Source: Zobellia amurskyensis
Lineage (GTDB): Bacteria; Bacteroidota; Bacteroidia; Flavobacteriales; Flavobacteriaceae
DNA: 55,522 nucleotides
Assembly (NCBI RefSeq): GCF_009725985.1
Contig: NZ_RCNR01000029.1
Location: forward strand, 1 to 55,522
Direction of reading: 5' to 3'
Shown: piece by piece, positions 1-55,522 of the stretch
Layout: each line of letters starts with the position of its first letter
How positions within the stretch are numbered: position 1 is the first letter of the stretch
Made by a program: the position numbers and the translations under genes
The notes under the pieces: model-generated
Told to the model about the DNA's origin: nothing
What the model saw: the letters and a program-made list of their open reading frames with translations, nothing else
The model's database searches: none

Positions 1-835
1 CTATAATGGTATTTTCCCATATGTCCAATTCTTTAATTTTATTAAGAATACTTCCAATAGCCTCATCTGAAACTGTGCATTGCGCATAATAACCTTGTAA
101 TTCTTTTAGGGTTGCATCTTTCCATTCCTCAGGTACATTGGGAGCAAGTGTTAATTCAGATTTTGGGTATAAGTCTTTATATTTTTGAGGGGCATTGTTA
201 TGGGGGAAATGTGGCGTTGCTATAGAGACAAATAAAAGAAAAGGGTTGTCTTTTTTTGTTTGTTCGGCCATGTAATTGTTTGCATCTTCGGCAATGGCAA
301 ATGGAGAAAAGCCATCCCAGTATTTCATTTGCGGATCTTGGTTTTCATAATAGGGCATCTTGTTATAATTGTGGGAACACTCCAAGGCCTTCCAATAATC
401 AAAACCCTGTCGTCTTTCCGGGGCTACGTTATTCAACCTTCCATGGCCATCTAAATGCCATTTTCCAAGGTATCCGGTGTCATAGCCGGCGGTCTTGAAT
501 ATTTCTGCCATGCAGAGTTCTTCTTCAGGTAAATGAAGATCGTTCAGAAACATACCCGTAGTGGTTGGATAGCGACCAGTCATCAAGGCCGCTCTATGCG
601 GGGTACAAACCGGGGCAACAGATACTGCATTGGTGAAATTGACCGCCGCTTTGGAGAACTTATCCAGGTTTGGAGTTTTTACATCTGGGTTTCCTGCGTA
701 ACCAAGGGCGGAAGCCCTCCATTGGTCAGTTAAAATGTAAACTACGTTTGGTCTTTTGGTCTTATTCTTTTCCTGTGAACGCAAGCTTGGGGGGAAAAAA
801 ATAACGACAGATAATAACAAAATTTTAATATTCAT
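1..835 (-). CDS. Secreted type I sulfatase (5' part; gene runs off the left edge)
   Basis: Reading leftwards from the ATG at 835 gives an open frame of 278 codons to the window edge. It begins with a signal peptide (residues 1-20), then RPNVVYILTDQ, the N-terminal strand with the metal-binding Asp. The sulfatase signature C-T-P-H-R is at residues 77-81, so Cys77 is the residue normally converted to formylglycine. GKWH follows near residue 127, another family hallmark. The protein should hydrolyse sulfate esters in the periplasm or outside the cell. The start lies 10 bases past the stop of the upstream GH106 gene, so it is the last visible gene of the long minus-strand unit. This context suggests it desulfates a rhamnose-containing glycan, but the sulfatase subfamily and regiospecificity cannot be read from the sequence. 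The C-terminal half is outside the window. Confidence 0.9.
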   Translation of the reverse strand, partial: MNIKILLLSVVIFFPPSLRSQEKNKTKRPNVVYILTDQWRASALGYAGNPDVKTPNLDKFSKAAVNFTNAVSVAPVCTPHRAALMTGRYPTTTGMFLNDLHLPEEELCMAEIFKTAGYDTGYLGKWHLDGHGRLNNVAPERRQGFDYWKALECSHNYNKMPYYENQDPQMKYWDGFSPFAIAEDANNYMAEQTKKDNPFLLFVSIATPHFPHNNAPQKYKDLYPKSELTLAPNVPEEWKDATLKELQGYYAQCTVSDEAIGSILNKIKELDIWENTII

Positions 836-845
836 TTTTAATTTT

Positions 846-3800
846 TTAATTTTTAATAAGTTGTACGGGGCCTAACAAGCCAGACAATAGAGGTTTCTTA
901 AATTTAAAAGAACGCATTGCGGCTTTTGTGGTAAACGTATATCTACCGGTAGTAAATTCTTTTCCGCCCAGTAATCCGTTATTGAATTTTACCTTACGAA
1001 CATTGGCATCTGGTGCTTGCTGGTCTCCCAGTAAACGGTTGATCCAACGGTTGGCGACTTCAATCTCCAATTCGTTGGCACCTTCTTGTAAGGCACCGGA
1101 AACTTCGATTCTCCAAGGGGCACACCAAACAACACCGAGGTCTTTGCCATTGAGCTTTACCCGTGCGATGTCGTTAACCTTTCCTAGGTCTATAAAGTAT
1201 TTTTTATCGTCAACACCTTCCAGCTCAAAGGTTTTTTTATAGGAGGCAATGCCGGAATAATACTTTACGCCCCTATTTTCGTGGGATGTCCAATCTTGAA
1301 GCTCATTGAATACAATGTTTTCTGGCCCTCCGTTTTTGGGGTCAAAAGAAACGAGCCACGAGCCTTGCAAAGTTTTTACAGGGGTAAGTCTTTCAAAGTT
1401 GCCGTTATTGTTTCTCGTATTGGTTTGATTAGTATTGTTTTTAGAGAAGGTAATAAAGAAACTTTCGTAGGGGAAAAATTCTAAGGGGATAACAGTGCTA
1501 CCATCTTTAAGTGAATAATCTGTTATTTTTCTAGTTTCACCCGTAGTTGGAAGCCATAGCTCTGGAGTACCCTGGGCACGAAATGTGCATTTTTCGGATT
1601 GAAAATGGTCTGTTCTGTTGGCTACAAAATAGATGTCTCTGTTTTTTGTTTTTCGGTGGCCGAACCTAATCGTATTGTTTTCGGAACTAAAGTCTATAGG
1701 AACGTTTAATTCGGATAAAATTTCTAAAGTGTTTTTGAACGTAGGGTAAAGCTCACCGGTCTCCATATTGTTTAATTGACCTCCCCAATAAATTGTTCCG
1801 TTTCCATACTTTACCTTTTGTCTTGTTGCTGGAGGTTGAAGCTTTCCCCAAAGTTTTTCGGCCATAGTTTTAACTTGATCGTCACATTCTGGATAATCTG
1901 TTAGACTAGGGGACTTATGGGGAGGGGAACCTATTATTTTGGCGCCTTGCTCTACGAGCGATGCGATTTTGTGGAGTAATGCAGGTGTCATTGATTCAAA
2001 GTTGGGCAATACCATGATTTCATAGGAAGAAGCACCGGGAAAGACTATTTTCCCATTTTCAACTAGGGCCCTATCCATTAACATTTTGGGAGAGCAGCCG
2101 TCAAAACCATATTTTTTCTTATCCGGAATGGCCCCATTTTCTTCCAAAGCATCTGTAGGGGGGGTAAAGACCATAGGGGCACCTTCGGGTGTAAGATATA
2201 GAATGTCGGAAACTGCCTGCCCCTGTTGCATCATGTGCGAAGAACGATTAATGTACTTATGGTATGCCTCGACCATGGGCCACCAGGTCTGTCCCCTGTC
2301 CCAATGCACACCATATTGTCCCATGGTCATTCCTGGACGGTATTCATCACCTAATGGCTTGTGGGCAAAAGTGTGATATATAAAGCGATTGACACCTAAT
2401 GCCAAGGCCCAATCACTTTGGTCTTTCATAGACCAAGGGTATTCTTGCCAAGCCTGTTCGTTGCTAGAGGTGAAAACTTCCGCTCCTACTATAGGGCGAC
2501 CGGTTATGTGGGCAATGGAAGTGGCTTCTAGAACTGCGTACCAAGTGACGTATCCAAAGCGCTTGCTCCAAAATTCGGCCATGATAACATCGGCAATCGC
2601 TCCTAGGTCTAAGTCGCCTGCCGGGTTCATGTCGTAGGGCTCAATAGTTAATTCCAAGCCGTTTCTATGTGCATATTTCTTGGCAAATTCAACGTGGTTT
2701 TCTAACACTAATTCCTTACAAGTTTGACGTAAATCCCATAAGAATCGTTCCGTAATCTCCGTACTTTTTACCGTTCGGCCAGTATAGGTTAGAAAATAGG
2801 GTTCAGGATCGTAGCCCCTACGTTTTATAAACTCTTCAACAATGCCTTCAGTCCAGTTTTGGGCCCCGCTTTCCCAACTATCCATATGGAAACCTGTCCA
2901 GCCGGAATCTTCTTTTCTAGGTGCAGTTTTTTCTAGTAATATATCAGTATAGTTTGCGAGATGATTTTTAAAGGCAACTGAATCCATTTTGTTGCTTTCG
3001 AGACCAATTACAGGTTCGGGGGAAGGACGGGTGCTTGCTCCCGTTACTCTCTTTCCCATACGGATAATGGTCCAATCACCTTTAGGAGCTTGCCAGACGA
3101 GCTTCCCGTTCGGCTCCATAAACGAGGTTATATTGATAACGTCGCCATGATCGAGGATTTTACCGCCATCGACATTTGAACCACCGGTAGGGTCGGGCAG
3201 AAAGGGTTTTACATTTGGTTTTGAAGAATAAGGGTCGCGTTCATAAAGCGCTTTTTCGTTTATATCCTTAATCGTTGGCTTTACGGAGTTGGGAATCGCA
3301 TATACTGCAACATCCTCGTAATATGGATCTTTAAGGTTGTGCCATTGCGTACTTCTCTGTTCGGGTATAGGAAGCTTTATTTTTATTTTTTTGTTTCCTT
3401 TAACTTCTGTTTCGCTATACACCAAATGTTTCATAGACTCCTCTGGTGTAACCCAAGGACCGCCGCTGCCGCACCATCCTGGTCCTGCACCTAACAAAAT
3501 TTTAATTCCTAATCTTTCGGCCTCCCTAACCGCATGTACATAGAGCTCTTGCCATTCGGCACTCATAAAATCTATAGGGCCGCGGGGCACTCCGATTCCG
3601 ACTTCAAGAAATATCAGGTTACTAATGCCGACTTCTTTCATTGATTCGAGGTCTTTCGTCATTTCTTCACGAGAGAGGTTTCCATCCATAAAATACCAAT
3701 AGACTCCAGGAGCGGATGTAGAAGGCGGGTTTTTGAAATCTTCTTTTAGAGCTGACTTCTCATCGTTGTGCTGACCAAAAAAGAAAGTAGTGTACAGCAT

Positions 3801-3848
3801 AAAACATACCACGGTTAATGGCTGTATTCTGGAAATAATTGTATTCAT
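846..3848 (-). CDS. GH106-family alpha-L-rhamnosidase, secreted
   Basis: The 1000-residue protein has an N-terminal hydrophobic signal segment and then the GH106 pattern: VYWYFMDGNLSREEMTKDL at about residue 50, a G-P-I-D-F-M-S-AEW stretch near 110, and AGPGWCGSGGPWVTPEES near 150. The C-terminal 150 residues form a galactose-binding-like beta-sandwich (KYYSGIASYKKTF, then GKDLGVVWCAPWRI), as is usual in this family. GH106 enzymes release alpha-linked L-rhamnose from oligosaccharides. Length is normal for the family. It lies between rhaT and a sulfatase on the same strand, so it probably acts in the periplasm on fragments imported by the SusC/D pair of this locus. A second GH106 lies at 6468-9581; the two are clearly diverged, implying different linkages or substitutions. 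Catalytic glutamates were not assigned individually. Confidence 0.9.
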   Translation of the reverse strand: MNTIISRIQPLTVVCFMLYTTFFFGQHNDEKSALKEDFKNPPSTSAPGVYWYFMDGNLSREEMTKDLESMKEVGISNLIFLEVGIGVPRGPIDFMSAEWQELYVHAVREAERLGIKILLGAGPGWCGSGGPWVTPEESMKHLVYSETEVKGNKKIKIKLPIPEQRSTQWHNLKDPYYEDVAVYAIPNSVKPTIKDINEKALYERDPYSSKPNVKPFLPDPTGGSNVDGGKILDHGDVINITSFMEPNGKLVWQAPKGDWTIIRMGKRVTGASTRPSPEPVIGLESNKMDSVAFKNHLANYTDILLEKTAPRKEDSGWTGFHMDSWESGAQNWTEGIVEEFIKRRGYDPEPYFLTYTGRTVKSTEITERFLWDLRQTCKELVLENHVEFAKKYAHRNGLELTIEPYDMNPAGDLDLGAIADVIMAEFWSKRFGYVTWYAVLEATSIAHITGRPIVGAEVFTSSNEQAWQEYPWSMKDQSDWALALGVNRFIYHTFAHKPLGDEYRPGMTMGQYGVHWDRGQTWWPMVEAYHKYINRSSHMMQQGQAVSDILYLTPEGAPMVFTPPTDALEENGAIPDKKKYGFDGCSPKMLMDRALVENGKIVFPGASSYEIMVLPNFESMTPALLHKIASLVEQGAKIIGSPPHKSPSLTDYPECDDQVKTMAEKLWGKLQPPATRQKVKYGNGTIYWGGQLNNMETGELYPTFKNTLEILSELNVPIDFSSENNTIRFGHRKTKNRDIYFVANRTDHFQSEKCTFRAQGTPELWLPTTGETRKITDYSLKDGSTVIPLEFFPYESFFITFSKNNTNQTNTRNNNGNFERLTPVKTLQGSWLVSFDPKNGGPENIVFNELQDWTSHENRGVKYYSGIASYKKTFELEGVDDKKYFIDLGKVNDIARVKLNGKDLGVVWCAPWRIEVSGALQEGANELEIEVANRWINRLLGDQQAPDANVRKVKFNNGLLGGKEFTTGRYTFTTKAAMRSFKFKKPLLSGLLGPVQLIKN

Positions 3849-3955
3849 TATGATTGCTATTTTATTCTAAGGTTGTTTTATAAATATTGACTTGCCGTTA
3901 ATGGGGAATTATTGCGTTTATATGTTTTTTAGATTGAATTATGTCTAATTCTCTT

Positions 3956-5017
3956 TTAAATGGAGCGTAAATAGTTTCCATAGCCCAGTAGGGCAACGGA
4001 AATTAGAATCACAAAAATACCTGTGCCTACCGTGATTTTTGCCCTACTTCCAGTCTCCTTCCATTCCTTTAGTACAATACCCCAAATATTACCTACCAAT
4101 ATGATACAAGACATATGCAGCACCCATCCTGTAGCTCCATTCCCCAATTTACTTTCGCCCATGCCATAGAAGAAGAATTGCAGGAACCAGGTTGTTCCGG
4201 CCAGAGCGCATAACAAATAGTTTTTTCGCAAGGGTTTTTTTAAGTCTGAATAATCGCCAAAGCTTTTATTTCTAATATTAAGTGAGACGCACCAAATTAG
4301 ATTTAAGGTAAGGCCGCCCCATAACAGTACCACAAAGGTGGCGTTGTTCTGAAATAAAGGATTCATACCGGCCGCAACGGCCGATTCGGCCAAAGACTGA
4401 CCGGCCTCGATACCAAAATTAAAACAAGAACTTAAAATTCCCGAGCATAAACCAATAGACAACCCTTTGAATAAGTTAAACTCGTTATTGGTCTTTGATT
4501 GCTCTTTTTGGGGTAACTGTTTTTCCTTCATCATACCCGCTTTTCCGCAGATAGCAATTCCTAGTAAACAAATTAAGATGCCCAATAAAATGACTTGCCC
4601 CCATGTAGAGGAAATTAGTTCGTTAAAAGTGGTCTTTCCTTCTTTAGGGAAAAAGTCGTAATAAATTGTTGGGACAAGGGCGCCAAATGCGGCGGAAAAA
4701 CCGAGTATTACGGTATTTCCCAGTGATAGTCCCAAATAACGAATACCAAGGCCATAGGTCAATCCGCCAATACCCCACAACAATCCAAACAAAATAATAT
4801 ACCCTAATGTAGCTGGGGGCATACTCCAAATTAACTCCCAGAAACTGGGCAGGGTCAACCACGCCATAATAGGGGGTATTATAAGCCAAGAAAAGAGTCC
4901 GCCCACAAGCCAATAGGTTTCCCAATTCCAACGTTCCACTTTTTTATATGGCATGTAAAAACTTCCTGCCGCCACCCCTCCGATTAGATGAAAAAATACT
5001 CCTAATACTGTTTGCAT
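3956..5017 (-). CDS. rhaT: L-rhamnose-proton symporter RhaT
   Basis: The 353-residue protein is almost entirely hydrophobic with about ten predicted membrane helices and matches RhaT along its length: it opens LGVFFHLIGGVAAGSFYMPYK, contains GLTYGLGIRYLGLSLGN, and has the C-terminal stretch FLQFFFYGMGESKLG. RhaT moves L-rhamnose (and L-lyxose in enterobacteria) across the inner membrane with protons. It sits between the isomerase-like gene (27-base gap) and a GH106 rhamnosidase gene, which fits import of the rhamnose released in the periplasm. It is the strongest single pointer that L-rhamnose is the sugar fed into the cell by this locus. Confidence 0.93.
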   Translation of the reverse strand: MQTVLGVFFHLIGGVAAGSFYMPYKKVERWNWETYWLVGGLFSWLIIPPIMAWLTLPSFWELIWSMPPATLGYIILFGLLWGIGGLTYGLGIRYLGLSLGNTVILGFSAAFGALVPTIYYDFFPKEGKTTFNELISSTWGQVILLGILICLLGIAICGKAGMMKEKQLPQKEQSKTNNEFNLFKGLSIGLCSGILSSCFNFGIEAGQSLAESAVAAGMNPLFQNNATFVVLLWGGLTLNLIWCVSLNIRNKSFGDYSDLKKPLRKNYLLCALAGTTWFLQFFFYGMGESKLGNGATGWVLHMSCIILVGNIWGIVLKEWKETGSRAKITVGTGIFVILISVALLGYGNYLRSI

Positions 5018-5043
5018 GTTTTACGATTTATTAGTGTTTGTCC

Positions 5044-6471
5044 TTAGCAAATTTTAATACACTCAATATTTAAAAGTAAGGCGAGTTTTTTTATTTTCGA
5101 TGCGATATGTCCCACACCCACGGCACAATGGTGCGCTGGTCCATGGCTGTTCCATTGTTGCACAAAATTTCGGGCACCAATAGAAAATTTATAGCGGCTA
5201 TTGGTATTTCCTATCTCCAATATAGGCCCGGCCACCGATTCTCCTTCGGCAATTAAGAACAAAAGACTTCCTTTGCCATCCTCAACAACGGAAAGAAGTG
5301 TTACTGGACCATTTTTGACTGTCATTTCAATAGAGAGCCCTTGACCTACTTTTCCGTGGTAGACCTCAAGAGGCTTTACCCTGGTCTTACCTTGGGCAAT
5401 GGCAATATGTCCAGGACCGTCGTGCCCCATAAGAACCACATCTTCCTTAAAATCTAATGCGTAATATTCGGTAAAAGAACCGCCTGCACCAAAACAATCC
5501 ATAATTTTCATGGCTTGTGCATTCTTAATTTCATATTCGCCGGCTACAGGAATACCACTACCTGTAAGTAGTGAAGTTCCTAGAATGATAGAGCTGAGCG
5601 TATCGTAATTATCGGAACCTTCGATGCCTTTATAGTAGTAGGCCATGGAACCCAAATCGTATTTGTTGACCAATGTATCTAATGCGACAGATGTTCTCGC
5701 GGCCCTTCTTACTTCACGTTCTAAACAATCGCTTTGAATATCGAAAGCCTCGTAAAAGGTTTGTATTTTATCTTCGATGGATTTACTCGATACATTATGG
5801 CGCAATGCTGATAGTTCATCTACTTCAATAAGTTCTATATGTCCCCCAAATACGGAATATTGAGTAGTTAAATCGGTATAGATGTCTAACATACCACTGT
5901 AGTAATGGCCCATGCATCCTAATTTGTTGTTGGACATGGAGTGTGATACGAATGCGGCATCTACCCATTCTTGGACTTCATTCCAGGTTTTATCGTCATT
6001 TTCTAAAATACCGACAACTTCGTGAAATTGAATACCTACTCTTTTAAATACATTTGCGATTTCCGGAGCGGGACACGAAGAGCAATACGCTAACCATTCA
6101 CCGGTCATATCTTTTCTGGTCTTCAACTGGTTGAAAGCGTTATAATCAATGGCATCGACCGGGGTTAGGTTTAATATGATCACAGGTACTTTTGCCTTTT
6201 GTACCACTGGTAAAACAGTAGAGGATAAAGCGTAAGTGCTTATATATAGAAAAATAAGGTCTACACTTTCTTCCTTAAATTTAATACCGGCTTCAAAGGC
6301 GCTAGAGCTATTATCTATAAGTCCAAAGTTGATAATGTCGTGGCCTGATTTTTTTAGTTGATTTTCGACTATTGTCGTATACCCCTCTAAACGGGATTTT
6401 AATCCTTCAAACTGATCCCAGTAGGTGTCTAGGCCAATTGAGAAAAGTCCAATTTTTAAATTTGGAGTCAT
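5044..6471 (-). CDS. L-arabinose/L-fucose isomerase-family protein, possible L-rhamnose isomerase
   Basis: The 475-residue cytosolic protein has the two-part fold of L-arabinose/L-fucose isomerases: an N-terminal Rossmann-like half (MTPNLKIGLFSIGLDTYWDQ) and a C-terminal catalytic half. Candidate metal ligands are visible in VAGEYEIKNAQAMKIMD, SFTEYYALDF, LMGHDGPGHIAIA and SHGPAHHCAVGVGH, corresponding to the Glu-Glu-His-His set of AraA. Its start overlaps the stop of the upstream GH106 gene by four bases (ATGA, 6468-6471), so translation is probably coupled, and rhaT follows 27 bases later. No canonical RhaA is in the window. Substrate assignment to L-rhamnose is inference from context; L-fucose or another 6-deoxyhexose remains possible. 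Confidence 0.8.
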   Translation of the reverse strand: MTPNLKIGLFSIGLDTYWDQFEGLKSRLEGYTTIVENQLKKSGHDIINFGLIDNSSSAFEAGIKFKEESVDLIFLYISTYALSSTVLPVVQKAKVPVIILNLTPVDAIDYNAFNQLKTRKDMTGEWLAYCSSCPAPEIANVFKRVGIQFHEVVGILENDDKTWNEVQEWVDAAFVSHSMSNNKLGCMGHYYSGMLDIYTDLTTQYSVFGGHIELIEVDELSALRHNVSSKSIEDKIQTFYEAFDIQSDCLEREVRRAARTSVALDTLVNKYDLGSMAYYYKGIEGSDNYDTLSSIILGTSLLTGSGIPVAGEYEIKNAQAMKIMDCFGAGGSFTEYYALDFKEDVVLMGHDGPGHIAIAQGKTRVKPLEVYHGKVGQGLSIEMTVKNGPVTLLSVVEDGKGSLLFLIAEGESVAGPILEIGNTNSRYKFSIGARNFVQQWNSHGPAHHCAVGVGHIASKIKKLALLLNIECIKIC

Positions 6472-9400
6472 AATTTTATCTTTTTTGAAAAACGTAGCCG
6501 AACCAGACCGAACAAACCTGATTTTCGTAAGTACTTTTCAGCATCCGGTTGGTCGAACTTATTAATATTGGTTTTTGTTGTACGTTCATTAGGGGGTAAT
6601 TTACTATCGCCAATAAGCCGATTGGGCCAAAGGTTGATGATTTCTATTTCGATGGTATTGCTTCCTGCATTTAAATAATTTTTTACAGGTATTCTATAAG
6701 GTGCTTTCCAAAGGGTATTTACCTCTTTACCATTTATACGAACCGTGGCCACATCCTGTAGATTTCCCAAATCCAAGGTGATATTTAAGTTGTCCTGTAT
6801 TTGTTTTTTGGGGAGCCTGAAAATTGTATTGTAGGTGGCTTTGCCGGAATAATACTTAATTCTAGGGTCAGGAACCTCTGTCCATGATACAAGGGTGTCC
6901 ATTTTATACGTAAAACTCTCCTTTTTTATAGAATGAAAAGTTACCCTCCAAGCATTATTGATATTCGAGAAGGTTTGAAATGACTTTACTACTATATTTT
7001 CTTTTTTTCGATTGGCTCTTGTGATAGTGTATGAACCAGGTTCAAAAACTTCGAGTATTTGTAGACCATCCTCTTTAAAGAATCTTTGGGCAGGATAGTC
7101 ACCGACCTCTGTCTCTTTTGATACGGGAAACAACGAAACACCATCTTTGTAAATAGCGTAACCGACTTGAGGTTTAGTGGTATTCCTGAAAATAATAAAC
7201 TTAGATTCCTCGGGTTTAAAATACAATGAAACTATAGTCTTTCCGTTTTTGTGTCGATAAAGTAAAGGCTTGGTAATGCTTCCATCCATTGGGTCCCATA
7301 TTTCGGGGATACCATTTTCTACCCTAAATTCACAATCTACAAGTTCATAACGGTTCGGTAGCGAACTGTCATAGTGATATTTAAAGCTGTTGAGGTCTTT
7401 ACGGAGCATGGTGTTAACCACAAAATAGATATCGGTTTCCTTTGTTTTTCTGTGGATATAATCCAATTGGGTATCATCATTGGCGCTCTTGAAACTAAAA
7501 TCGGGAGATACTCTCATGGCCTTCAATACCTCAGCTGCCGTTTTGCCATATACAACTTTCCCCTTTCCTGACTTGTTTTCTCCTTGGGGGGCAATCTCGG
7601 GACCCCATAGTCTGTTCACTATTTCGGCTACCTTCTTATCGGCTACAGGGTAATCCATCAAGCCTTTTGCCCGCTTGGGCCTTGGACCGAGTACAGTGAG
7701 TCCTTCCTTTACAAACTCTTCTATTTTTTCAAGAACATCAAGTCGTATGGATGCTTCATCGGGTAAAACTAGCACCCTATATTGCATACCATCGGGCAAG
7801 ACCAAGTGGTTGTTCTCAACCTTGGCCCGATTTAATAGAACATCTGAGTTTGCCTTGTCCCAATCATAGCCAAAACCTAAATCGGGGACTTCGGTTTTTA
7901 AGAATACAAAATTGGGTACATCGTCTCCATAATAATATAAGGCATCAGCTTGAAAATGTCCTAGGCTCAGTAAGTAGCTAGAGCGATTCAAATAACTTGT
8001 AAATGCTCCCGCCTGTTCCCACCATGTGGTGCTGGTATTGAGGTGTGTGCCAGCAAAATACTCATTGCCCGGCACACCAAATTCTTCCGGAGAGGAGGTA
8101 AACGTATGCCATACCAAACGGTTGACCCCTGAACAAAATATGCGGTCAATCACACCTTTTAGGTCATTGGGCGAACGTTCCCATTGAGGGCCAATACTTG
8201 TAGGGCCTTCCGCCGCCATGAAGCGTTTTCCGTATATGTGGGCCGCAGAAGCCCCTTGCTTGACAGATAGCCGTTCTGAATCTTCTATACGATGATTGTC
8301 GTTTCTTGCCCAAAATTCACCCATAGGGATGTCATTTGTGCCCATTACTTGTAATGCATCTACAGGGGCCGAATGTGGTCCGCCAGATTCTGGATGAACA
8401 AAAAGTCCGTTTTGATGTGCCAGTTCACTAAAATACTTGTAGTTGTTCTCATAAACCAGGTCTCCTATCGTTCTTCTAAAATCGTATAAAAAGCGATCGG
8501 AAATCTGGGCATTGCCCACTATTTGATTTGTCAATACCGGTAAATATGGTGTTATGTCATAACCCCTTAACCGTTTAAAATCATTCATAAAAGTGTCCGT
8601 CCAGTTTACGGCACCCATTTCCCAGCTGTCGGTATGTAAAAACTTTAGACTATTACCTGCTTTTTTGCTGGTTTCAATTAGGGGCTTGACTACTTGGTCA
8701 AAATAATCCTTAAAGGGCTTTTTGTTAAGATGGTCGTATGACAAACCTTTCCATCCATCTGAACCTGTTGAAACCCGTGCCCCGGTATTGGCCATACCAT
8801 AACGCACTACCGTCCATTTACCATTAGGGACATTCCAGTTCAGTGTATCGTTCTTGAAAAAATCGGTAATGTCGATTATTTTGGCGGGATCCAATCCTTG
8901 CTTGCCGAGGGAAGCTTTTTCCTTTAATTTATAAATGGGAAGGATACCTTTCCAGCCTAGATTGGCGTTCATACTTTTTTTGTCCCAGTCTAAAATAGTC
9001 GCTTCGGACAAATCATCTAGAGGGTAAGCTTGTACGATGATATCGCGATAATAACCTTGCCCACTTGGATTTGGAAGAGGAATAGTTTGTAGACCGGGGC
9101 CTTGAACAGTGGTTTTACTAGCTACAATCTTCTTTAGTGCTTGCTCGGGTGTCACTGTTGGGCCACCAGGGTTCCAACCACTTTGGATATTCAAACTCAG
9201 TTCCATATCCAAGGAATCGGAAATCTTGATTGCATGGGCGAACAAACTATGCCATTCAGGACTGGAAAAATCTGGGCCATGAGGAGTTTTTAGGGCAACT
9301 TTATAATTGGAAGAACCGGCATCGAAGATTATGGCCCCTCCGTAGCCTTTGGCTTTCATTTCACTCAGGTCGCGTGTAATCGAAGTTTTTGTAGCCATAC

Positions 9401-9581
9401 CGTTGAGCCACCACCAATACGACCTCATTTTTGCTTCATTGGGTGGGTTTTTAAAACCTTTTTTGATATCAGCATAGCTAAGGTCGCTTATTGTGTTTAA
9501 GCTATAGTTTAATTGTTGTCCATAGCCCAAGCCCCATAGGAGTAATGCGATATATGGTATTAGAATCTTCATCTTTAGCAA
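6468..9581 (-). CDS. GH106-family alpha-L-rhamnosidase, secreted (second paralogue)
   Basis: The 1037-residue protein starts with a signal peptide (MKILIPYIALLLWGLGYGQ; the real start may be the second Met, at 9572). GH106 landmarks follow: MRSYWWWLNGMATKTSITRDL, GGAIIFDAGSSN, QSGWNPGGPTVTPEQALK and TDSWEMGAVNWTDTF. A C-terminal beta-sandwich (YYSGKATYNTIFRLPKK, GKEVNTLWKAPYRIPVK) completes the usual architecture. It should remove alpha-L-rhamnose from imported oligosaccharides. The stop overlaps the isomerase start in ATGA. It is strongly diverged from the GH106 at 846-3848, with about 40 extra residues, so the two enzymes are unlikely to be redundant. No frameshift or lost motif was seen. 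Confidence 0.9.
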   Translation of the reverse strand: MLKMKILIPYIALLLWGLGYGQQLNYSLNTISDLSYADIKKGFKNPPNEAKMRSYWWWLNGMATKTSITRDLSEMKAKGYGGAIIFDAGSSNYKVALKTPHGPDFSSPEWHSLFAHAIKISDSLDMELSLNIQSGWNPGGPTVTPEQALKKIVASKTTVQGPGLQTIPLPNPSGQGYYRDIIVQAYPLDDLSEATILDWDKKSMNANLGWKGILPIYKLKEKASLGKQGLDPAKIIDITDFFKNDTLNWNVPNGKWTVVRYGMANTGARVSTGSDGWKGLSYDHLNKKPFKDYFDQVVKPLIETSKKAGNSLKFLHTDSWEMGAVNWTDTFMNDFKRLRGYDITPYLPVLTNQIVGNAQISDRFLYDFRRTIGDLVYENNYKYFSELAHQNGLFVHPESGGPHSAPVDALQVMGTNDIPMGEFWARNDNHRIEDSERLSVKQGASAAHIYGKRFMAAEGPTSIGPQWERSPNDLKGVIDRIFCSGVNRLVWHTFTSSPEEFGVPGNEYFAGTHLNTSTTWWEQAGAFTSYLNRSSYLLSLGHFQADALYYYGDDVPNFVFLKTEVPDLGFGYDWDKANSDVLLNRAKVENNHLVLPDGMQYRVLVLPDEASIRLDVLEKIEEFVKEGLTVLGPRPKRAKGLMDYPVADKKVAEIVNRLWGPEIAPQGENKSGKGKVVYGKTAAEVLKAMRVSPDFSFKSANDDTQLDYIHRKTKETDIYFVVNTMLRKDLNSFKYHYDSSLPNRYELVDCEFRVENGIPEIWDPMDGSITKPLLYRHKNGKTIVSLYFKPEESKFIIFRNTTKPQVGYAIYKDGVSLFPVSKETEVGDYPAQRFFKEDGLQILEVFEPGSYTITRANRKKENIVVKSFQTFSNINNAWRVTFHSIKKESFTYKMDTLVSWTEVPDPRIKYYSGKATYNTIFRLPKKQIQDNLNITLDLGNLQDVATVRINGKEVNTLWKAPYRIPVKNYLNAGSNTIEIEIINLWPNRLIGDSKLPPNERTTKTNINKFDQPDAEKYLRKSGLFGLVRLRFSKKIKL

Positions 9582-9675
9582 TTTGTATTTAGGCCTGTAT
9601 TTTGCTTCTCGATTGTTAAAATGGCTTTTTTTACTATTAAACAGTCTTTTCTTTTAGGGATACAGGATGCATGCA

Positions 9676-10785
9676 TCAGACCCTTTCCAATTTTATAGGG
9701 TAGGCTTTATTGGCATTCCATTGGCACACATATAGATTATCATCATTGTCGATACAGACATCGTGACAGTGATGAAAAACAGGCTCTTGCTGCATCATTC
9801 TTTGTAATTTTCCATTGTTATAGTTGGGAGCCGTGCCACCAGGATTTGAAACTACTTTATTGTTTATATCTAAAATGGTAACAAAACCAGAATTAGGATT
9901 GGTTCGTGTAGGGTGTGTATCCATGTTTCCCTCAATAAAATCAATCTTTGAAGACCAACATACCCCGGCATATAGGTTTTGATGGTGAATGACGGGGCGA
10001 CAAACGAAAGCACCGGGAAGAATAATTTCCTCAAGATAATTGCCATCTAAAGTAAATCGTTTAAAAGAATTGCTCGCGCGTGATGTAATAAGTAGGGTGG
10101 GGGAGGTTTTAATCCTGTAATCAATACAGATACCATGGGCGGTTTGGAATTGGTCTTTGTCGGTGCCCCGGCCATTTCCTATTTTACGAATGAATTCTCC
10201 GTCTTTGGTAAATTGAAGTACATACTGGGATCCGTAGCCATCTGCAATATAAATATCACCATTAGGGCCAATTGCGGTTTCGGTTGGCTTAAACGGATCT
10301 TCTTTTTTGTAGGCTCCATATTCGGAGGGATGGCCTAACAACATTAACTCTCTACCGTCTAAGGTTGTTTTTACCATAGATCCATCAGTGTCGCAAATAA
10401 AAAGAAAATCTTCTACACCGTCGTTCCATAAGGAAAGACCGTGTCCTCCTTTGTAGCGTATACCCCATGAGTCTAGTAATTTTCCGGACTTATCGTAAAT
10501 CAATACATTATTGTGAGTGTTGTCCCCAACCATAATTAAACGGTTCTTAGAATCCATAACCATTTCGTGACAATTATTTACAGGGGTTTTGCTTGGGTCT
10601 AGGTTGCCCCACTCTTTGTGTACCTTGTATCGGAAATCACCATGACCTATAACAGTTTCGGTTAGTTTAGGTTTAGACGAGTTGATGTTGAAATGGGGAA
10701 CAACAAAAACACCCGCCGTAGCTTTGGCCGTTGTGCTCAAAAAATTTCTTCGATTTCTTTTTATTTTTTTCATGGAATATGGCAT
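9676..10785 (-). CDS. Tat-exported NHL-repeat beta-propeller protein
   Basis: The 369-residue protein carries a Tat-like signal, NRRNFLSTTAKATAGVFVVP, near the N-terminus; the start may be Met5 (10773), which gives MKKIKRNRRNF. The rest is built of NHL-type blades with recurring patterns such as MDSKNRLIMVGD, GPNGDIYIADGYGSQYVLQF, LDGREL and CIDNDDNLYVCQWN, consistent with a six-bladed propeller. Propellers of this kind often bind carbohydrate or act as lyases or scaffolds; a catalytic role cannot be assigned here. The gene follows the DUF1501 gene on the same strand and probably works with the two Planctomycetes-type genes upstream. Export by Tat implies folding in the cytoplasm, perhaps around a cofactor. 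Confidence 0.75.
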   Translation of the reverse strand: MPYSMKKIKRNRRNFLSTTAKATAGVFVVPHFNINSSKPKLTETVIGHGDFRYKVHKEWGNLDPSKTPVNNCHEMVMDSKNRLIMVGDNTHNNVLIYDKSGKLLDSWGIRYKGGHGLSLWNDGVEDFLFICDTDGSMVKTTLDGRELMLLGHPSEYGAYKKEDPFKPTETAIGPNGDIYIADGYGSQYVLQFTKDGEFIRKIGNGRGTDKDQFQTAHGICIDYRIKTSPTLLITSRASNSFKRFTLDGNYLEEIILPGAFVCRPVIHHQNLYAGVCWSSKIDFIEGNMDTHPTRTNPNSGFVTILDINNKVVSNPGGTAPNYNNGKLQRMMQQEPVFHHCHDVCIDNDDNLYVCQWNANKAYPIKLERV

Positions 10786-10845
10786 TTATTATATTCTTCA
10801 AAGATTCATTTATAAACCTTATGTGAACACTGTCTAATTGATATG

Positions 10846-10878
10846 GTTTCTTATTAGAAACACGGGCCATTTGGCCCG
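10846..10878. other. Two adjacent hairpins between the DUF1501 and NHL genes
   Basis: A 6-bp stem (GTTTCT, loop TATT, AGAAAC; 10846-10861) is followed directly by a GC-rich stem (CGGGCC...GGCCCG; 10863-10878). Neither has a clear T-run on the minus strand, so simple termination is unlikely. They could stabilise or process the mRNA between the two cistrons. The inverted repeats are certain; the role is a guess. Confidence 0.4.
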
Positions 10879-10896
10879 AGCCTCAAAAGAACTAAC

Positions 10897-12360
10897 TTAA
10901 CTAACGTTCTTAGAATTTTTTTTAATTGGTTTACCGAATAAATCTAAAATGGGCTTACCATGTCCGTCAGGTGTGGTATAAAACGGCCTACCTTCGATAG
11001 TGTAATGCGTTTCGGGGTGCATCCCTAAAGCATGATATATAGATTGGTGTACTTGATCGATCACTACGGGATTCTCTATTGAAGAACAGGGTCTCTCATC
11101 TGCTGTTTTTCCGTATACAAGTCCTTTTTCAATTCCACCGCCCCACATAAGTATAGAACTCCCGTCTGTAAAATGTCTGTGCATGCCATAAAATTTTTCA
11201 TCCTCGATTATATCGGGTTGCTTAACCTGATCCTGTACTTGTTCGCCAGGTCTACCTTCCATAATGGCATCACGGCTAAATTCGCTTGCGAGAATAATTA
11301 GGGTTCGATCTAAGTGGCCACTTTCGTCTAGGTCTTTTATCAATTGGGCAATTGGCCTATCCACTAATTTTTTCATTTTTTCTGTACGGGTATGACCATT
11401 TTCGTGGGTATCCCACCCTAGAAAGGGCTCATATTCGGTAGAGACACTAATAAACCTACCACCATTCATAGCAAGTCTTTTCGCTAAGAGGCATCCCAAA
11501 CCAAATCTGCCCGTATTGTAGGTGTCGTATACTTCTTTTGGCTCTTCAGAAAGGTCAAACACTTTTGCTTCCGGAGAGTTTAACAAACGATAAGAAGACT
11601 CCATAGAACGCATTAATGATTCACGTTGATAGTCGCTACCATCTTCCATGATGCTGCTTTTGTTGGCTAATTCTTTATAGAGTTTATAACGAGCCTCAAA
11701 CCTTTTTAAAGACATACCTTGGGGAGGTCTAACGCTATCTAAGCCAGATGAAGGATTTGGTATTAGAAAGGGACCAAACTCACTTCCTAAAAAACCAGCT
11801 GAATGAAAAGCTTTTAATTCTTCGGCTTCTCCGACCGTAAAGCGTTGCCCCATAGAAATGAAAGGAGGGATGACCGGATTTACGGGGCCTAACTCCTTTG
11901 CTATCCACGCACCTATATGTGGTGCCTGTACAGATTGTGGAGGTTCGTAGCAAGTGTGCCAATGGTATTGATGTCGCGTGTGTAAAATATGACCAAGATC
12001 GGCAGATTTATAGGATCGAATAATAGCGCCTTTATCCATTACCCCTGCAATAGATTCAAGGCCTTCTGAAAATTCTAGCCCATCAACGACTGTTGGTATT
12101 TTTGGGAAAGTACTAAGTATCCTTTTACTTTCAACACCCTTACTGTATGGTACATATGTCTTGGGATCGAAAGTTTCGGTATGGGCCATGCCCCCTGCCA
12201 TCCAAAGTAAGATAACGGTGTCGGCAGTGGAAGCAATTTTAGGAACTTGGTTAGTACAAGAACTTAAAAAGCTTGCTAAAGGTATTGATGTGGCCGATGC
12301 GGCCAAACTTGCAGCCGTCATTTTCTTGATAAAATCCCTTCGTGCGTTTTGTTTATCCAT
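10897..12360 (-). CDS. DUF1501 protein (sulfatase/alkaline-phosphatase-like fold), Tat signal
   Basis: Starting at the ATG at 12360 gives 487 residues beginning MDKQNARRDFIKKMTAASLAA, a Tat signal with the ARRDF core and a hydrophobic stretch ending at a Cys (LSSC), so it may be a lipoprotein. A longer in-frame start at 12411 would overlap the upstream gene and bury the signal, so I prefer 12360, eleven bases from the upstream stop. DUF1501 landmarks are VILLWMAGGMAHTETFDPK, FISVSTEYEPFLGWDTHENGH and ILASEFSR. The family shares the alkaline-phosphatase-superfamily fold and is abundant in Planctomycetes and Verrucomicrobia, with no proven activity known to me. It is paired with the DUF1549/DUF1553 gene directly upstream, the classic neighbour of this family. 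Confidence 0.88.
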   Translation of the reverse strand: MDKQNARRDFIKKMTAASLAASATSIPLASFLSSCTNQVPKIASTADTVILLWMAGGMAHTETFDPKTYVPYSKGVESKRILSTFPKIPTVVDGLEFSEGLESIAGVMDKGAIIRSYKSADLGHILHTRHQYHWHTCYEPPQSVQAPHIGAWIAKELGPVNPVIPPFISMGQRFTVGEAEELKAFHSAGFLGSEFGPFLIPNPSSGLDSVRPPQGMSLKRFEARYKLYKELANKSSIMEDGSDYQRESLMRSMESSYRLLNSPEAKVFDLSEEPKEVYDTYNTGRFGLGCLLAKRLAMNGGRFISVSTEYEPFLGWDTHENGHTRTEKMKKLVDRPIAQLIKDLDESGHLDRTLIILASEFSRDAIMEGRPGEQVQDQVKQPDIIEDEKFYGMHRHFTDGSSILMWGGGIEKGLVYGKTADERPCSSIENPVVIDQVHQSIYHALGMHPETHYTIEGRPFYTTPDGHGKPILDLFGKPIKKNSKNVS

Positions 12361-12368
12361 TATCAGCT

Positions 12369-15203
12369 TTAATTTATGAATTGGAATTCCGGTAAAATCA
12401 GTGTAGACCAAAACAAGTCCTGTAATTTTTCTTTGCTGGGGTCGTTACCCAATGCAGAAACCATTATTCCGAATTCTTGATCGGTTGGTTTTCTGCCCAT
12501 GGCATGTAAATAGAGTTCATTCACGATTTTGCTACTGTCTTTGTTGTATTTTTCAAGCCAAATTTTTGCACCCTCTCCTAAGACGTTGTTGAAAAACTCC
12601 CCATTGGTGAGCTCTAAAGCTTGCAATAGTGTGGCTTGTTCGTCTCTTGAGGTAGTAACGTTTTCCCTGCTAGGTCTGCCAAGGGCTTTCATGAACGGGT
12701 GTTGTTCAACAAGGCTTGCCCTGGCGAATTCACCGTTACGCTTCTTAAATGTGAAATCTATTAAATTGCCCCAATTTGAATCTCCATAATTACGCACAGC
12801 TTCCCACTTACTATCATTATAATCGGAACTGGTCCAATTTTTTTCTGGTTTACCGGAGGTGCTTTTCCAGGTATTATCAGAATTGATGATGGTCTCGTCA
12901 CCATTGGTGTAAACAATCTTTAGGGAGAAGAGTATTCCAGCAGGGTTTGCAATCTTACCCTCGTTGATGCCTTCAATAGCAATTGTATTTTTTCCGCTTT
13001 TTAAAGTTTTTTGAATACTTAGCTTATCCACTTGCGTCCAATCGGAACCTTGCGCCAATTCAGAACCATTTATATAAAGGGTGTAAGAATGGTCTACTGA
13101 GATTAAGGCGGTTGCACTTTCTATAAGCTTACGGGGTAGTGTAAATGTTTTTCTGAAATATCTTTTTCCCGGTTCGGGAAGAACGACCCTGTCAAACTTC
13201 ACTTCTTTATGCCAAATTCGGGAAGAAGGTAGTTCGTTACCTTCTGGGTTATAGGCTACAGAGGCGTATACTGGTTTTATCAATTGGCTGACCGCATCGG
13301 AAAACTGTTCGGCACTCATGCGTTTAAGTATAGGGCCTTTAAATTGATATGACGATTTGATGTCATCACTATTTTTGTAATTGACCGTTGGCAGCTGGTA
13401 TGCCTTTGACATCATGATTTGTTTAATAAGATGCTTCAGGTTGTAATTCGAATCTATAAAATCAGATGCTAACCAATCTAGTAAATTGGCATCCCATGGT
13501 TCACTGTCCATTTCGTCTAAGGGTTCTATAATACCCCTGCCCATTAACTGCTCCCAAAACCTATTGGTTATAGTACGGTACAATCTGCCGTTTTCTGGTT
13601 TTACCATTACTTCGGAAAGCTTAAATAACCTTTCTTTGATACTTTCTGCCTCAACACTACCTAATTCCGGATAAAGAAAATTCACAGAGGCCATTTTTCC
13701 GATGGGTTTGTCACAACGGTTCAATTCTAGGACGGAGTCTGCAAAAATCGAAGCAAAACCATAAGATTGTTCAAGGGTAAGGTTGCTTACAAAGCTATTA
13801 TGGCATGAAGCACATTTCACATTGACCCCAAGTAAGGATTGACCAATATTTTGGGCAGCTTGCATTTCAGTACGTTGACTGGCATTGACTACGCCTCTCC
13901 ATTGAATTCCTTTTATAAAACCCTCGGAGACCTCTGTAGGGTTGACGAGTTCCTTTACCATTTGGTCATAGCTCTTATTGTTCAATAGTGAGGTGTACAA
14001 CCAATCGGTAATTTGTTTTCTTCCTCCCGTTATAAAACCCGTTCCACTGTAATCGTTTCGCAAGAGATCGTTCCAGAAACTCAACCAATGTTGGGTGTAG
14101 TTATGAGAGTCGTTTAATAAGGTGTCAATTAGAGCTTCTCTTTTGTTTAAGTTTGTGTCATGGACAAATTCGGCGACTGTTTTTGGATTTGGAAGCAATC
14201 CAATTATATCTAAATGCGCACGTCTTACAAAGGTTCGGTCATCGACGACTTGTGGCCATACAATGTGGTTATCATTAAAGTAGGTATCTATTAATTTGTC
14301 AACGGGATTAATTTCACCCGACTCAGGTAATTTTGGTTTTTTTAGGGATAATTCGGCTTCAGGAAAAACTTTTAGCGTTTGGTCTGACCAGTGAGCCCCA
14401 TTTTTAATCCATAGTTTTATCAATGCAATTTCATTATCCTTGAGAGCTTTACCCTTTTTTGGCATAACTTCATCATCATTCGGAGATAGGGTTATTCGTC
14501 GGTACAGTTCACTTTTTAAAGGATTTCCAGCTTCAATGGCTTTTCCGGAATCTCCGCCCGCAAAAACGCCCTCTTTGCTATCCAATACCAGATTTCCTTT
14601 TTGTTTGTTCTCATTATGACATTGGTAACAGTTATGGGCTAAAATAGACCTGACTTCTAAATTTAATTTGTCAAGTTGTTCTATGGTTAAAGAATCGGAT
14701 TCTTTTAAATCGGTCAGCAATGCTAGACCCTTGGTACGGTCATAACCTTCATTGTTCCCTGGTAAAACACTGGTAAGATAATCTTCTCCATGCGTAAGGT
14801 TCGCCCCTAAATGACCGGCTATGGTAAGCACAACAATGGTCAATGTAAGCGAAGTCCTGTAGAGACGAAAATCAGTAATTCTCCCCTTTAAGGTAGCCCT
14901 TAATATCAGAATGGTGATACTTGCCAAGATTGCAGTAGCAATACCCGTATATTGATGATTGTCTACTAAATCTCCACTGTAGTCCTCTTGCGTTCGTAAA
15001 AGCCAACCGAAAAAAGCTGAAAAAATTGAGAAAATCGCCCCCGCATAAATCATGCAATAGGTTCCTGTGCGAAGCCCTTTTCTTTTTCCTCCGACGGTTG
15101 ACATTTCAAAAAGAAAGGCAACTACTAATAATCCAATAGGAAAATGCACCAATAAAGGGTGCAACCTTCCTAATAGTTGAAGTATCCAATAAGAATCGTC
15201 CAT
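12369..15203 (-). CDS. PSCyt1/DUF1549/DUF1553 diheme membrane protein with inserted beta-sandwich
   Basis: The 944-residue protein has an N-terminal membrane block of about four helices (LHPLLVHFPIGLLVVAFLFE, DUF2231-like, residues 1-150). A PSCyt1 cytochrome c domain follows, with the heme motif C-Y-Q-C-H at 192-196. DUF1549 contains a second C-A-S-C-H at 464-468. DUF1553 occupies the C-terminal part (ENGRLYRTITNRFWEQLMGRG). Within DUF1553, at about residues 675-812, lies a galactose-binding-like segment (KRYFRKTFTLP, YTLYINGSELAQG) resembling the accessory domain of rhamnosidases. The protein is probably held in the inner membrane with its heme domains in the periplasm. Electron transfer coupled to attack on a sugar is a plausible but unproven role. 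It follows susD and precedes DUF1501, supporting a function in glycan use. Confidence 0.85.
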   Translation of the reverse strand: MDDSYWILQLLGRLHPLLVHFPIGLLVVAFLFEMSTVGGKRKGLRTGTYCMIYAGAIFSIFSAFFGWLLRTQEDYSGDLVDNHQYTGIATAILASITILILRATLKGRITDFRLYRTSLTLTIVVLTIAGHLGANLTHGEDYLTSVLPGNNEGYDRTKGLALLTDLKESDSLTIEQLDKLNLEVRSILAHNCYQCHNENKQKGNLVLDSKEGVFAGGDSGKAIEAGNPLKSELYRRITLSPNDDEVMPKKGKALKDNEIALIKLWIKNGAHWSDQTLKVFPEAELSLKKPKLPESGEINPVDKLIDTYFNDNHIVWPQVVDDRTFVRRAHLDIIGLLPNPKTVAEFVHDTNLNKREALIDTLLNDSHNYTQHWLSFWNDLLRNDYSGTGFITGGRKQITDWLYTSLLNNKSYDQMVKELVNPTEVSEGFIKGIQWRGVVNASQRTEMQAAQNIGQSLLGVNVKCASCHNSFVSNLTLEQSYGFASIFADSVLELNRCDKPIGKMASVNFLYPELGSVEAESIKERLFKLSEVMVKPENGRLYRTITNRFWEQLMGRGIIEPLDEMDSEPWDANLLDWLASDFIDSNYNLKHLIKQIMMSKAYQLPTVNYKNSDDIKSSYQFKGPILKRMSAEQFSDAVSQLIKPVYASVAYNPEGNELPSSRIWHKEVKFDRVVLPEPGKRYFRKTFTLPRKLIESATALISVDHSYTLYINGSELAQGSDWTQVDKLSIQKTLKSGKNTIAIEGINEGKIANPAGILFSLKIVYTNGDETIINSDNTWKSTSGKPEKNWTSSDYNDSKWEAVRNYGDSNWGNLIDFTFKKRNGEFARASLVEQHPFMKALGRPSRENVTTSRDEQATLLQALELTNGEFFNNVLGEGAKIWLEKYNKDSSKIVNELYLHAMGRKPTDQEFGIMVSALGNDPSKEKLQDLFWSTLILPEFQFIN

Positions 15204-15311
15204 AGTTTATTTACTTAGTAATGTTCAAGCTCGCATATCTATTCCCCGTATTTTCTTTTTTGATATAATAAGGTGTAGCAATAAAAGGGGGGGAGATGTT
15301 GTCTTTGTGTC

Positions 15312-16817
15312 TCAATAACCTTCGTTCTGCTTTAAATTAGGGTTGACCAATAATTCTCTTTCCGGTAATGGAAATAAAATTTCGTGGGCTTCAAACTTAT
15401 AATCTCCTGGAGAAAATCCGATTTGGCCTCTTGAGGTAGTGGGGTTCGCTCGTTCATTTTCACCATGGGCATTTAAGAACGTCACTAATTCGGAGGGGGT
15501 AAACGTGCGTTTCAAATCAAACCAACGATGGTTTTCAAAAGCCAGTTCAATTCGTCGTTCATGACGTATGGCATCCTTGAGCTGGTCTTGAGAAAGCCCG
15601 CTAACGGGGTCTAATCCTGCCCTTTCACGAACTTGGTTCAAATAGCCTAAAGATTCGTTGGTCGAGCCTGATGTTTCATTTATTGCTTCGGCCAACATCA
15701 ATAATACATCGGCATAGCGAAACACTGGCCAATTGTCGTCTGGGCGACCTTGAACAGAGTGGGTATGATGGAATTTTTTTATGAACGGAACATCTACAAA
15801 TGTACCTTCATTGTTTGTGTAGCCTTCACTTAGGGATACATCTTTGCGTAGGTCACCCTCTTCATAAGAGTTGATCAAATCAAGGGTAGGTATATTCCAT
15901 CCATTGCCATCAACACCTGAAAAACCGGTTACTGCACCTTGCGAAAATAATGGGTAAAAGTTGTAGATAAAACCACTTGATTCACCTAAGTCGTTATCTC
16001 CCTGAAATTGTACCTCAAATATAGATTCTCGGTGATTTTTGTTGTTCGGGTCAAATATGTCGGCATAGTTCGGTAATAATGAATAAATGCCTAAATCGAT
16101 TACTTCTTCTAAAACAGTCTTTGCCTTTACATAATCTTTTTGGGTTAAAGAAACCTTTGCTTGTAACGTAAGTGCGGCTCCTTTACTTAGTCTACCTGCT
16201 TCCGAAGCGGATATTTCTTTAGGAAGGCTTGAAATAGAGAAGGCCAAATCGTTTTCTATTAAAGCATAGATTTCAGAGATTGGGGAACGCGAATACTCAA
16301 AAGCTTCCGAAGGGTCTTGAATAGACTCTTCTACTATGATGGCATCACCAAAATACTGAGAAAGAAGGAAATAGTAATAAGCTCTAAAAAATCTTGCTTC
16401 CCCTTCAAATCTTGATTTTGCACTTGCTTCAATTTCGGTTTCCGAAAGTTTCGATAATACGGTATTGATATTTCCTAAAGCATTATAAATACGCCTGTAA
16501 ACGTCATATATTTTCCCTGTATTGGAATTGTATTGCCAATATTCGATTGATTCGATATTAGGTCCGTTTCCTCTGTTTCCTTCGTTGAAGTGAACCGTGG
16601 TATTATCTGTAATGAACTCTTGAAACAGCCATTGGTCAGCTATGATATCCTGCAATTGACTATAAATACCTATGACCGCTTGGTTGACTTGTACCTCTGT
16701 ATTATAGAATGTTTCTTCCCCAAGTTGAGTAGGGTTTTTTTTGTCAAGAAATTCTTTACTACAAGAGCATATGAACAAAGCAAGCATAGTCCCTATAATT
16801 TTTGTTGAAAATTTCAT
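15312..16817 (-). CDS. SusD/RagB-family surface glycan-binding lipoprotein
   Basis: The 501-residue protein begins with a lipoprotein signal (MLALFICSCSKEF, acylated Cys in CSC). It has the SusD architecture: an N-terminal helical part (QVNQAVIGIYSQLQDI), tetratricopeptide-like helices (RFEGEARFFRAYYYFLLSQYFG), VFRYADVLLMLAEAINE, and the terminal ELAFENHRWFDLKR with PLPERELLVNPNLKQNEGY. SusD proteins cap the SusC transporter on the cell surface and capture oligosaccharides. It starts 22 bases after susC ends and is clearly its partner. An A8 tract on the coding strand (16735-16742) leaves its frame intact, a useful comparison for the broken genes elsewhere in the window. Confidence 0.95.
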   Translation of the reverse strand: MKFSTKIIGTMLALFICSCSKEFLDKKNPTQLGEETFYNTEVQVNQAVIGIYSQLQDIIADQWLFQEFITDNTTVHFNEGNRGNGPNIESIEYWQYNSNTGKIYDVYRRIYNALGNINTVLSKLSETEIEASAKSRFEGEARFFRAYYYFLLSQYFGDAIIVEESIQDPSEAFEYSRSPISEIYALIENDLAFSISSLPKEISASEAGRLSKGAALTLQAKVSLTQKDYVKAKTVLEEVIDLGIYSLLPNYADIFDPNNKNHRESIFEVQFQGDNDLGESSGFIYNFYPLFSQGAVTGFSGVDGNGWNIPTLDLINSYEEGDLRKDVSLSEGYTNNEGTFVDVPFIKKFHHTHSVQGRPDDNWPVFRYADVLLMLAEAINETSGSTNESLGYLNQVRERAGLDPVSGLSQDQLKDAIRHERRIELAFENHRWFDLKRTFTPSELVTFLNAHGENERANPTTSRGQIGFSPGDYKFEAHEILFPLPERELLVNPNLKQNEGY

Positions 16818-16839
16818 TGGTATAGTTTTTTAGGTGATG

Positions 16840-19800
16840 TTAAAATGATAATGTTGCTCCTAAAGTTATTGTTCTAGGAACGGGATAAGCAGAATCGTCT
16901 CTTCCCGGATTTATTCCCCCTGCTGTACTCACTTGAGGGTTGCCGCCTGGGAAATCTGAAAATAGATAGAGGTTATCTGCATTGATATAGATTCTGGCAT
17001 TGCTCAATAGGGCACCTTCATCTAAAGGTAGTGTGTACCCAAGGGAAACACTCCTGATCCACATATGGCTGGCATCATGGACGTAAAAGGAGTTGGATTC
17101 ACGTTCCCATTTCCAGAAATTACTTGTAGGTACTATTCCGTTTCCGGGATTGTCCGCAGAACGAAAACGCTCCTTGGCTCGAACATCAACATTAAAAACT
17201 CCATCAAGGTTTAGTGTCGTAGATTCGATATTTCTATAAACATCATAGTTTTCAGCCCCGGTTAAGACGGCATTAAAGTCAAAAGCCTTATAGTCGGCAC
17301 CTAGAGTAAATGACCATACGTATTCAGGATGTGGATTGCCTATTTCTACCCAATCCGTAGTGTCATACGATATTTCTCCATCACCGTTCGCGTCAAAATA
17401 TATAAATGAACCGGGAATAGCCCCATCTTGGGTGGGGGAAGAGTTTATTTGCTCTTCTGTTCGGAATACGCCCAAATTTCTAAACCCGTGTAACATTCCG
17501 ATAGGGCGGCCCACTTGAGATACATTATTGGTACTGTAAAACCCGCCATTTCTTATCTCGTCATTGTCACCGTTTATTTCTAAAACCTTATTGTCGTTGA
17601 ACGAAATATTAAAATTACCTCTCAATCTCAGGTTGTCGGTAATTTGCTTTCGATAGCCAAGGGCGAATTCTAAACCGGTATTCTGGACTTTGCCAATGTT
17701 GGTAAACGTGGTTTCAAATCCCGATATGACGGGAATGTTAACCGGAAGCAACATGTTTTTTGTGGTTTTCTTATAGTACTCGGCGGTAAAAACCAGATTA
17801 TTAAAAATGGTGAGGTCTAGGCCATAATTATATTGGTCGGATTCTTCCCATCCCAATTGTGGATTCGCTAAGGAGTTTAGTACTTTTCCGGGTTGAAAGG
17901 AGTTCCCTAATATATAATTTTCAGGAGCTAGCGTAGAAAGGCTGCGATAGTTTCCGATATTATTGTTGCCCGTAACGCCAAAGCTTGCACGGAGCTTTAA
18001 ATCGTTCAACCAATCGATTTCTTTTAAAAAATATTCATCTGAAACTCGCCATCCCAACGATACCGAAGGAAAGTTACCCCATCTATTTTCAGATCCAAAT
18101 CTAGAACTTCCCTCACGACGATAAGTGGCCGATACCAAATATTTATCTTTATAAGCATAGTTCAAACGGGCGAAATAAGCAAGTAGACTCCAACTACTTT
18201 CACCTGATTCAACGCTAAAAACTTCGGCATTTTGAAGAAATTGAACTTGGTCGTCAGGAAACTTTTGCCCGCTTCCATCAATGTTTCTTAGGGTGGCCTC
18301 TTGCGCAGTATACCCTAAAAGCACATCTAAAGCATGGTCTTCTTGTATAACCTTTGAATAACTGAGCAACTGATCTGTTGACCAATTCACTTCTTCAGTG
18401 TAGGTTTCACTTAATACAGCATCTCTTGGTGGCGGACTATTAAAGCTGTTGGCGGCCAGTGTGGAAGGTCTAAAGCTATTTTCCCTGGATCCAATTAATG
18501 ATGTATTTACCAACGACTTGAATTTAAAGTCTTTAAGAAATTCGAATTCTATAAAGGCATTTGAAAGAAGCCTGTTGATATGCCTTGTGTTTTTTTCTTC
18601 ATGTAATAATTGAACAGGATTGGGAGATCCGAAAATTAAGTCTCCTTCGCCACCATAACCTCCTATATAGTCGTTAAAACTGCCGTCGGGGTTGTAAACA
18701 GGTTCGCGAGGATCAGCCCACAAGGCTCTTCCTACGACAAGGTTTCTACTACCGTCATCAATAAACCTTTCATTGGTTCTAGAGCCGGTTACATTTAGAC
18801 CAACCGTAATTTCGTCGGTAATTTTGGTATTTACGTTTGCTCTTAGGTTGAAGCGCTCAAAATTGGTTTTGATAATAACCCCTTCTTGGTCTAAATAACC
18901 CATTGAGATGACTGATTTCGTTTTTTCGCTACCAGAAGTAATGGTTAAATTATACTTTTTGAATAGCGCAGCATCATTTACTATTTCATCGAACCAGTCC
19001 GTAGATGTCATATACTGTTCGGGCGTTCTAATTCTAAGGGGTATTTCACTCTCTAATGGCTCGCGTCCTTGGTTAAGAATATATTTGTCAATCCAGCTCT
19101 CTTTTTGAAACTGTCCGAATTCTTGCGCGTTCAACATTTTTTCTCTCCTCGAATCGGGTACTTGTTGTAGACCGGAAACTACATCTAAAGTTACACTTGT
19201 TCTCCCCTCACTACCCTGTTTTGTATTGATTAGAATAACACCGTTAGATCCTCTTGCTCCGTAAATGGCGGTAGAAGCGGCGTCTTTTAGAACTGTCATA
19301 GACTCAATATCGGCAGGGTCAATACTAAGACCGGTAGATGTTCCTACGGGAAAACCATCTATTACATAGAGGGGTTTGCTGTCAGCTCCTAAAGAACTTA
19401 ATCCACGAACTACAATATTGAGTTCTTGGCCTGGGCGGCCTGAAGTTTGCCCGACAATAACACCTGGAGCTTGCCCCAAGAGCAACCGGGAAGCATCCGT
19501 TGCAGGGACGTCTTTTACTTCTTTAAGGTCAACCACGGAAACAGCCGAAACAATGTCTCTTTTTCGTTTTGTACCATAACCAACTACGACTACTTCTTCT
19601 AGTCCTGCAGCATTTTCTTCCAGAACAATGTTCAGGCTACTTTTATCGTTCACAACAACTTCTTTTGTAGAAAATCCAATATAGGACACAGACAAAACTG
19701 AGCTGTCATTAGAAACGTTTATTGTGAAATTCCCATCAAAATCAGCGGTAACTCCGTTGGTTGTGCCTTTTTCAACGATATTGGCGCCAGGCAGGGGAGT

Positions 19801-19911
19801 GCCATCTGAAGAACTTACTACACCGTCTATTTGCTTTTGTCCAAAGGAACAGACACTGGTGAAGAGTGTTAGTAGCAGCAAGATTTTTAAATGCGACTTT
19901 TTTGTTTTCAT
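16840..19911 (-). CDS. SusC/RagA-family TonB-dependent transporter
   Basis: The 1023-residue outer-membrane protein has a signal peptide (ending VCSFGQ), an N-terminal carboxypeptidase-like domain (GVVSSSDGTPLPGANIVEKG, residues 25-110), and a plug domain with VDLKEVKDVPATDASRLL and PLYVIDGFPVG. It then has the SusC-typical VLKDAASTAIYGARGSNGVIL and a 22-strand barrel ending in an aromatic-rich C-terminus (TITLGATLSF). It imports oligosaccharides with TonB energy, working with the following susD. It heads the minus-strand unit and is divergent from the araC-type regulator, so the 233-base gap should hold both promoters. I could not find a convincing minus-strand promoter match there. Confidence 0.95.
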   Translation of the reverse strand: MKTKKSHLKILLLLTLFTSVCSFGQKQIDGVVSSSDGTPLPGANIVEKGTTNGVTADFDGNFTINVSNDSSVLSVSYIGFSTKEVVVNDKSSLNIVLEENAAGLEEVVVVGYGTKRKRDIVSAVSVVDLKEVKDVPATDASRLLLGQAPGVIVGQTSGRPGQELNIVVRGLSSLGADSKPLYVIDGFPVGTSTGLSIDPADIESMTVLKDAASTAIYGARGSNGVILINTKQGSEGRTSVTLDVVSGLQQVPDSRREKMLNAQEFGQFQKESWIDKYILNQGREPLESEIPLRIRTPEQYMTSTDWFDEIVNDAALFKKYNLTITSGSEKTKSVISMGYLDQEGVIIKTNFERFNLRANVNTKITDEITVGLNVTGSRTNERFIDDGSRNLVVGRALWADPREPVYNPDGSFNDYIGGYGGEGDLIFGSPNPVQLLHEEKNTRHINRLLSNAFIEFEFLKDFKFKSLVNTSLIGSRENSFRPSTLAANSFNSPPPRDAVLSETYTEEVNWSTDQLLSYSKVIQEDHALDVLLGYTAQEATLRNIDGSGQKFPDDQVQFLQNAEVFSVESGESSWSLLAYFARLNYAYKDKYLVSATYRREGSSRFGSENRWGNFPSVSLGWRVSDEYFLKEIDWLNDLKLRASFGVTGNNNIGNYRSLSTLAPENYILGNSFQPGKVLNSLANPQLGWEESDQYNYGLDLTIFNNLVFTAEYYKKTTKNMLLPVNIPVISGFETTFTNIGKVQNTGLEFALGYRKQITDNLRLRGNFNISFNDNKVLEINGDNDEIRNGGFYSTNNVSQVGRPIGMLHGFRNLGVFRTEEQINSSPTQDGAIPGSFIYFDANGDGEISYDTTDWVEIGNPHPEYVWSFTLGADYKAFDFNAVLTGAENYDVYRNIESTTLNLDGVFNVDVRAKERFRSADNPGNGIVPTSNFWKWERESNSFYVHDASHMWIRSVSLGYTLPLDEGALLSNARIYINADNLYLFSDFPGGNPQVSTAGGINPGRDDSAYPVPRTITLGATLSF

Positions 19912-19959
19912 ATGTTGATCATTTATTGGTTGGAAAGTTTTTGTTTTAAATTGAATTGT

Positions 19960-19991
19960 TTTGCTCCTGCTTCTTAATCACTTTATGTTTG
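19960..19991 (+). promoter_or_regulatory. Bacteroidota-type promoter for the AraC-family regulator
   Basis: TTTG at 19960-19963 and TATGTTTG at 19984-19991 are separated by 20 bases, an exact fit to the Bacteroidota primary sigma consensus (TTTG, 19-21 bases, TAnnTTTG). Transcription would start near 19998 and leave a leader of about 147 bases before the ATG at 20145. The match is seen in sequence; activity is inferred. Confidence 0.5.
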
Positions 19992-20144
19992 GTTGTATCA
20001 TAAAATTTATTTTTTTTCATATTTAAATGTTGTGTTTTGTGTATTGTGTAATATATTGTGGTAAGAATCGGTGTGTTTGTCAAAATACGACCATATATTT
20101 TACAATATCCATACACAAACTGGCTATCTTTTGTACTATTTGAT

Positions 20145-21032
20145 ATGAGAATTTTTAAAAAATACCTAGGTAATAATGCGAAATCAATTTCTGAGAATTT
20201 TGGAGTTCAAATATTGAACTTGGGCCATAATGTGCATCCTCCAAATGTGCAATATCCCGATGTGGATCATCCTGAAGGATATTATTTTGATTGGAAAAAA
20301 GGAAGGTACTTAAAAGAGTATCAGATTATATACATTACTAAGGGTGAGGGAATTTTTGAGGCTAATGGACTTCCTCCTCAACAAATAGGAGCAGGTACTG
20401 TATTTCTACTATTTCCAGATGTGTGGCATAGGTTTCGACCTAAAATTAGTACGGGATGGGAAGAATATTGGGTAGGTTTTACTGGGGAGTATGCGAAATA
20501 TTTACTCGAACAAAAATGTTTTAGCCCAGAAAACCCCATAATAGATGTTTTTTTTATTCCTGAGTTTTTGGAAACTTTCTCAAACCTTATAGAGACTATA
20601 GAAACGGACAATGTCTTGTTGAAGAAAATGTCTTCTTTTCATCTCATAAATTTGTTAGGTATAGCATATGCATCCGTTTTAAAAAACAATAACGGACTTT
20701 CGCATAAAAAACAAACTATTCACGAAATGCAGAATGAAATTCACAAGCAGTGGAACCAAAATATTGATTTTGAACTTCTTTGTGATAAATTTAAAGTAAG
20801 CTATAGCTGGTTTAGAAAATCGTTCAAGGAAATATTTGATACGCCACCAAATCAATATCTTTTAATGTTGCGGCTTAGAAACGCCGCCCGTATTATCCAA
20901 GAAACCGACTTATCTATTTCAGAGGTGGCTTTTGAATGTGGGTTTCATTCCGAACACTATTTTTCTCGGGTTTTTAAACAAAAGATGAGGTTGAACCCTA
21001 GTGATGTGAGAAAAGATATGAAAGATAAGTAG
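20145..21032 (+). CDS. AraC-family transcriptional regulator of the rhamnose locus
   Basis: From the ATG at 20145 the protein has 295 residues: an N-terminal cupin-like sugar-sensing domain (YQIIYITKGEGIFEANG, TVFLLFPDVWHRFRP) and a C-terminal double helix-turn-helix (FELLCDKFKVSYSWFRKSFK, ISEVAFECGFHSEHYFSRVF). An upstream GTG (20058) would add 29 residues with no domain content, so I prefer the ATG. It is divergent from susC and precedes the GH78 and rhaM genes, so it most likely activates both directions in response to rhamnose or a rhamnosyl fragment, as RhaS and RhaR do. The effector is inference. There is no other regulator in the first 29 kb. Confidence 0.88.
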   Translation: MRIFKKYLGNNAKSISENFGVQILNLGHNVHPPNVQYPDVDHPEGYYFDWKKGRYLKEYQIIYITKGEGIFEANGLPPQQIGAGTVFLLFPDVWHRFRPKISTGWEEYWVGFTGEYAKYLLEQKCFSPENPIIDVFFIPEFLETFSNLIETIETDNVLLKKMSSFHLINLLGIAYASVLKNNNGLSHKKQTIHEMQNEIHKQWNQNIDFELLCDKFKVSYSWFRKSFKEIFDTPPNQYLLMLRLRNAARIIQETDLSISEVAFECGFHSEHYFSRVFKQKMRLNPSDVRKDMKDK

Positions 21033-21381
21033 TATACTATTTATCATCACTTACATTTATATATAGTTAAGTATAATATATATATGATTCATTTAATCAG
21101 AGTTGAACTCATATAAATAGTAATTTACATTCCGAAACTGGAATTGAGGTTACCTTCATATTCAATGTATATTTGGCCTATAAAAGAAGGGGGGCTTGTA
21201 AGGTTTCCCGAATCTTCTTTAAACTTTTAAAAGAGCGTATCCAATTTTTGTTAGTGTATCATCCACCACTAGTTTTGACCGAATTTATTTCTCGACTTCT
21301 TTGTAATTTTCCATAGTGTCATAAGTTTAGTTATACAGCTTATTATTTTATTCCTTCCATCCAAGTAAAGTAGTTATTACT

Positions 21382-21439
21382 GATAGCGTGCAACCAACTT
21401 CAGCTATAAAGAGTTGAAGCCGCAATGTAATTGGCTATC
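21382..21439. repeat. Nested imperfect inverted repeat
   Basis: Outer arms GATAGC (21382-21387) and GCTATC (21434-21439) enclose inner arms CTTCA (21398-21402) and TGAAG (21415-21419). There is no T-run, so it is not an evident terminator. It could be a dispersed intergenic element; only a genome-wide search can tell. Confidence 0.35.
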
Positions 21440-21678
21440 GTTTGTTAGTGTTTTTGTAATTAAATTAAAATATGAAGGTCATGATTAAAATGGTAAACTA
21501 AAATTTCAATAGTGTTTCTAATTTTATTAAAAAAAGGAAATTTCATTTTTAAGTAAGATAATGGGCTTCGTTTCCCTAATTATTTTGTGCTTTAAAATAG
21601 AAGTTTCATTAATGACAAAAAATTGAATTGATTGGAGTTAACAGCATTGTGCAGGATACTTAACTATTTTTCTAACTT

Positions 21679-21686
21679 TATTTTTG
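21679..21686 (+). promoter_or_regulatory. Promoter -7 element (TATTTTTG) upstream of the GH78 gene
   Basis: TATTTTTG fits TAnnTTTG exactly and would give a leader of about 50 bases. No TTTG is found 19-21 bases upstream, so the -33 half is missing and an activator such as the AraC-type protein may be needed. Weak evidence, given how AT-rich the region is. Confidence 0.3.
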
Positions 21687-21741
21687 AGGCAATTCAGAAT
21701 GACTAACTCTACTATCATTCTATCAACTCACACACAAAAAA

Positions 21742-23496
21742 ATGAAAAAGAGTATTCAAATTTTGGTTCTCATACTGTTTGTCAATTACACATACCCACA
21801 ACTGCCACCTGTGTTTAAAGGTGGTGATATCAATCGGGCCAGTACTTCGGAAATGATCAAGAGCTACCTTGTGCCCCGACAAATCATATGGCAATCCGAT
21901 ACTTCCGGAAAATCAATTCAAAATGCGGAAACGCTACTTCAAACCGGGAACGGGCAGGTTGCGGTTAATGACGAAAACCTTTTTCGCTTTGTAAGTACAG
22001 AGAATGAGAAACCGGGAATATTATTGGATTTTGGAAAAGAGATTCACGGTGGGATTAAAATCTCTATGGGAATACGTAAAAGTAAAACACCCCTTAAATT
22101 ACGCCTTCGTTTTGGAGAATCGGTTGGGGAGGCTATGTCCGAAATTGGAGGGCGACAGAACGCCACTAATGAACATTCGTTGCGTGATTTTATAATTGAA
22201 GTTCCGTGGTTAGGTAGTGTAGAAGTAGGGGAAACCGGTTTTCGGTTCCTACGGGTAGATGTTACGGATTCAGGCGAAGATGCCCCCATAAAATCTATAG
22301 AGGCTGCTTTTGTTTACCGTGATATACCTTATTTAGGAAGTTTTGAAAGTGATGATGAACGTTTAAATGAAATTTGGCTTACAGGGGCTTATACGGTACA
22401 CCTAAATATGCAGAATTATTTATGGGATGGAATTAAACGAGATCGTTTGGTCTGGGTAGGGGATATGCATCCTGAAGTAATGACCATCAATACTGTTTTT
22501 GGTAATCATGAAGTAGTAAGTAAGAGTTTAGATCTGGCACGTGACCAACATCCATTGCCGCAATGGATGAACGGTATTAGCTCTTACTCTATGTGGTGGC
22601 TACTTATTCATAAAAATTTATATGATTACCATGGAAATCTTTCTTATTTACAGGAACAGGAGCCTTATATGGTTGGTCTACTGGATCAATTGAGCACATT
22701 TATAGATAAGGATAACAAAGAAATTCTAAACGGAAACCGATTTTTAGATTGGCCCACGAGTGAAAAGCCAGAGGCTATACATGCAGGGCTTCAGGCCATG
22801 ATGGTAATGACTTTTCAAGCAGGTGCTGATATGATGTCTATTTTATCTCGGCCTGAACTCCAAGAAAAATATAATAAGATAGCCGATAGGCTTAAAAAAC
22901 ATAAGCCAAAGGATAACACCACTAAGCAGGCAGCGGCCCTAATGGTGCTTGCCAATTTAAAAGATGCCCTAAAAGCTAATAGCAAGGTGCTGACAAAGGA
23001 TGGCGTGCAACGTATGTCTACCTTCTACGGATATTATATTCTTGAAGCCATGGCAAAGGCGAAAGATTATAATGGGGCACTTAGGGTAATACGTGATTAC
23101 TGGGGAGGAATGTTGGATTTAGGGGCAACTACCTTTTGGGAAGATTTTGACATACTCGATATTACCAACAGTGGTCCAATAGATAAGCTGATATCTGAGA
23201 GCAATAATGATATACATGGTGATTTTGGTGAGTATTGTTACGTAGGCTACCGGCATAGTTTATGTCACGGATGGGCTAGTGGACCTACTGCTTGGTTAAG
23301 TCAACACGTTCTAGGTATTAATGTAATGGATGGAGGGAACAAAGTGAAAATTGCACCAAACTTGGGCGACCTTAAATGGGTTAGAGGTAGCTTTCCCACC
23401 AAGTACGGTGTGTTGAAAGTAAGTCATACAATTAGTGCGGATGGTAATGTCAAAACAGAAATCGATGCTCCTGAAGGGCTGGACGTAATACAATAG
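21742..23496 (+). CDS. GH78-like alpha-L-rhamnosidase, secreted
   Basis: The 584-residue protein has a signal peptide (residues 1-19) and a beta-sandwich part (GILLDFGKEIHGGIKISMG, about residues 90-190). The (alpha/alpha)6 catalytic barrel carries GH78-like landmarks: LWDGIKRDRLVWVGDMHPE (the family has DxxxRDRLxWxGD), GATTFWEDFD, and HGWASGPTAWLSQHVLGI near the C-terminus. A short C-terminal beta domain follows. It should hydrolyse terminal alpha-L-rhamnose in the periplasm. At 584 residues it is shorter than many GH78 enzymes (often 700-1000), lacking extra N-terminal carbohydrate-binding domains, but the catalytic core looks complete. Together with two GH106 enzymes it makes three rhamnosidases in the locus. 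rhaM starts 4 bases after its stop. Confidence 0.87.
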   Translation: MKKSIQILVLILFVNYTYPQLPPVFKGGDINRASTSEMIKSYLVPRQIIWQSDTSGKSIQNAETLLQTGNGQVAVNDENLFRFVSTENEKPGILLDFGKEIHGGIKISMGIRKSKTPLKLRLRFGESVGEAMSEIGGRQNATNEHSLRDFIIEVPWLGSVEVGETGFRFLRVDVTDSGEDAPIKSIEAAFVYRDIPYLGSFESDDERLNEIWLTGAYTVHLNMQNYLWDGIKRDRLVWVGDMHPEVMTINTVFGNHEVVSKSLDLARDQHPLPQWMNGISSYSMWWLLIHKNLYDYHGNLSYLQEQEPYMVGLLDQLSTFIDKDNKEILNGNRFLDWPTSEKPEAIHAGLQAMMVMTFQAGADMMSILSRPELQEKYNKIADRLKKHKPKDNTTKQAAALMVLANLKDALKANSKVLTKDGVQRMSTFYGYYILEAMAKAKDYNGALRVIRDYWGGMLDLGATTFWEDFDILDITNSGPIDKLISESNNDIHGDFGEYCYVGYRHSLCHGWASGPTAWLSQHVLGINVMDGGNKVKIAPNLGDLKWVRGSFPTKYGVLKVSHTISADGNVKTEIDAPEGLDVIQ

Positions 23497-23500
23497 TAAA

Positions 23501-23815
23501 ATGGTTAGAAAAGCATTCAAAATGAAGGTATATGAAGATAAAATCGAGGAATATACCAAAAGGCACAATCCAATTTGGCCAGAATTAAAAGAAGTACTTA
23601 AGAACCATGGCGTTCGTAATTACAATATTTTTTTAGATACCGAGAGCTGTTTTTTGTCTGGTTACGCCGAAATAGAATCGGAAGTAAAGTGGAATGAGAT
23701 AGCCAATACTGAGATTTGCAAAAAATGGTGGCAATATATGGCGACCCTGATGGAGACCAATGAAGATAGTAGCCCGGTCTCTACTGAGTTAAAACATTTA
23801 TTCTACATGGAGTAG
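23501..23815 (+). CDS. rhaM: L-rhamnose mutarotase RhaM
   Basis: The 104-residue protein matches RhaM closely: RKAFKMKVYEDKIEEYTKRH, NPIWPELKEVLKNHG, YNIFLD, KWWQYM and SPVSTELKHLFYME. RhaM interconverts the alpha and beta anomers of L-rhamnose, supplying the form used by transporter or isomerase. Its start is 4 bases after the GH78 stop, so the pair is co-transcribed and probably coupled. Length is that of the family. Its presence strongly supports L-rhamnose as the monosaccharide product of this locus and helps interpret the isomerase-like gene at 5044-6471. Confidence 0.95.
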   Translation: MVRKAFKMKVYEDKIEEYTKRHNPIWPELKEVLKNHGVRNYNIFLDTESCFLSGYAEIESEVKWNEIANTEICKKWWQYMATLMETNEDSSPVSTELKHLFYME

Positions 23816-23879
23816 TCTGCATAAGGCGAGGTTTGTTTATAGCATTAACTATATGTTTAATCGATAATATTAATAATTT

Positions 23880-25369
23880 ATGTTACGCACTAAAGAGGTA
23901 TTGCTGGGTTTGGGAGTCTTGGTAATGATGGTTTCCTGTGGGAATAAAGAAAAAAAGTAAAAAGCGAAGTAATTAAAAAACGTCCGAATATAATATTTAT
24001 TATGGATGACCAGCATAAGTACGATGCTTTGGGATTGATAAACGAACAAGTACTAACCCCTACGTTGGACAGTCTTGCAGCTAGCGGTACCTACTATAAC
24101 CAAGCTGTTTGTCAGGCTCCAATGTGTGTGCCTAGCCGTAATTCAATAATGTTCGGACTCTATCCAAATCAAACAGGTGTTTATCGAAATACACGAGGTG
24201 GTGTAAGCGATGATAGTTTGCCGGGAAAGACAATGGCCCAATATTTTAAAGATGCCGGGTACGAAACAGCTGGTTTTGGAAAAACCCATTGGGGAAGGTA
24301 TAAAACCGGGACTAGGGGATTTGAAACGAGATATGTATCGGAAATAGCCGAAGACGGAGCTATTAGTATGCAAGATTTGAACCCTGAAGCCAAACGAAGA
24401 TATAATGAGGAAACAAAAACAATGGGGGCCGGAGAAGAAAATAACTTGGGTTATCTTGGTTTCACCAGTGAACTTCCAGAAGAAGATCATCGTGATGGTT
24501 GGATAACAAAGCAGGCTATCGAGTATATAAACAAAAGAGAAGACGAACGTCCGCTGTTTTTTTATCTCTCATATATGAAACCGCATGCCGGACATAATGT
24601 ACCTAAAGGTTATGAAGATTTATATGATGTAGATAACATTTCTTTTCCCGAGCAGCCAAATTGGGATAAAGATTATTCGCCACATTCGGAAGGGGTCAAT
24701 AGAAGGGAAATGTATGAAAATTACTGGAAAGACGCTTCTGAGGAAGATTGGAAATTAATGACAATGCGTTATTATGCCAATGTAACATGGATTGATGATA
24801 TGATGGGGCGTACATTGGATGCTCTGAAGAAAAAAGGAATTTTGGATAATGCCATTGTAATTTATACTTCTGATCACGGAGAAATGTTGGGTGAACGGTA
24901 CTATAGGTTTAATAAATATAATTTATATGAGTCAAGTGTTCGGGTTCCGATGATAGTATCGGGTTCGGCCTTGCCCGAGTCGTTTAAAGGAGGTAAGGTA
25001 AATAATCACCCTACAGAAAACATTGATATTTTACCAACGCTCTTGGATTTGGCGGAGATAGATATGGAAAAAAAATTGCCAGGAAGGAATCTTTTGGAAA
25101 ATAAGCCAAGAAAAGCAAGTTTTTCAGCGCTTCATGAGCGTGCCGGAGAGGCGGCCTTTATGTGGAGGACAAAACAATATAAATTGATACTGGTGTTAAA
25201 TCGAAAAAGTAAAGCAAAAGAATATAGCATCGATGATATTATTACAGGAGAGTTTTATGATTTGAAAAACGACACTAAGGAGTGGAATGATTTGCACGGA
25301 AAAAAGGAAACTGAATCTATTCAAAAACAATTTACAAAACAACTATTGAGCCATTTGCAATCATTATAG
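23880..25369 (+). CDS. Type I sulfatase with -1 frame offset after its lipoprotein signal
   Basis: The main open frame (24002-25369, 455 residues) is a sulfatase: the signature C-V-P-S-R starts at its Cys42, and GKTHWG and YTSDHGEMLGE follow. Its ATG at 24002 lies inside the conserved first strand; upstream codons in the same frame read KKRPNIIFI, so 24002 is not the true start. In the other frame, an ATG at 23880 begins a lipoprotein signal (LLGLGVLVMMVSCGNKEKK) that ends in TAA at 23958. The two frames join by a -1 shift at the A7 run 23950-23956. So this is either a decayed gene, a gene rescued by slippage, or an assembly error of one A. The role would be desulfation of the rhamnose glycan, in the same unit as the GH78 and rhaM genes. 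Confidence 0.8.
23949..23960 (+). other. Slippery A-AAA-AAG followed by TAA at the sulfatase frame break
   Basis: In the signal-peptide frame the codons are GAA AAA AAG TAA, which contains the canonical heptamer A AAA AAG of -1 frameshifting (as in dnaX and IS3-family elements). A -1 slip re-reads the frame as lysines and continues into the sulfatase. No obvious downstream stem-loop or upstream Shine-Dalgarno stimulator is visible, which weighs against programmed frameshifting. Confidence 0.45.
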
Positions 25370-25753
25370 AAGATAGAATGTACTCAACAAGGAGTATAAA
25401 AGTTTGGGCTTTTTATTTCAAAGGAATTTAATTAGGAGAGGCGTTTATATATGCATTCAAGAATTGGACTAATGTAAAAGGGAAGTTAAGTCTAACCAAC
25501 GAATGCAAACCTATAGGTTTTTACTGTGCAACCATATGGTATGATTACACTATATTTAATCGAATTTTTGATGTTAAGCCTGTTCAGTTCTATCAACGTG
25601 ATGTTTTATTTTGTGACAGCAGAAATATGATTGAACAGCAGTTAAATTTGGTGTAACCTACAAAACGGGTAAGGTTACAAAACAAGAGAAATAAAACAAA
25701 AATGCAGCACGAATTACTTTGAATTTGCAGTGTTTTTAGAACATAAACTTAAA
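25370..25753. other. 384-base intergenic region with a start-less open stretch
   Basis: Plus-strand codons are open from 25432 to the TAA at 25654-25656 (74 codons) but have no start codon until the last dozen codons, and I do not recognise the translated sequence. It may be the remnant of a lost gene or chance. Nothing else is seen. Confidence 0.3.
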
Positions 25754-26062
25754 CTATAAATGTGTATTTACGAGCATCACAAACTCTTCTCTTATCAAAT
25801 CATATAAGATTCCCAGGCGCTTGTGCAGATCATTATCTATAATTATTAGAAAATCTTTAAACCCTACTTGCAACTGCATATTATTGTAGACTACCCCGTA
25901 AATGTAATCATAGTCATCACCAAATTCTGTGAAAGTTTCCATGGGCTGCGCAGCAAAACATAATTTTCCATTGGAGCCAGCATGATATGCATATCGAACA
26001 TGAAAATCTATATGCTTGTAGAAGCGTTCATACTCTAATAAATTAGTGTTTTCCCGGGGCAT
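25754..26062 (-). CDS. Hypothetical protein, 102 residues
   Basis: This open frame translates to a soluble-looking acidic protein with balanced composition (opening MPRENTNLLEYERFYKHIDF, then FGDDYDYIYGVVYNNMQLQV and LIIIDNDLHKRLGILYDLI). No signal peptide, membrane segment or familiar motif is visible. It stands alone between two gene-poor stretches on the opposite strand to its neighbours. Its coherent hydrophobic/acidic pattern makes me think it is a real gene, but I do not recognise the family and assign no function. Confidence 0.45.
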   Translation of the reverse strand: MPRENTNLLEYERFYKHIDFHVRYAYHAGSNGKLCFAAQPMETFTEFGDDYDYIYGVVYNNMQLQVGFKDFLIIIDNDLHKRLGILYDLIREEFVMLVNTHL

Positions 26063-26663
26063 CTATAATAGGTTTTAGTTTTTACAGGAGGATTATATTA
26101 GGTGAATAAGTGGAAAAAAATACAATTTGCGTGCTAGGTAAGGCCAATTTTTCGTCATGTGTGCTATTGAAACGATAAAGCGTAGAAAATAGTCGGATGA
26201 GACTTTCTTTTTTTGAGAGTACGCTAAGTGAAACAAGTTTTTATTTAATACAATTATCCCGAATAGATATCAAACCGTGTTGTGACTAGTTAACAAATAG
26301 GCTACTAGCTGTGACCAAGAGTGTGGTGGTAGTTTGGAAAAAAGGAATAAAATTGACCTGTTCTAACAATGGGGTTTAGTTAAGGTTCTGTTGGTATCGT
26401 AAAAATACTTAGGTTTAGTTTAAATATAGATTTGTGACTTTAACCAGGCCATTTAGGTTGCCTATTTTTACATTCTTGGATAATCGTAATTTTTTAATAT
26501 ATAAGTGTTGAAACAATTATGGGAAGGGAACTAAAAATCTAGCAAATAAATATAGAGTAAATCGACTGTATAATTGATAAAGTTCAATCAAAAGTAGATA
26601 AAGATAAAATATACCAATACGATATATTGCAACTCATTAATTTAAAAATTATCAACCTATAAA
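26063..26663. other. 601-base intergenic region, nothing recognised
   Basis: No credible coding frame, RNA gene or strong hairpin found. It presumably contains the promoters of the divergent hypothetical gene and topB, but I could not place them. Confidence 0.5.
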
Positions 26664-28985
26664 ATGAAAGTATGTATAGCCGAAAAACCATCTGTTGCGC
26701 GAGAAATAGCTTCCGTTCTTGGTGCCAACGCTAAACATGATGGCTACTACGAAGGCAGTGGTTATGCAGTAACCTACACCTTTGGACATCTTTGTACACT
26801 TAAAGAGCCAAACGATTATAGACCACATTGGAAAAGTTGGGATTTAAATAATTTGCCAATGCTGCCAGTACATTTTGAAACTAAAGTGACTAAAGATGCT
26901 GGTATTCAAAAACAGTTTAAGATTGTAAAACAATTATTTGATAGAGCGGATGTTGTTATAAACTGTGGTGATGCGGGGCAAGAAGGGGAGTTGATACAAC
27001 GTTGGGTGTTAAATCAAGCGAACTATAAAGGCAAGGTTGAACGGCTTTGGATTTCGTCATTGACCACCGAAGCTATAAAAGAAGGTTTCAAAAACTTAAA
27101 ACCATCTGCAGATTACGATAATTTATATTACGCAGGTTATTCCCGTGCTATTGGCGATTGGCTATTGGGAATGAATGCAACCCGTTTGTATACTTTAAAA
27201 CATGGTGGTTACAAACAGGTATTGTCAGTTGGTCGTGTGCAGACACCCACATTAGCTATGTTGGTAAACCGGTTTAAGGAAATAGAAAATTTTAAACCGG
27301 AACCTTATTGGGAATTGCAGACCCTCTATCGCGATACGTTGTTCAGTTATGAAGAAGGTCGTTTTCTTAAAGTAGAAGATGGCAAGAAACTGGCGAATAT
27401 TGTAAAAGAACACGATTTCGATATTGTTTCTATTGCTAAAAAGGCAGGCAATGAATATGCTCCAAAGTTATTTGATTTAACAGGTTTGCAGGTTTACTGC
27501 AATACCAAGTTTGGTTTTAGTGCAGACGAAACATTGAAGATCGTTCAAAAATTATATGAGCAAAAAGTAGTTACTTATCCTAGAGTTGACACCACGTTTT
27601 TACCAAACGATATATATCCAAAAGTCCCTAAAATGCTAAGTGATTTGACTAATTATACTACTTTAACAGCACCTTTACAGGGTAAAAAACTGAAGAAAAC
27701 CAAAAAGGTTTTCGATGATAGTAGAGTAACTGATCACCACGCTATAATACCAACTGGGCAGCAAATGAAATTGCAATACAACCAACAACAGGTTTACGAT
27801 ATTATTGTACGCCGTTTTATTGCTGTGTTTTATCCAGATTGTAAAGTCTCGAACACTACAGTAGTTGGAAAGGCGGAAAAAGTAAAATTTAAAACCACCG
27901 GAAAGGAAGTTTTGGAAAAAGGTTGGCGTGTTGTTTTCGAAACACCGAATGCACCATTTAAAGAATCTGGAATGCTACCGGCATTTGAAAAAGGCGAGAA
28001 GGGACCCCATGAACCTTCATTTCTTGAGAAACAGACCAAGCCTCCAAAGCAATATACCGAAGCTTCACTTTTGCGCGCCATGGAAACAGCAGGTAAAAAA
28101 GTCGATGACGAAGAACTTCGTGAGTTAATGAAAGAGAACGGTATCGGTAGACCATCTACGCGGGCTAATATTATTGAAACTTTATTCCGTAGAAAATATA
28201 TAAAACGAAATAAAAAGCAAGTATTACCAACAGATACCGGCATTCGATTAATCGATACTATTCAAAATGAAATGCTCAAATCTGCCGAACTTACAGGTAA
28301 ATGGGAAAAGCAATTAAAGGATATCGAAAAAGGTACTTTTAGCGCTGGTAGTTTTATCAAACAGATGAAGCAAATGGTAGATCAATTGGTTTATGATGTA
28401 CGAAGTGAAACTAGAAAGGCTAATATTTCGGCTGTAAATAATAACCCGGTATCGGCTACTGTGGTAAAAGATAAAGTAGTTAAAAAATCTACAGGAATAG
28501 TATCGGAAGTTTGTCCTAAATGTAAAAAGGGAACCATTCGTAAAGGAAAATCTGCTTATGGGTGCTCTGAGTTTAATAAGACTTGCGATTTTATAATTCC
28601 ATTTAAATTTGAAGGTAAGAATATTGCAGAAAAACAATATATACAATTATTGCAAAAAGGGTCTACGGTAAACTTAAAAGGGTTTAAGATTAATAGTGTC
28701 GATATTGAAGGACTTGTTAGGTTTGATGAAAATTATCGATTAAAGTTAGAACCTAAAAAAAAGCAATTGAACACTAAAAGTATAGGCGATTCAGTTGCAC
28801 CCTATGAAGATACTAATTGTCCTAAATGTAAAAATGGAACCATTATTAAAGGTAAAACAGCCTATGGTTGTAGCCAATATAAAGCGGGCTGCGATTTTAG
28901 GTTTAGTTATGACGCTATTCGTGAAAAAGCAAATGGACAACCACTCACTAAAGATTTAGTTTTCAAAATATTTAGAGAAAACTAA
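26664..28985 (+). CDS. topB: DNA topoisomerase III
   Basis: The 773-residue type IA topoisomerase opens MKVCIAEKPSVAREIASVLG (Toprim domain) with the acidic NCGDAGQEGELIQRWV near residue 95. The active site is in TYPRVDTTFLP with Tyr305 as the DNA-linking residue. DHHAIIPTG and ENGIGRPSTRANIIETL follow. Two C4 zinc fingers end the protein (CPKCKKGTIRKG at about residue 617 and CPKCKNGTIIKG at about 719), as in TopB. It resolves single-stranded links between replicating or recombining DNA. The gene ends 24 bases before the first tRNA-fMet-derived repeat. Extra TopB copies are common on mobile elements of Bacteroidota, so this one may be cargo of an older integration, but it could equally be the housekeeping copy. 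Confidence 0.95.
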   Translation: MKVCIAEKPSVAREIASVLGANAKHDGYYEGSGYAVTYTFGHLCTLKEPNDYRPHWKSWDLNNLPMLPVHFETKVTKDAGIQKQFKIVKQLFDRADVVINCGDAGQEGELIQRWVLNQANYKGKVERLWISSLTTEAIKEGFKNLKPSADYDNLYYAGYSRAIGDWLLGMNATRLYTLKHGGYKQVLSVGRVQTPTLAMLVNRFKEIENFKPEPYWELQTLYRDTLFSYEEGRFLKVEDGKKLANIVKEHDFDIVSIAKKAGNEYAPKLFDLTGLQVYCNTKFGFSADETLKIVQKLYEQKVVTYPRVDTTFLPNDIYPKVPKMLSDLTNYTTLTAPLQGKKLKKTKKVFDDSRVTDHHAIIPTGQQMKLQYNQQQVYDIIVRRFIAVFYPDCKVSNTTVVGKAEKVKFKTTGKEVLEKGWRVVFETPNAPFKESGMLPAFEKGEKGPHEPSFLEKQTKPPKQYTEASLLRAMETAGKKVDDEELRELMKENGIGRPSTRANIIETLFRRKYIKRNKKQVLPTDTGIRLIDTIQNEMLKSAELTGKWEKQLKDIEKGTFSAGSFIKQMKQMVDQLVYDVRSETRKANISAVNNNPVSATVVKDKVVKKSTGIVSEVCPKCKKGTIRKGKSAYGCSEFNKTCDFIIPFKFEGKNIAEKQYIQLLQKGSTVNLKGFKINSVDIEGLVRFDENYRLKLEPKKKQLNTKSIGDSVAPYEDTNCPKCKNGTIIKGKTAYGCSQYKAGCDFRFSYDAIREKANGQPLTKDLVFKIFREN

Positions 28986-29009
28986 ACCGTTGTTCTTGAA
29001 TACGTTAAT

Positions 29010-29162
29010 CTTAGTAGCGGGGACTGGACTCGAACCAACGACCTTCGGGTTATGAGCTCTCTGTTTCAATTTTTGTCGACAGTTTTATTGGGCTCAACCG
29101 CTATGAAATTATAAAATCGTATGCAAAAACGTATGCAGTTTTAGTTTTCTGATTATTAATAA
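29010..29162. repeat. Left copy of 153-base direct repeat (att-like, from tRNA-fMet 3' half)
   Basis: These 153 bases recur at 44192-44344 with a single mismatch (29038 A versus 44220 G). The first part is the reverse complement of a tRNA 3' half; the rest is a non-tRNA arm that contains CGTATGCA twice (29118-29125 and 29130-29137), spaced like integrase arm sites. Weaker similarity continues to about 29188. The pair flanks a self-contained fructan locus, which is what tandem integration at a tRNA gene produces. Confidence 0.85.
29015..29057 (-). pseudogene. Fragment of initiator tRNA-fMet(CAT), 3' half only
   Basis: Read on the minus strand the fragment has the anticodon loop CTCATAA, the CCCGA 3' side of the anticodon stem typical of initiator tRNA, the T-arm with TTCGAGT, the acceptor strand CCCCGCT and discriminator A. 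The 5' half (acceptor, D-arm, GGG side of the anticodon stem) is missing and replaced by unrelated sequence, so it cannot make a tRNA. The break at the anticodon loop is a usual crossover point for tyrosine recombinases. Copy 1 has a T in the T-stem where copy 2 has C, weakening one pair. Confidence 0.75.
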
Positions 29163-29337
29163 TATTTTGAGCAATTTATATAAAAAAGGGGCGATAAAAT
29201 ACTTTTTGAAGTGAATATTTTGAACTGTTAATTGAGACTTCTTTAAAATATGCACAGAGAATAGAACACTACAATCTCATTTGTAAAAGGTAACTATCTC
29301 TAAATTTCCTTAAGTTTACCCAAAGCCAGCTTAGCAA

Positions 29338-30465
29338 ATGATTTTTAGAAAGTACGTTTTATCGGTATGTATTACTCTCGTGATTCTTTTATTTTCTGCT
29401 TGTGTGGAACAAACATCGGAAAACAAGATTCGTATTGGTTTTTCACAAGCGATGACCAACGACGATTGGCGTCGTTCAATGAATAATGCCATGTTGCTTC
29501 AGACTTCGTTACACCCCAATATTGAATTGACCATTCGTGATGGAAATTATGAAGTAGAAAAGCAGATAGAGCAAGTAGAAGGTCTTATTGCGGACAGTCT
29601 TGATATTATAATAGTGTCTCCCATACAATCTAAACCCATAACTCCTGTTGTTGAAAAAGCTTTAAATCTGGGTATACCTGTTTTGGTGGTAGACCGTAAA
29701 ACCGAGAATCAAAAATATACTGCTTATTTAGGTGCTGATAATATAGAGGTAGGCAGAAATGCCGCTAAAGAAATTATTGCATCCAATACCAAAGATTCCA
29801 TTAGAATTATAGAAATAAAAGGTCTATTAGGGTCCTCTCCCGCAGAAGAAAGAAGTATTGGTTTCCACCAGACAATAGACCAATACCCCATGACAAAAGC
29901 TGTTGCCAGTATAGAGGGTGATTGGGAAAAAGAATCTATTCAGCAAAAGTTTAAAACATTATTAGAAGAGAATCCTAATGTAGATTACGTTTTTGCACAT
30001 AATGACAGAATGGCCGTTGGGGCTTGGGAAGTAGCTAGAAACATGGGGCTTGAGCACCAAATAGATTTTATTGGAGTAGATGGGCTTTCAGGTCCCAATG
30101 GTGGAATACAGGCGGTAAAGGACAATATTTTAAAGGCTACCGTACTTTATCCCACGGGTGGTGATGAAGCCATAAAATTGGCGCTAAAAATTCTGAACAA
30201 AGAATTGGTGCCCAAGAACAATATTTTATCGACTACAATCATAAACGAGGTGAATGCCGATATTATGAAAAATCAGTTTGATAGAATAAATGAACAACAG
30301 AATAATATAGAACAACAACTATTCGCACTTGGTGATTTGGAGGACCGGTACTCTGCTCAAAGTAATTTACTAAAAATTGTAATGGCGCTTTTGGCTATAA
30401 TCTTAGCATTAGCGTTATATAGTATCTATTCGATTTTTGCAATTCGAAAAAAAATAGACAGTTAG
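29338..30465 (+). CDS. HTCS sensor part: periplasmic sugar-binding domain and membrane anchor (frame-broken)
   Basis: The 375-residue frame has a signal segment (LVILLFSAC), a type I periplasmic-binding-protein domain (residues 30-320; NKIRIGFSQAMTNDDWRRSM, IIIVSPIQSKPITPVVEKAL, VFAHNDRMAVGAWEVARNMG) and a membrane helix near 345-370. It then stops. The following bases in the -1 frame continue without a stop as NRQLELTNTKITVQRNQIEK into the histidine kinase at 30531. The break is at the A8 run 30447-30454. This layout matches the fructose-sensing HTCS BT1754 of Bacteroides, whose sensor is also a binding-protein fold, and the adjacent GH32, transporter and fructokinase genes fit fructose or fructan sensing. 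Whether the protein is made whole depends on slippage or on an assembly error. Confidence 0.85.
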   Translation: MIFRKYVLSVCITLVILLFSACVEQTSENKIRIGFSQAMTNDDWRRSMNNAMLLQTSLHPNIELTIRDGNYEVEKQIEQVEGLIADSLDIIIVSPIQSKPITPVVEKALNLGIPVLVVDRKTENQKYTAYLGADNIEVGRNAAKEIIASNTKDSIRIIEIKGLLGSSPAEERSIGFHQTIDQYPMTKAVASIEGDWEKESIQQKFKTLLEENPNVDYVFAHNDRMAVGAWEVARNMGLEHQIDFIGVDGLSGPNGGIQAVKDNILKATVLYPTGGDEAIKLALKILNKELVPKNNILSTTIINEVNADIMKNQFDRINEQQNNIEQQLFALGDLEDRYSAQSNLLKIVMALLAIILALALYSIYSIFAIRKKIDS

Positions 30466-30530
30466 AGCTTACCAATACTAAGATTACCGTACAACGGAAT
30501 CAAATAGAAAAAATAGCCAAAGAGGTAAAG

Positions 30531-32090
30531 TTGAGTAACGAAGCAAAATTCAATTTCTTCACAGGGCTGTCACATGAATTTAAGACACCTATTACTTTGA
30601 TAATTAGTGCTATGGAGTCACTTCACGAAATAGCTAAGGACAAGGGGGTGAAAATGCTGAATGAGGTAGAGTTAGTACACAATAACTCTAACCGATTACT
30701 TAGGCTTATAAATCAGCTTTTGGATTTCAGAAAAGTGGAAGATCGTAAATTTACGTTAAGGGCATCTAAAACTAATTTATTTGAGTTTTCTGAAAATATC
30801 ACAAACGATTTTAAGAGAGAAGCAAAAAAACGAAACATCAGTTTCAAATTAAGTTCGAACAATCTGGACTTGGAATTGTTCATAGACCGTAACCTGATGG
30901 ATAAGGTTTATTTTAATTTATTGTCCAATGCGTTTAAGTTTACGCCCGATAATGGAAAGATAGAGATTACCATTGAGGATGCTGAAAATAAGAACACTGT
31001 AGATATTTGCTTCAAAGATTCAGGTATAGGAATACCAGAAAAAGATATGGCAAAGGTATTTCAAGCTTTTTTTAAAGGGTCAAACAACCGAAAGAATAGC
31101 TCGGGAATCGGGTTACATTTAAGTAAGGAATTTGTGGAAATGCACAAAGGCTCTATTCAAGTTAAATCACTGCATGGGTCGGAATTTATCGTAACACTTT
31201 ATAAAGGGCAAGCTCATTTTGATGAAAATGAAATTATTACAGAACAGGATTTAATAGATACCAGTATCATTGATTTTACCTCTGAATACCTTATGGACGA
31301 TAATTACCTGATTCAGGCGCCCACGGATGAAACGGAGAAATATTCTATTTTGATTGTAGAAGATAACCGAGACCTTTCTGCATTTTTAAAGAATAAATTG
31401 CAATTGGAGTATGATGTTTATTTGTCAGATGGTATGGATGCCGTTGAAAAAGCTTTAGAAACCATTCCTGATATTATATTATGTGATGTAAACCTACCTG
31501 ATAAAAATGGATTTGAAATCTGTGAAATACTAAAAAAAGATTTACGTACTTCTCATATTCCAACAATAATATTAACTGCCTTGGGTGATCAAGAATCGTA
31601 TTTAAAAGGTTTGCAATCCGGAGCCGATTTGTATTTGACCAAGCCATTTAGTTACTCTATTTTAATTCAATCTATCAAGTCTCTACTATACAATAGAGAA
31701 AAGCTTAGGTTCTATTATACCAGTAACATCCATAAAATAGAGCAAATAGATTTATTTGGTAATATAGAGCAGCAGTTTATCAATGAAATGAATAGCCTTA
31801 TCAAGGACAATTTAGGAAACTCTGATTTTTCTGTAGAAAATTTGGCTGAAAATTTAAAGATTTCTAGAGTTCAGTTATATCGAAAGGTAAAAGCGATAAT
31901 GGGAATTAGCATCAGTGATTATATCAGTAAAATTCGCCTGGAAAAAGCAAAATCGATGCTAGAAAACAGCTCTTTGAGTATATCAGAAATAGCATATTCA
32001 ACAGGCTTTTCTTCCCCAAATTATTTCTCCACAGCTTTTAAGAACAGTTATGGGACTTCTCCGGGTACTTTTCGCAAGTCCATTTCGTAG
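30531..32090 (+). CDS. HTCS output part: histidine kinase, receiver and AraC-type DNA-binding domain (frame-broken)
   Basis: This frame carries HisKA (FFTGLSHEFKTPITLIISAME; phospho-His codon at 30573), an HATPase domain with SGIGIPEKDM and SSGIGLHLSKEF, a receiver domain with the phospho-acceptor in IILCDVNLPDKNG, and a C-terminal AraC helix-turn-helix (FSVENLAENLKISRVQLYRK, ISEIAYSTGFSSPNYFSTAF). The TTG at 30531 is only the first possible start; the frame is open upstream to the A8 run at 30447-30454 and joins the sensor frame there by -1. Alone, this part would be a soluble kinase without sensor. It is the only regulator of the fructan cluster and should activate it. Confidence 0.88.
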   Translation: MSNEAKFNFFTGLSHEFKTPITLIISAMESLHEIAKDKGVKMLNEVELVHNNSNRLLRLINQLLDFRKVEDRKFTLRASKTNLFEFSENITNDFKREAKKRNISFKLSSNNLDLELFIDRNLMDKVYFNLLSNAFKFTPDNGKIEITIEDAENKNTVDICFKDSGIGIPEKDMAKVFQAFFKGSNNRKNSSGIGLHLSKEFVEMHKGSIQVKSLHGSEFIVTLYKGQAHFDENEIITEQDLIDTSIIDFTSEYLMDDNYLIQAPTDETEKYSILIVEDNRDLSAFLKNKLQLEYDVYLSDGMDAVEKALETIPDIILCDVNLPDKNGFEICEILKKDLRTSHIPTIILTALGDQESYLKGLQSGADLYLTKPFSYSILIQSIKSLLYNREKLRFYYTSNIHKIEQIDLFGNIEQQFINEMNSLIKDNLGNSDFSVENLAENLKISRVQLYRKVKAIMGISISDYISKIRLEKAKSMLENSSLSISEIAYSTGFSSPNYFSTAFKNSYGTSPGTFRKSIS

Positions 32091-32329
32091 TGGTATGATA
32101 ATCAGACCATACTTTTACTTTCTTTAATGTAACAATTTTAAACTTCAAGTAACAAAAGTATAACTCCACCATTTTGGCTAATGTTAAAAACGAATCGTAA
32201 CTATTTGATTATAAGCTAAATAGCAATTACTTTGAATTTCTTAACGAAATCACAATAGATTGCAACATCAGTAAAATACATTACTATATTTTGAGAATAC
32301 TTTAGTCGTGACAATATATAATTACGATT

Positions 32330-33697
32330 ATGAGAAAAATATGGATTTGGTCTATTACGGCAGCACTGGCAGGTTTCCTGTTCGGGTTTGATACCGTAGT
32401 TATCTCAGGTGCTGATAAAAAACTTCAGGTCTTATGGGATTCTTCAGACGTGTTTCATGGTACAGTTGTAATGGCAATGGCATTATGGGGTACAGTTTTA
32501 GGTGCAATTTTGGGTGGGATTCCTACTAACAAGCTTGGCAGAAAGAAAACATTATTATGGATAGGTATACTTTATACTATATCCGCACTTGGTTCAGCAT
32601 TTGCCAATGACCCTATTACGTTTGCGGTCTTTAGATTTGTTGGAGGTCTGGGGGTTGGAGCTTCTACCATTGCTGCTCCGGCCTATATATCTGAAATAGC
32701 TCCGGCCAAGGACCGAGGAAAACTGGTAGGACTTTACCAGTTTAATATTGTATTCGGAATTCTGATAGCCTTCTTGTCTAATTATTTGTTAAGCGGTGTT
32801 GGGGAGAATGCTTGGCGTTGGATGATAGGGGTAGAAGCAATTCCGGCAATAATTTATACCCTGTTTGTATTAAGCGTTCCAAAAAGTCCCAGATGGTTAT
32901 TGACCAAAATGCGTGACGATGAGGCAAAAAAAGTATTACAGCTTATCAACCCAGACCAAGACCCTGAGGAATTGATGTTAGAATTAAAGACAGAAAGTGA
33001 GAGCACGGTTTCCGGCGAAAATATTTTTATTAAAAAATATAGGTTCCCTCTCATATTAGCTTTCTTAATTGCGTTGTTTAACCAGTTTTCTGGCATCAAT
33101 GCGTTCTTATATTATGCCCCAAGAATTTTTGAAGAAGCCGGCCTAGGAGAAAGCACAGCACTTTTAAGCAGTATAGGAATCGGAATTACCAACATGCTTT
33201 TTACTCTTTTGGGAGTCTTTCTCATAGACAGGCTTGGAAGAAAGCAACTGATGTATATCGGTTCGGTTGGGTATATAATTTCTTTATCATTAGTGGCTTG
33301 TGCTTTTTTCTTTAATTGGGAAGGCATGGCGGTCCCCATTTTCTTATTTCTTTTCATTGCCGCACATGCCATAGGACAGGGAACTGTAATCTGGGTATTT
33401 ATCTCTGAGATTTTCCCAAATCATTTAAGGGGTTCGGGCCAATCGTTTGGTAGCTCTATACATTGGGTTTTAGCGGCAATTATACCTTCTCTGGTCCCGG
33501 TACTGTTTAGTACTATCGGTGCCGGACCTGTATTTGCCTTTTTTGCTTTTATGATGTTCTTGCAGCTCTTGTTCGTAGTGTTTATGATGCCTGAGACCAA
33601 AGGAATTTCGTTAGAGGATCTTAGCAAAACCTTATCAAAAGGGAGGAAAAATACAACGGATGAAATGATTAGTCTAGATGAACAAAAGGCGAACTGA
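32330..33697 (+). CDS. MFS sugar porter, probable fructose/hexose transporter
   Basis: The 455-residue protein has 12 predicted membrane helices and sugar-porter motifs: LAGFLFGFDTVVISGA in helix 1, GRKKTL after helix 2, the PKSPRWLL and MPETKG variants, and IDRLGRKQLMYIG between halves. It imports hexoses across the inner membrane, probably by proton symport. It begins 239 bases after the regulator and heads the operon; GH32 follows 21 bases later. Fructose as the substrate is inferred from the neighbouring GH32 and fructokinase genes. Confidence 0.9.
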   Translation: MRKIWIWSITAALAGFLFGFDTVVISGADKKLQVLWDSSDVFHGTVVMAMALWGTVLGAILGGIPTNKLGRKKTLLWIGILYTISALGSAFANDPITFAVFRFVGGLGVGASTIAAPAYISEIAPAKDRGKLVGLYQFNIVFGILIAFLSNYLLSGVGENAWRWMIGVEAIPAIIYTLFVLSVPKSPRWLLTKMRDDEAKKVLQLINPDQDPEELMLELKTESESTVSGENIFIKKYRFPLILAFLIALFNQFSGINAFLYYAPRIFEEAGLGESTALLSSIGIGITNMLFTLLGVFLIDRLGRKQLMYIGSVGYIISLSLVACAFFFNWEGMAVPIFLFLFIAAHAIGQGTVIWVFISEIFPNHLRGSGQSFGSSIHWVLAAIIPSLVPVLFSTIGAGPVFAFFAFMMFLQLLFVVFMMPETKGISLEDLSKTLSKGRKNTTDEMISLDEQKAN

Positions 33698-33718
33698 GGT
33701 AATCTAAAAGAAAAATAA

Positions 33719-35332
33719 ATGAAAAATAAAATTTACAATTTCGTGATGATACTAGGGATTTTCGCAGCACTGTTTTCGTGTAAAGACATAGCGAATAAAA
33801 AAGATGGTCAGGTTCAAAAGATGCAGGATACTGTTGCTTTATCCAATGAAGACCTATATCGCCCCAATTTTCATTTTTCTCCTAAAAAAGGATGGATGAA
33901 CGACCCCAATGGCATGTTCTATTATAATGGCTATTACCATCTCTATTTTCAACACTATCCAGATGGGAACACCTGGGGACCTATGCATTGGGGTCACGCC
34001 ATAAGTACCGATATGATTAGCTGGAAAGAGCAGCCTATTGCCCTTTATCCTGATGAGCTGGGTTATATATTTTCGGGAAGCGCAGTGGTAGATGTAGATA
34101 ATACTTCCGGTTTTTCAGAGGATAGTAAAACCCCGGTAGTGGCCATGTTTACTTACCACGACATGGAAGCTGAAAAGGCGGGGAAAACTATTGATGAAAC
34201 TCAGGCAATAGCCTATTCGCTGAACGAAGGTCTAACTTATACGAAATTCAAGGGAAACCCGGTTATTGCAAATCCCAACATACCGGACTTTAGAGATCCA
34301 AAAGTAAATTGGGACGAAGATCGAAAGCAGTGGACTATGGTCTTGGCGGCAGGACAGGAAATTATGTTCTATGCCTCCAAAGATTTAAAGCAATGGGAGT
34401 TGCTGTCCACATTTGGAGAAGGTATAGGAAACCATAACGGCGTTTGGGAATGTCCTGATTTTTTTCATCTTCCAGTTAAAGGAACAGATGAAACCAAGTG
34501 GGTATTGCTAGTGAGCATAAACCCTGGTGGTCCTAACAGCGGTTCCGCTACACAGTATTTTGTAGGAGATTTTGATGGAAAGACTTTCAAAATAGATGAA
34601 ACTTTTCAAAAGGAGCTTGCCAAGGAACATAGTTTTTGGGTAGATCATGGCCGCGATAATTATGCAGGAGTTACCTGGTCCAATGTTACTACGGCAGACG
34701 GAGGTAAACTTTTTATCGGTTGGATGTCAAATTGGCTATATGCCAATGAAGTGCCTACTGAAAAATGGAGAAGTGCCAATACAGTAGCAAGAGAATTGGG
34801 CCTTATTAAAGGAACTAACACCTACAGGTTGGTTTCCAAACCGGTTAAGGAGCTAAAGAACTACCGTGCAAAAAAAGTAGCGGATAGAGCTATTCCAATA
34901 CGCGGAAAAGCGATTTTGACTACTACAGAAACCATTAGTCTATCTAAAACTGAAATTAATTTTTCTATTTCGGAACTGGTTCAGGCGAAGTACACTTTTT
35001 CCCTCTCTAACAAACAAGGAGATAGTTTAACATTTGGGTACGACGCTAAAATCAACAAATATTTTATAAACCGGGATAATTCGGGAAAAACCGATTTCTC
35101 TCCAAAATTTTCAGACAGGCTCTCAACGGCCCCGCGAACGGCCCGTACAAAGGAGTGGACAGGAAAAATCCTTTTGGATAAAACGTCCATTGAACTTTTT
35201 TACGATGATGGGCAAACGGTAATGTCCGAAATATTCTTTCCCCACGCACCTTTTGAAACCTTATCGATAACCTCAGACCAAGACAACTTTACTCTCGACG
35301 CTTTGGAAATACATGAATTAAAATTTAACTAA
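33719..35332 (+). CDS. GH32 fructan beta-fructosidase / levanase-type lipoprotein
   Basis: The 537-residue protein has a lipoprotein signal (GIFAALFSCKD) and the GH32 five-blade propeller with all three catalytic motifs: W-M-N-D-P-N-G at residues 59-65 (Asp62 nucleophile), FRDPKV near 192 (transition-state Asp), and W-E-C-P-D with Glu244 as acid/base. A C-terminal beta-sandwich (about 390-537) follows. It cleaves beta-fructosidic bonds; exo-acting levanase, inulinase and sucrose hydrolase are all possible. Surface or periplasmic location follows from the lipobox. It lies 12 bases before susC in a tight operon. Confidence 0.93.
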   Translation: MKNKIYNFVMILGIFAALFSCKDIANKKDGQVQKMQDTVALSNEDLYRPNFHFSPKKGWMNDPNGMFYYNGYYHLYFQHYPDGNTWGPMHWGHAISTDMISWKEQPIALYPDELGYIFSGSAVVDVDNTSGFSEDSKTPVVAMFTYHDMEAEKAGKTIDETQAIAYSLNEGLTYTKFKGNPVIANPNIPDFRDPKVNWDEDRKQWTMVLAAGQEIMFYASKDLKQWELLSTFGEGIGNHNGVWECPDFFHLPVKGTDETKWVLLVSINPGGPNSGSATQYFVGDFDGKTFKIDETFQKELAKEHSFWVDHGRDNYAGVTWSNVTTADGGKLFIGWMSNWLYANEVPTEKWRSANTVARELGLIKGTNTYRLVSKPVKELKNYRAKKVADRAIPIRGKAILTTTETISLSKTEINFSISELVQAKYTFSLSNKQGDSLTFGYDAKINKYFINRDNSGKTDFSPKFSDRLSTAPRTARTKEWTGKILLDKTSIELFYDDGQTVMSEIFFPHAPFETLSITSDQDNFTLDALEIHELKFN

Positions 35333-35344
35333 AACTCAACTATT

Positions 35345-38300
35345 ATGAAACTAAAACTTTTATTCTTACTACTAACTCTTGCTCCTGTTGGCCTTTTGGC
35401 CCAGGACCGGATAACAGGTACGGTTACGTCCGCCGATGATGGACTGCCCTTGCCCGGGGCGTCCGTAATCGTAAACGGTACAACCATTGGTACAACTACA
35501 GATTTTGACGGTATTTATACTTTAGAAGAGGTTCCTAGCGATGCCACTTTGGTATTTAGCTATATAGGTTTCTTAAAGGCCGAAATTCCCGTTAACGGCC
35601 AGTCTACAATTAATTTGGCCATGCAGGCAGACGCCCAACAGCTAGACGAGGTAATTCTTACCGGTTATGCCACGGAAAGAAAGGCAGACTTGACCGGTGC
35701 GGTTACCGTAGTGGATTTAGGACCGGTAGAAGGCCAAAGTATGAGCTCGGGTAGTGCGGTGCAATCACTTCAAGGGCGTGTGCCGGGTCTTTTTATAGAA
35801 AAATCGGGAGACCCAACAGGCAATGGCAACCGTATTCTTATTAGAGGGGTTACCACACTGGGAAATAACGATCCATTGTATGTTATAGATGGGGTGCCTA
35901 CTGTCCGTCAAGAGGTGTTTTCAAGTTTAAATCCTAGTACTATTGAGTCCGTTCAAGTATTAAAAGATGCCTCGGCGTCATCAATATATGGTGCACGTGC
36001 GGGCAACGGGGTAATCATTGTTACTACTAAGAATAGGGCCAAAACAGCAGATGGGGAGAAGTTAAGTATTTCAATGAATTCAAATATATCAGTGTTGTCC
36101 GAAAAAAAACAGCGTTATGATATGTTGAACGCCCAACAACGAGGTGAGGCCTTATGGAGGGCTTCGGTCAATGATGGTGCAGATCCAAACGGGGGTTACG
36201 GGGAAATTTATAATTTTGATTGGAACGGAGATTTTGACAATCCTGTTTTGAATGGGGTTACAATTCAGCCCTTTGTAGGGGGCGACCCTAATGTGCCCGC
36301 GGGTGATACCGATTGGCAAGATCAAACCTATAAGACAGGTTATTTATATAATAATGATTTCAGCATTTCAGGTGGAAATGATAAGTCCTTTCATTTATTA
36401 AATATTGGGTACTTAAAGAATACAGGGGTATTAAAGTATACCAACTATGAAAGGTACTCTGCAAAGTTGAACTCCAATTTTAACTTTTTCAATAACAAAC
36501 TTAGGGTTGGTGTAAATACTCAATTTTCTACTTCCGATGAAACTCTGGCTTCTTTAGATGTAGGTAGCGCGCCTACCCCTAGTTTGGCCATTACCTTGGC
36601 TCCAACTTTGCCACTTAGAGATTCAAATGGTGAGTTTGCCGGTCCTCTAGGAGCGGGTTATTCAGACAGAAACAATCCGGTGCTCATGCAGTATTTGAAC
36701 AGATGGGATAACACGGAACGTACTTCTATATTCGGTAATGTTTATGCAGAATTGGATCTTCTTAAGAACCTTACGTTCAGAACCAGTGTAGGATTGGATT
36801 ACAATGACTTCAAAAGAAAGGATATTGAGCCAACGGTAAGCAACGGTTTCATTACACGGGGCAACAATAGGTTAATTCTTGATACCAACAAATTCACCAG
36901 TGTGGTCTTTACCAATACGTTAAACTACAATTTGGAATTGGGAGACCACCGTTTTGGTTTCTTGGTAGGTACAGAGTCTGTGAAGAACGACTTTGACGAA
37001 GTGTATGCTTCGGCAGACGGCTTTGCGGTAGAATCAGAGAATTATTTTGTATTGGGAGCTGCAACGGGAGCAAGAACCTCTAACGGAAGTTCAAGTGGCA
37101 GTCGTTTATTATCTCAGTTCGGTAAGTTAAATTACTCTTATGGGGATAGGTACTTGGCCTCGGTTACGGTACGTCGTGATGGTTCTTCCAGATTTGGACC
37201 GGACAACAGATACGGTATTTTTCCTGCATTTACCCTTGGTTGGAGAATTAGCCAAGAAGAATTCCTAAAGGATAACGATCTTATCAGCAATTTAAAGTTA
37301 AGGGCAGGTTATGGTGAAGTGGGTAACCAAAATATAGGTGATTTGGCCCGCTTTGGTATATATGAAGCGCGTTATGGAGACAATCAGTTCTCTGCTACAG
37401 GAGATACTTTTTTCTTTAATACGTTTTATAACGTAGGTACTGCTTATGACCTAAACGGAAATAATGGCGGAACACTTCCTTCAGGGTTTGTGTCTACTCA
37501 GGCGGCCAATCCCGCACTAAAGTGGGAAACCACCAAGGAAATTAATGTAGGTTTGGATTTTGGACTCTTTAAAAATGCCGTAGTAGGTTCATTTGACTAC
37601 TTTACAAGAGAAACTACCGATATTTTAACTACACCGCCTATTGCTTCTGTTATAGGTGAAGGACAACAGCGTGTGCTTAACGGTGCTTCTACGGAAACCA
37701 AAGGTTGGGAACTTTCCCTAGCTTACGCTAAGGCTTACGATAGTGGTCTTTCATTTGGAATCTCTACCAATTTCGGAGCGTTCAAGGATGAAATTACCGC
37801 TTTACCGGAAGAAGTTAGGGCCGCTTTCCCAGGTACGGCAGAGAATTCCATAGTAGGCCAATCCCAATTCTCGATTTTTGGTTACAAAACAGATGGATTA
37901 TTTCAAAGTCAAGCAGATGTTGATAGTTCTCCAACCCAGGTTGGTGCGCGCCCAGGAGGGTTAAAGTTTCAAGACTTAAATGGAGATGGAACTATTGATA
38001 GTGACGATAGGGATTTTATTGGGAATACCCTACCGGATTTAGAATATGGTGTACGTCTTGATGTTGGATACAAGAATTTTGATTTCTCTGTGTTTGGTTC
38101 AGGTGTGGCCGGAAGGATTGGTCAAGACCCCTATATTTTATGGAACAACTTTGTTCAAGGTCGTGAAAATGCCGGTCTTGGCGTATTGAACTCTTGGACA
38201 CCAACAAATACCGATACGGATATTCCTTCCTCTTCATTGGCTTTTAACGATTTGAGAACATCCGATTATTTATTTAGAAATAACTCTTATTTCAAAATCA

Positions 38301-38503
38301 GGAATTTACAGATTGGTTATTCTCTGCCCGAGGATATTATTGAAAAATGGGGAGGTATGACCAAGTTAAGAATCTATTTTCAAGGTGAGAACCTAGCTTG
38401 GTTCACACCTAACGATTATATCGGGTCAGACCCTGAACGTACCGATGTGAACAGGATTCCTGTGCCAACGGTATTGTCTTTGGGACTTAACGTAAATTTT
38501 TAA
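35345..38503 (+). CDS. SusC-family TonB-dependent transporter of the fructan locus
   Basis: The 1052-residue protein has a signal peptide (ending GLLAQ), a carboxypeptidase-like domain (GTVTSADDGLPLPGASVIVNG), a plug (RKADLTGAVTVVDLG, LYVIDGVPTV), VLKDASASSIYGARAGNGVII and a beta-barrel ending VLSLGLNVNF. It would import fructo-oligosaccharides. susD begins 12 bases after its stop. The A8 tract 36102-36109 lies in frame and does no harm. Confidence 0.95.
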   Translation: MKLKLLFLLLTLAPVGLLAQDRITGTVTSADDGLPLPGASVIVNGTTIGTTTDFDGIYTLEEVPSDATLVFSYIGFLKAEIPVNGQSTINLAMQADAQQLDEVILTGYATERKADLTGAVTVVDLGPVEGQSMSSGSAVQSLQGRVPGLFIEKSGDPTGNGNRILIRGVTTLGNNDPLYVIDGVPTVRQEVFSSLNPSTIESVQVLKDASASSIYGARAGNGVIIVTTKNRAKTADGEKLSISMNSNISVLSEKKQRYDMLNAQQRGEALWRASVNDGADPNGGYGEIYNFDWNGDFDNPVLNGVTIQPFVGGDPNVPAGDTDWQDQTYKTGYLYNNDFSISGGNDKSFHLLNIGYLKNTGVLKYTNYERYSAKLNSNFNFFNNKLRVGVNTQFSTSDETLASLDVGSAPTPSLAITLAPTLPLRDSNGEFAGPLGAGYSDRNNPVLMQYLNRWDNTERTSIFGNVYAELDLLKNLTFRTSVGLDYNDFKRKDIEPTVSNGFITRGNNRLILDTNKFTSVVFTNTLNYNLELGDHRFGFLVGTESVKNDFDEVYASADGFAVESENYFVLGAATGARTSNGSSSGSRLLSQFGKLNYSYGDRYLASVTVRRDGSSRFGPDNRYGIFPAFTLGWRISQEEFLKDNDLISNLKLRAGYGEVGNQNIGDLARFGIYEARYGDNQFSATGDTFFFNTFYNVGTAYDLNGNNGGTLPSGFVSTQAANPALKWETTKEINVGLDFGLFKNAVVGSFDYFTRETTDILTTPPIASVIGEGQQRVLNGASTETKGWELSLAYAKAYDSGLSFGISTNFGAFKDEITALPEEVRAAFPGTAENSIVGQSQFSIFGYKTDGLFQSQADVDSSPTQVGARPGGLKFQDLNGDGTIDSDDRDFIGNTLPDLEYGVRLDVGYKNFDFSVFGSGVAGRIGQDPYILWNNFVQGRENAGLGVLNSWTPTNTDTDIPSSSLAFNDLRTSDYLFRNNSYFKIRNLQIGYSLPEDIIEKWGGMTKLRIYFQGENLAWFTPNDYIGSDPERTDVNRIPVPTVLSLGLNVNF

Positions 38504-38515
38504 AAAATTGAAATC

Positions 38516-40261
38516 ATGAAACATAAAAATATATATTTATTAGGAATGTTGGTTTCATTACTCTTTGTCTCTTGTTCGGATGACTTTTTAGAGTATGAAC
38601 CAGAAGGAGTATTGTCTAACGAAAACGTAGCAACTGCAGAAAATGCAGAGTCTTTGGTAGTGGCCGCATACGCGGGAATAGCCAATGATGACATGGTAGG
38701 TCCGCTTACCCAGATGTGGGTATACGGTAGTGTACGTTCTGATGATGCCTATAAAGGAGGAGGCGGTCGTGGCGATGTTGATATTGTTGACAAATATGAA
38801 CAGTACAACCTTACCCAAGCAGATAACGGTACCGATTGGATGGGACCAAGAACTTGGACCAACTATTATGGGGCTATTTCTAGGGCTAACTTTGCCTTAT
38901 CTGTTATTAATGAAATTCCAGATGCCGATTATGCCGATAAAACTATACGTCAGGCCGAACTTCGGTTTTTACGGGCGCATTCACATTTTATCCTAAAGCA
39001 GCTTTTCAAAAAAATTCCATATATCACAGAGGAATTGACACCAGAGGAAAAAGGCCAAGTTTCAAACGATTTGCCCAACAATGAACTTTGGGATAAAATT
39101 GCAGAGGATTTCCTTTTCGCCTATAACAACCTTCCAGAGTCACAAGACCAAGTGGGTAGGGCAGATAAGAATGGAGCTGCGGCGTATTTGGCAAAACTAC
39201 GTTTATACCAGGCCTATGAACAAGATGAGAGTCATGCTGTAGTAAATATCAATACGGCTCTCTTAGAGGAAGTTGTGGGCTATGCCGATGATATTAGTGC
39301 TAGCTTGGAGCCTGATTATGGTAATAATTTTTTAGATGGTTTTGACAATGGCCCGGAATCAATATGGGCTGCGCAATTCTCTATAAATGATGGTACAATT
39401 GTAAGTAGGGTAAGTTTTGTAACCGGACTGAATTCTCCGCACGGAACAGGACTCTATGGCTGTTGCGGTTTTCATTTGGCTAGCCAAAACATGGTAAACG
39501 CTTTTAAAACAGATGCATCGGGACTTCCACTATTGGACACCTTTAATGATGATGATATCTTCAATACGGTTGAAGATGATGGTACTTCTGTACCTAGTGC
39601 AGGTCTAACAATAGACCCAAGATTGGATCATACCGTAGGTATACCGGGAAGACCTTTTAAATACAGAAATACGGTAAACGAAACGGGCGATATGGTATAC
39701 AATTTTAGTTGGGCGAGAGACCCCGGTGTGTACGGATATTTTGGTAACATGAAAGAGCAACAAGCTCCGGATTGTTCATGCTATGTAAAAGAGGGACCGT
39801 TCGTAGGAACTTCAAAAAATGTAGATTTTATACGTTATGCAGATGTACTGTTGTTCAAGGCCGAAGCTTTGATACAGTTGGATAGATGGGATGAAGCCTT
39901 ACCTATAATAAATCAAGTTAGGACCCGTGCGGCATCAAGTACGGCAAGACCTGTGGAAGCCGGGGCAACGGATATCTATAATGTAGGTACGTATGATGCT
40001 TTTCCAAGTAAAGAATTTGCCTTGAAAGCCTTAAAGTTTGAAAGACGATTGGAATTTGGAATGGAAGGTCCAAGATTTTTTGATCTCGTACGATGGGGAG
40101 AAGCTGCCGAAGTTTTAAATGCCTATTTAGCAGAGGAAAGAACCAAGAGGGATTTCTTGGCTAATGCGGAGTTTACTGCAGGTAGGGATGAATATTATCC
40201 TATACCTCAACGTGAAATAGATTTTACGGGTGGGGTATACGTACAAAATCCTGGATATTAA
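38516..40261 (+). CDS. SusD-family glycan-binding lipoprotein of the fructan locus
   Basis: The 581-residue protein has a lipoprotein signal (LLFVSCSDDFLE) and SusD landmarks: AELRFLRAHSHFILKQLFKK, FIRYADVLLFKAEALIQLDR, RRLEFGMEGPRFFDLVRWG and the terminal YYPIPQREIDFTGG. It is the surface partner of the preceding SusC and binds the fructan or its oligomers. It is longer than the SusD of the rhamnose locus, with a Cys-rich surface loop (GLYGCCGFHLA and DCSCYVKEG) that could hold a disulfide. Confidence 0.94.
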   Translation: MKHKNIYLLGMLVSLLFVSCSDDFLEYEPEGVLSNENVATAENAESLVVAAYAGIANDDMVGPLTQMWVYGSVRSDDAYKGGGGRGDVDIVDKYEQYNLTQADNGTDWMGPRTWTNYYGAISRANFALSVINEIPDADYADKTIRQAELRFLRAHSHFILKQLFKKIPYITEELTPEEKGQVSNDLPNNELWDKIAEDFLFAYNNLPESQDQVGRADKNGAAAYLAKLRLYQAYEQDESHAVVNINTALLEEVVGYADDISASLEPDYGNNFLDGFDNGPESIWAAQFSINDGTIVSRVSFVTGLNSPHGTGLYGCCGFHLASQNMVNAFKTDASGLPLLDTFNDDDIFNTVEDDGTSVPSAGLTIDPRLDHTVGIPGRPFKYRNTVNETGDMVYNFSWARDPGVYGYFGNMKEQQAPDCSCYVKEGPFVGTSKNVDFIRYADVLLFKAEALIQLDRWDEALPIINQVRTRAASSTARPVEAGATDIYNVGTYDAFPSKEFALKALKFERRLEFGMEGPRFFDLVRWGEAAEVLNAYLAEERTKRDFLANAEFTAGRDEYYPIPQREIDFTGGVYVQNPGY

Positions 40262-40345
40262 TAGTATAAGAAAGAATAGAGTTGTTTGAGTTAGTTGAAA
40301 AGGCATGGGAATTCGTTCCTGTGCTTTTTTTAATATAGATTAAAA

Positions 40346-41236
40346 ATGGAAAAGGAAATAAATGCAGTTTGTTATGGAGAAGTTTTATTCGACAATTTTC
40401 CAAAACATTCAAAAATAGGTGGGGCACCTTTAAATGTGTCACTAAGGCTTCAATCCTATGGTATTAACGTAGCGGTAATCAGTAGTGTTGGTAAAGATGG
40501 TAATGGTAAAAAAATTATTAGCTACCTCAAAAAGTCTGGGGTCAATACTAAAAACATAACGGTTCAAGAGGAGTACCAGACCGGTTGTGTTAATGTAGTA
40601 TTAAATGAGAAAGGTATAGCATCCTATGATATTGCTTATCCGGTAGCATGGGATAAAATTGTTCATAAAGAACCCCAAGAAGTAGTGGTGGCCAATAGCG
40701 ATTTTTTTGTTTTTGGTAGTTTAGTTTGTAGAGATGGCTTGTCAAGAAGCACACTTTTTGAACTATTAAAATTTGCTCCCTATAAAGTTTTTGATGTTAA
40801 TCTTAGGATCCCGTATTATACGCAAGAATTGTTGCAAGATTTAATGTTGGCATCGGATTTTATAAAGTTCAATGATGATGAACTTTTTGAAATAGCCCTT
40901 ACGATGGGGTCTAAGTTCAATTCATTAGAGCAGACCATAGAGTTTATAGCCAAAGAAACAAATACAGATACCATTTGTGTTACCAAAGGAGCTTATGGTG
41001 CTGTTTTATATATTTCCGGTACGTTTTACTACAATAGTGGTTATCGTATTAAGGTGCTTGATACGGTAGGTTCTGGCGATTCGTTCTTGGCATCTGTTCT
41101 CTATAAACTCTTTAATAATGAGAATCCTCAAAACGCCATAAATTTTGGTTGTGCCGTAGGAGCAATGGTCGCAAATAGCGAAGGTGCTAATCCTATACTT
41201 ACTGATTTAAAAATCAAAAAGTTTATGAATCCATAA
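40346..41236 (+). CDS. PfkB-family carbohydrate kinase, probable fructokinase
   Basis: The 296-residue cytosolic protein has the PfkB fold: IGGAPLNVSLRLQSYG near the N-terminus (substrate-binding GG motif), VISSVGKDGNG, CVTKGAYGAVLY, and the C-terminal signature DTVGSGDSFLAS with Asp245 as catalytic base. The family phosphorylates sugars at a primary hydroxyl; with GH32 and a hexose porter upstream, fructose to fructose-6-phosphate is the natural reading. It begins 84 bases after susD and probably ends the operon, since the next gene is convergent. No ATP-site loss was seen. Confidence 0.9.
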   Translation: MEKEINAVCYGEVLFDNFPKHSKIGGAPLNVSLRLQSYGINVAVISSVGKDGNGKKIISYLKKSGVNTKNITVQEEYQTGCVNVVLNEKGIASYDIAYPVAWDKIVHKEPQEVVVANSDFFVFGSLVCRDGLSRSTLFELLKFAPYKVFDVNLRIPYYTQELLQDLMLASDFIKFNDDELFEIALTMGSKFNSLEQTIEFIAKETNTDTICVTKGAYGAVLYISGTFYYNSGYRIKVLDTVGSGDSFLASVLYKLFNNENPQNAINFGCAVGAMVANSEGANPILTDLKIKKFMNP

Positions 41237-41406
41237 CTGGCTTAAAGAACTAATAGCAAAATTTCCCGAAAAACGAAGTTAGCGGTATGGAACGAAGGCT
41301 TATTAGTTATTTGAGTTAGAGGTTATGACCGCTTAACGTGCGATGCATTTAAATTGAGTTTGGAAAACATAGTTTCTTTACAGTAATCCTTAGTAAAGAA
41401 ACTAAA

Positions 41407-42288
41407 TTAATTTTTGGCATCCACCAATTGCCATGACCTTACCCAATTGTACGTTGTGGTTCTGTCTTTTTTTGAACCTGTCATGCCGCCGTCATTAGGT
41501 ACCGGATTCCAATCGTAGGTTTCGACAACCATTCGTAAATACATTTCAATATCAAAATCAGCCGGGGGTGTTACTTTGGAATGCATTTTACCGTCCAAGA
41601 AAAATATAATTTCATCCTTGGATTTCCACCAAACACCGTAAACATGGAAATCTTCATAGGCTTTTCCACCTAACTCTCCTTTGCTTTTATTTGACCCTTT
41701 TTCATATTCACACCCTTCAGGAATATTTCTACTATGAGTATTGGAGTTCATGGTCTGATCAAAGTATTTCATCCAGTCGGCATCATTCGTTATTTGTCCA
41801 ACAGATTCCTGAATGTCCAATTCCGTTGTTCTTTTGTCACAGCCTGATCGGTCTTTACCTTCATTAATTAACCAAAATGTAGAGGACATAAAGGTTTTGT
41901 TCGCTTTCATTTCGCATTCGTAATAGCCGTAGGTCATGCCATTTCTAGAACCAACATAACCGCCGCCGTGGGTATAGGTTTTATTGTTTTTGACTATAGG
42001 TTCCGGTAACAAAGTTGTGGTTATTTGCAAACTTCCACCCTTTACGGAAATGTTCTCAGCAAGAAACAATCCCGGAGCACGGCCTATCCACCCCTGACCC
42101 GAAATCTGCCATTTCTTTTCATCTATCTTTTTTCCATCAAATTCATCGGACATGTTATCAATTAATTTCCACTCTTGCTGAGACTGTTTTGGGTCCTCTC
42201 CGGGCTTGAAATGTGGAGTTTCTTGAGCAAATGTTGTACTTGTAAATAGAAGGGTGATAGCTGCTAGTAATTGGTTGGATAGTTTCAT
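41407..42288 (-). CDS. GH16 endoglycanase of the agarase/porphyranase type, secreted
   Basis: The 293-residue protein has a signal peptide (ending TTFAQ) and the GH16 jelly-roll with catalytic motif E-L-D-I-Q-E at residues 156-161 (Glu156 nucleophile, Asp158, Glu161 acid/base). WIGRAPGLFLAENISV and KTFMSSTFWLINEG resemble marine agarase/porphyranase-like GH16 proteins, and the length fits a single-domain enzyme. It would cleave beta-1,4 or beta-1,3 galactan or glucan bonds; the exact substrate is unresolved. It faces the fructokinase gene convergently. A galactanase beside a fructan operon is unexpected and may be separate cargo of the island. Confidence 0.88.
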   Translation of the reverse strand: MKLSNQLLAAITLLFTSTTFAQETPHFKPGEDPKQSQQEWKLIDNMSDEFDGKKIDEKKWQISGQGWIGRAPGLFLAENISVKGGSLQITTTLLPEPIVKNNKTYTHGGGYVGSRNGMTYGYYECEMKANKTFMSSTFWLINEGKDRSGCDKRTTELDIQESVGQITNDADWMKYFDQTMNSNTHSRNIPEGCEYEKGSNKSKGELGGKAYEDFHVYGVWWKSKDEIIFFLDGKMHSKVTPPADFDIEMYLRMVVETYDWNPVPNDGGMTGSKKDRTTTYNWVRSWQLVDAKN

Positions 42289-42776
42289 TGTCGTATGAAT
42301 AGGATTATTTAATTATGATAATGTTTTGTTGAATATAAGGTTTGCTATAGTCTTTATGAAATATTCAAATAAGACCAAACCTTCGGGTTTTCTAAAGGAC
42401 ATATTGATTACTAATTATTGTACAGTACTTTATTGTTCCTTTTACCATGTCAGAAACGAAACTATTGATACATAATTACAATTTATAATTATCTGTTTTT
42501 TTTCGACTGCTTAGAACTCGTAGAACTGTAAGCGACACTGTAACTTTAACGGTTAAAATCTTTAAATTACCGTTATTATGGGAGACGTTATTTTGATAAA
42601 CCAAATACCTGTCTGCACATCGTAGAAGAATAATCTCCCAGCCGGATATATTAGGAGTTAATATCAATATTTACTAAGCACTTCTACCATGTATCCAAAA
42701 TTAGAGTTCCGTTTCTGGTAGGGCATAGAAAAAAAGCCCGTTGAAGAGGCTAATCTGAATCTGTTTTTTTGACCTA
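42289..42776. other. 488-base intergenic region, no convincing gene
   Basis: It should hold the GH16 promoter (leftward). A 63-codon minus-strand frame at 42476-42667 has poor protein character and I leave it out. No strong terminator is visible. Confidence 0.45.
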
Positions 42777-43388
42777 TCAACGGCCTGTGTCACAGTTACT
42801 TTTGTTAGCTACGGTAATTATTTCAAACTTATTTGGATGATAGTCCATTCCTATTCGTATTTCTTCAGTTTTCTCTTTCCCAATAAGTTTCTCAGCTAAG
42901 TATAGGCCCAAGTCTAATGAAGAAGCTACCGCTCCAGCAGTTATAATATTATCGTCATCAACAATTCTTGCTTGAGCAACTCTCTCGCAGTACTTTTCCA
43001 ATGATTTATATTCATTAAAGTTGGTCGTTGCCGTTTTGTTTATCAAGAATCCTGCTGCCCCAATTAATAAGCTACCTGTGCAAATAGAAACTATAAAATC
43101 AACATTTTCTCCGGTTCTCAACCAATCAATGAACTCTATATCGTATTGAAGTTTTCTTGTCCCATATCCACCGGGGACTACTATCATATCATAATCGGAT
43201 AAATCAGGCTTGATTTTATCGACAATAATTTCTAGTCCAAAACTATCTTTTATCGATTTTTTAGTAGCACACAAATCCCAATTTAAATTCTCCATAAACC
43301 CTTTGGTTTTTATATTTTTAATAGGGTCATAAAACCCTATTAAATCTAAAAGAGTTATTTCGTCAAATAATATATATGCAATCTTCAT
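42777..43388 (-). CDS. DJ-1/PfpI-family protein (class I glutamine-amidotransferase-like)
   Basis: The 203-residue cytosolic protein has the DJ-1/PfpI fold: KIAYILFDEITLLDLIGFYD, IVVPGGYGTRKL and the nucleophile elbow S-I-C-T-G with Cys103. Sequence features resemble the isonitrile-hydratase-like branch. Activities in the family include isonitrile hydration and glyoxalase-type chemistry; none can be assigned here. It lies 33 bases from the RibD-like gene on the same strand, so the two probably form a small operon. They have no evident tie to fructan use and look like extra island cargo. Confidence 0.88.
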   Translation of the reverse strand: MKIAYILFDEITLLDLIGFYDPIKNIKTKGFMENLNWDLCATKKSIKDSFGLEIIVDKIKPDLSDYDMIVVPGGYGTRKLQYDIEFIDWLRTGENVDFIVSICTGSLLIGAAGFLINKTATTNFNEYKSLEKYCERVAQARIVDDDNIITAGAVASSLDLGLYLAEKLIGKEKTEEIRIGMDYHPNKFEIITVANKSNCDTGR

Positions 43389-43421
43389 TTTGGAGCTTTA
43401 CATGTTGTGGTAAGCAGTTTT

Positions 43422-43967
43422 TTACTTTTTATATATCAAAACTGTGATTCCGCATTTATAAGCTTTTGCACTTTCCAATTTTAATTCAGTTTTATAATTA
43501 GCTTTCTTAAATATTGGCATTCCGTTCCCTAAAATCGAAGGATTTATAAAAAAATAATATTCGTCAATTAAATTTTCTCTTATTAGTGAAGAAACGAATT
43601 CGCCACCTCCATAGGCAATTATGTCATTTCCTGTTGAAGACTTTAATTTTTCTATTTTTTCGACTAAATGTCCTTTTTCCAAAAGGGTATTTTCCCATTC
43701 AGTATTTTCGAGCGTTTTTGTAAAAACTATTTTATTTGAGTTATTAATTTTTTCGGCACCTTCCAATTCTTTGTTGGATTTCCAATGTGGAATAAATCCT
43801 TCAGCAAGTTTTCGTCCTAATACAATGGTGTCAGTCGATTCAGTTATTTCTTTGACGAAGTTCTTTAATTTTTCGTCCCAATTCCAAATCATCCAGTCCA
43901 TTTCTCCGTTTGGACCAGAAATGAAACCGTCAATTGAGAGTTGAATTTGAAGTTTTAATTTTCTCAC
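43422..43967 (-). CDS. RibD C-terminal-like dihydrofolate-reductase-family protein
   Basis: The 181-residue protein matches small stand-alone RibD_C/DHFR-like reductases: RKLKLQIQLSIDGFISGPNG at the start, TIVLGRKLAEGFIPHW, IIAYGGGEFVSSLIRENLID and a beta-rich end. Such proteins bind NADPH; their substrates are mostly unknown. It is upstream of, and probably co-transcribed with, the DJ-1-like gene. It is the last gene before the right-hand tRNA-derived repeat. Confidence 0.88.
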   Translation of the reverse strand: MRKLKLQIQLSIDGFISGPNGEMDWMIWNWDEKLKNFVKEITESTDTIVLGRKLAEGFIPHWKSNKELEGAEKINNSNKIVFTKTLENTEWENTLLEKGHLVEKIEKLKSSTGNDIIAYGGGEFVSSLIRENLIDEYYFFINPSILGNGMPIFKKANYKTELKLESAKAYKCGITVLIYKK

Positions 43968-44158
43968 GATTTACTATTTTCGTTAATGTTGGAATTTGTT
44001 TTCACCTTTATTTTAGAGGTAATTTACTCAAATCTTGTATATCGCCAATGTTTGTAGGAAAATAAGAAAGTCTTAAACGTATAAAATGTCTTTACAAACG
44101 TTTAATAGGTGGAGTGTTTTTTTTCGCGGAGCGTAATAAAAAGAAATACAAGGCATAA

Positions 44159-44190
44159 AAAAAGGCTTCTGAGAAATCAGAAGCCTTTTT
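44159..44190. terminator. Perfect 14-bp hairpin terminator beside the tRNA-fMet fragment
   Basis: Arms at 44159-44172 and 44177-44190 pair perfectly around a GAAA tetraloop, with T-runs at both ends, so it works in either direction. Read on the minus strand it lies just 6 bases after the tRNA fragment's 3' end, the position of a tRNA-gene terminator. The left repeat (29010) lacks it. Confidence 0.8.
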
Positions 44191-44191
44191 A

Positions 44192-44344
44192 CTTAGTAGC
44201 GGGGACTGGACTCGAACCAGCGACCTTCGGGTTATGAGCTCTCTGTTTCAATTTTTGTCGACAGTTTTATTGGGCTCAACCGCTATGAAATTATAAAATC
44301 GTATGCAAAAACGTATGCAGTTTTAGTTTTCTGATTATTAATAA
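44192..44344. repeat. Right copy of the 153-base att-like direct repeat
   Basis: Identical to 29010-29162 except at 44220. It carries the tRNA-fMet 3' half and the same arm with CGTATGCA at 44300-44307 and 44312-44319. Diverged similarity continues to about 44370. The tRNA trailer hairpin to its left suggests this copy retains more of the original tRNA locus. Confidence 0.85.
44197..44239 (-). pseudogene. Second fragment of initiator tRNA-fMet(CAT), 3' half only
   Basis: Same 43-base fragment as at 29015-29057 but with C instead of T in the T-stem, giving the better-paired GCTGG/CCAGT stem. With the terminator hairpin beside it, it looks like the true 3' end of a tRNA-fMet gene cut at the anticodon loop. 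An intact gene restored by the element would be expected further right, outside the window. Confidence 0.75.
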
Positions 44345-44703
44345 ATTCTTAGGCCAATTTATATAAAAAAAGCAACAATCACATCATTTCTTAAAATCTA
44401 TGTTTTGGTGCTAATACAAACTTCCTTTCGGTGGTGGAAAGGGTATTTTAGCTTATATCACCTGTAGAATGAATTATATGACCCTACTTATAGGGCGCTT
44501 GAATTATACATTTGCTATTGAGTTAACCGAAATCGAAAAGATATCATTTTCGAAAAGCTATAAAGTATATGAATACCATAAATTTTGATCCAATTATCCC
44601 GCTACAATTGCTTATCAAAGAACTATTGACTTTGTGAAATCTTAAAATGATTTTAAAGAACAATTAATGAACAACAATACAATTATAAAACGCACTCTGT
44701 GAT

Positions 44704-46179
44704 ATGTTTAAGATGATGAAATTTTGGAGTATCGGAACTTTATTTGCTGTGGCTACTTTTTGGTATAGCGGGAATTTTATTAAAAATGATATCTCAGGTC
44801 AACGGCAAAAACTAGTTCAAGATAAACCTAATATATTATGGATAGTTGCAGATGATTTAGGCATTGATTTAGGTTGTTATGGCAACGAACTGATTTATAC
44901 CCCTAACCTAGATAGACTTGCCTCTGAGGGCGCTCGTTATAGTAATATGTACACCGTGTCCGCTGTCTGTTCTGTAAGTCGCTCTGCTATGATTACGGGT
45001 ATGTATCCAGTTAGTATTGGTTGCGAACAGCATAGGAAGCAGTTTAAAGATTCACTTCCTAAACCTGTGAAACCAATTACAGAATATTTTAAAGATGCAG
45101 GGTATTTCGTCACCAATAAAGGTAAAACGGACTATAATTTTATTCATAAAAAAGAAGATCTCTACGATGGTACCGAATATAAAAATCGTAAAGTCGGACA
45201 ACCGTTTTTTTCTCAAATTCAAATTTCTTATCCACACAGGCCTTTTGAAGCTGATTCTATTCACCCAATAAATCCGGATCATGTGAAACTCCCGCCATAT
45301 TACCCGGACCACCCACTTGCTAGAAAGGATTGGGCAATGTATTTAGAAACCGTTCAACATGTGGATATCCAAGTTGGAGAAATATTAGATGAGCTGGATA
45401 AAAGTGGTCTTTCGGAAAATACGGTTGTATTTTTTATTGGAGATCAAGGAAGGCCCATGGTCAGAGCAAAACAATTTTTGTATGATGCAGGTATTAGGAC
45501 CCCATTTATAGTCAGGTGGCCTGGTAAAATAAAGGGTGGGGTTATAAACGACCGTTTGATCAATAATCTAGACTTAGCTCCTACTAGCTTAAAAATAGCA
45601 GGTTTGCCAGTACCTGAATATATTCAAGGTCAAGATTTTTTGGATAATAATACAATTAGGAAATACGTCTATAGTATGCGTGATCGTAGAGACGAAACGG
45701 TAGATAGGATAAGGATGGTTAGAAGTGAAAGGTATAAGTATATAAAAAACTTTTATACGGATAGGCCATATACGCAGTACAATGCTTATAAAAAGAATTT
45801 TTACCCTGTATTAACATTAATGCAAGAAATGTATAAGAATGGAGGTCTTAATGAAGATCAATCAAGATTTTTTAGTGATGATAGACCTTCGGAAGAATTT
45901 TATGACTTAAATAATGATCCTTATGAATTAAAGAATTTAGCAAACATAGAACTTTATGATTCGCAGAAAAATATTTTGAAGAATCAGCTTGATAAATGGT
46001 TGATTAAGACTGATTTGGGAACTTATCCAGAGAGTCCTTTGGAAATTAATTATGCTAAGAAATTGATGGAAAGCAAGTTCAAGGAAAATATGGAAGCTAG
46101 AGGCTTATCTCCAGATATTTCGAATGAAGAATTTTTACAATATTGGGAAGCGACACTTTTGGGTAAAAACAAAAATTAA
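44704..46179 (+). CDS. Type I sulfatase with atypical C-S-V-S-R signature
   Basis: The 491-residue protein has an N-terminal signal/anchor helix (FWSIGTLFAVATFWYSG), then KPNILWIVADDLGIDLGCYG with the metal-binding Asp pair. The signature is Cys89-Ser-Val91-Ser-Arg93: the usual Pro or Ala at the third position is Val. The rest is normal (NKGKTDYNF, FFIGDQGRP, and a C-terminal EEFYDLNNDPYELKNL). It should act on sulfated glycan fragments in the periplasm. The Val may affect recognition by the formylglycine-forming enzyme. The next sulfatase gene follows about 60 bases later, probably in one unit. Length and C-terminal layout resemble iduronate-2-sulfatase-like members. Confidence 0.9.
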   Translation: MFKMMKFWSIGTLFAVATFWYSGNFIKNDISGQRQKLVQDKPNILWIVADDLGIDLGCYGNELIYTPNLDRLASEGARYSNMYTVSAVCSVSRSAMITGMYPVSIGCEQHRKQFKDSLPKPVKPITEYFKDAGYFVTNKGKTDYNFIHKKEDLYDGTEYKNRKVGQPFFSQIQISYPHRPFEADSIHPINPDHVKLPPYYPDHPLARKDWAMYLETVQHVDIQVGEILDELDKSGLSENTVVFFIGDQGRPMVRAKQFLYDAGIRTPFIVRWPGKIKGGVINDRLINNLDLAPTSLKIAGLPVPEYIQGQDFLDNNTIRKYVYSMRDRRDETVDRIRMVRSERYKYIKNFYTDRPYTQYNAYKKNFYPVLTLMQEMYKNGGLNEDQSRFFSDDRPSEEFYDLNNDPYELKNLANIELYDSQKNILKNQLDKWLIKTDLGTYPESPLEINYAKKLMESKFKENMEARGLSPDISNEEFLQYWEATLLGKNKN

Positions 46180-46238
46180 GGCCTTTACGGTTATACTAAA
46201 AAAACATTAATCTCCCATAATACCTATAATATCAAAAA

Positions 46239-47671
46239 ATGAACCAAGCCAATCTGTTTTATGAAAAAGGGAACTTTAATAAAAGTAATTCCAAGTGCAG
46301 TATAATTTTATTATGTACTGTTTTATTAACGTTTACAGCTATTCAGGCACAAAAAAAATAACTGATAAGCCGAATATTATTTATATTCTAGCCGATGACT
46401 TGGGCTATGGAGATTTGGGGTGTTACGGACAAAACACAATAAAAACACCTCATATTGATAGAATGGCCAAAGAAGGAATCCGTTTTACACAACATTATTC
46501 CGGGAGTACGGTATGCGCGCCTTCGCGAGGAGTACTTATGAGTGGTTTAAATACGGCACATTCCTATATACGGGGTAATTTTTCTTATGAAATTGAAGGT
46601 AATTTGCCAATACCGGATACGACCCTTACAATTGCTGAAATACTACAAACCAACGGCTACAAAACAGGGATAGTCGGTAAGTGGGGATTAGGAGGGGCGA
46701 AATCTGTTGGAGGCCCTAATAATCAGGGATTTGACTACTCTTTCTGTTATTTGGATCAACGAAATGCACACGAGTATTATCCGGAGTATTTATGGGAAAA
46801 CGAAGAGAAATATCCTTTGGAGAAAAATGAAAACAATGGGAAATTGCAATATACGCATGACCTTTTTACAAGAAAAGCTTTAGACTTTGTAAAAGAAAAC
46901 AAACATGAATCATTTTTTTTATATCTCCCATATACCATACCGCATAGCAAATACCAAGTGCCGTCGAATGCTCCTTATTCAAATTTAAACCTTTCTGAGG
47001 CTATGAGGAATTATGCGGCAATGATTACACGTATGGATGCGGATATTGGCAAATTGTTAGATTTAGTAAAAGAAGCTGGTATAGATGAAAACACTATAAT
47101 AATATTTTCAAGTGATAATGGTCCAACAGCCTATGCTAACAAAGCTTTTAATAGTAATGGACCTTTGAGAGGATTTAAAAAGGATTTGTACGAGGGAGGT
47201 ATAAGAATACCTTTGGTGGCAAGGTGGCCTGGGAAAATTGAAGAAGGTAGAGTGAGCGATTTAATTTCTGACTTTTCAGATTTTCTTCCGTCGGCTTGTG
47301 AAATAGCAGGAATTGAACCACCAAAGAATATAGATGGAATTTCATATTTGGATGAGTTGTTAGGAAGAGAACAAAAAAAGCATGATTTCCTTTACTGGGA
47401 GTTTTTTAAATATAATTATGGATGGAAAACTGGAGACAACCCCAATACAAGGAATTCGTTTAATGCACAAGCTTTAAGAATGGGGAAATGGAAAGCGGTT
47501 CGCAGTAATCTAAAGAAAAAACCAGATGCTAAACTGGAACTCTATGATTTAAGTACAGATGTAGGTGAAACACGTAATTTAGCAAGTAAACACCCTGATA
47601 TTGTTGAAAAAATAGAAAAACTGATGGAAATAACGCGTTTTGATGCCGAATTTTTTAAAAAAGGAAAATGA
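46239..47671 (+). CDS. Type I sulfatase with -1 frame offset after its signal peptide
   Basis: The sulfatase frame (open from a GTG at 46295) shows KPNIIYILADDLGYGDLGCYG, the signature C-A-P-S-R, GKWGLGGAKSVGG and IFSSDNGPTAYA, all typical of arylsulfatase-A-like enzymes. Its N-terminus in that frame is not a signal peptide. In the frame from the ATG at 46239, a good signal (SIILLCTVLLTFTAIQAQKK) runs into TAA at 46359. The frames join by -1 at the A8 run 46351-46358. The restored protein would be a secreted sulfatase of about 476 residues. The next gene (47692) starts 20 bases after its stop. This is the same kind of break as in the sulfatase at 23880. Confidence 0.82.
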
Positions 47672-47691
47672 TTATTTAATCTAATTATGGT

Positions 47692-48699
47692 ATGATAAAA
47701 TCTATCAGATTAATTTTTGCGTGGTGTTTGATTTTTGTATCAATCAATTCTTTTGCGCAGCAAAAACGTCTCGATGCATCTTCGGTTATTTCCTATATTT
47801 TGGACCATCAAAAAGAGAATGGGGCTTTTGGGCCAGATAATAAAGAGTATACAGATTTAGCTTGGAATTATCCTGCTATCGGTACCTTAAAACTTTTAGG
47901 TGCCAAAGTTCCTAGGGAAAAAGAAGCTTTTGAAAATGGAAATAAATCATGGATGGAAATAATTGCTAGAAAGAATGGACCATGGTATTGGTCATTTTTT
48001 CAAAAGGCTCATTTATATAACTTGTTCCATATTTCAAACATCAATTTTGAGGAAGGAATAAAACGAGGGCAATACTGGGAGATTAAATTCAAGAGTAGAA
48101 AAAATTATTTGGAATTGCCCGAATATAAAGAGGGCTTATTTTTTGACATTCCATCATTATGGCATATGATAGGAGCTATATCCTTGCTAGATGGAAAAGT
48201 TACAAATAAATTTTACATAGAAAAATATTTAAGAGACCGTCAGGCAGAAAACGGAGCTTTTGTAGATGATATTAAAGATAAGCCTACGCCAACTGATTCG
48301 GAAACAAATTTAATCGTTACCAGCAATGCGGTCCTAACATTAAAAAGCCTTGAAAGTGATGTGTTTAACGCTCAGGATTGCGTTAAATGGCTCCAGTCCT
48401 GTCAAGCAGAGGACGGTGGTTTTAAGTATAGTCCGGAGAGTAGTGATGTAGCCAATCAATCAGATGTTTGGTATACATGGGCTGCATTAAAAGCTCTAAA
48501 AGCTTTGGGTTCTGAACCTAAAAATGTTAAAAAATGCATAGAATGGCTGAACTCACTTCAGAATTATGATGGAGGCTTTGGCGATAGACCTGGATGGAAT
48601 TCTAGAATATACAGTACTTTCTATGCTGTATCTGCTTTGAGCGATCTTACCGGTGATGCAGTTTCCGGAATATCATTAAAGAAGAAAAAAAATACGTAA
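47692..48699 (+). CDS. Secreted prenyltransferase-like alpha/alpha-toroid repeat protein, N-terminal part (frame-broken)
   Basis: The 335-residue frame has a signal peptide (FVSINSFAQ) and repeats of the prenyltransferase/squalene-cyclase type: SYILDHQKENGAFGPD, RDRQAENGAF, SCQAEDGGFKYSPES with YTWAALKALKALG, and LNSLQNYDGGFGDRPG with YAVSALSDL. These fold as an alpha/alpha toroid, also used by some secreted proteins in place of a terpene enzyme; no DxDD cyclase motif is seen. The frame ends just after an A8 run (48685-48692), and the -1 frame continues straight into 48768-49526. The intact protein would be about 610 residues. It lies in a sulfatase cluster, so a role on glycans is likely but unproven. 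Confidence 0.75.
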   Translation: MIKSIRLIFAWCLIFVSINSFAQQKRLDASSVISYILDHQKENGAFGPDNKEYTDLAWNYPAIGTLKLLGAKVPREKEAFENGNKSWMEIIARKNGPWYWSFFQKAHLYNLFHISNINFEEGIKRGQYWEIKFKSRKNYLELPEYKEGLFFDIPSLWHMIGAISLLDGKVTNKFYIEKYLRDRQAENGAFVDDIKDKPTPTDSETNLIVTSNAVLTLKSLESDVFNAQDCVKWLQSCQAEDGGFKYSPESSDVANQSDVWYTWAALKALKALGSEPKNVKKCIEWLNSLQNYDGGFGDRPGWNSRIYSTFYAVSALSDLTGDAVSGISLKKKKNT

Positions 48700-48767
48700 A
48701 ATCTATTCCAGAAGGAAAGTACGCTATTTTTCAATCCCATCACAAAAGTCCCGTTGGAGGAGAGGGA

Positions 48768-49526
48768 ATGGTAGACTCTGTTGCTCTTATGAAGCTGAAT
48801 TTAGTAGGTGTAAAATCTAAAACAAAGGATATAGATTTAGATAAGGGTATTAGCCCATTGGTTGCTTACAATAGGAAATATGTAGAGTCTAAGAGATATC
48901 GGTTAGAAGTGGTGGAGTTACCGGAAAATTATACTCATAAACTAATATGGCCTAATGGACAACTGGCAGATCATGTATCTAATTTTTTAATTCCACCAAA
49001 TCTTTCATATTCAGAAGCACAAATTTATAGAAAAGCATTTATGGCGGGCGAAATAGGTCTTAGTTGGGCAGATTTTAAAAAAGATGTAATTCAACCTATT
49101 AAAAACCTAAACACAGGAACACTTTTTTACCCTGAACTAGATTACACTATGTTGAATGCATACAAAATTTACGATGATGGGTTGAATGGTGGTAATGGCT
49201 ATAACGCTGTACCAGGTGCGCATTTTGGGAATATAGATTGGGTTAGACATTTTCCTTATAAGGAAAGATGGGAAGGCCTTTTACCCATTGTTGCTGATGG
49301 TGATGCGCATGGAAACATTATAAAATGGCATGAAAATCTACTCCAGTATAGAAACATTTATATAGCTGAAAGTTATCATTTTAAGGACTATATAGAGGCA
49401 TCATTAAACGGACGGTCTGTTTGTGTTATACGTATGCCTTCAGGGGTGGTAAGATATTATGGAGGCAAAGAGTCCATCGCTTATTTAAAAAAACATTTTG
49501 AGGAATGGAAGTGGTGGAATGATTAA
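48768..49526 (+). CDS. C-terminal half of the toroid protein, unknown domain (frame-broken)
   Basis: The frame is open upstream of the ATG at 48768 to the A8 run (48685-48692), reading YVKSIPEGKYAIFQSHHKSP, so it is the continuation of the gene at 47692 and not an independent gene. I do not recognise the domain. His/Asp-rich patches (QSHHKSP, VADGDAHG, NAVPGAHFGN) could bind metal, loosely recalling PHP-type hydrolases, but the match is too weak to name. It ends in an aromatic cluster (EEWKWWND). No signal peptide of its own is present. Confidence 0.65.
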   Translation: MVDSVALMKLNLVGVKSKTKDIDLDKGISPLVAYNRKYVESKRYRLEVVELPENYTHKLIWPNGQLADHVSNFLIPPNLSYSEAQIYRKAFMAGEIGLSWADFKKDVIQPIKNLNTGTLFYPELDYTMLNAYKIYDDGLNGGNGYNAVPGAHFGNIDWVRHFPYKERWEGLLPIVADGDAHGNIIKWHENLLQYRNIYIAESYHFKDYIEASLNGRSVCVIRMPSGVVRYYGGKESIAYLKKHFEEWKWWND

Positions 49527-49712
49527 AAAAAAGTTATCTAAACGTCATACTTAGAATCGAAGAATTTGAGTTTTAAGAGAATTACGTGATATATTGAAGC
49601 TTACTTTTATCTTAATGTTATTAAGTGTCTAAATGATTACAAAAAATTGCCTTTGTAGATTTTTCAATGAATCTTTAAAACTTTTTTTAGATACGATTTT
49701 TGCATTTTAAAT

Positions 49713-52700
49713 ATGAAATTAGCAAACGCTCTTTACTGGAAAATTGGCGAATACAAACAGGGGTTGCTATGTGTATTATTGTTTTCATTTTCGGTTGTAT
49801 ACGGTCAAAAAACAACTCAAGAATATTTAATTGACTACATTTCTACCAAAGAAGGGCTTTCCCATAATTACGTTTCTCAAGTAATCAGTGATTCCTTAAA
49901 TATAAAATGGATAGCTTCAGAAAATGGACTCATTAAATACGACGGTGTAAATTTTACTACCATTAAGCCTGGTAAAAATTATCCTGGTCTTAATAATGAG
50001 AATATTGAAACTTTATTTTTAGATAGTCGCAATAACCTTTGGATAGGTACAAAAAGTAGGGGTTTATCCCGAATCAATCTACGAACTGGAGCACTAGAGG
50101 ATTTTAATAAAGTCCTTGGGGTAGATGCTCATTCATCCGTAAGGGTTTTAACTATTAATGAGGATTCTAGAGGAAATATATGGGTGGGAACCAATGAAAA
50201 TGGGCTTTACATTATTGCTGATACCTACGATAAATTAATCGAACATTATGATTTAAAACAAGTATCCGGATTAATGAGGGATACTTACGGAAACATGTGG
50301 TTTGGATCGGAAAACATTCTGAAAAAATATGATCCGTCTGAAAATCGCATACTGTCATTTAGAATAGACGAAAAGTCATCTGATATAACAAGTATTATCG
50401 AAGATAAAATAAGGAATTGCCTATGGGTCAGTACAGTATCGGATAAAACAGAAAAGGACAAGAAAATATTTCAACTAAATTTTGATGACCAACGAATTAC
50501 TTCACAAAGTACCGGTATAACTACTAATTATTTCACCAGTTTATTTTTAGACCACACAAATAACTTGTGGATTGGTACTTGGGGGAATGGAGTATATAGG
50601 CATAACGAGGAGCTAAACCAATTCCAAAAAATTAATTTAGTCTATCCTCCGGACAATAAGAAGACAGTTAATTATGATATTGTAATTAACATCCATAGAG
50701 ATAAAAACAATGTATTGTGGCTTGCTACAGGATTAGGAGGTATAATAAAACTTACAGAGAGTAAGGGTTTTAAAAATTTAGATGCGGTAGTTAAAAATCC
50801 TATTTTAAAGAATAACCTAGTTGTGCTTTCTGTATTCAAGAAAAATAAATTCTTGCTCGGAACTTTACGCAATGGTTTGTTTATAGGGGATTCCTTATCT
50901 GCCCTTGATCAAGTAAAAGATATTGGAGATAGGAAGGTAATTTCTATCTATGAACACGATTCCATTTTTTATGTAGGTACTACGGAAGAGTGTTTTCTAA
51001 TTGCTGAAAACGGACATAAAATTAGCTCAATAAATATACCTCAGGCGACATGTTATCTAGCGGTAGATGACAATATGATTTGGGTAGGGACGCAGAGGGA
51101 AGGTTTGATGCTCGTAGATGTTTCAAATCCGTTGCGGCCAATAGTCAGAGATAAATTTACTTATAAGGACGAGTCAAAAGAAATAGGTAGTAATCGCATA
51201 ACTTCAATAGTAAGGGATGATCAAAACAACCTATGGGTCGGAACTTATAACGGAATCTATTTGTACGATGAAGAGAATTTAAAATTTATACACCATATAG
51301 GGTTATTGGAGGAATCATTGCCAGCAATTATTAATGTCACCTTTTTCTATAATGGTCATATATGGTTGGGAACACCGGATGGTCTTTATCAATTGAAGTT
51401 TAAGGAAAGTGAATTAAGAGTAGTCAATAAAATTTCAAAGGAAGAAGGGCTCCAAAATGACTTTATCTGCGGTATCTCTGCCTACAAGAATAGCCTTTGG
51501 TTTACTACAACTACTAATTTAGTCAGATTAAATACAATCGATAATTCTTTTGTTGAATATGGAAAAAGCGATGGGGTATACACTTCCCAATTTAATCTAA
51601 GAAGCTTTTTCCAAGACGAGACATCATCAATATACGCGGGAGGTCTAGGTAACCTTACCTATTTTATGCCAGATCAGTTAAGAAAGGATTCACTTGAACA
51701 AAATGATATTATTCTAACACATTTAATGGTCAACAACCAATTGGTGACACCTAACGCCCCGAATAATAACGTTGTTCGATTAGCCCAAGATTTCAGTTAT
51801 GTAGACCGTGTTGAATTCACTCACAAAGAGAAATCATTTACCATTGGTTTTTCGAGTTCCAACTTTGCGGATAAAACTCAGAGTTATAGGTACAAGTTAA
51901 AAGGTTTTCAAAATGATTGGGTGAATTTGAAATCACAGAATGAAATTCATTTTGTTGGTCTTCCACCAGGAGATTATAGATTACTTATAAGCTCCTCTAA
52001 CGATTCGCAAAATTGGTCGGAGCCCACATCGCTAGATATAGAAATTCATTATTCACCGTGGCTCAGTCCGCTAGCATTTCTTCTCTATTTTATCATATTT
52101 TGTGTTGTTATTACAAGTTTCTACTACATTCTACTTAAGCACTCAAAGCTACGGAATGAATTGAAAAAGGAGCAAGAATTAAGTGAAGCCAAGTTTACGT
52201 TTTTTACAAATATTTCCCATGAATTTCGAACACCCCTTACTTTGATTACCGGTCCGATTAAAGAACTGATTTCTATGACCGATTTAAAAACTGAAGTTAC
52301 TGAAAAACTGGTAACCGTAAATAAAAATGCCACTCGATTACTCAACCTTATCAATCAATTGCTGGATTTTAGAAAGGCAGGTCAAGGGCTATTGAAACTT
52401 AGTGTCAGTGACGGTAATTTTGTCAGATTTACAGAAGAAGTTTTTCTTTATTTCAAGGAGCAGGCAGTAGAAAAGAATATTGAATATGAATTATTAAAAT
52501 CACAGGAATCCATAGTGTTTCCTTTCGACAGAAATAAAATAGAAATAGTATTATGCAATCTTATCTCCAATGCGTTCAAATTCACTTCTAATGGAGGTCG
52601 TATAACATTATCCATAGAAGAGCTTGATGACAAATGTATCATTAAATTAGAAGATAACGGATCAGGTATGAGCAAGGAGTTTGAAAATAAAATTTTCGAC

Positions 52701-53759
52701 CGTTTCTATCAAATACAAACTACAAATACTTCCCATTTCATAGGAAGTGGAATAGGGTTGAGCTTTTCCAAGAAAATTGTTGAATTACATCATGGTACAA
52801 TAGAAGTAAAGAGTCAGCTGAATAAAGGCACGGAGTTTACAATAGAGTTTCCGTTGTCTGCAAAGTATCAACCTAGTACTATTGATATTAGTGATAAAAA
52901 TACTGATAAAATCGATTTATATGAGAAGCTTGATTTAAACGATTTATCAATTAAAAACCTTGAAGTAGATCAAAAGCAATTTACTGTTTTAATTGTAGAT
53001 GATAATGTAGAAATTAGAAAATACTTACGTCAATTCTTATTTCCATTTTATAATATTCTAGAAGCTGAGAATGGGGAAGATTGTGTGAAAATTGCCTCTG
53101 ATGAAAATTGTGATTTAATACTGTGTGATATAATGATGCCAATAATGGACGGTTTAACCGCTTGTAAGGCCCTAAAATCAAATATAAGCACTTCTCATAT
53201 TCCCGTAATACTGCTCACAGCCCGTTCTTCTAATATCTATGAAATAAAAGGACTTAATACTGGTGCAGATGATTTCATTACAAAGCCTTTTGACCCCCAA
53301 GTTGTAAAAGCTAGAATCGCTACTGTTATTCAAAATAGATCTAAAACCAGAGAATATTTTCTAAATAAAGTTAGGTTTGAACCGACACATTTAAAAGTTA
53401 AAAAAGACGATGCCGAAAGCGTATTTATTGACAAGGTAATTACCGCGGTGGAGGAGAACTTAATGAACCAAGAGTTTGGAATTGATAATTTAATGGACAT
53501 TTGTTGTATGAGCCAATCTACACTGTATAGAAAGATAAAATCTCTTACAGGCCTGTCCTTAACAGGGTTTATACGATCTATAAGGACTAAAAAAGCTGCC
53601 GAAATAATTCTTTCCGAAGATGTTAAGATGAAAGAAGTAGCTATGCGGGTAGGGTTTAATGATTACAAATACTTTAAAGTATCCTTCAAAAAACAGTTTG
53701 GATGTCTTCCATCCAAGTATAAGTCAAAAATTAATCTACAGGCAGAAAGCACGCTTTAA
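49713..53759 (+). CDS. Hybrid two-component system regulator (HTCS), full length
   Basis: The 1348-residue protein has a signal helix, then two periplasmic propellers of Reg_prop repeats (for example NNLWIGTKSRGLSRIN, GNIWVGTNENGLYII, NNLWVGTYNGIYLYD), a Y_Y_Y domain (YRYKLKGFQNDWVNLKS, about 700-780) and a membrane helix near 790-812. HisKA follows with phospho-His836 (NISHEFRTPLTL), then the ATPase domain (GSGIGLSFSKKI), a receiver with phospho-acceptor Asp1139 (LCDIMMPIMDG) and an AraC-type DNA-binding end. It senses an oligosaccharide in the periplasm and activates the locus. The sulfatase and toroid genes lie upstream and a SusC gene downstream, so both sides are likely targets. Confidence 0.95.
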   Translation: MKLANALYWKIGEYKQGLLCVLLFSFSVVYGQKTTQEYLIDYISTKEGLSHNYVSQVISDSLNIKWIASENGLIKYDGVNFTTIKPGKNYPGLNNENIETLFLDSRNNLWIGTKSRGLSRINLRTGALEDFNKVLGVDAHSSVRVLTINEDSRGNIWVGTNENGLYIIADTYDKLIEHYDLKQVSGLMRDTYGNMWFGSENILKKYDPSENRILSFRIDEKSSDITSIIEDKIRNCLWVSTVSDKTEKDKKIFQLNFDDQRITSQSTGITTNYFTSLFLDHTNNLWIGTWGNGVYRHNEELNQFQKINLVYPPDNKKTVNYDIVINIHRDKNNVLWLATGLGGIIKLTESKGFKNLDAVVKNPILKNNLVVLSVFKKNKFLLGTLRNGLFIGDSLSALDQVKDIGDRKVISIYEHDSIFYVGTTEECFLIAENGHKISSINIPQATCYLAVDDNMIWVGTQREGLMLVDVSNPLRPIVRDKFTYKDESKEIGSNRITSIVRDDQNNLWVGTYNGIYLYDEENLKFIHHIGLLEESLPAIINVTFFYNGHIWLGTPDGLYQLKFKESELRVVNKISKEEGLQNDFICGISAYKNSLWFTTTTNLVRLNTIDNSFVEYGKSDGVYTSQFNLRSFFQDETSSIYAGGLGNLTYFMPDQLRKDSLEQNDIILTHLMVNNQLVTPNAPNNNVVRLAQDFSYVDRVEFTHKEKSFTIGFSSSNFADKTQSYRYKLKGFQNDWVNLKSQNEIHFVGLPPGDYRLLISSSNDSQNWSEPTSLDIEIHYSPWLSPLAFLLYFIIFCVVITSFYYILLKHSKLRNELKKEQELSEAKFTFFTNISHEFRTPLTLITGPIKELISMTDLKTEVTEKLVTVNKNATRLLNLINQLLDFRKAGQGLLKLSVSDGNFVRFTEEVFLYFKEQAVEKNIEYELLKSQESIVFPFDRNKIEIVLCNLISNAFKFTSNGGRITLSIEELDDKCIIKLEDNGSGMSKEFENKIFDRFYQIQTTNTSHFIGSGIGLSFSKKIVELHHGTIEVKSQLNKGTEFTIEFPLSAKYQPSTIDISDKNTDKIDLYEKLDLNDLSIKNLEVDQKQFTVLIVDDNVEIRKYLRQFLFPFYNILEAENGEDCVKIASDENCDLILCDIMMPIMDGLTACKALKSNISTSHIPVILLTARSSNIYEIKGLNTGADDFITKPFDPQVVKARIATVIQNRSKTREYFLNKVRFEPTHLKVKKDDAESVFIDKVITAVEENLMNQEFGIDNLMDICCMSQSTLYRKIKSLTGLSLTGFIRSIRTKKAAEIILSEDVKMKEVAMRVGFNDYKYFKVSFKKQFGCLPSKYKSKINLQAESTL

Positions 53760-54172
53760 TCAAATCAATAATCGAGTAATTTATATATTAGTTAATACTC
53801 GTTATCCTTATTCCAATTTTTTGAGATAATTGCAAGCTTTCTTCTTTTCGTTCCTATTTGCTTTAAATAAAAGGCATCATTAGGGTACTGGTACATTTTA
53901 GTATTTCATTACTAAAGAATTTTCATTTAAATAAAATGACTGCATTTTCACCACATTTATGCGGAATGTGGTTTGCACGACTACTGCCAATTTTATCGTA
54001 GAACGAGTGTGAAAATTCTCAAAAACTTTATAAACAATGGGTCTATTCAGTTTTTGCGCAAAATTGAATTATTTACCCCCCTCATTGCTCTATTTGCCCT
54101 AACAATTTCACTCTTCGGTCTGCATCTTTGTGGGTAAATAATCCAACTATCAACGAATTTCAAAACAAAATT
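53760..54172. other. 413-base regulatory gap upstream of the last susC
   Basis: No gene seen. It lies between the HTCS and its probable target susC, so an activator site is expected here. CATCTTTG (54123-54130) is one base off the -7 consensus, but the nearest TTTG (54093) is 26 bases away, too far for a good promoter. Confidence 0.4.
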
Positions 54173-55522
54173 ATGAAAGGACTTTTATTCTATTTAATGA
54201 TTCTGCTTAGTGCAGGGCAAATGGCTTTTTCGCAAAGCACCATTACTGGGAAATTGGTGGATGAATATTCTTTGCCAATACCTCATGCAACCGTAATGAT
54301 TGAGAACACTACTAAAGGAGCTATTACTGATTTTGATGGTATTTTTAACATCGAGGCTTCTGAGGGAGATGTATTAGTTATCTCTTGTGTAGGATTTGAA
54401 AAAACTAGAGTTACAGTCGGCTCTAAAGAAAATTATGAAATAACCTTAAAGGAAAGCGTTTCGCAACTTGATCAGATAGTTGTGGTTGGTTATGGATCAA
54501 AAAAGAAGTCTTCAATAACAGGTTCCGTCGCAACTGTAAAGGCAGAAGAATTGACCCAAGCTCCAACAACTACAACAACAGAACTATTGGCAGGTCGTGT
54601 TCCTGGGCTTATTACGAAGCAAACAACTGGCGTTCCGGGTGATGATGCCACATCCATTAATATTCGGGGTTTTGGAAATGCCTTGATTTTAGTGGATGGT
54701 TTACAGACCCCAATGGATCGAGTAGACCCTAACGATATTGAAACTATTTCAGTTTTAAAGGATGCTTCGGCTGCAGTTTATGGATCAAGGGCAGGTAATG
54801 GTGTAGTGCTTATTACTACAAAACGAGGCAAAATCGGAAAACCTCAAATTTCATTTCATAACAATACTAGTTTCCAGCAACCAACACAATCCAGAACTTA
54901 TGTGGATTCATGGGACTATGCAACGCTTGTGAGAGAATCTGATCTTAACGGAGGGGGAGCTTTGGATGATACATATACATCTGGAGATGTACAAAAATTT
55001 AAATCAGGTAATGATCCAAGCTATGTAAATCAAGATTGGAATGACGCAGTATTTAAAAAATGGACGCCTATGGTCCAACACAATTTAAATATAACAGGAG
55101 GTACCGAGAAAGTCAAATATTTTACCTCGATAGGTCTTTTAGATCAGGAAGGAGCATTCAAGTCTGGGGATTTAAATTTCTCAAGATATAATGTGAGGTC
55201 TAATATAGATGTACAATTGAATGATAAGCTTTCATTCGGGGTTGATTTATCTTATAGAAGGGAGAATAGGGATTCGCCGGGAACAGATTTAAGTTCAATG
55301 TATCAGATGCTTAAGACGGCTCAACCTGTTTATTCTGCGTTTTTGCCAGATACGGATAGGGCGGCTTATTCAGGTTTTGGAACTCGTAGTCCATATGCGG
55401 CCACCAAAAAAGATTTTGCCGGGTTTGATGATGACGTGCGTGAATATTTGATAGGAAAGGTTCAATTAAAATATCAATTCGATTTTGGGCTTTCAGCGAA
55501 GGTCGTGTTCAATTATGAGTCA
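54173..55522 (+). CDS. SusC-family TonB-dependent transporter (5' part; cut by the right edge)
   Basis: From the ATG at 54173, 450 codons stay open to the window end. The protein has a signal peptide (MILLSAGQMAFSQ), a carboxypeptidase-like domain (GKLVDEYSLPIPHATVMIEN), the TonB-box-like region (QIVVVGYGSKKKSSITGSV), a plug (LLAGRVPGLI, ALILVDGLQTP) and the SusC signature VLKDASAAVYGSRAGNGVVL, then the first barrel strands. It should import the sulfated glycan fragments handled by the upstream sulfatases, under control of the HTCS. susD is expected right after the window. Confidence 0.93.
   Translation, partial: MKGLLFYLMILLSAGQMAFSQSTITGKLVDEYSLPIPHATVMIENTTKGAITDFDGIFNIEASEGDVLVISCVGFEKTRVTVGSKENYEITLKESVSQLDQIVVVGYGSKKKSSITGSVATVKAEELTQAPTTTTTELLAGRVPGLITKQTTGVPGDDATSINIRGFGNALILVDGLQTPMDRVDPNDIETISVLKDASAAVYGSRAGNGVVLITTKRGKIGKPQISFHNNTSFQQPTQSRTYVDSWDYATLVRESDLNGGGALDDTYTSGDVQKFKSGNDPSYVNQDWNDAVFKKWTPMVQHNLNITGGTEKVKYFTSIGLLDQEGAFKSGDLNFSRYNVRSNIDVQLNDKLSFGVDLSYRRENRDSPGTDLSSMYQMLKTAQPVYSAFLPDTDRAAYSGFGTRSPYAATKKDFAGFDDDVREYLIGKVQLKYQFDFGLSAKVVFNYES

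Follow-up and report, generated by a model that had tools for sequence, protein, structure and literature searches.

The window, the whole stretch of 55,522 nucleotides of the Zobellia amurskyensis genome analysed here, probably cuts through a series of tandem genomic islands built by tyrosine integrases whose crossover falls within the anticodon loop of the initiator tRNA gene. We observed the tandem anatomy itself, integrases that occupy this site in related genomes, a scar shared between islands, a patchy presence in the genus and a recent exchange of the core. In the mechanism that we propose, each integration would make the tRNA gene whole again with the 3' half that the island brings, the half pushed aside, now attached to the island's distal arm, would stay at the far end of the island, and the next arrival would stack in front of the earlier one. 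The fructan island (about 29058–44239) would be one member of this series that has lost its integrase; it could move by means of an integrase acting on its ends in trans, or together with a functional neighbour in a CIME-like manner, and recombination of the two repeats by RecA could remove it. We infer the order of these events, and that the ends can still recombine.

Repeats and tRNA-fMet halves

The fructan locus lies between two repeats (29010–29162 and 44192–44344) which, as the first-pass annotation had noticed, are nearly identical and start 15,182 nucleotides apart: 152 of 153 bases agree, the sole mismatch being A at 29038 versus G at 44220, and a longer gap-free match of the pair covers 168 nucleotides at 95% identity. 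Each repeat joins the 3' half of an initiator tRNA-Met, broken in the anticodon loop, to a conserved arm. This composition, first read from the letters of the repeats, is confirmed by comparison with the intact tRNA-Met gene on contig C9, of which the tRNA part of each repeat represents 46 nucleotides ending at the anticodon loop. We take the C9 tRNA to be an initiator on account of its C1:U72 mismatch and the GGG/CCC of its anticodon stem. The left half (29012–29057, minus strand) is identical to it at 45 of 46 positions and the right half (44194–44239, minus strand) at all 46, so that the genome does hold a tRNA-fMet copy matching the fragments, as it should if they came from such a gene. 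Both are displaced 3' tRNA fragments at a far end, of the kind used by Islander to recognize islands. The outer flanks of the two repeats, on the tRNA 3' side, are unrelated to each other. ARAGORN called no tRNA in the window, and an Rfam scan returned nothing at gathering cut-offs.

Tandem islands and integrases in relatives

The tandem integration of related elements at tRNA-fMet, put forward in the first-pass annotation, can be seen as a whole array in the relative G007, where an intact tRNA (at 1281300) is followed by tandem islands (about 143 kb) divided by such tRNA halves (at 1171703, 1205968 and 1244017); a tyrosine integrase is retained in two of these islands, and the fructan locus lies in the last. 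The repeats of the window are explained by this arrangement, because the G007 islands are stacked at an intact tRNA-fMet and separated by the same tRNA halves, and the comparison thus supports the idea that the window also holds tandem tRNA-fMet islands. G007 has the same 148-nucleotide repeat with its arm (90% identity); there, an integrase adjoins the intact tRNA, and the island to which it belongs is terminated by the arm. The fructan homology in G007 stops where the arm would be, yet without an arm or a tRNA half, which counts against the tandem-island reading. In G001 the locus is inverted inside a tRNA-fMet island. In both relatives it sits among the islands at the native tRNA-fMet, and the same cargo has other ends than in the window. 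The array starts from the intact tRNA in G007, G001, G003 and on C9, and related species carry differing stacks of such islands.

The tyrosine integrase that was to be sought elsewhere is carried by relatives, beside tRNA-fMet. These proteins belong to the Phage_integrase/SAM-like family and have conserved R, RH, GH and Y motifs, presumably the signature residues of tyrosine integrases. All 30 integrase-profile loci that were fetched adjoin a CAT tRNA, either intact (22) or as a 3' half (8). Carrying glycan cargo is not a rule in this integrase family: in a SusD search of nine genomes, the matches listed lie between tandem integrases in two (G001, and G274 with two such matches), near one integrase in G219 and between no integrases in G035, G070, G143, G159, G204 and G284. 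Among the matches listed for G001, two are in a series at 4.21–4.30 Mb and three more in the tRNA-fMet island.

The two ends of the fructan island

To the left of the island, the end of a DNA topoisomerase III gene (26664–28985, plus strand; Pfam, NCBIfam topB) is fused to a flank of the integrase-A (int-A) type (28971–29011), which normally lies between the integrase and the tRNA 3' end and stands here without its integrase. Orthologues of the topoisomerase, 84–88% identical, are present in six of the eight other genomes of the genus; homology to them stops at about the stop codon, and the topoisomerase-end junctions carry short shared sequence. The site beside this gene was considered as an empty site and rejected, the six orthologues being followed by DNA unlike the window's island; over the extent examined, this DNA is also unlike the right side of the window and differs among several orthologues. 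The interval 28971–29057 matches contig C3 at 95% identity and the flank of the G007 tRNA at 93%. The left int-A distal arm (29058–29188, from its match to G007) contains the direct repeat CGTATGCAAAAACGTATGCA, and 29010–29188 matches the terminal part of the G007 int-A island at 88% identity; the arm in the repeats is the one that int-A islands carry at their far end.

The tRNA-side end at the right (44011–44191), which we call type C, has a scar near 44106–44118; 44011–44239 is 90% identical to the tRNA flank on C9. The same scar is found in the C9 island and in islands 3 and 4 of G007, and four islands with differing cargo have lost int-B and its partner gene alike; type C is an int-B end minus the integrase and the partner gene. 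The right int-A distal arm (44240–44370), which repeats the left arm, is the far end of the next, rightward-running island, and 44118–44370 is 82% identical to G007.

Because its left arm is of the int-A type and its tRNA-side end derives from int-B, the fructan island is a chimera of two element types. As had been stated at first reading, no integrase lies inside: searches of the window with int-A, int-B and int-D gave no hit, so the island has no integrase of this family of its own, such as a tRNA-gene genomic island in the Islander sense carries. The presence of ends of two types counts against the tandem-island reading, as does the in-frame stop in the int-A gene on C3. Neither a deleted nor a circular form of the island was seen.

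The fructan cargo

The gene set described earlier (sensor/regulator, porter, GH32, SusC, SusD, kinase, GH16 and two small enzymes) agrees with Pfam. A fructan sensor is split into two open reading frames of 375 and 519 amino acids, the first (29338–30465) with a periplasmic binding protein domain and the second (30531–32090) with HisKA, HATPase, response regulator and AraC domains, where G001 and G007 have one gene of 916–917 amino acids. There follow, on the plus strand like the sensor, a sugar porter of the MFS (32330–33697; Sugar_tr), a predicted GH32 fructan hydrolase (33719–35332; GH32 N and C domains), a SusC-like receptor (35345–38503), a SusD-like lipoprotein (38516–40261) and a PfkB-family kinase (40346–41236), whose top NCBIfam matches are under the cut-offs and which is probably a fructokinase. 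On the minus strand are a GH16 (41407–42288), a DJ-1/PfpI family protein (42777–43388) and a RibD_C domain protein (43422–43967). With a GH32, a SusC/SusD pair, a sensor, a porter and a kinase, the locus is by gene content a predicted fructan polysaccharide utilisation locus. It was described as complete, which we cannot maintain: the sensor is split, and at a seam defined by blastn breakpoints (41231–41282) it is missing the extra 16.2 kb of G007, a second SusC/SusD locus (Pfam) that G001 has too.

Distribution, exchange and place in the genome

The GH32 of this type (at least 59%) is found in three of nine genomes of the genus, a patchy presence. In Pseudozobellia (G018), a 75% identical GH32 is on a different contig from tRNA-fMet, which counts against the tandem-island reading. 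Silent-site identity to G007 is 77–87% in the fructan core and 58% in the backbone; because the silent sites of the core are closer than those of the backbone, we conclude that the core was exchanged recently between species. Identity inside the island is mosaic, 76% and then 95%.

An intact tRNA-fMet had been expected to the right of the locus; it was not reached, and the window series has no intact tRNA at its near end. Contig C9 carries the only intact copy that we found in this genome, together with a complete island series of its own, which continues into conserved backbone. Since C9 holds both, the window series is displaced from the native tRNA-fMet, which counts against the tandem-island reading. 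Contig C3, weighed as a candidate for the opposite end of the window series, gives no empty site; the GH20 gene that it carries has a 94% identical counterpart in G001, next to a tRNA-Ala-like tRNA (read by eye). Two candidate markers were also discarded: the gene beyond the C9 series, for the backbone, has only weak matches in three of the eight other genus genomes, and the sensor gene at 49713, for the right-hand island, has 84–107 matches per genome, the best at 31%, with no close orthologue.

Other explanations

The region might be a dead, rearranged remnant of old integrase-borne islands, whose present ends, scar and repeat pair come from homologous recombination or copying, with no site-specific movement now. 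The missing integrase, the chimeric ends, the split sensor, the short shared sequence at the topoisomerase-end junctions and the mosaic identity would all fit such a history, but the core was exchanged recently with G007, the arm pair still differs by a single base and the right tRNA half is identical to the intact gene, and we consider it rather unlikely. A lone fructan element, mobile by itself and flanked by an attL and an attR of its own, would be the plainest version of the first-pass idea and is suggested by direct repeats that enclose a coherent cargo; it is very improbable, as no integrase lies inside, the left arm and the right end are of int-A and int-B origin, respectively, and the same cargo is differently ended in G001 and G007.

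It is exceedingly improbable that the island is part of an ICE, an IME or a prophage. The topoisomerase III gene adjoins it, and topB occurs on ICEs; in addition, a Leeuwenhoekiella phage has an integrase 37% identical, and its record starts with the second CAT tRNA's 3' half. However, no conjugation or phage structural families were found in 29 of the 37 window ORFs (at least 90 amino acids), nor in 44 ORFs from the G007 series and another 10 from the island on C9, in searches that covered part of the island ORFs and several of which reported only E ≤ 1e-10. Relaxase and conjugation genes were likewise absent from these 29 window ORFs, the island to the right running beyond the contig, and the integrase-bearing related islands of G007 and G001 have no transfer genes among the ORFs searched. 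The int-B query matched one of 50,697 phage and two of 72,556 plasmid records, at 37% or less. Finally, although the assembly has 120 contigs and tRNA halves are repeated at several places, it is scarcely credible that a short-read misjoin made the repeat pair or split C29 from C9, given that the unique outer flanks of both repeats recur at such ends in G007 and that the shared tRNA stretches are just 46–57 nucleotides.

Significance and known systems

The gain and loss of glycan-use loci in marine Bacteroidota has so far been mostly inferred from patchy presence. Here a recombinase, an attachment site, islands stacked in several species and a signal of recent exchange from silent sites come together at one gene, and the route is therefore testable through defined att sites. 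This points to initiator-tRNA islands as one route for diet swapping in these bacteria, makes the initiator tRNA gene worth inspecting whenever a genome of the group is newly sequenced, and the shared integrase-loss scar raises the question of whether integrase-less islands move in trans. A wider reading is possible, and we offer it tentatively: a Flavobacteriaceae integrase family may be dedicated to CAT-anticodon tRNA genes and may provide, in this genus, a cassette platform for catabolic loci, in which scarred integrase-less islands would spread in trans, ends and cargo would be reshuffled, and whole glycan loci would be gained, swapped or lost at the initiator tRNA in an integron-like way.

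We file the fructan island as a CIME-like island in an accretion array. CIMEs, as PMC5704250 defines them, keep two att ends, have lost their integrase and share one target gene with other elements arranged in tandem, accretion being the addition of elements by integration into an att site already present. The window island similarly keeps both att-type ends (an int-A arm at the left, an int-B derived end at the right) without an integrase; in contrast with a CIME, no ICE parent or transfer genes were found for it among the ORFs searched, its ends come from different integrase types, its cargo serves glycan use, and at least four islands here share one loss scar. Islander (PMC4383910) counts 2083 tRNA-gene islands with anticodon-loop crossover, and tandem arrays are known; the 3' tRNA fragment, the crossover and the tandem array are shared with the window island, which differs from the islands so described in lacking both an integrase of its own and an intact tRNA next to it. 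Tycheposons and the tRNA-Met islands of Methylophilaceae, as presented in PMC10872708, are cargo islands that start at a tRNA, including tRNA-Met(cat), and have a tyrosine recombinase; the integrase-bearing relatives correspond to this description and the window island does not, and both the bacteria and the cargo are different here. The sources at hand, as far as they extend, yielded no report on tRNA-Met islands with glycan loci in Zobellia. In gut Bacteroidetes, PMC6907783 places 47 SusC/SusD loci on chromosomal mobile elements (ICEs, IMEs and prophages); unlike these, the islands described here are stacked at a tRNA and transfer genes were not found among the ORFs searched, but in both cases SusC and SusD are cargo carried by chromosomal elements.

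Repeats and integrase family

The two repeats bounding the fructan island of the window (about 29058-44239) differ at one of 153 bases and are spaced 15,182 bases apart, exactly as the first-pass annotation had claimed. Their match continues more weakly on the right, to 168 nt, and on the left breaks off a little beyond the 3' end of the tRNA; the two copies have unrelated outer flanks. ARAGORN detects no tRNA gene in the window, which spans the whole of contig C29; the genome (G000) totals 5.14 Mb over 120 contigs. The repeat query finds six places in this genome (two in the window, two on C9, one each on C3 and C28), only one of them with an intact tRNA (C9:35325-35398), whose C1:U72 mismatch and GGG/CCC anticodon stem are initiator hallmarks. 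CAT anticodons occur on C9, C40 and C28 (30 loci typed plus one more, from 38 tRNA matches). The tRNA part of the repeat stops at the anticodon loop or slightly beyond it, at 45–46 nt in most copies and 50 nt at C3; it is shorter or worn in two other genomes of the genus, where worn copies of the tRNA half and its non-tRNA arm persist (G008, 80% over 108 nt; G002, 76%).

A tyrosine integrase at tRNA-fMet, for which a search had been proposed, was found in relatives. A profile built from four such integrases matches 50 of 299 family genomes (E <= 1e-60), and in all 30 loci inspected, one per genome among the higher-ranked matches, the integrase lies at a CAT tRNA or its 3' half: an intact CAT tRNA stands 53–110 nt ahead at 22, and the other eight have the 3' half, from the anticodon loop onward. 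By tRNA type, 22 of the 30 are initiator and eight belong to a second type. A Leeuwenhoekiella phage record, whose integrase is 37% identical, starts with the 3' half of a second-type CAT tRNA. Nine genomes, G000 (C28) among them, have two or three family integrases on the same strand at spacings of 19–50 kb; the three at G001:C1:4210248-4299694, all on a single strand, are spaced 38–50 kb and enclose two SusD matches. The C28 case is a second tandem series (16110-36845; L006, L218, L219) at another CAT tRNA (C28:36771-36845), with integrases at 16110-17558 and 35401-36717, a 3' half of that tRNA, and an arm with CGTGTTCAAAAACGTGTTCA. Directly after the integrase, five loci carry a gene of 233–259 aa (L160:16749-17522, L165:6910-7683, L162:14196-14942, L168:1244-1975, L219:4698-5396); these sequences align over a conserved C-terminus, and the three searched in Pfam and three in NCBIfam gave no match.

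Islands at tRNA-fMet in relatives

In G007, four islands lie downstream of tRNA-fMet, their contents typed by Pfam on 44 ORFs. The first (37.2 kb) carries int-A and encodes aromatic-acid and CoA metabolism enzymes, a TonB receptor and a sulfatase; the second (38.0 kb) carries int-B and a SusC/SusD pair; the third (34.2 kb) is without integrase and has SusC-type receptors and a sulfatase; the fourth (about 32 kb) holds the fructan genes and a second SusC/SusD set, and a tRNA half was not found at its far end. Beyond about 143 kb from the tRNA, the DNA is collinear with C9 of G000. G001 has a single 40.8-kb island with int-D, in which the fructan locus is inverted and remains of int-B lie behind it. 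The tRNA half is 20.7 kb from the tRNA in G003 and 28.3 kb in G005, and was not seen in the stretches read of G004 and G006. Parts of the third G007 island's cargo recur in the G003 island (69–77%) and in G005, both in the first 28 kb (82–90%) and at 47–66 kb (75–78%). At the C9 tRNA of G000, a 31.5-kb island without integrase (SusC/SusD, three sulfatases, GH28) gives way to a tRNA half, the remains of an int-A, and then backbone.

The arm of the window repeats contains the direct repeat CGTATGCAAAAACGTATGCA. This arm recurs in G007 (88–90%) as the far end of the island whose near end is the int-A gene, directly following the intact tRNA; the island start has short repeats of a similar kind (CGTATGC, CGTATTC); the int-B and int-D islands pair, by eye, with other arms (GTTTAC and GTATAC-like repeats, respectively). 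The arm is therefore read, from this sequence pairing, as the probable distal attachment arm of int-A islands.

A chimeric island at a displaced position

At the left end of the fructan island, the int-A arm and tRNA half are followed by a flank of int-A type, which is fused to a topoisomerase III gene at that gene's end. The right end (44011-44239) matches the C9 tRNA and its flank at 90% identity, and alignment shows that a 2.3-kb block of the second G007 island (int-B and a partner gene) is absent, with a common scar, from the fructan island, the C9 island and the third and fourth G007 islands. The right end with the int-B block scar and the left end with the int-A arm are thus derived from different element types. 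Fructan homology in G007 likewise begins at 29192, just inside the arm, with neither arm nor tRNA half there. The locus had been called complete, but its sensor gene is split in the window and whole in G001 and G007, and a stretch of about 16.2 kb that separates the kinase from GH16 in G007, and is found in G001 too (84%), is absent.

Behind the scarred ends, each island has different small genes. Directly after two unrelated small genes, a 91-nt stretch (42729-42819 versus L005:2661-2750, 75% identical) with GGCTAACAA-like ends resembles a cassette end by eye. The window also holds a rhamnose-glycan locus (846-25369: two GH106, GH78-like, RhaT, isomerase, RhaM, sulfatase, SusC/SusD), accompanied by DUF1501 and planctomycete-cytochrome type genes.

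An intact tRNA-fMet had been expected to the right of the repeats, but the intact copy is on C9. Because the native site, flanked on either side by conserved DNA, is that on C9, the window series lies away from it. C3, which carries an int-A interrupted by an in-frame stop as well as a tRNA half, may be the other end of the window series, the contigs being unjoined. About 540 nt after the 50-nt C3 half (L168:3339-3388) lies a GH20 gene (L168:3923-5623), whose 94% homologue in G001 (C1:2133057-2134754) adjoins another tRNA gene.

Exchange of the fructan core

Backbone beside the tRNA is 86.1% identical between G000 and G007 (18.4 kb aligned, pieces >300 nt), and the island is 95.2% identical over 33857-41234 and 76.4% over 29192-33640. 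At fourfold sites the backbone gives 58% (11 ORF pairs passing the length filter, 1710 sites), GH32 86, SusC 84, SusD 77, the kinase 87, GH16 80 and PfpI 95%, and the porter and second sensor part 33 and 30%. The fructan core passed recently between the two lineages, and sensor and porter have a different history. GH32 is found at 59% or more in three of the nine genomes of the genus, probably Zobellia (G000 to G008), and matched in 11 of 60 genomes searched; a more distant GH32 (45–46%) occurs in G000, G007 and G008, and that of Pseudozobellia (G018, 75%) is on a different contig from tRNA-fMet.

Comparison with known systems

The first observation was right and its reading mostly so: the tandem elements at tRNA-fMet can now be linked with an integrase family and with islands in relatives, but the window island is chimeric and without integrase. 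The mobile unit would be this chimeric, integrase-less island, its movement putative. tRNA-Met islands with a tyrosine recombinase are known in Methylophilaceae (PMC10872708), and SusC/SusD loci on mobile elements in gut species (PMC6907783). As a tRNA-gene island in the Islander sense, the fructan island lacks both its own integrase and an adjacent intact tRNA, whereas its relatives have them. It works like a cis-mobilizable element (att ends, no integrase) in an accretion array and shares its end structure, descent from an ICE being a candidate origin.
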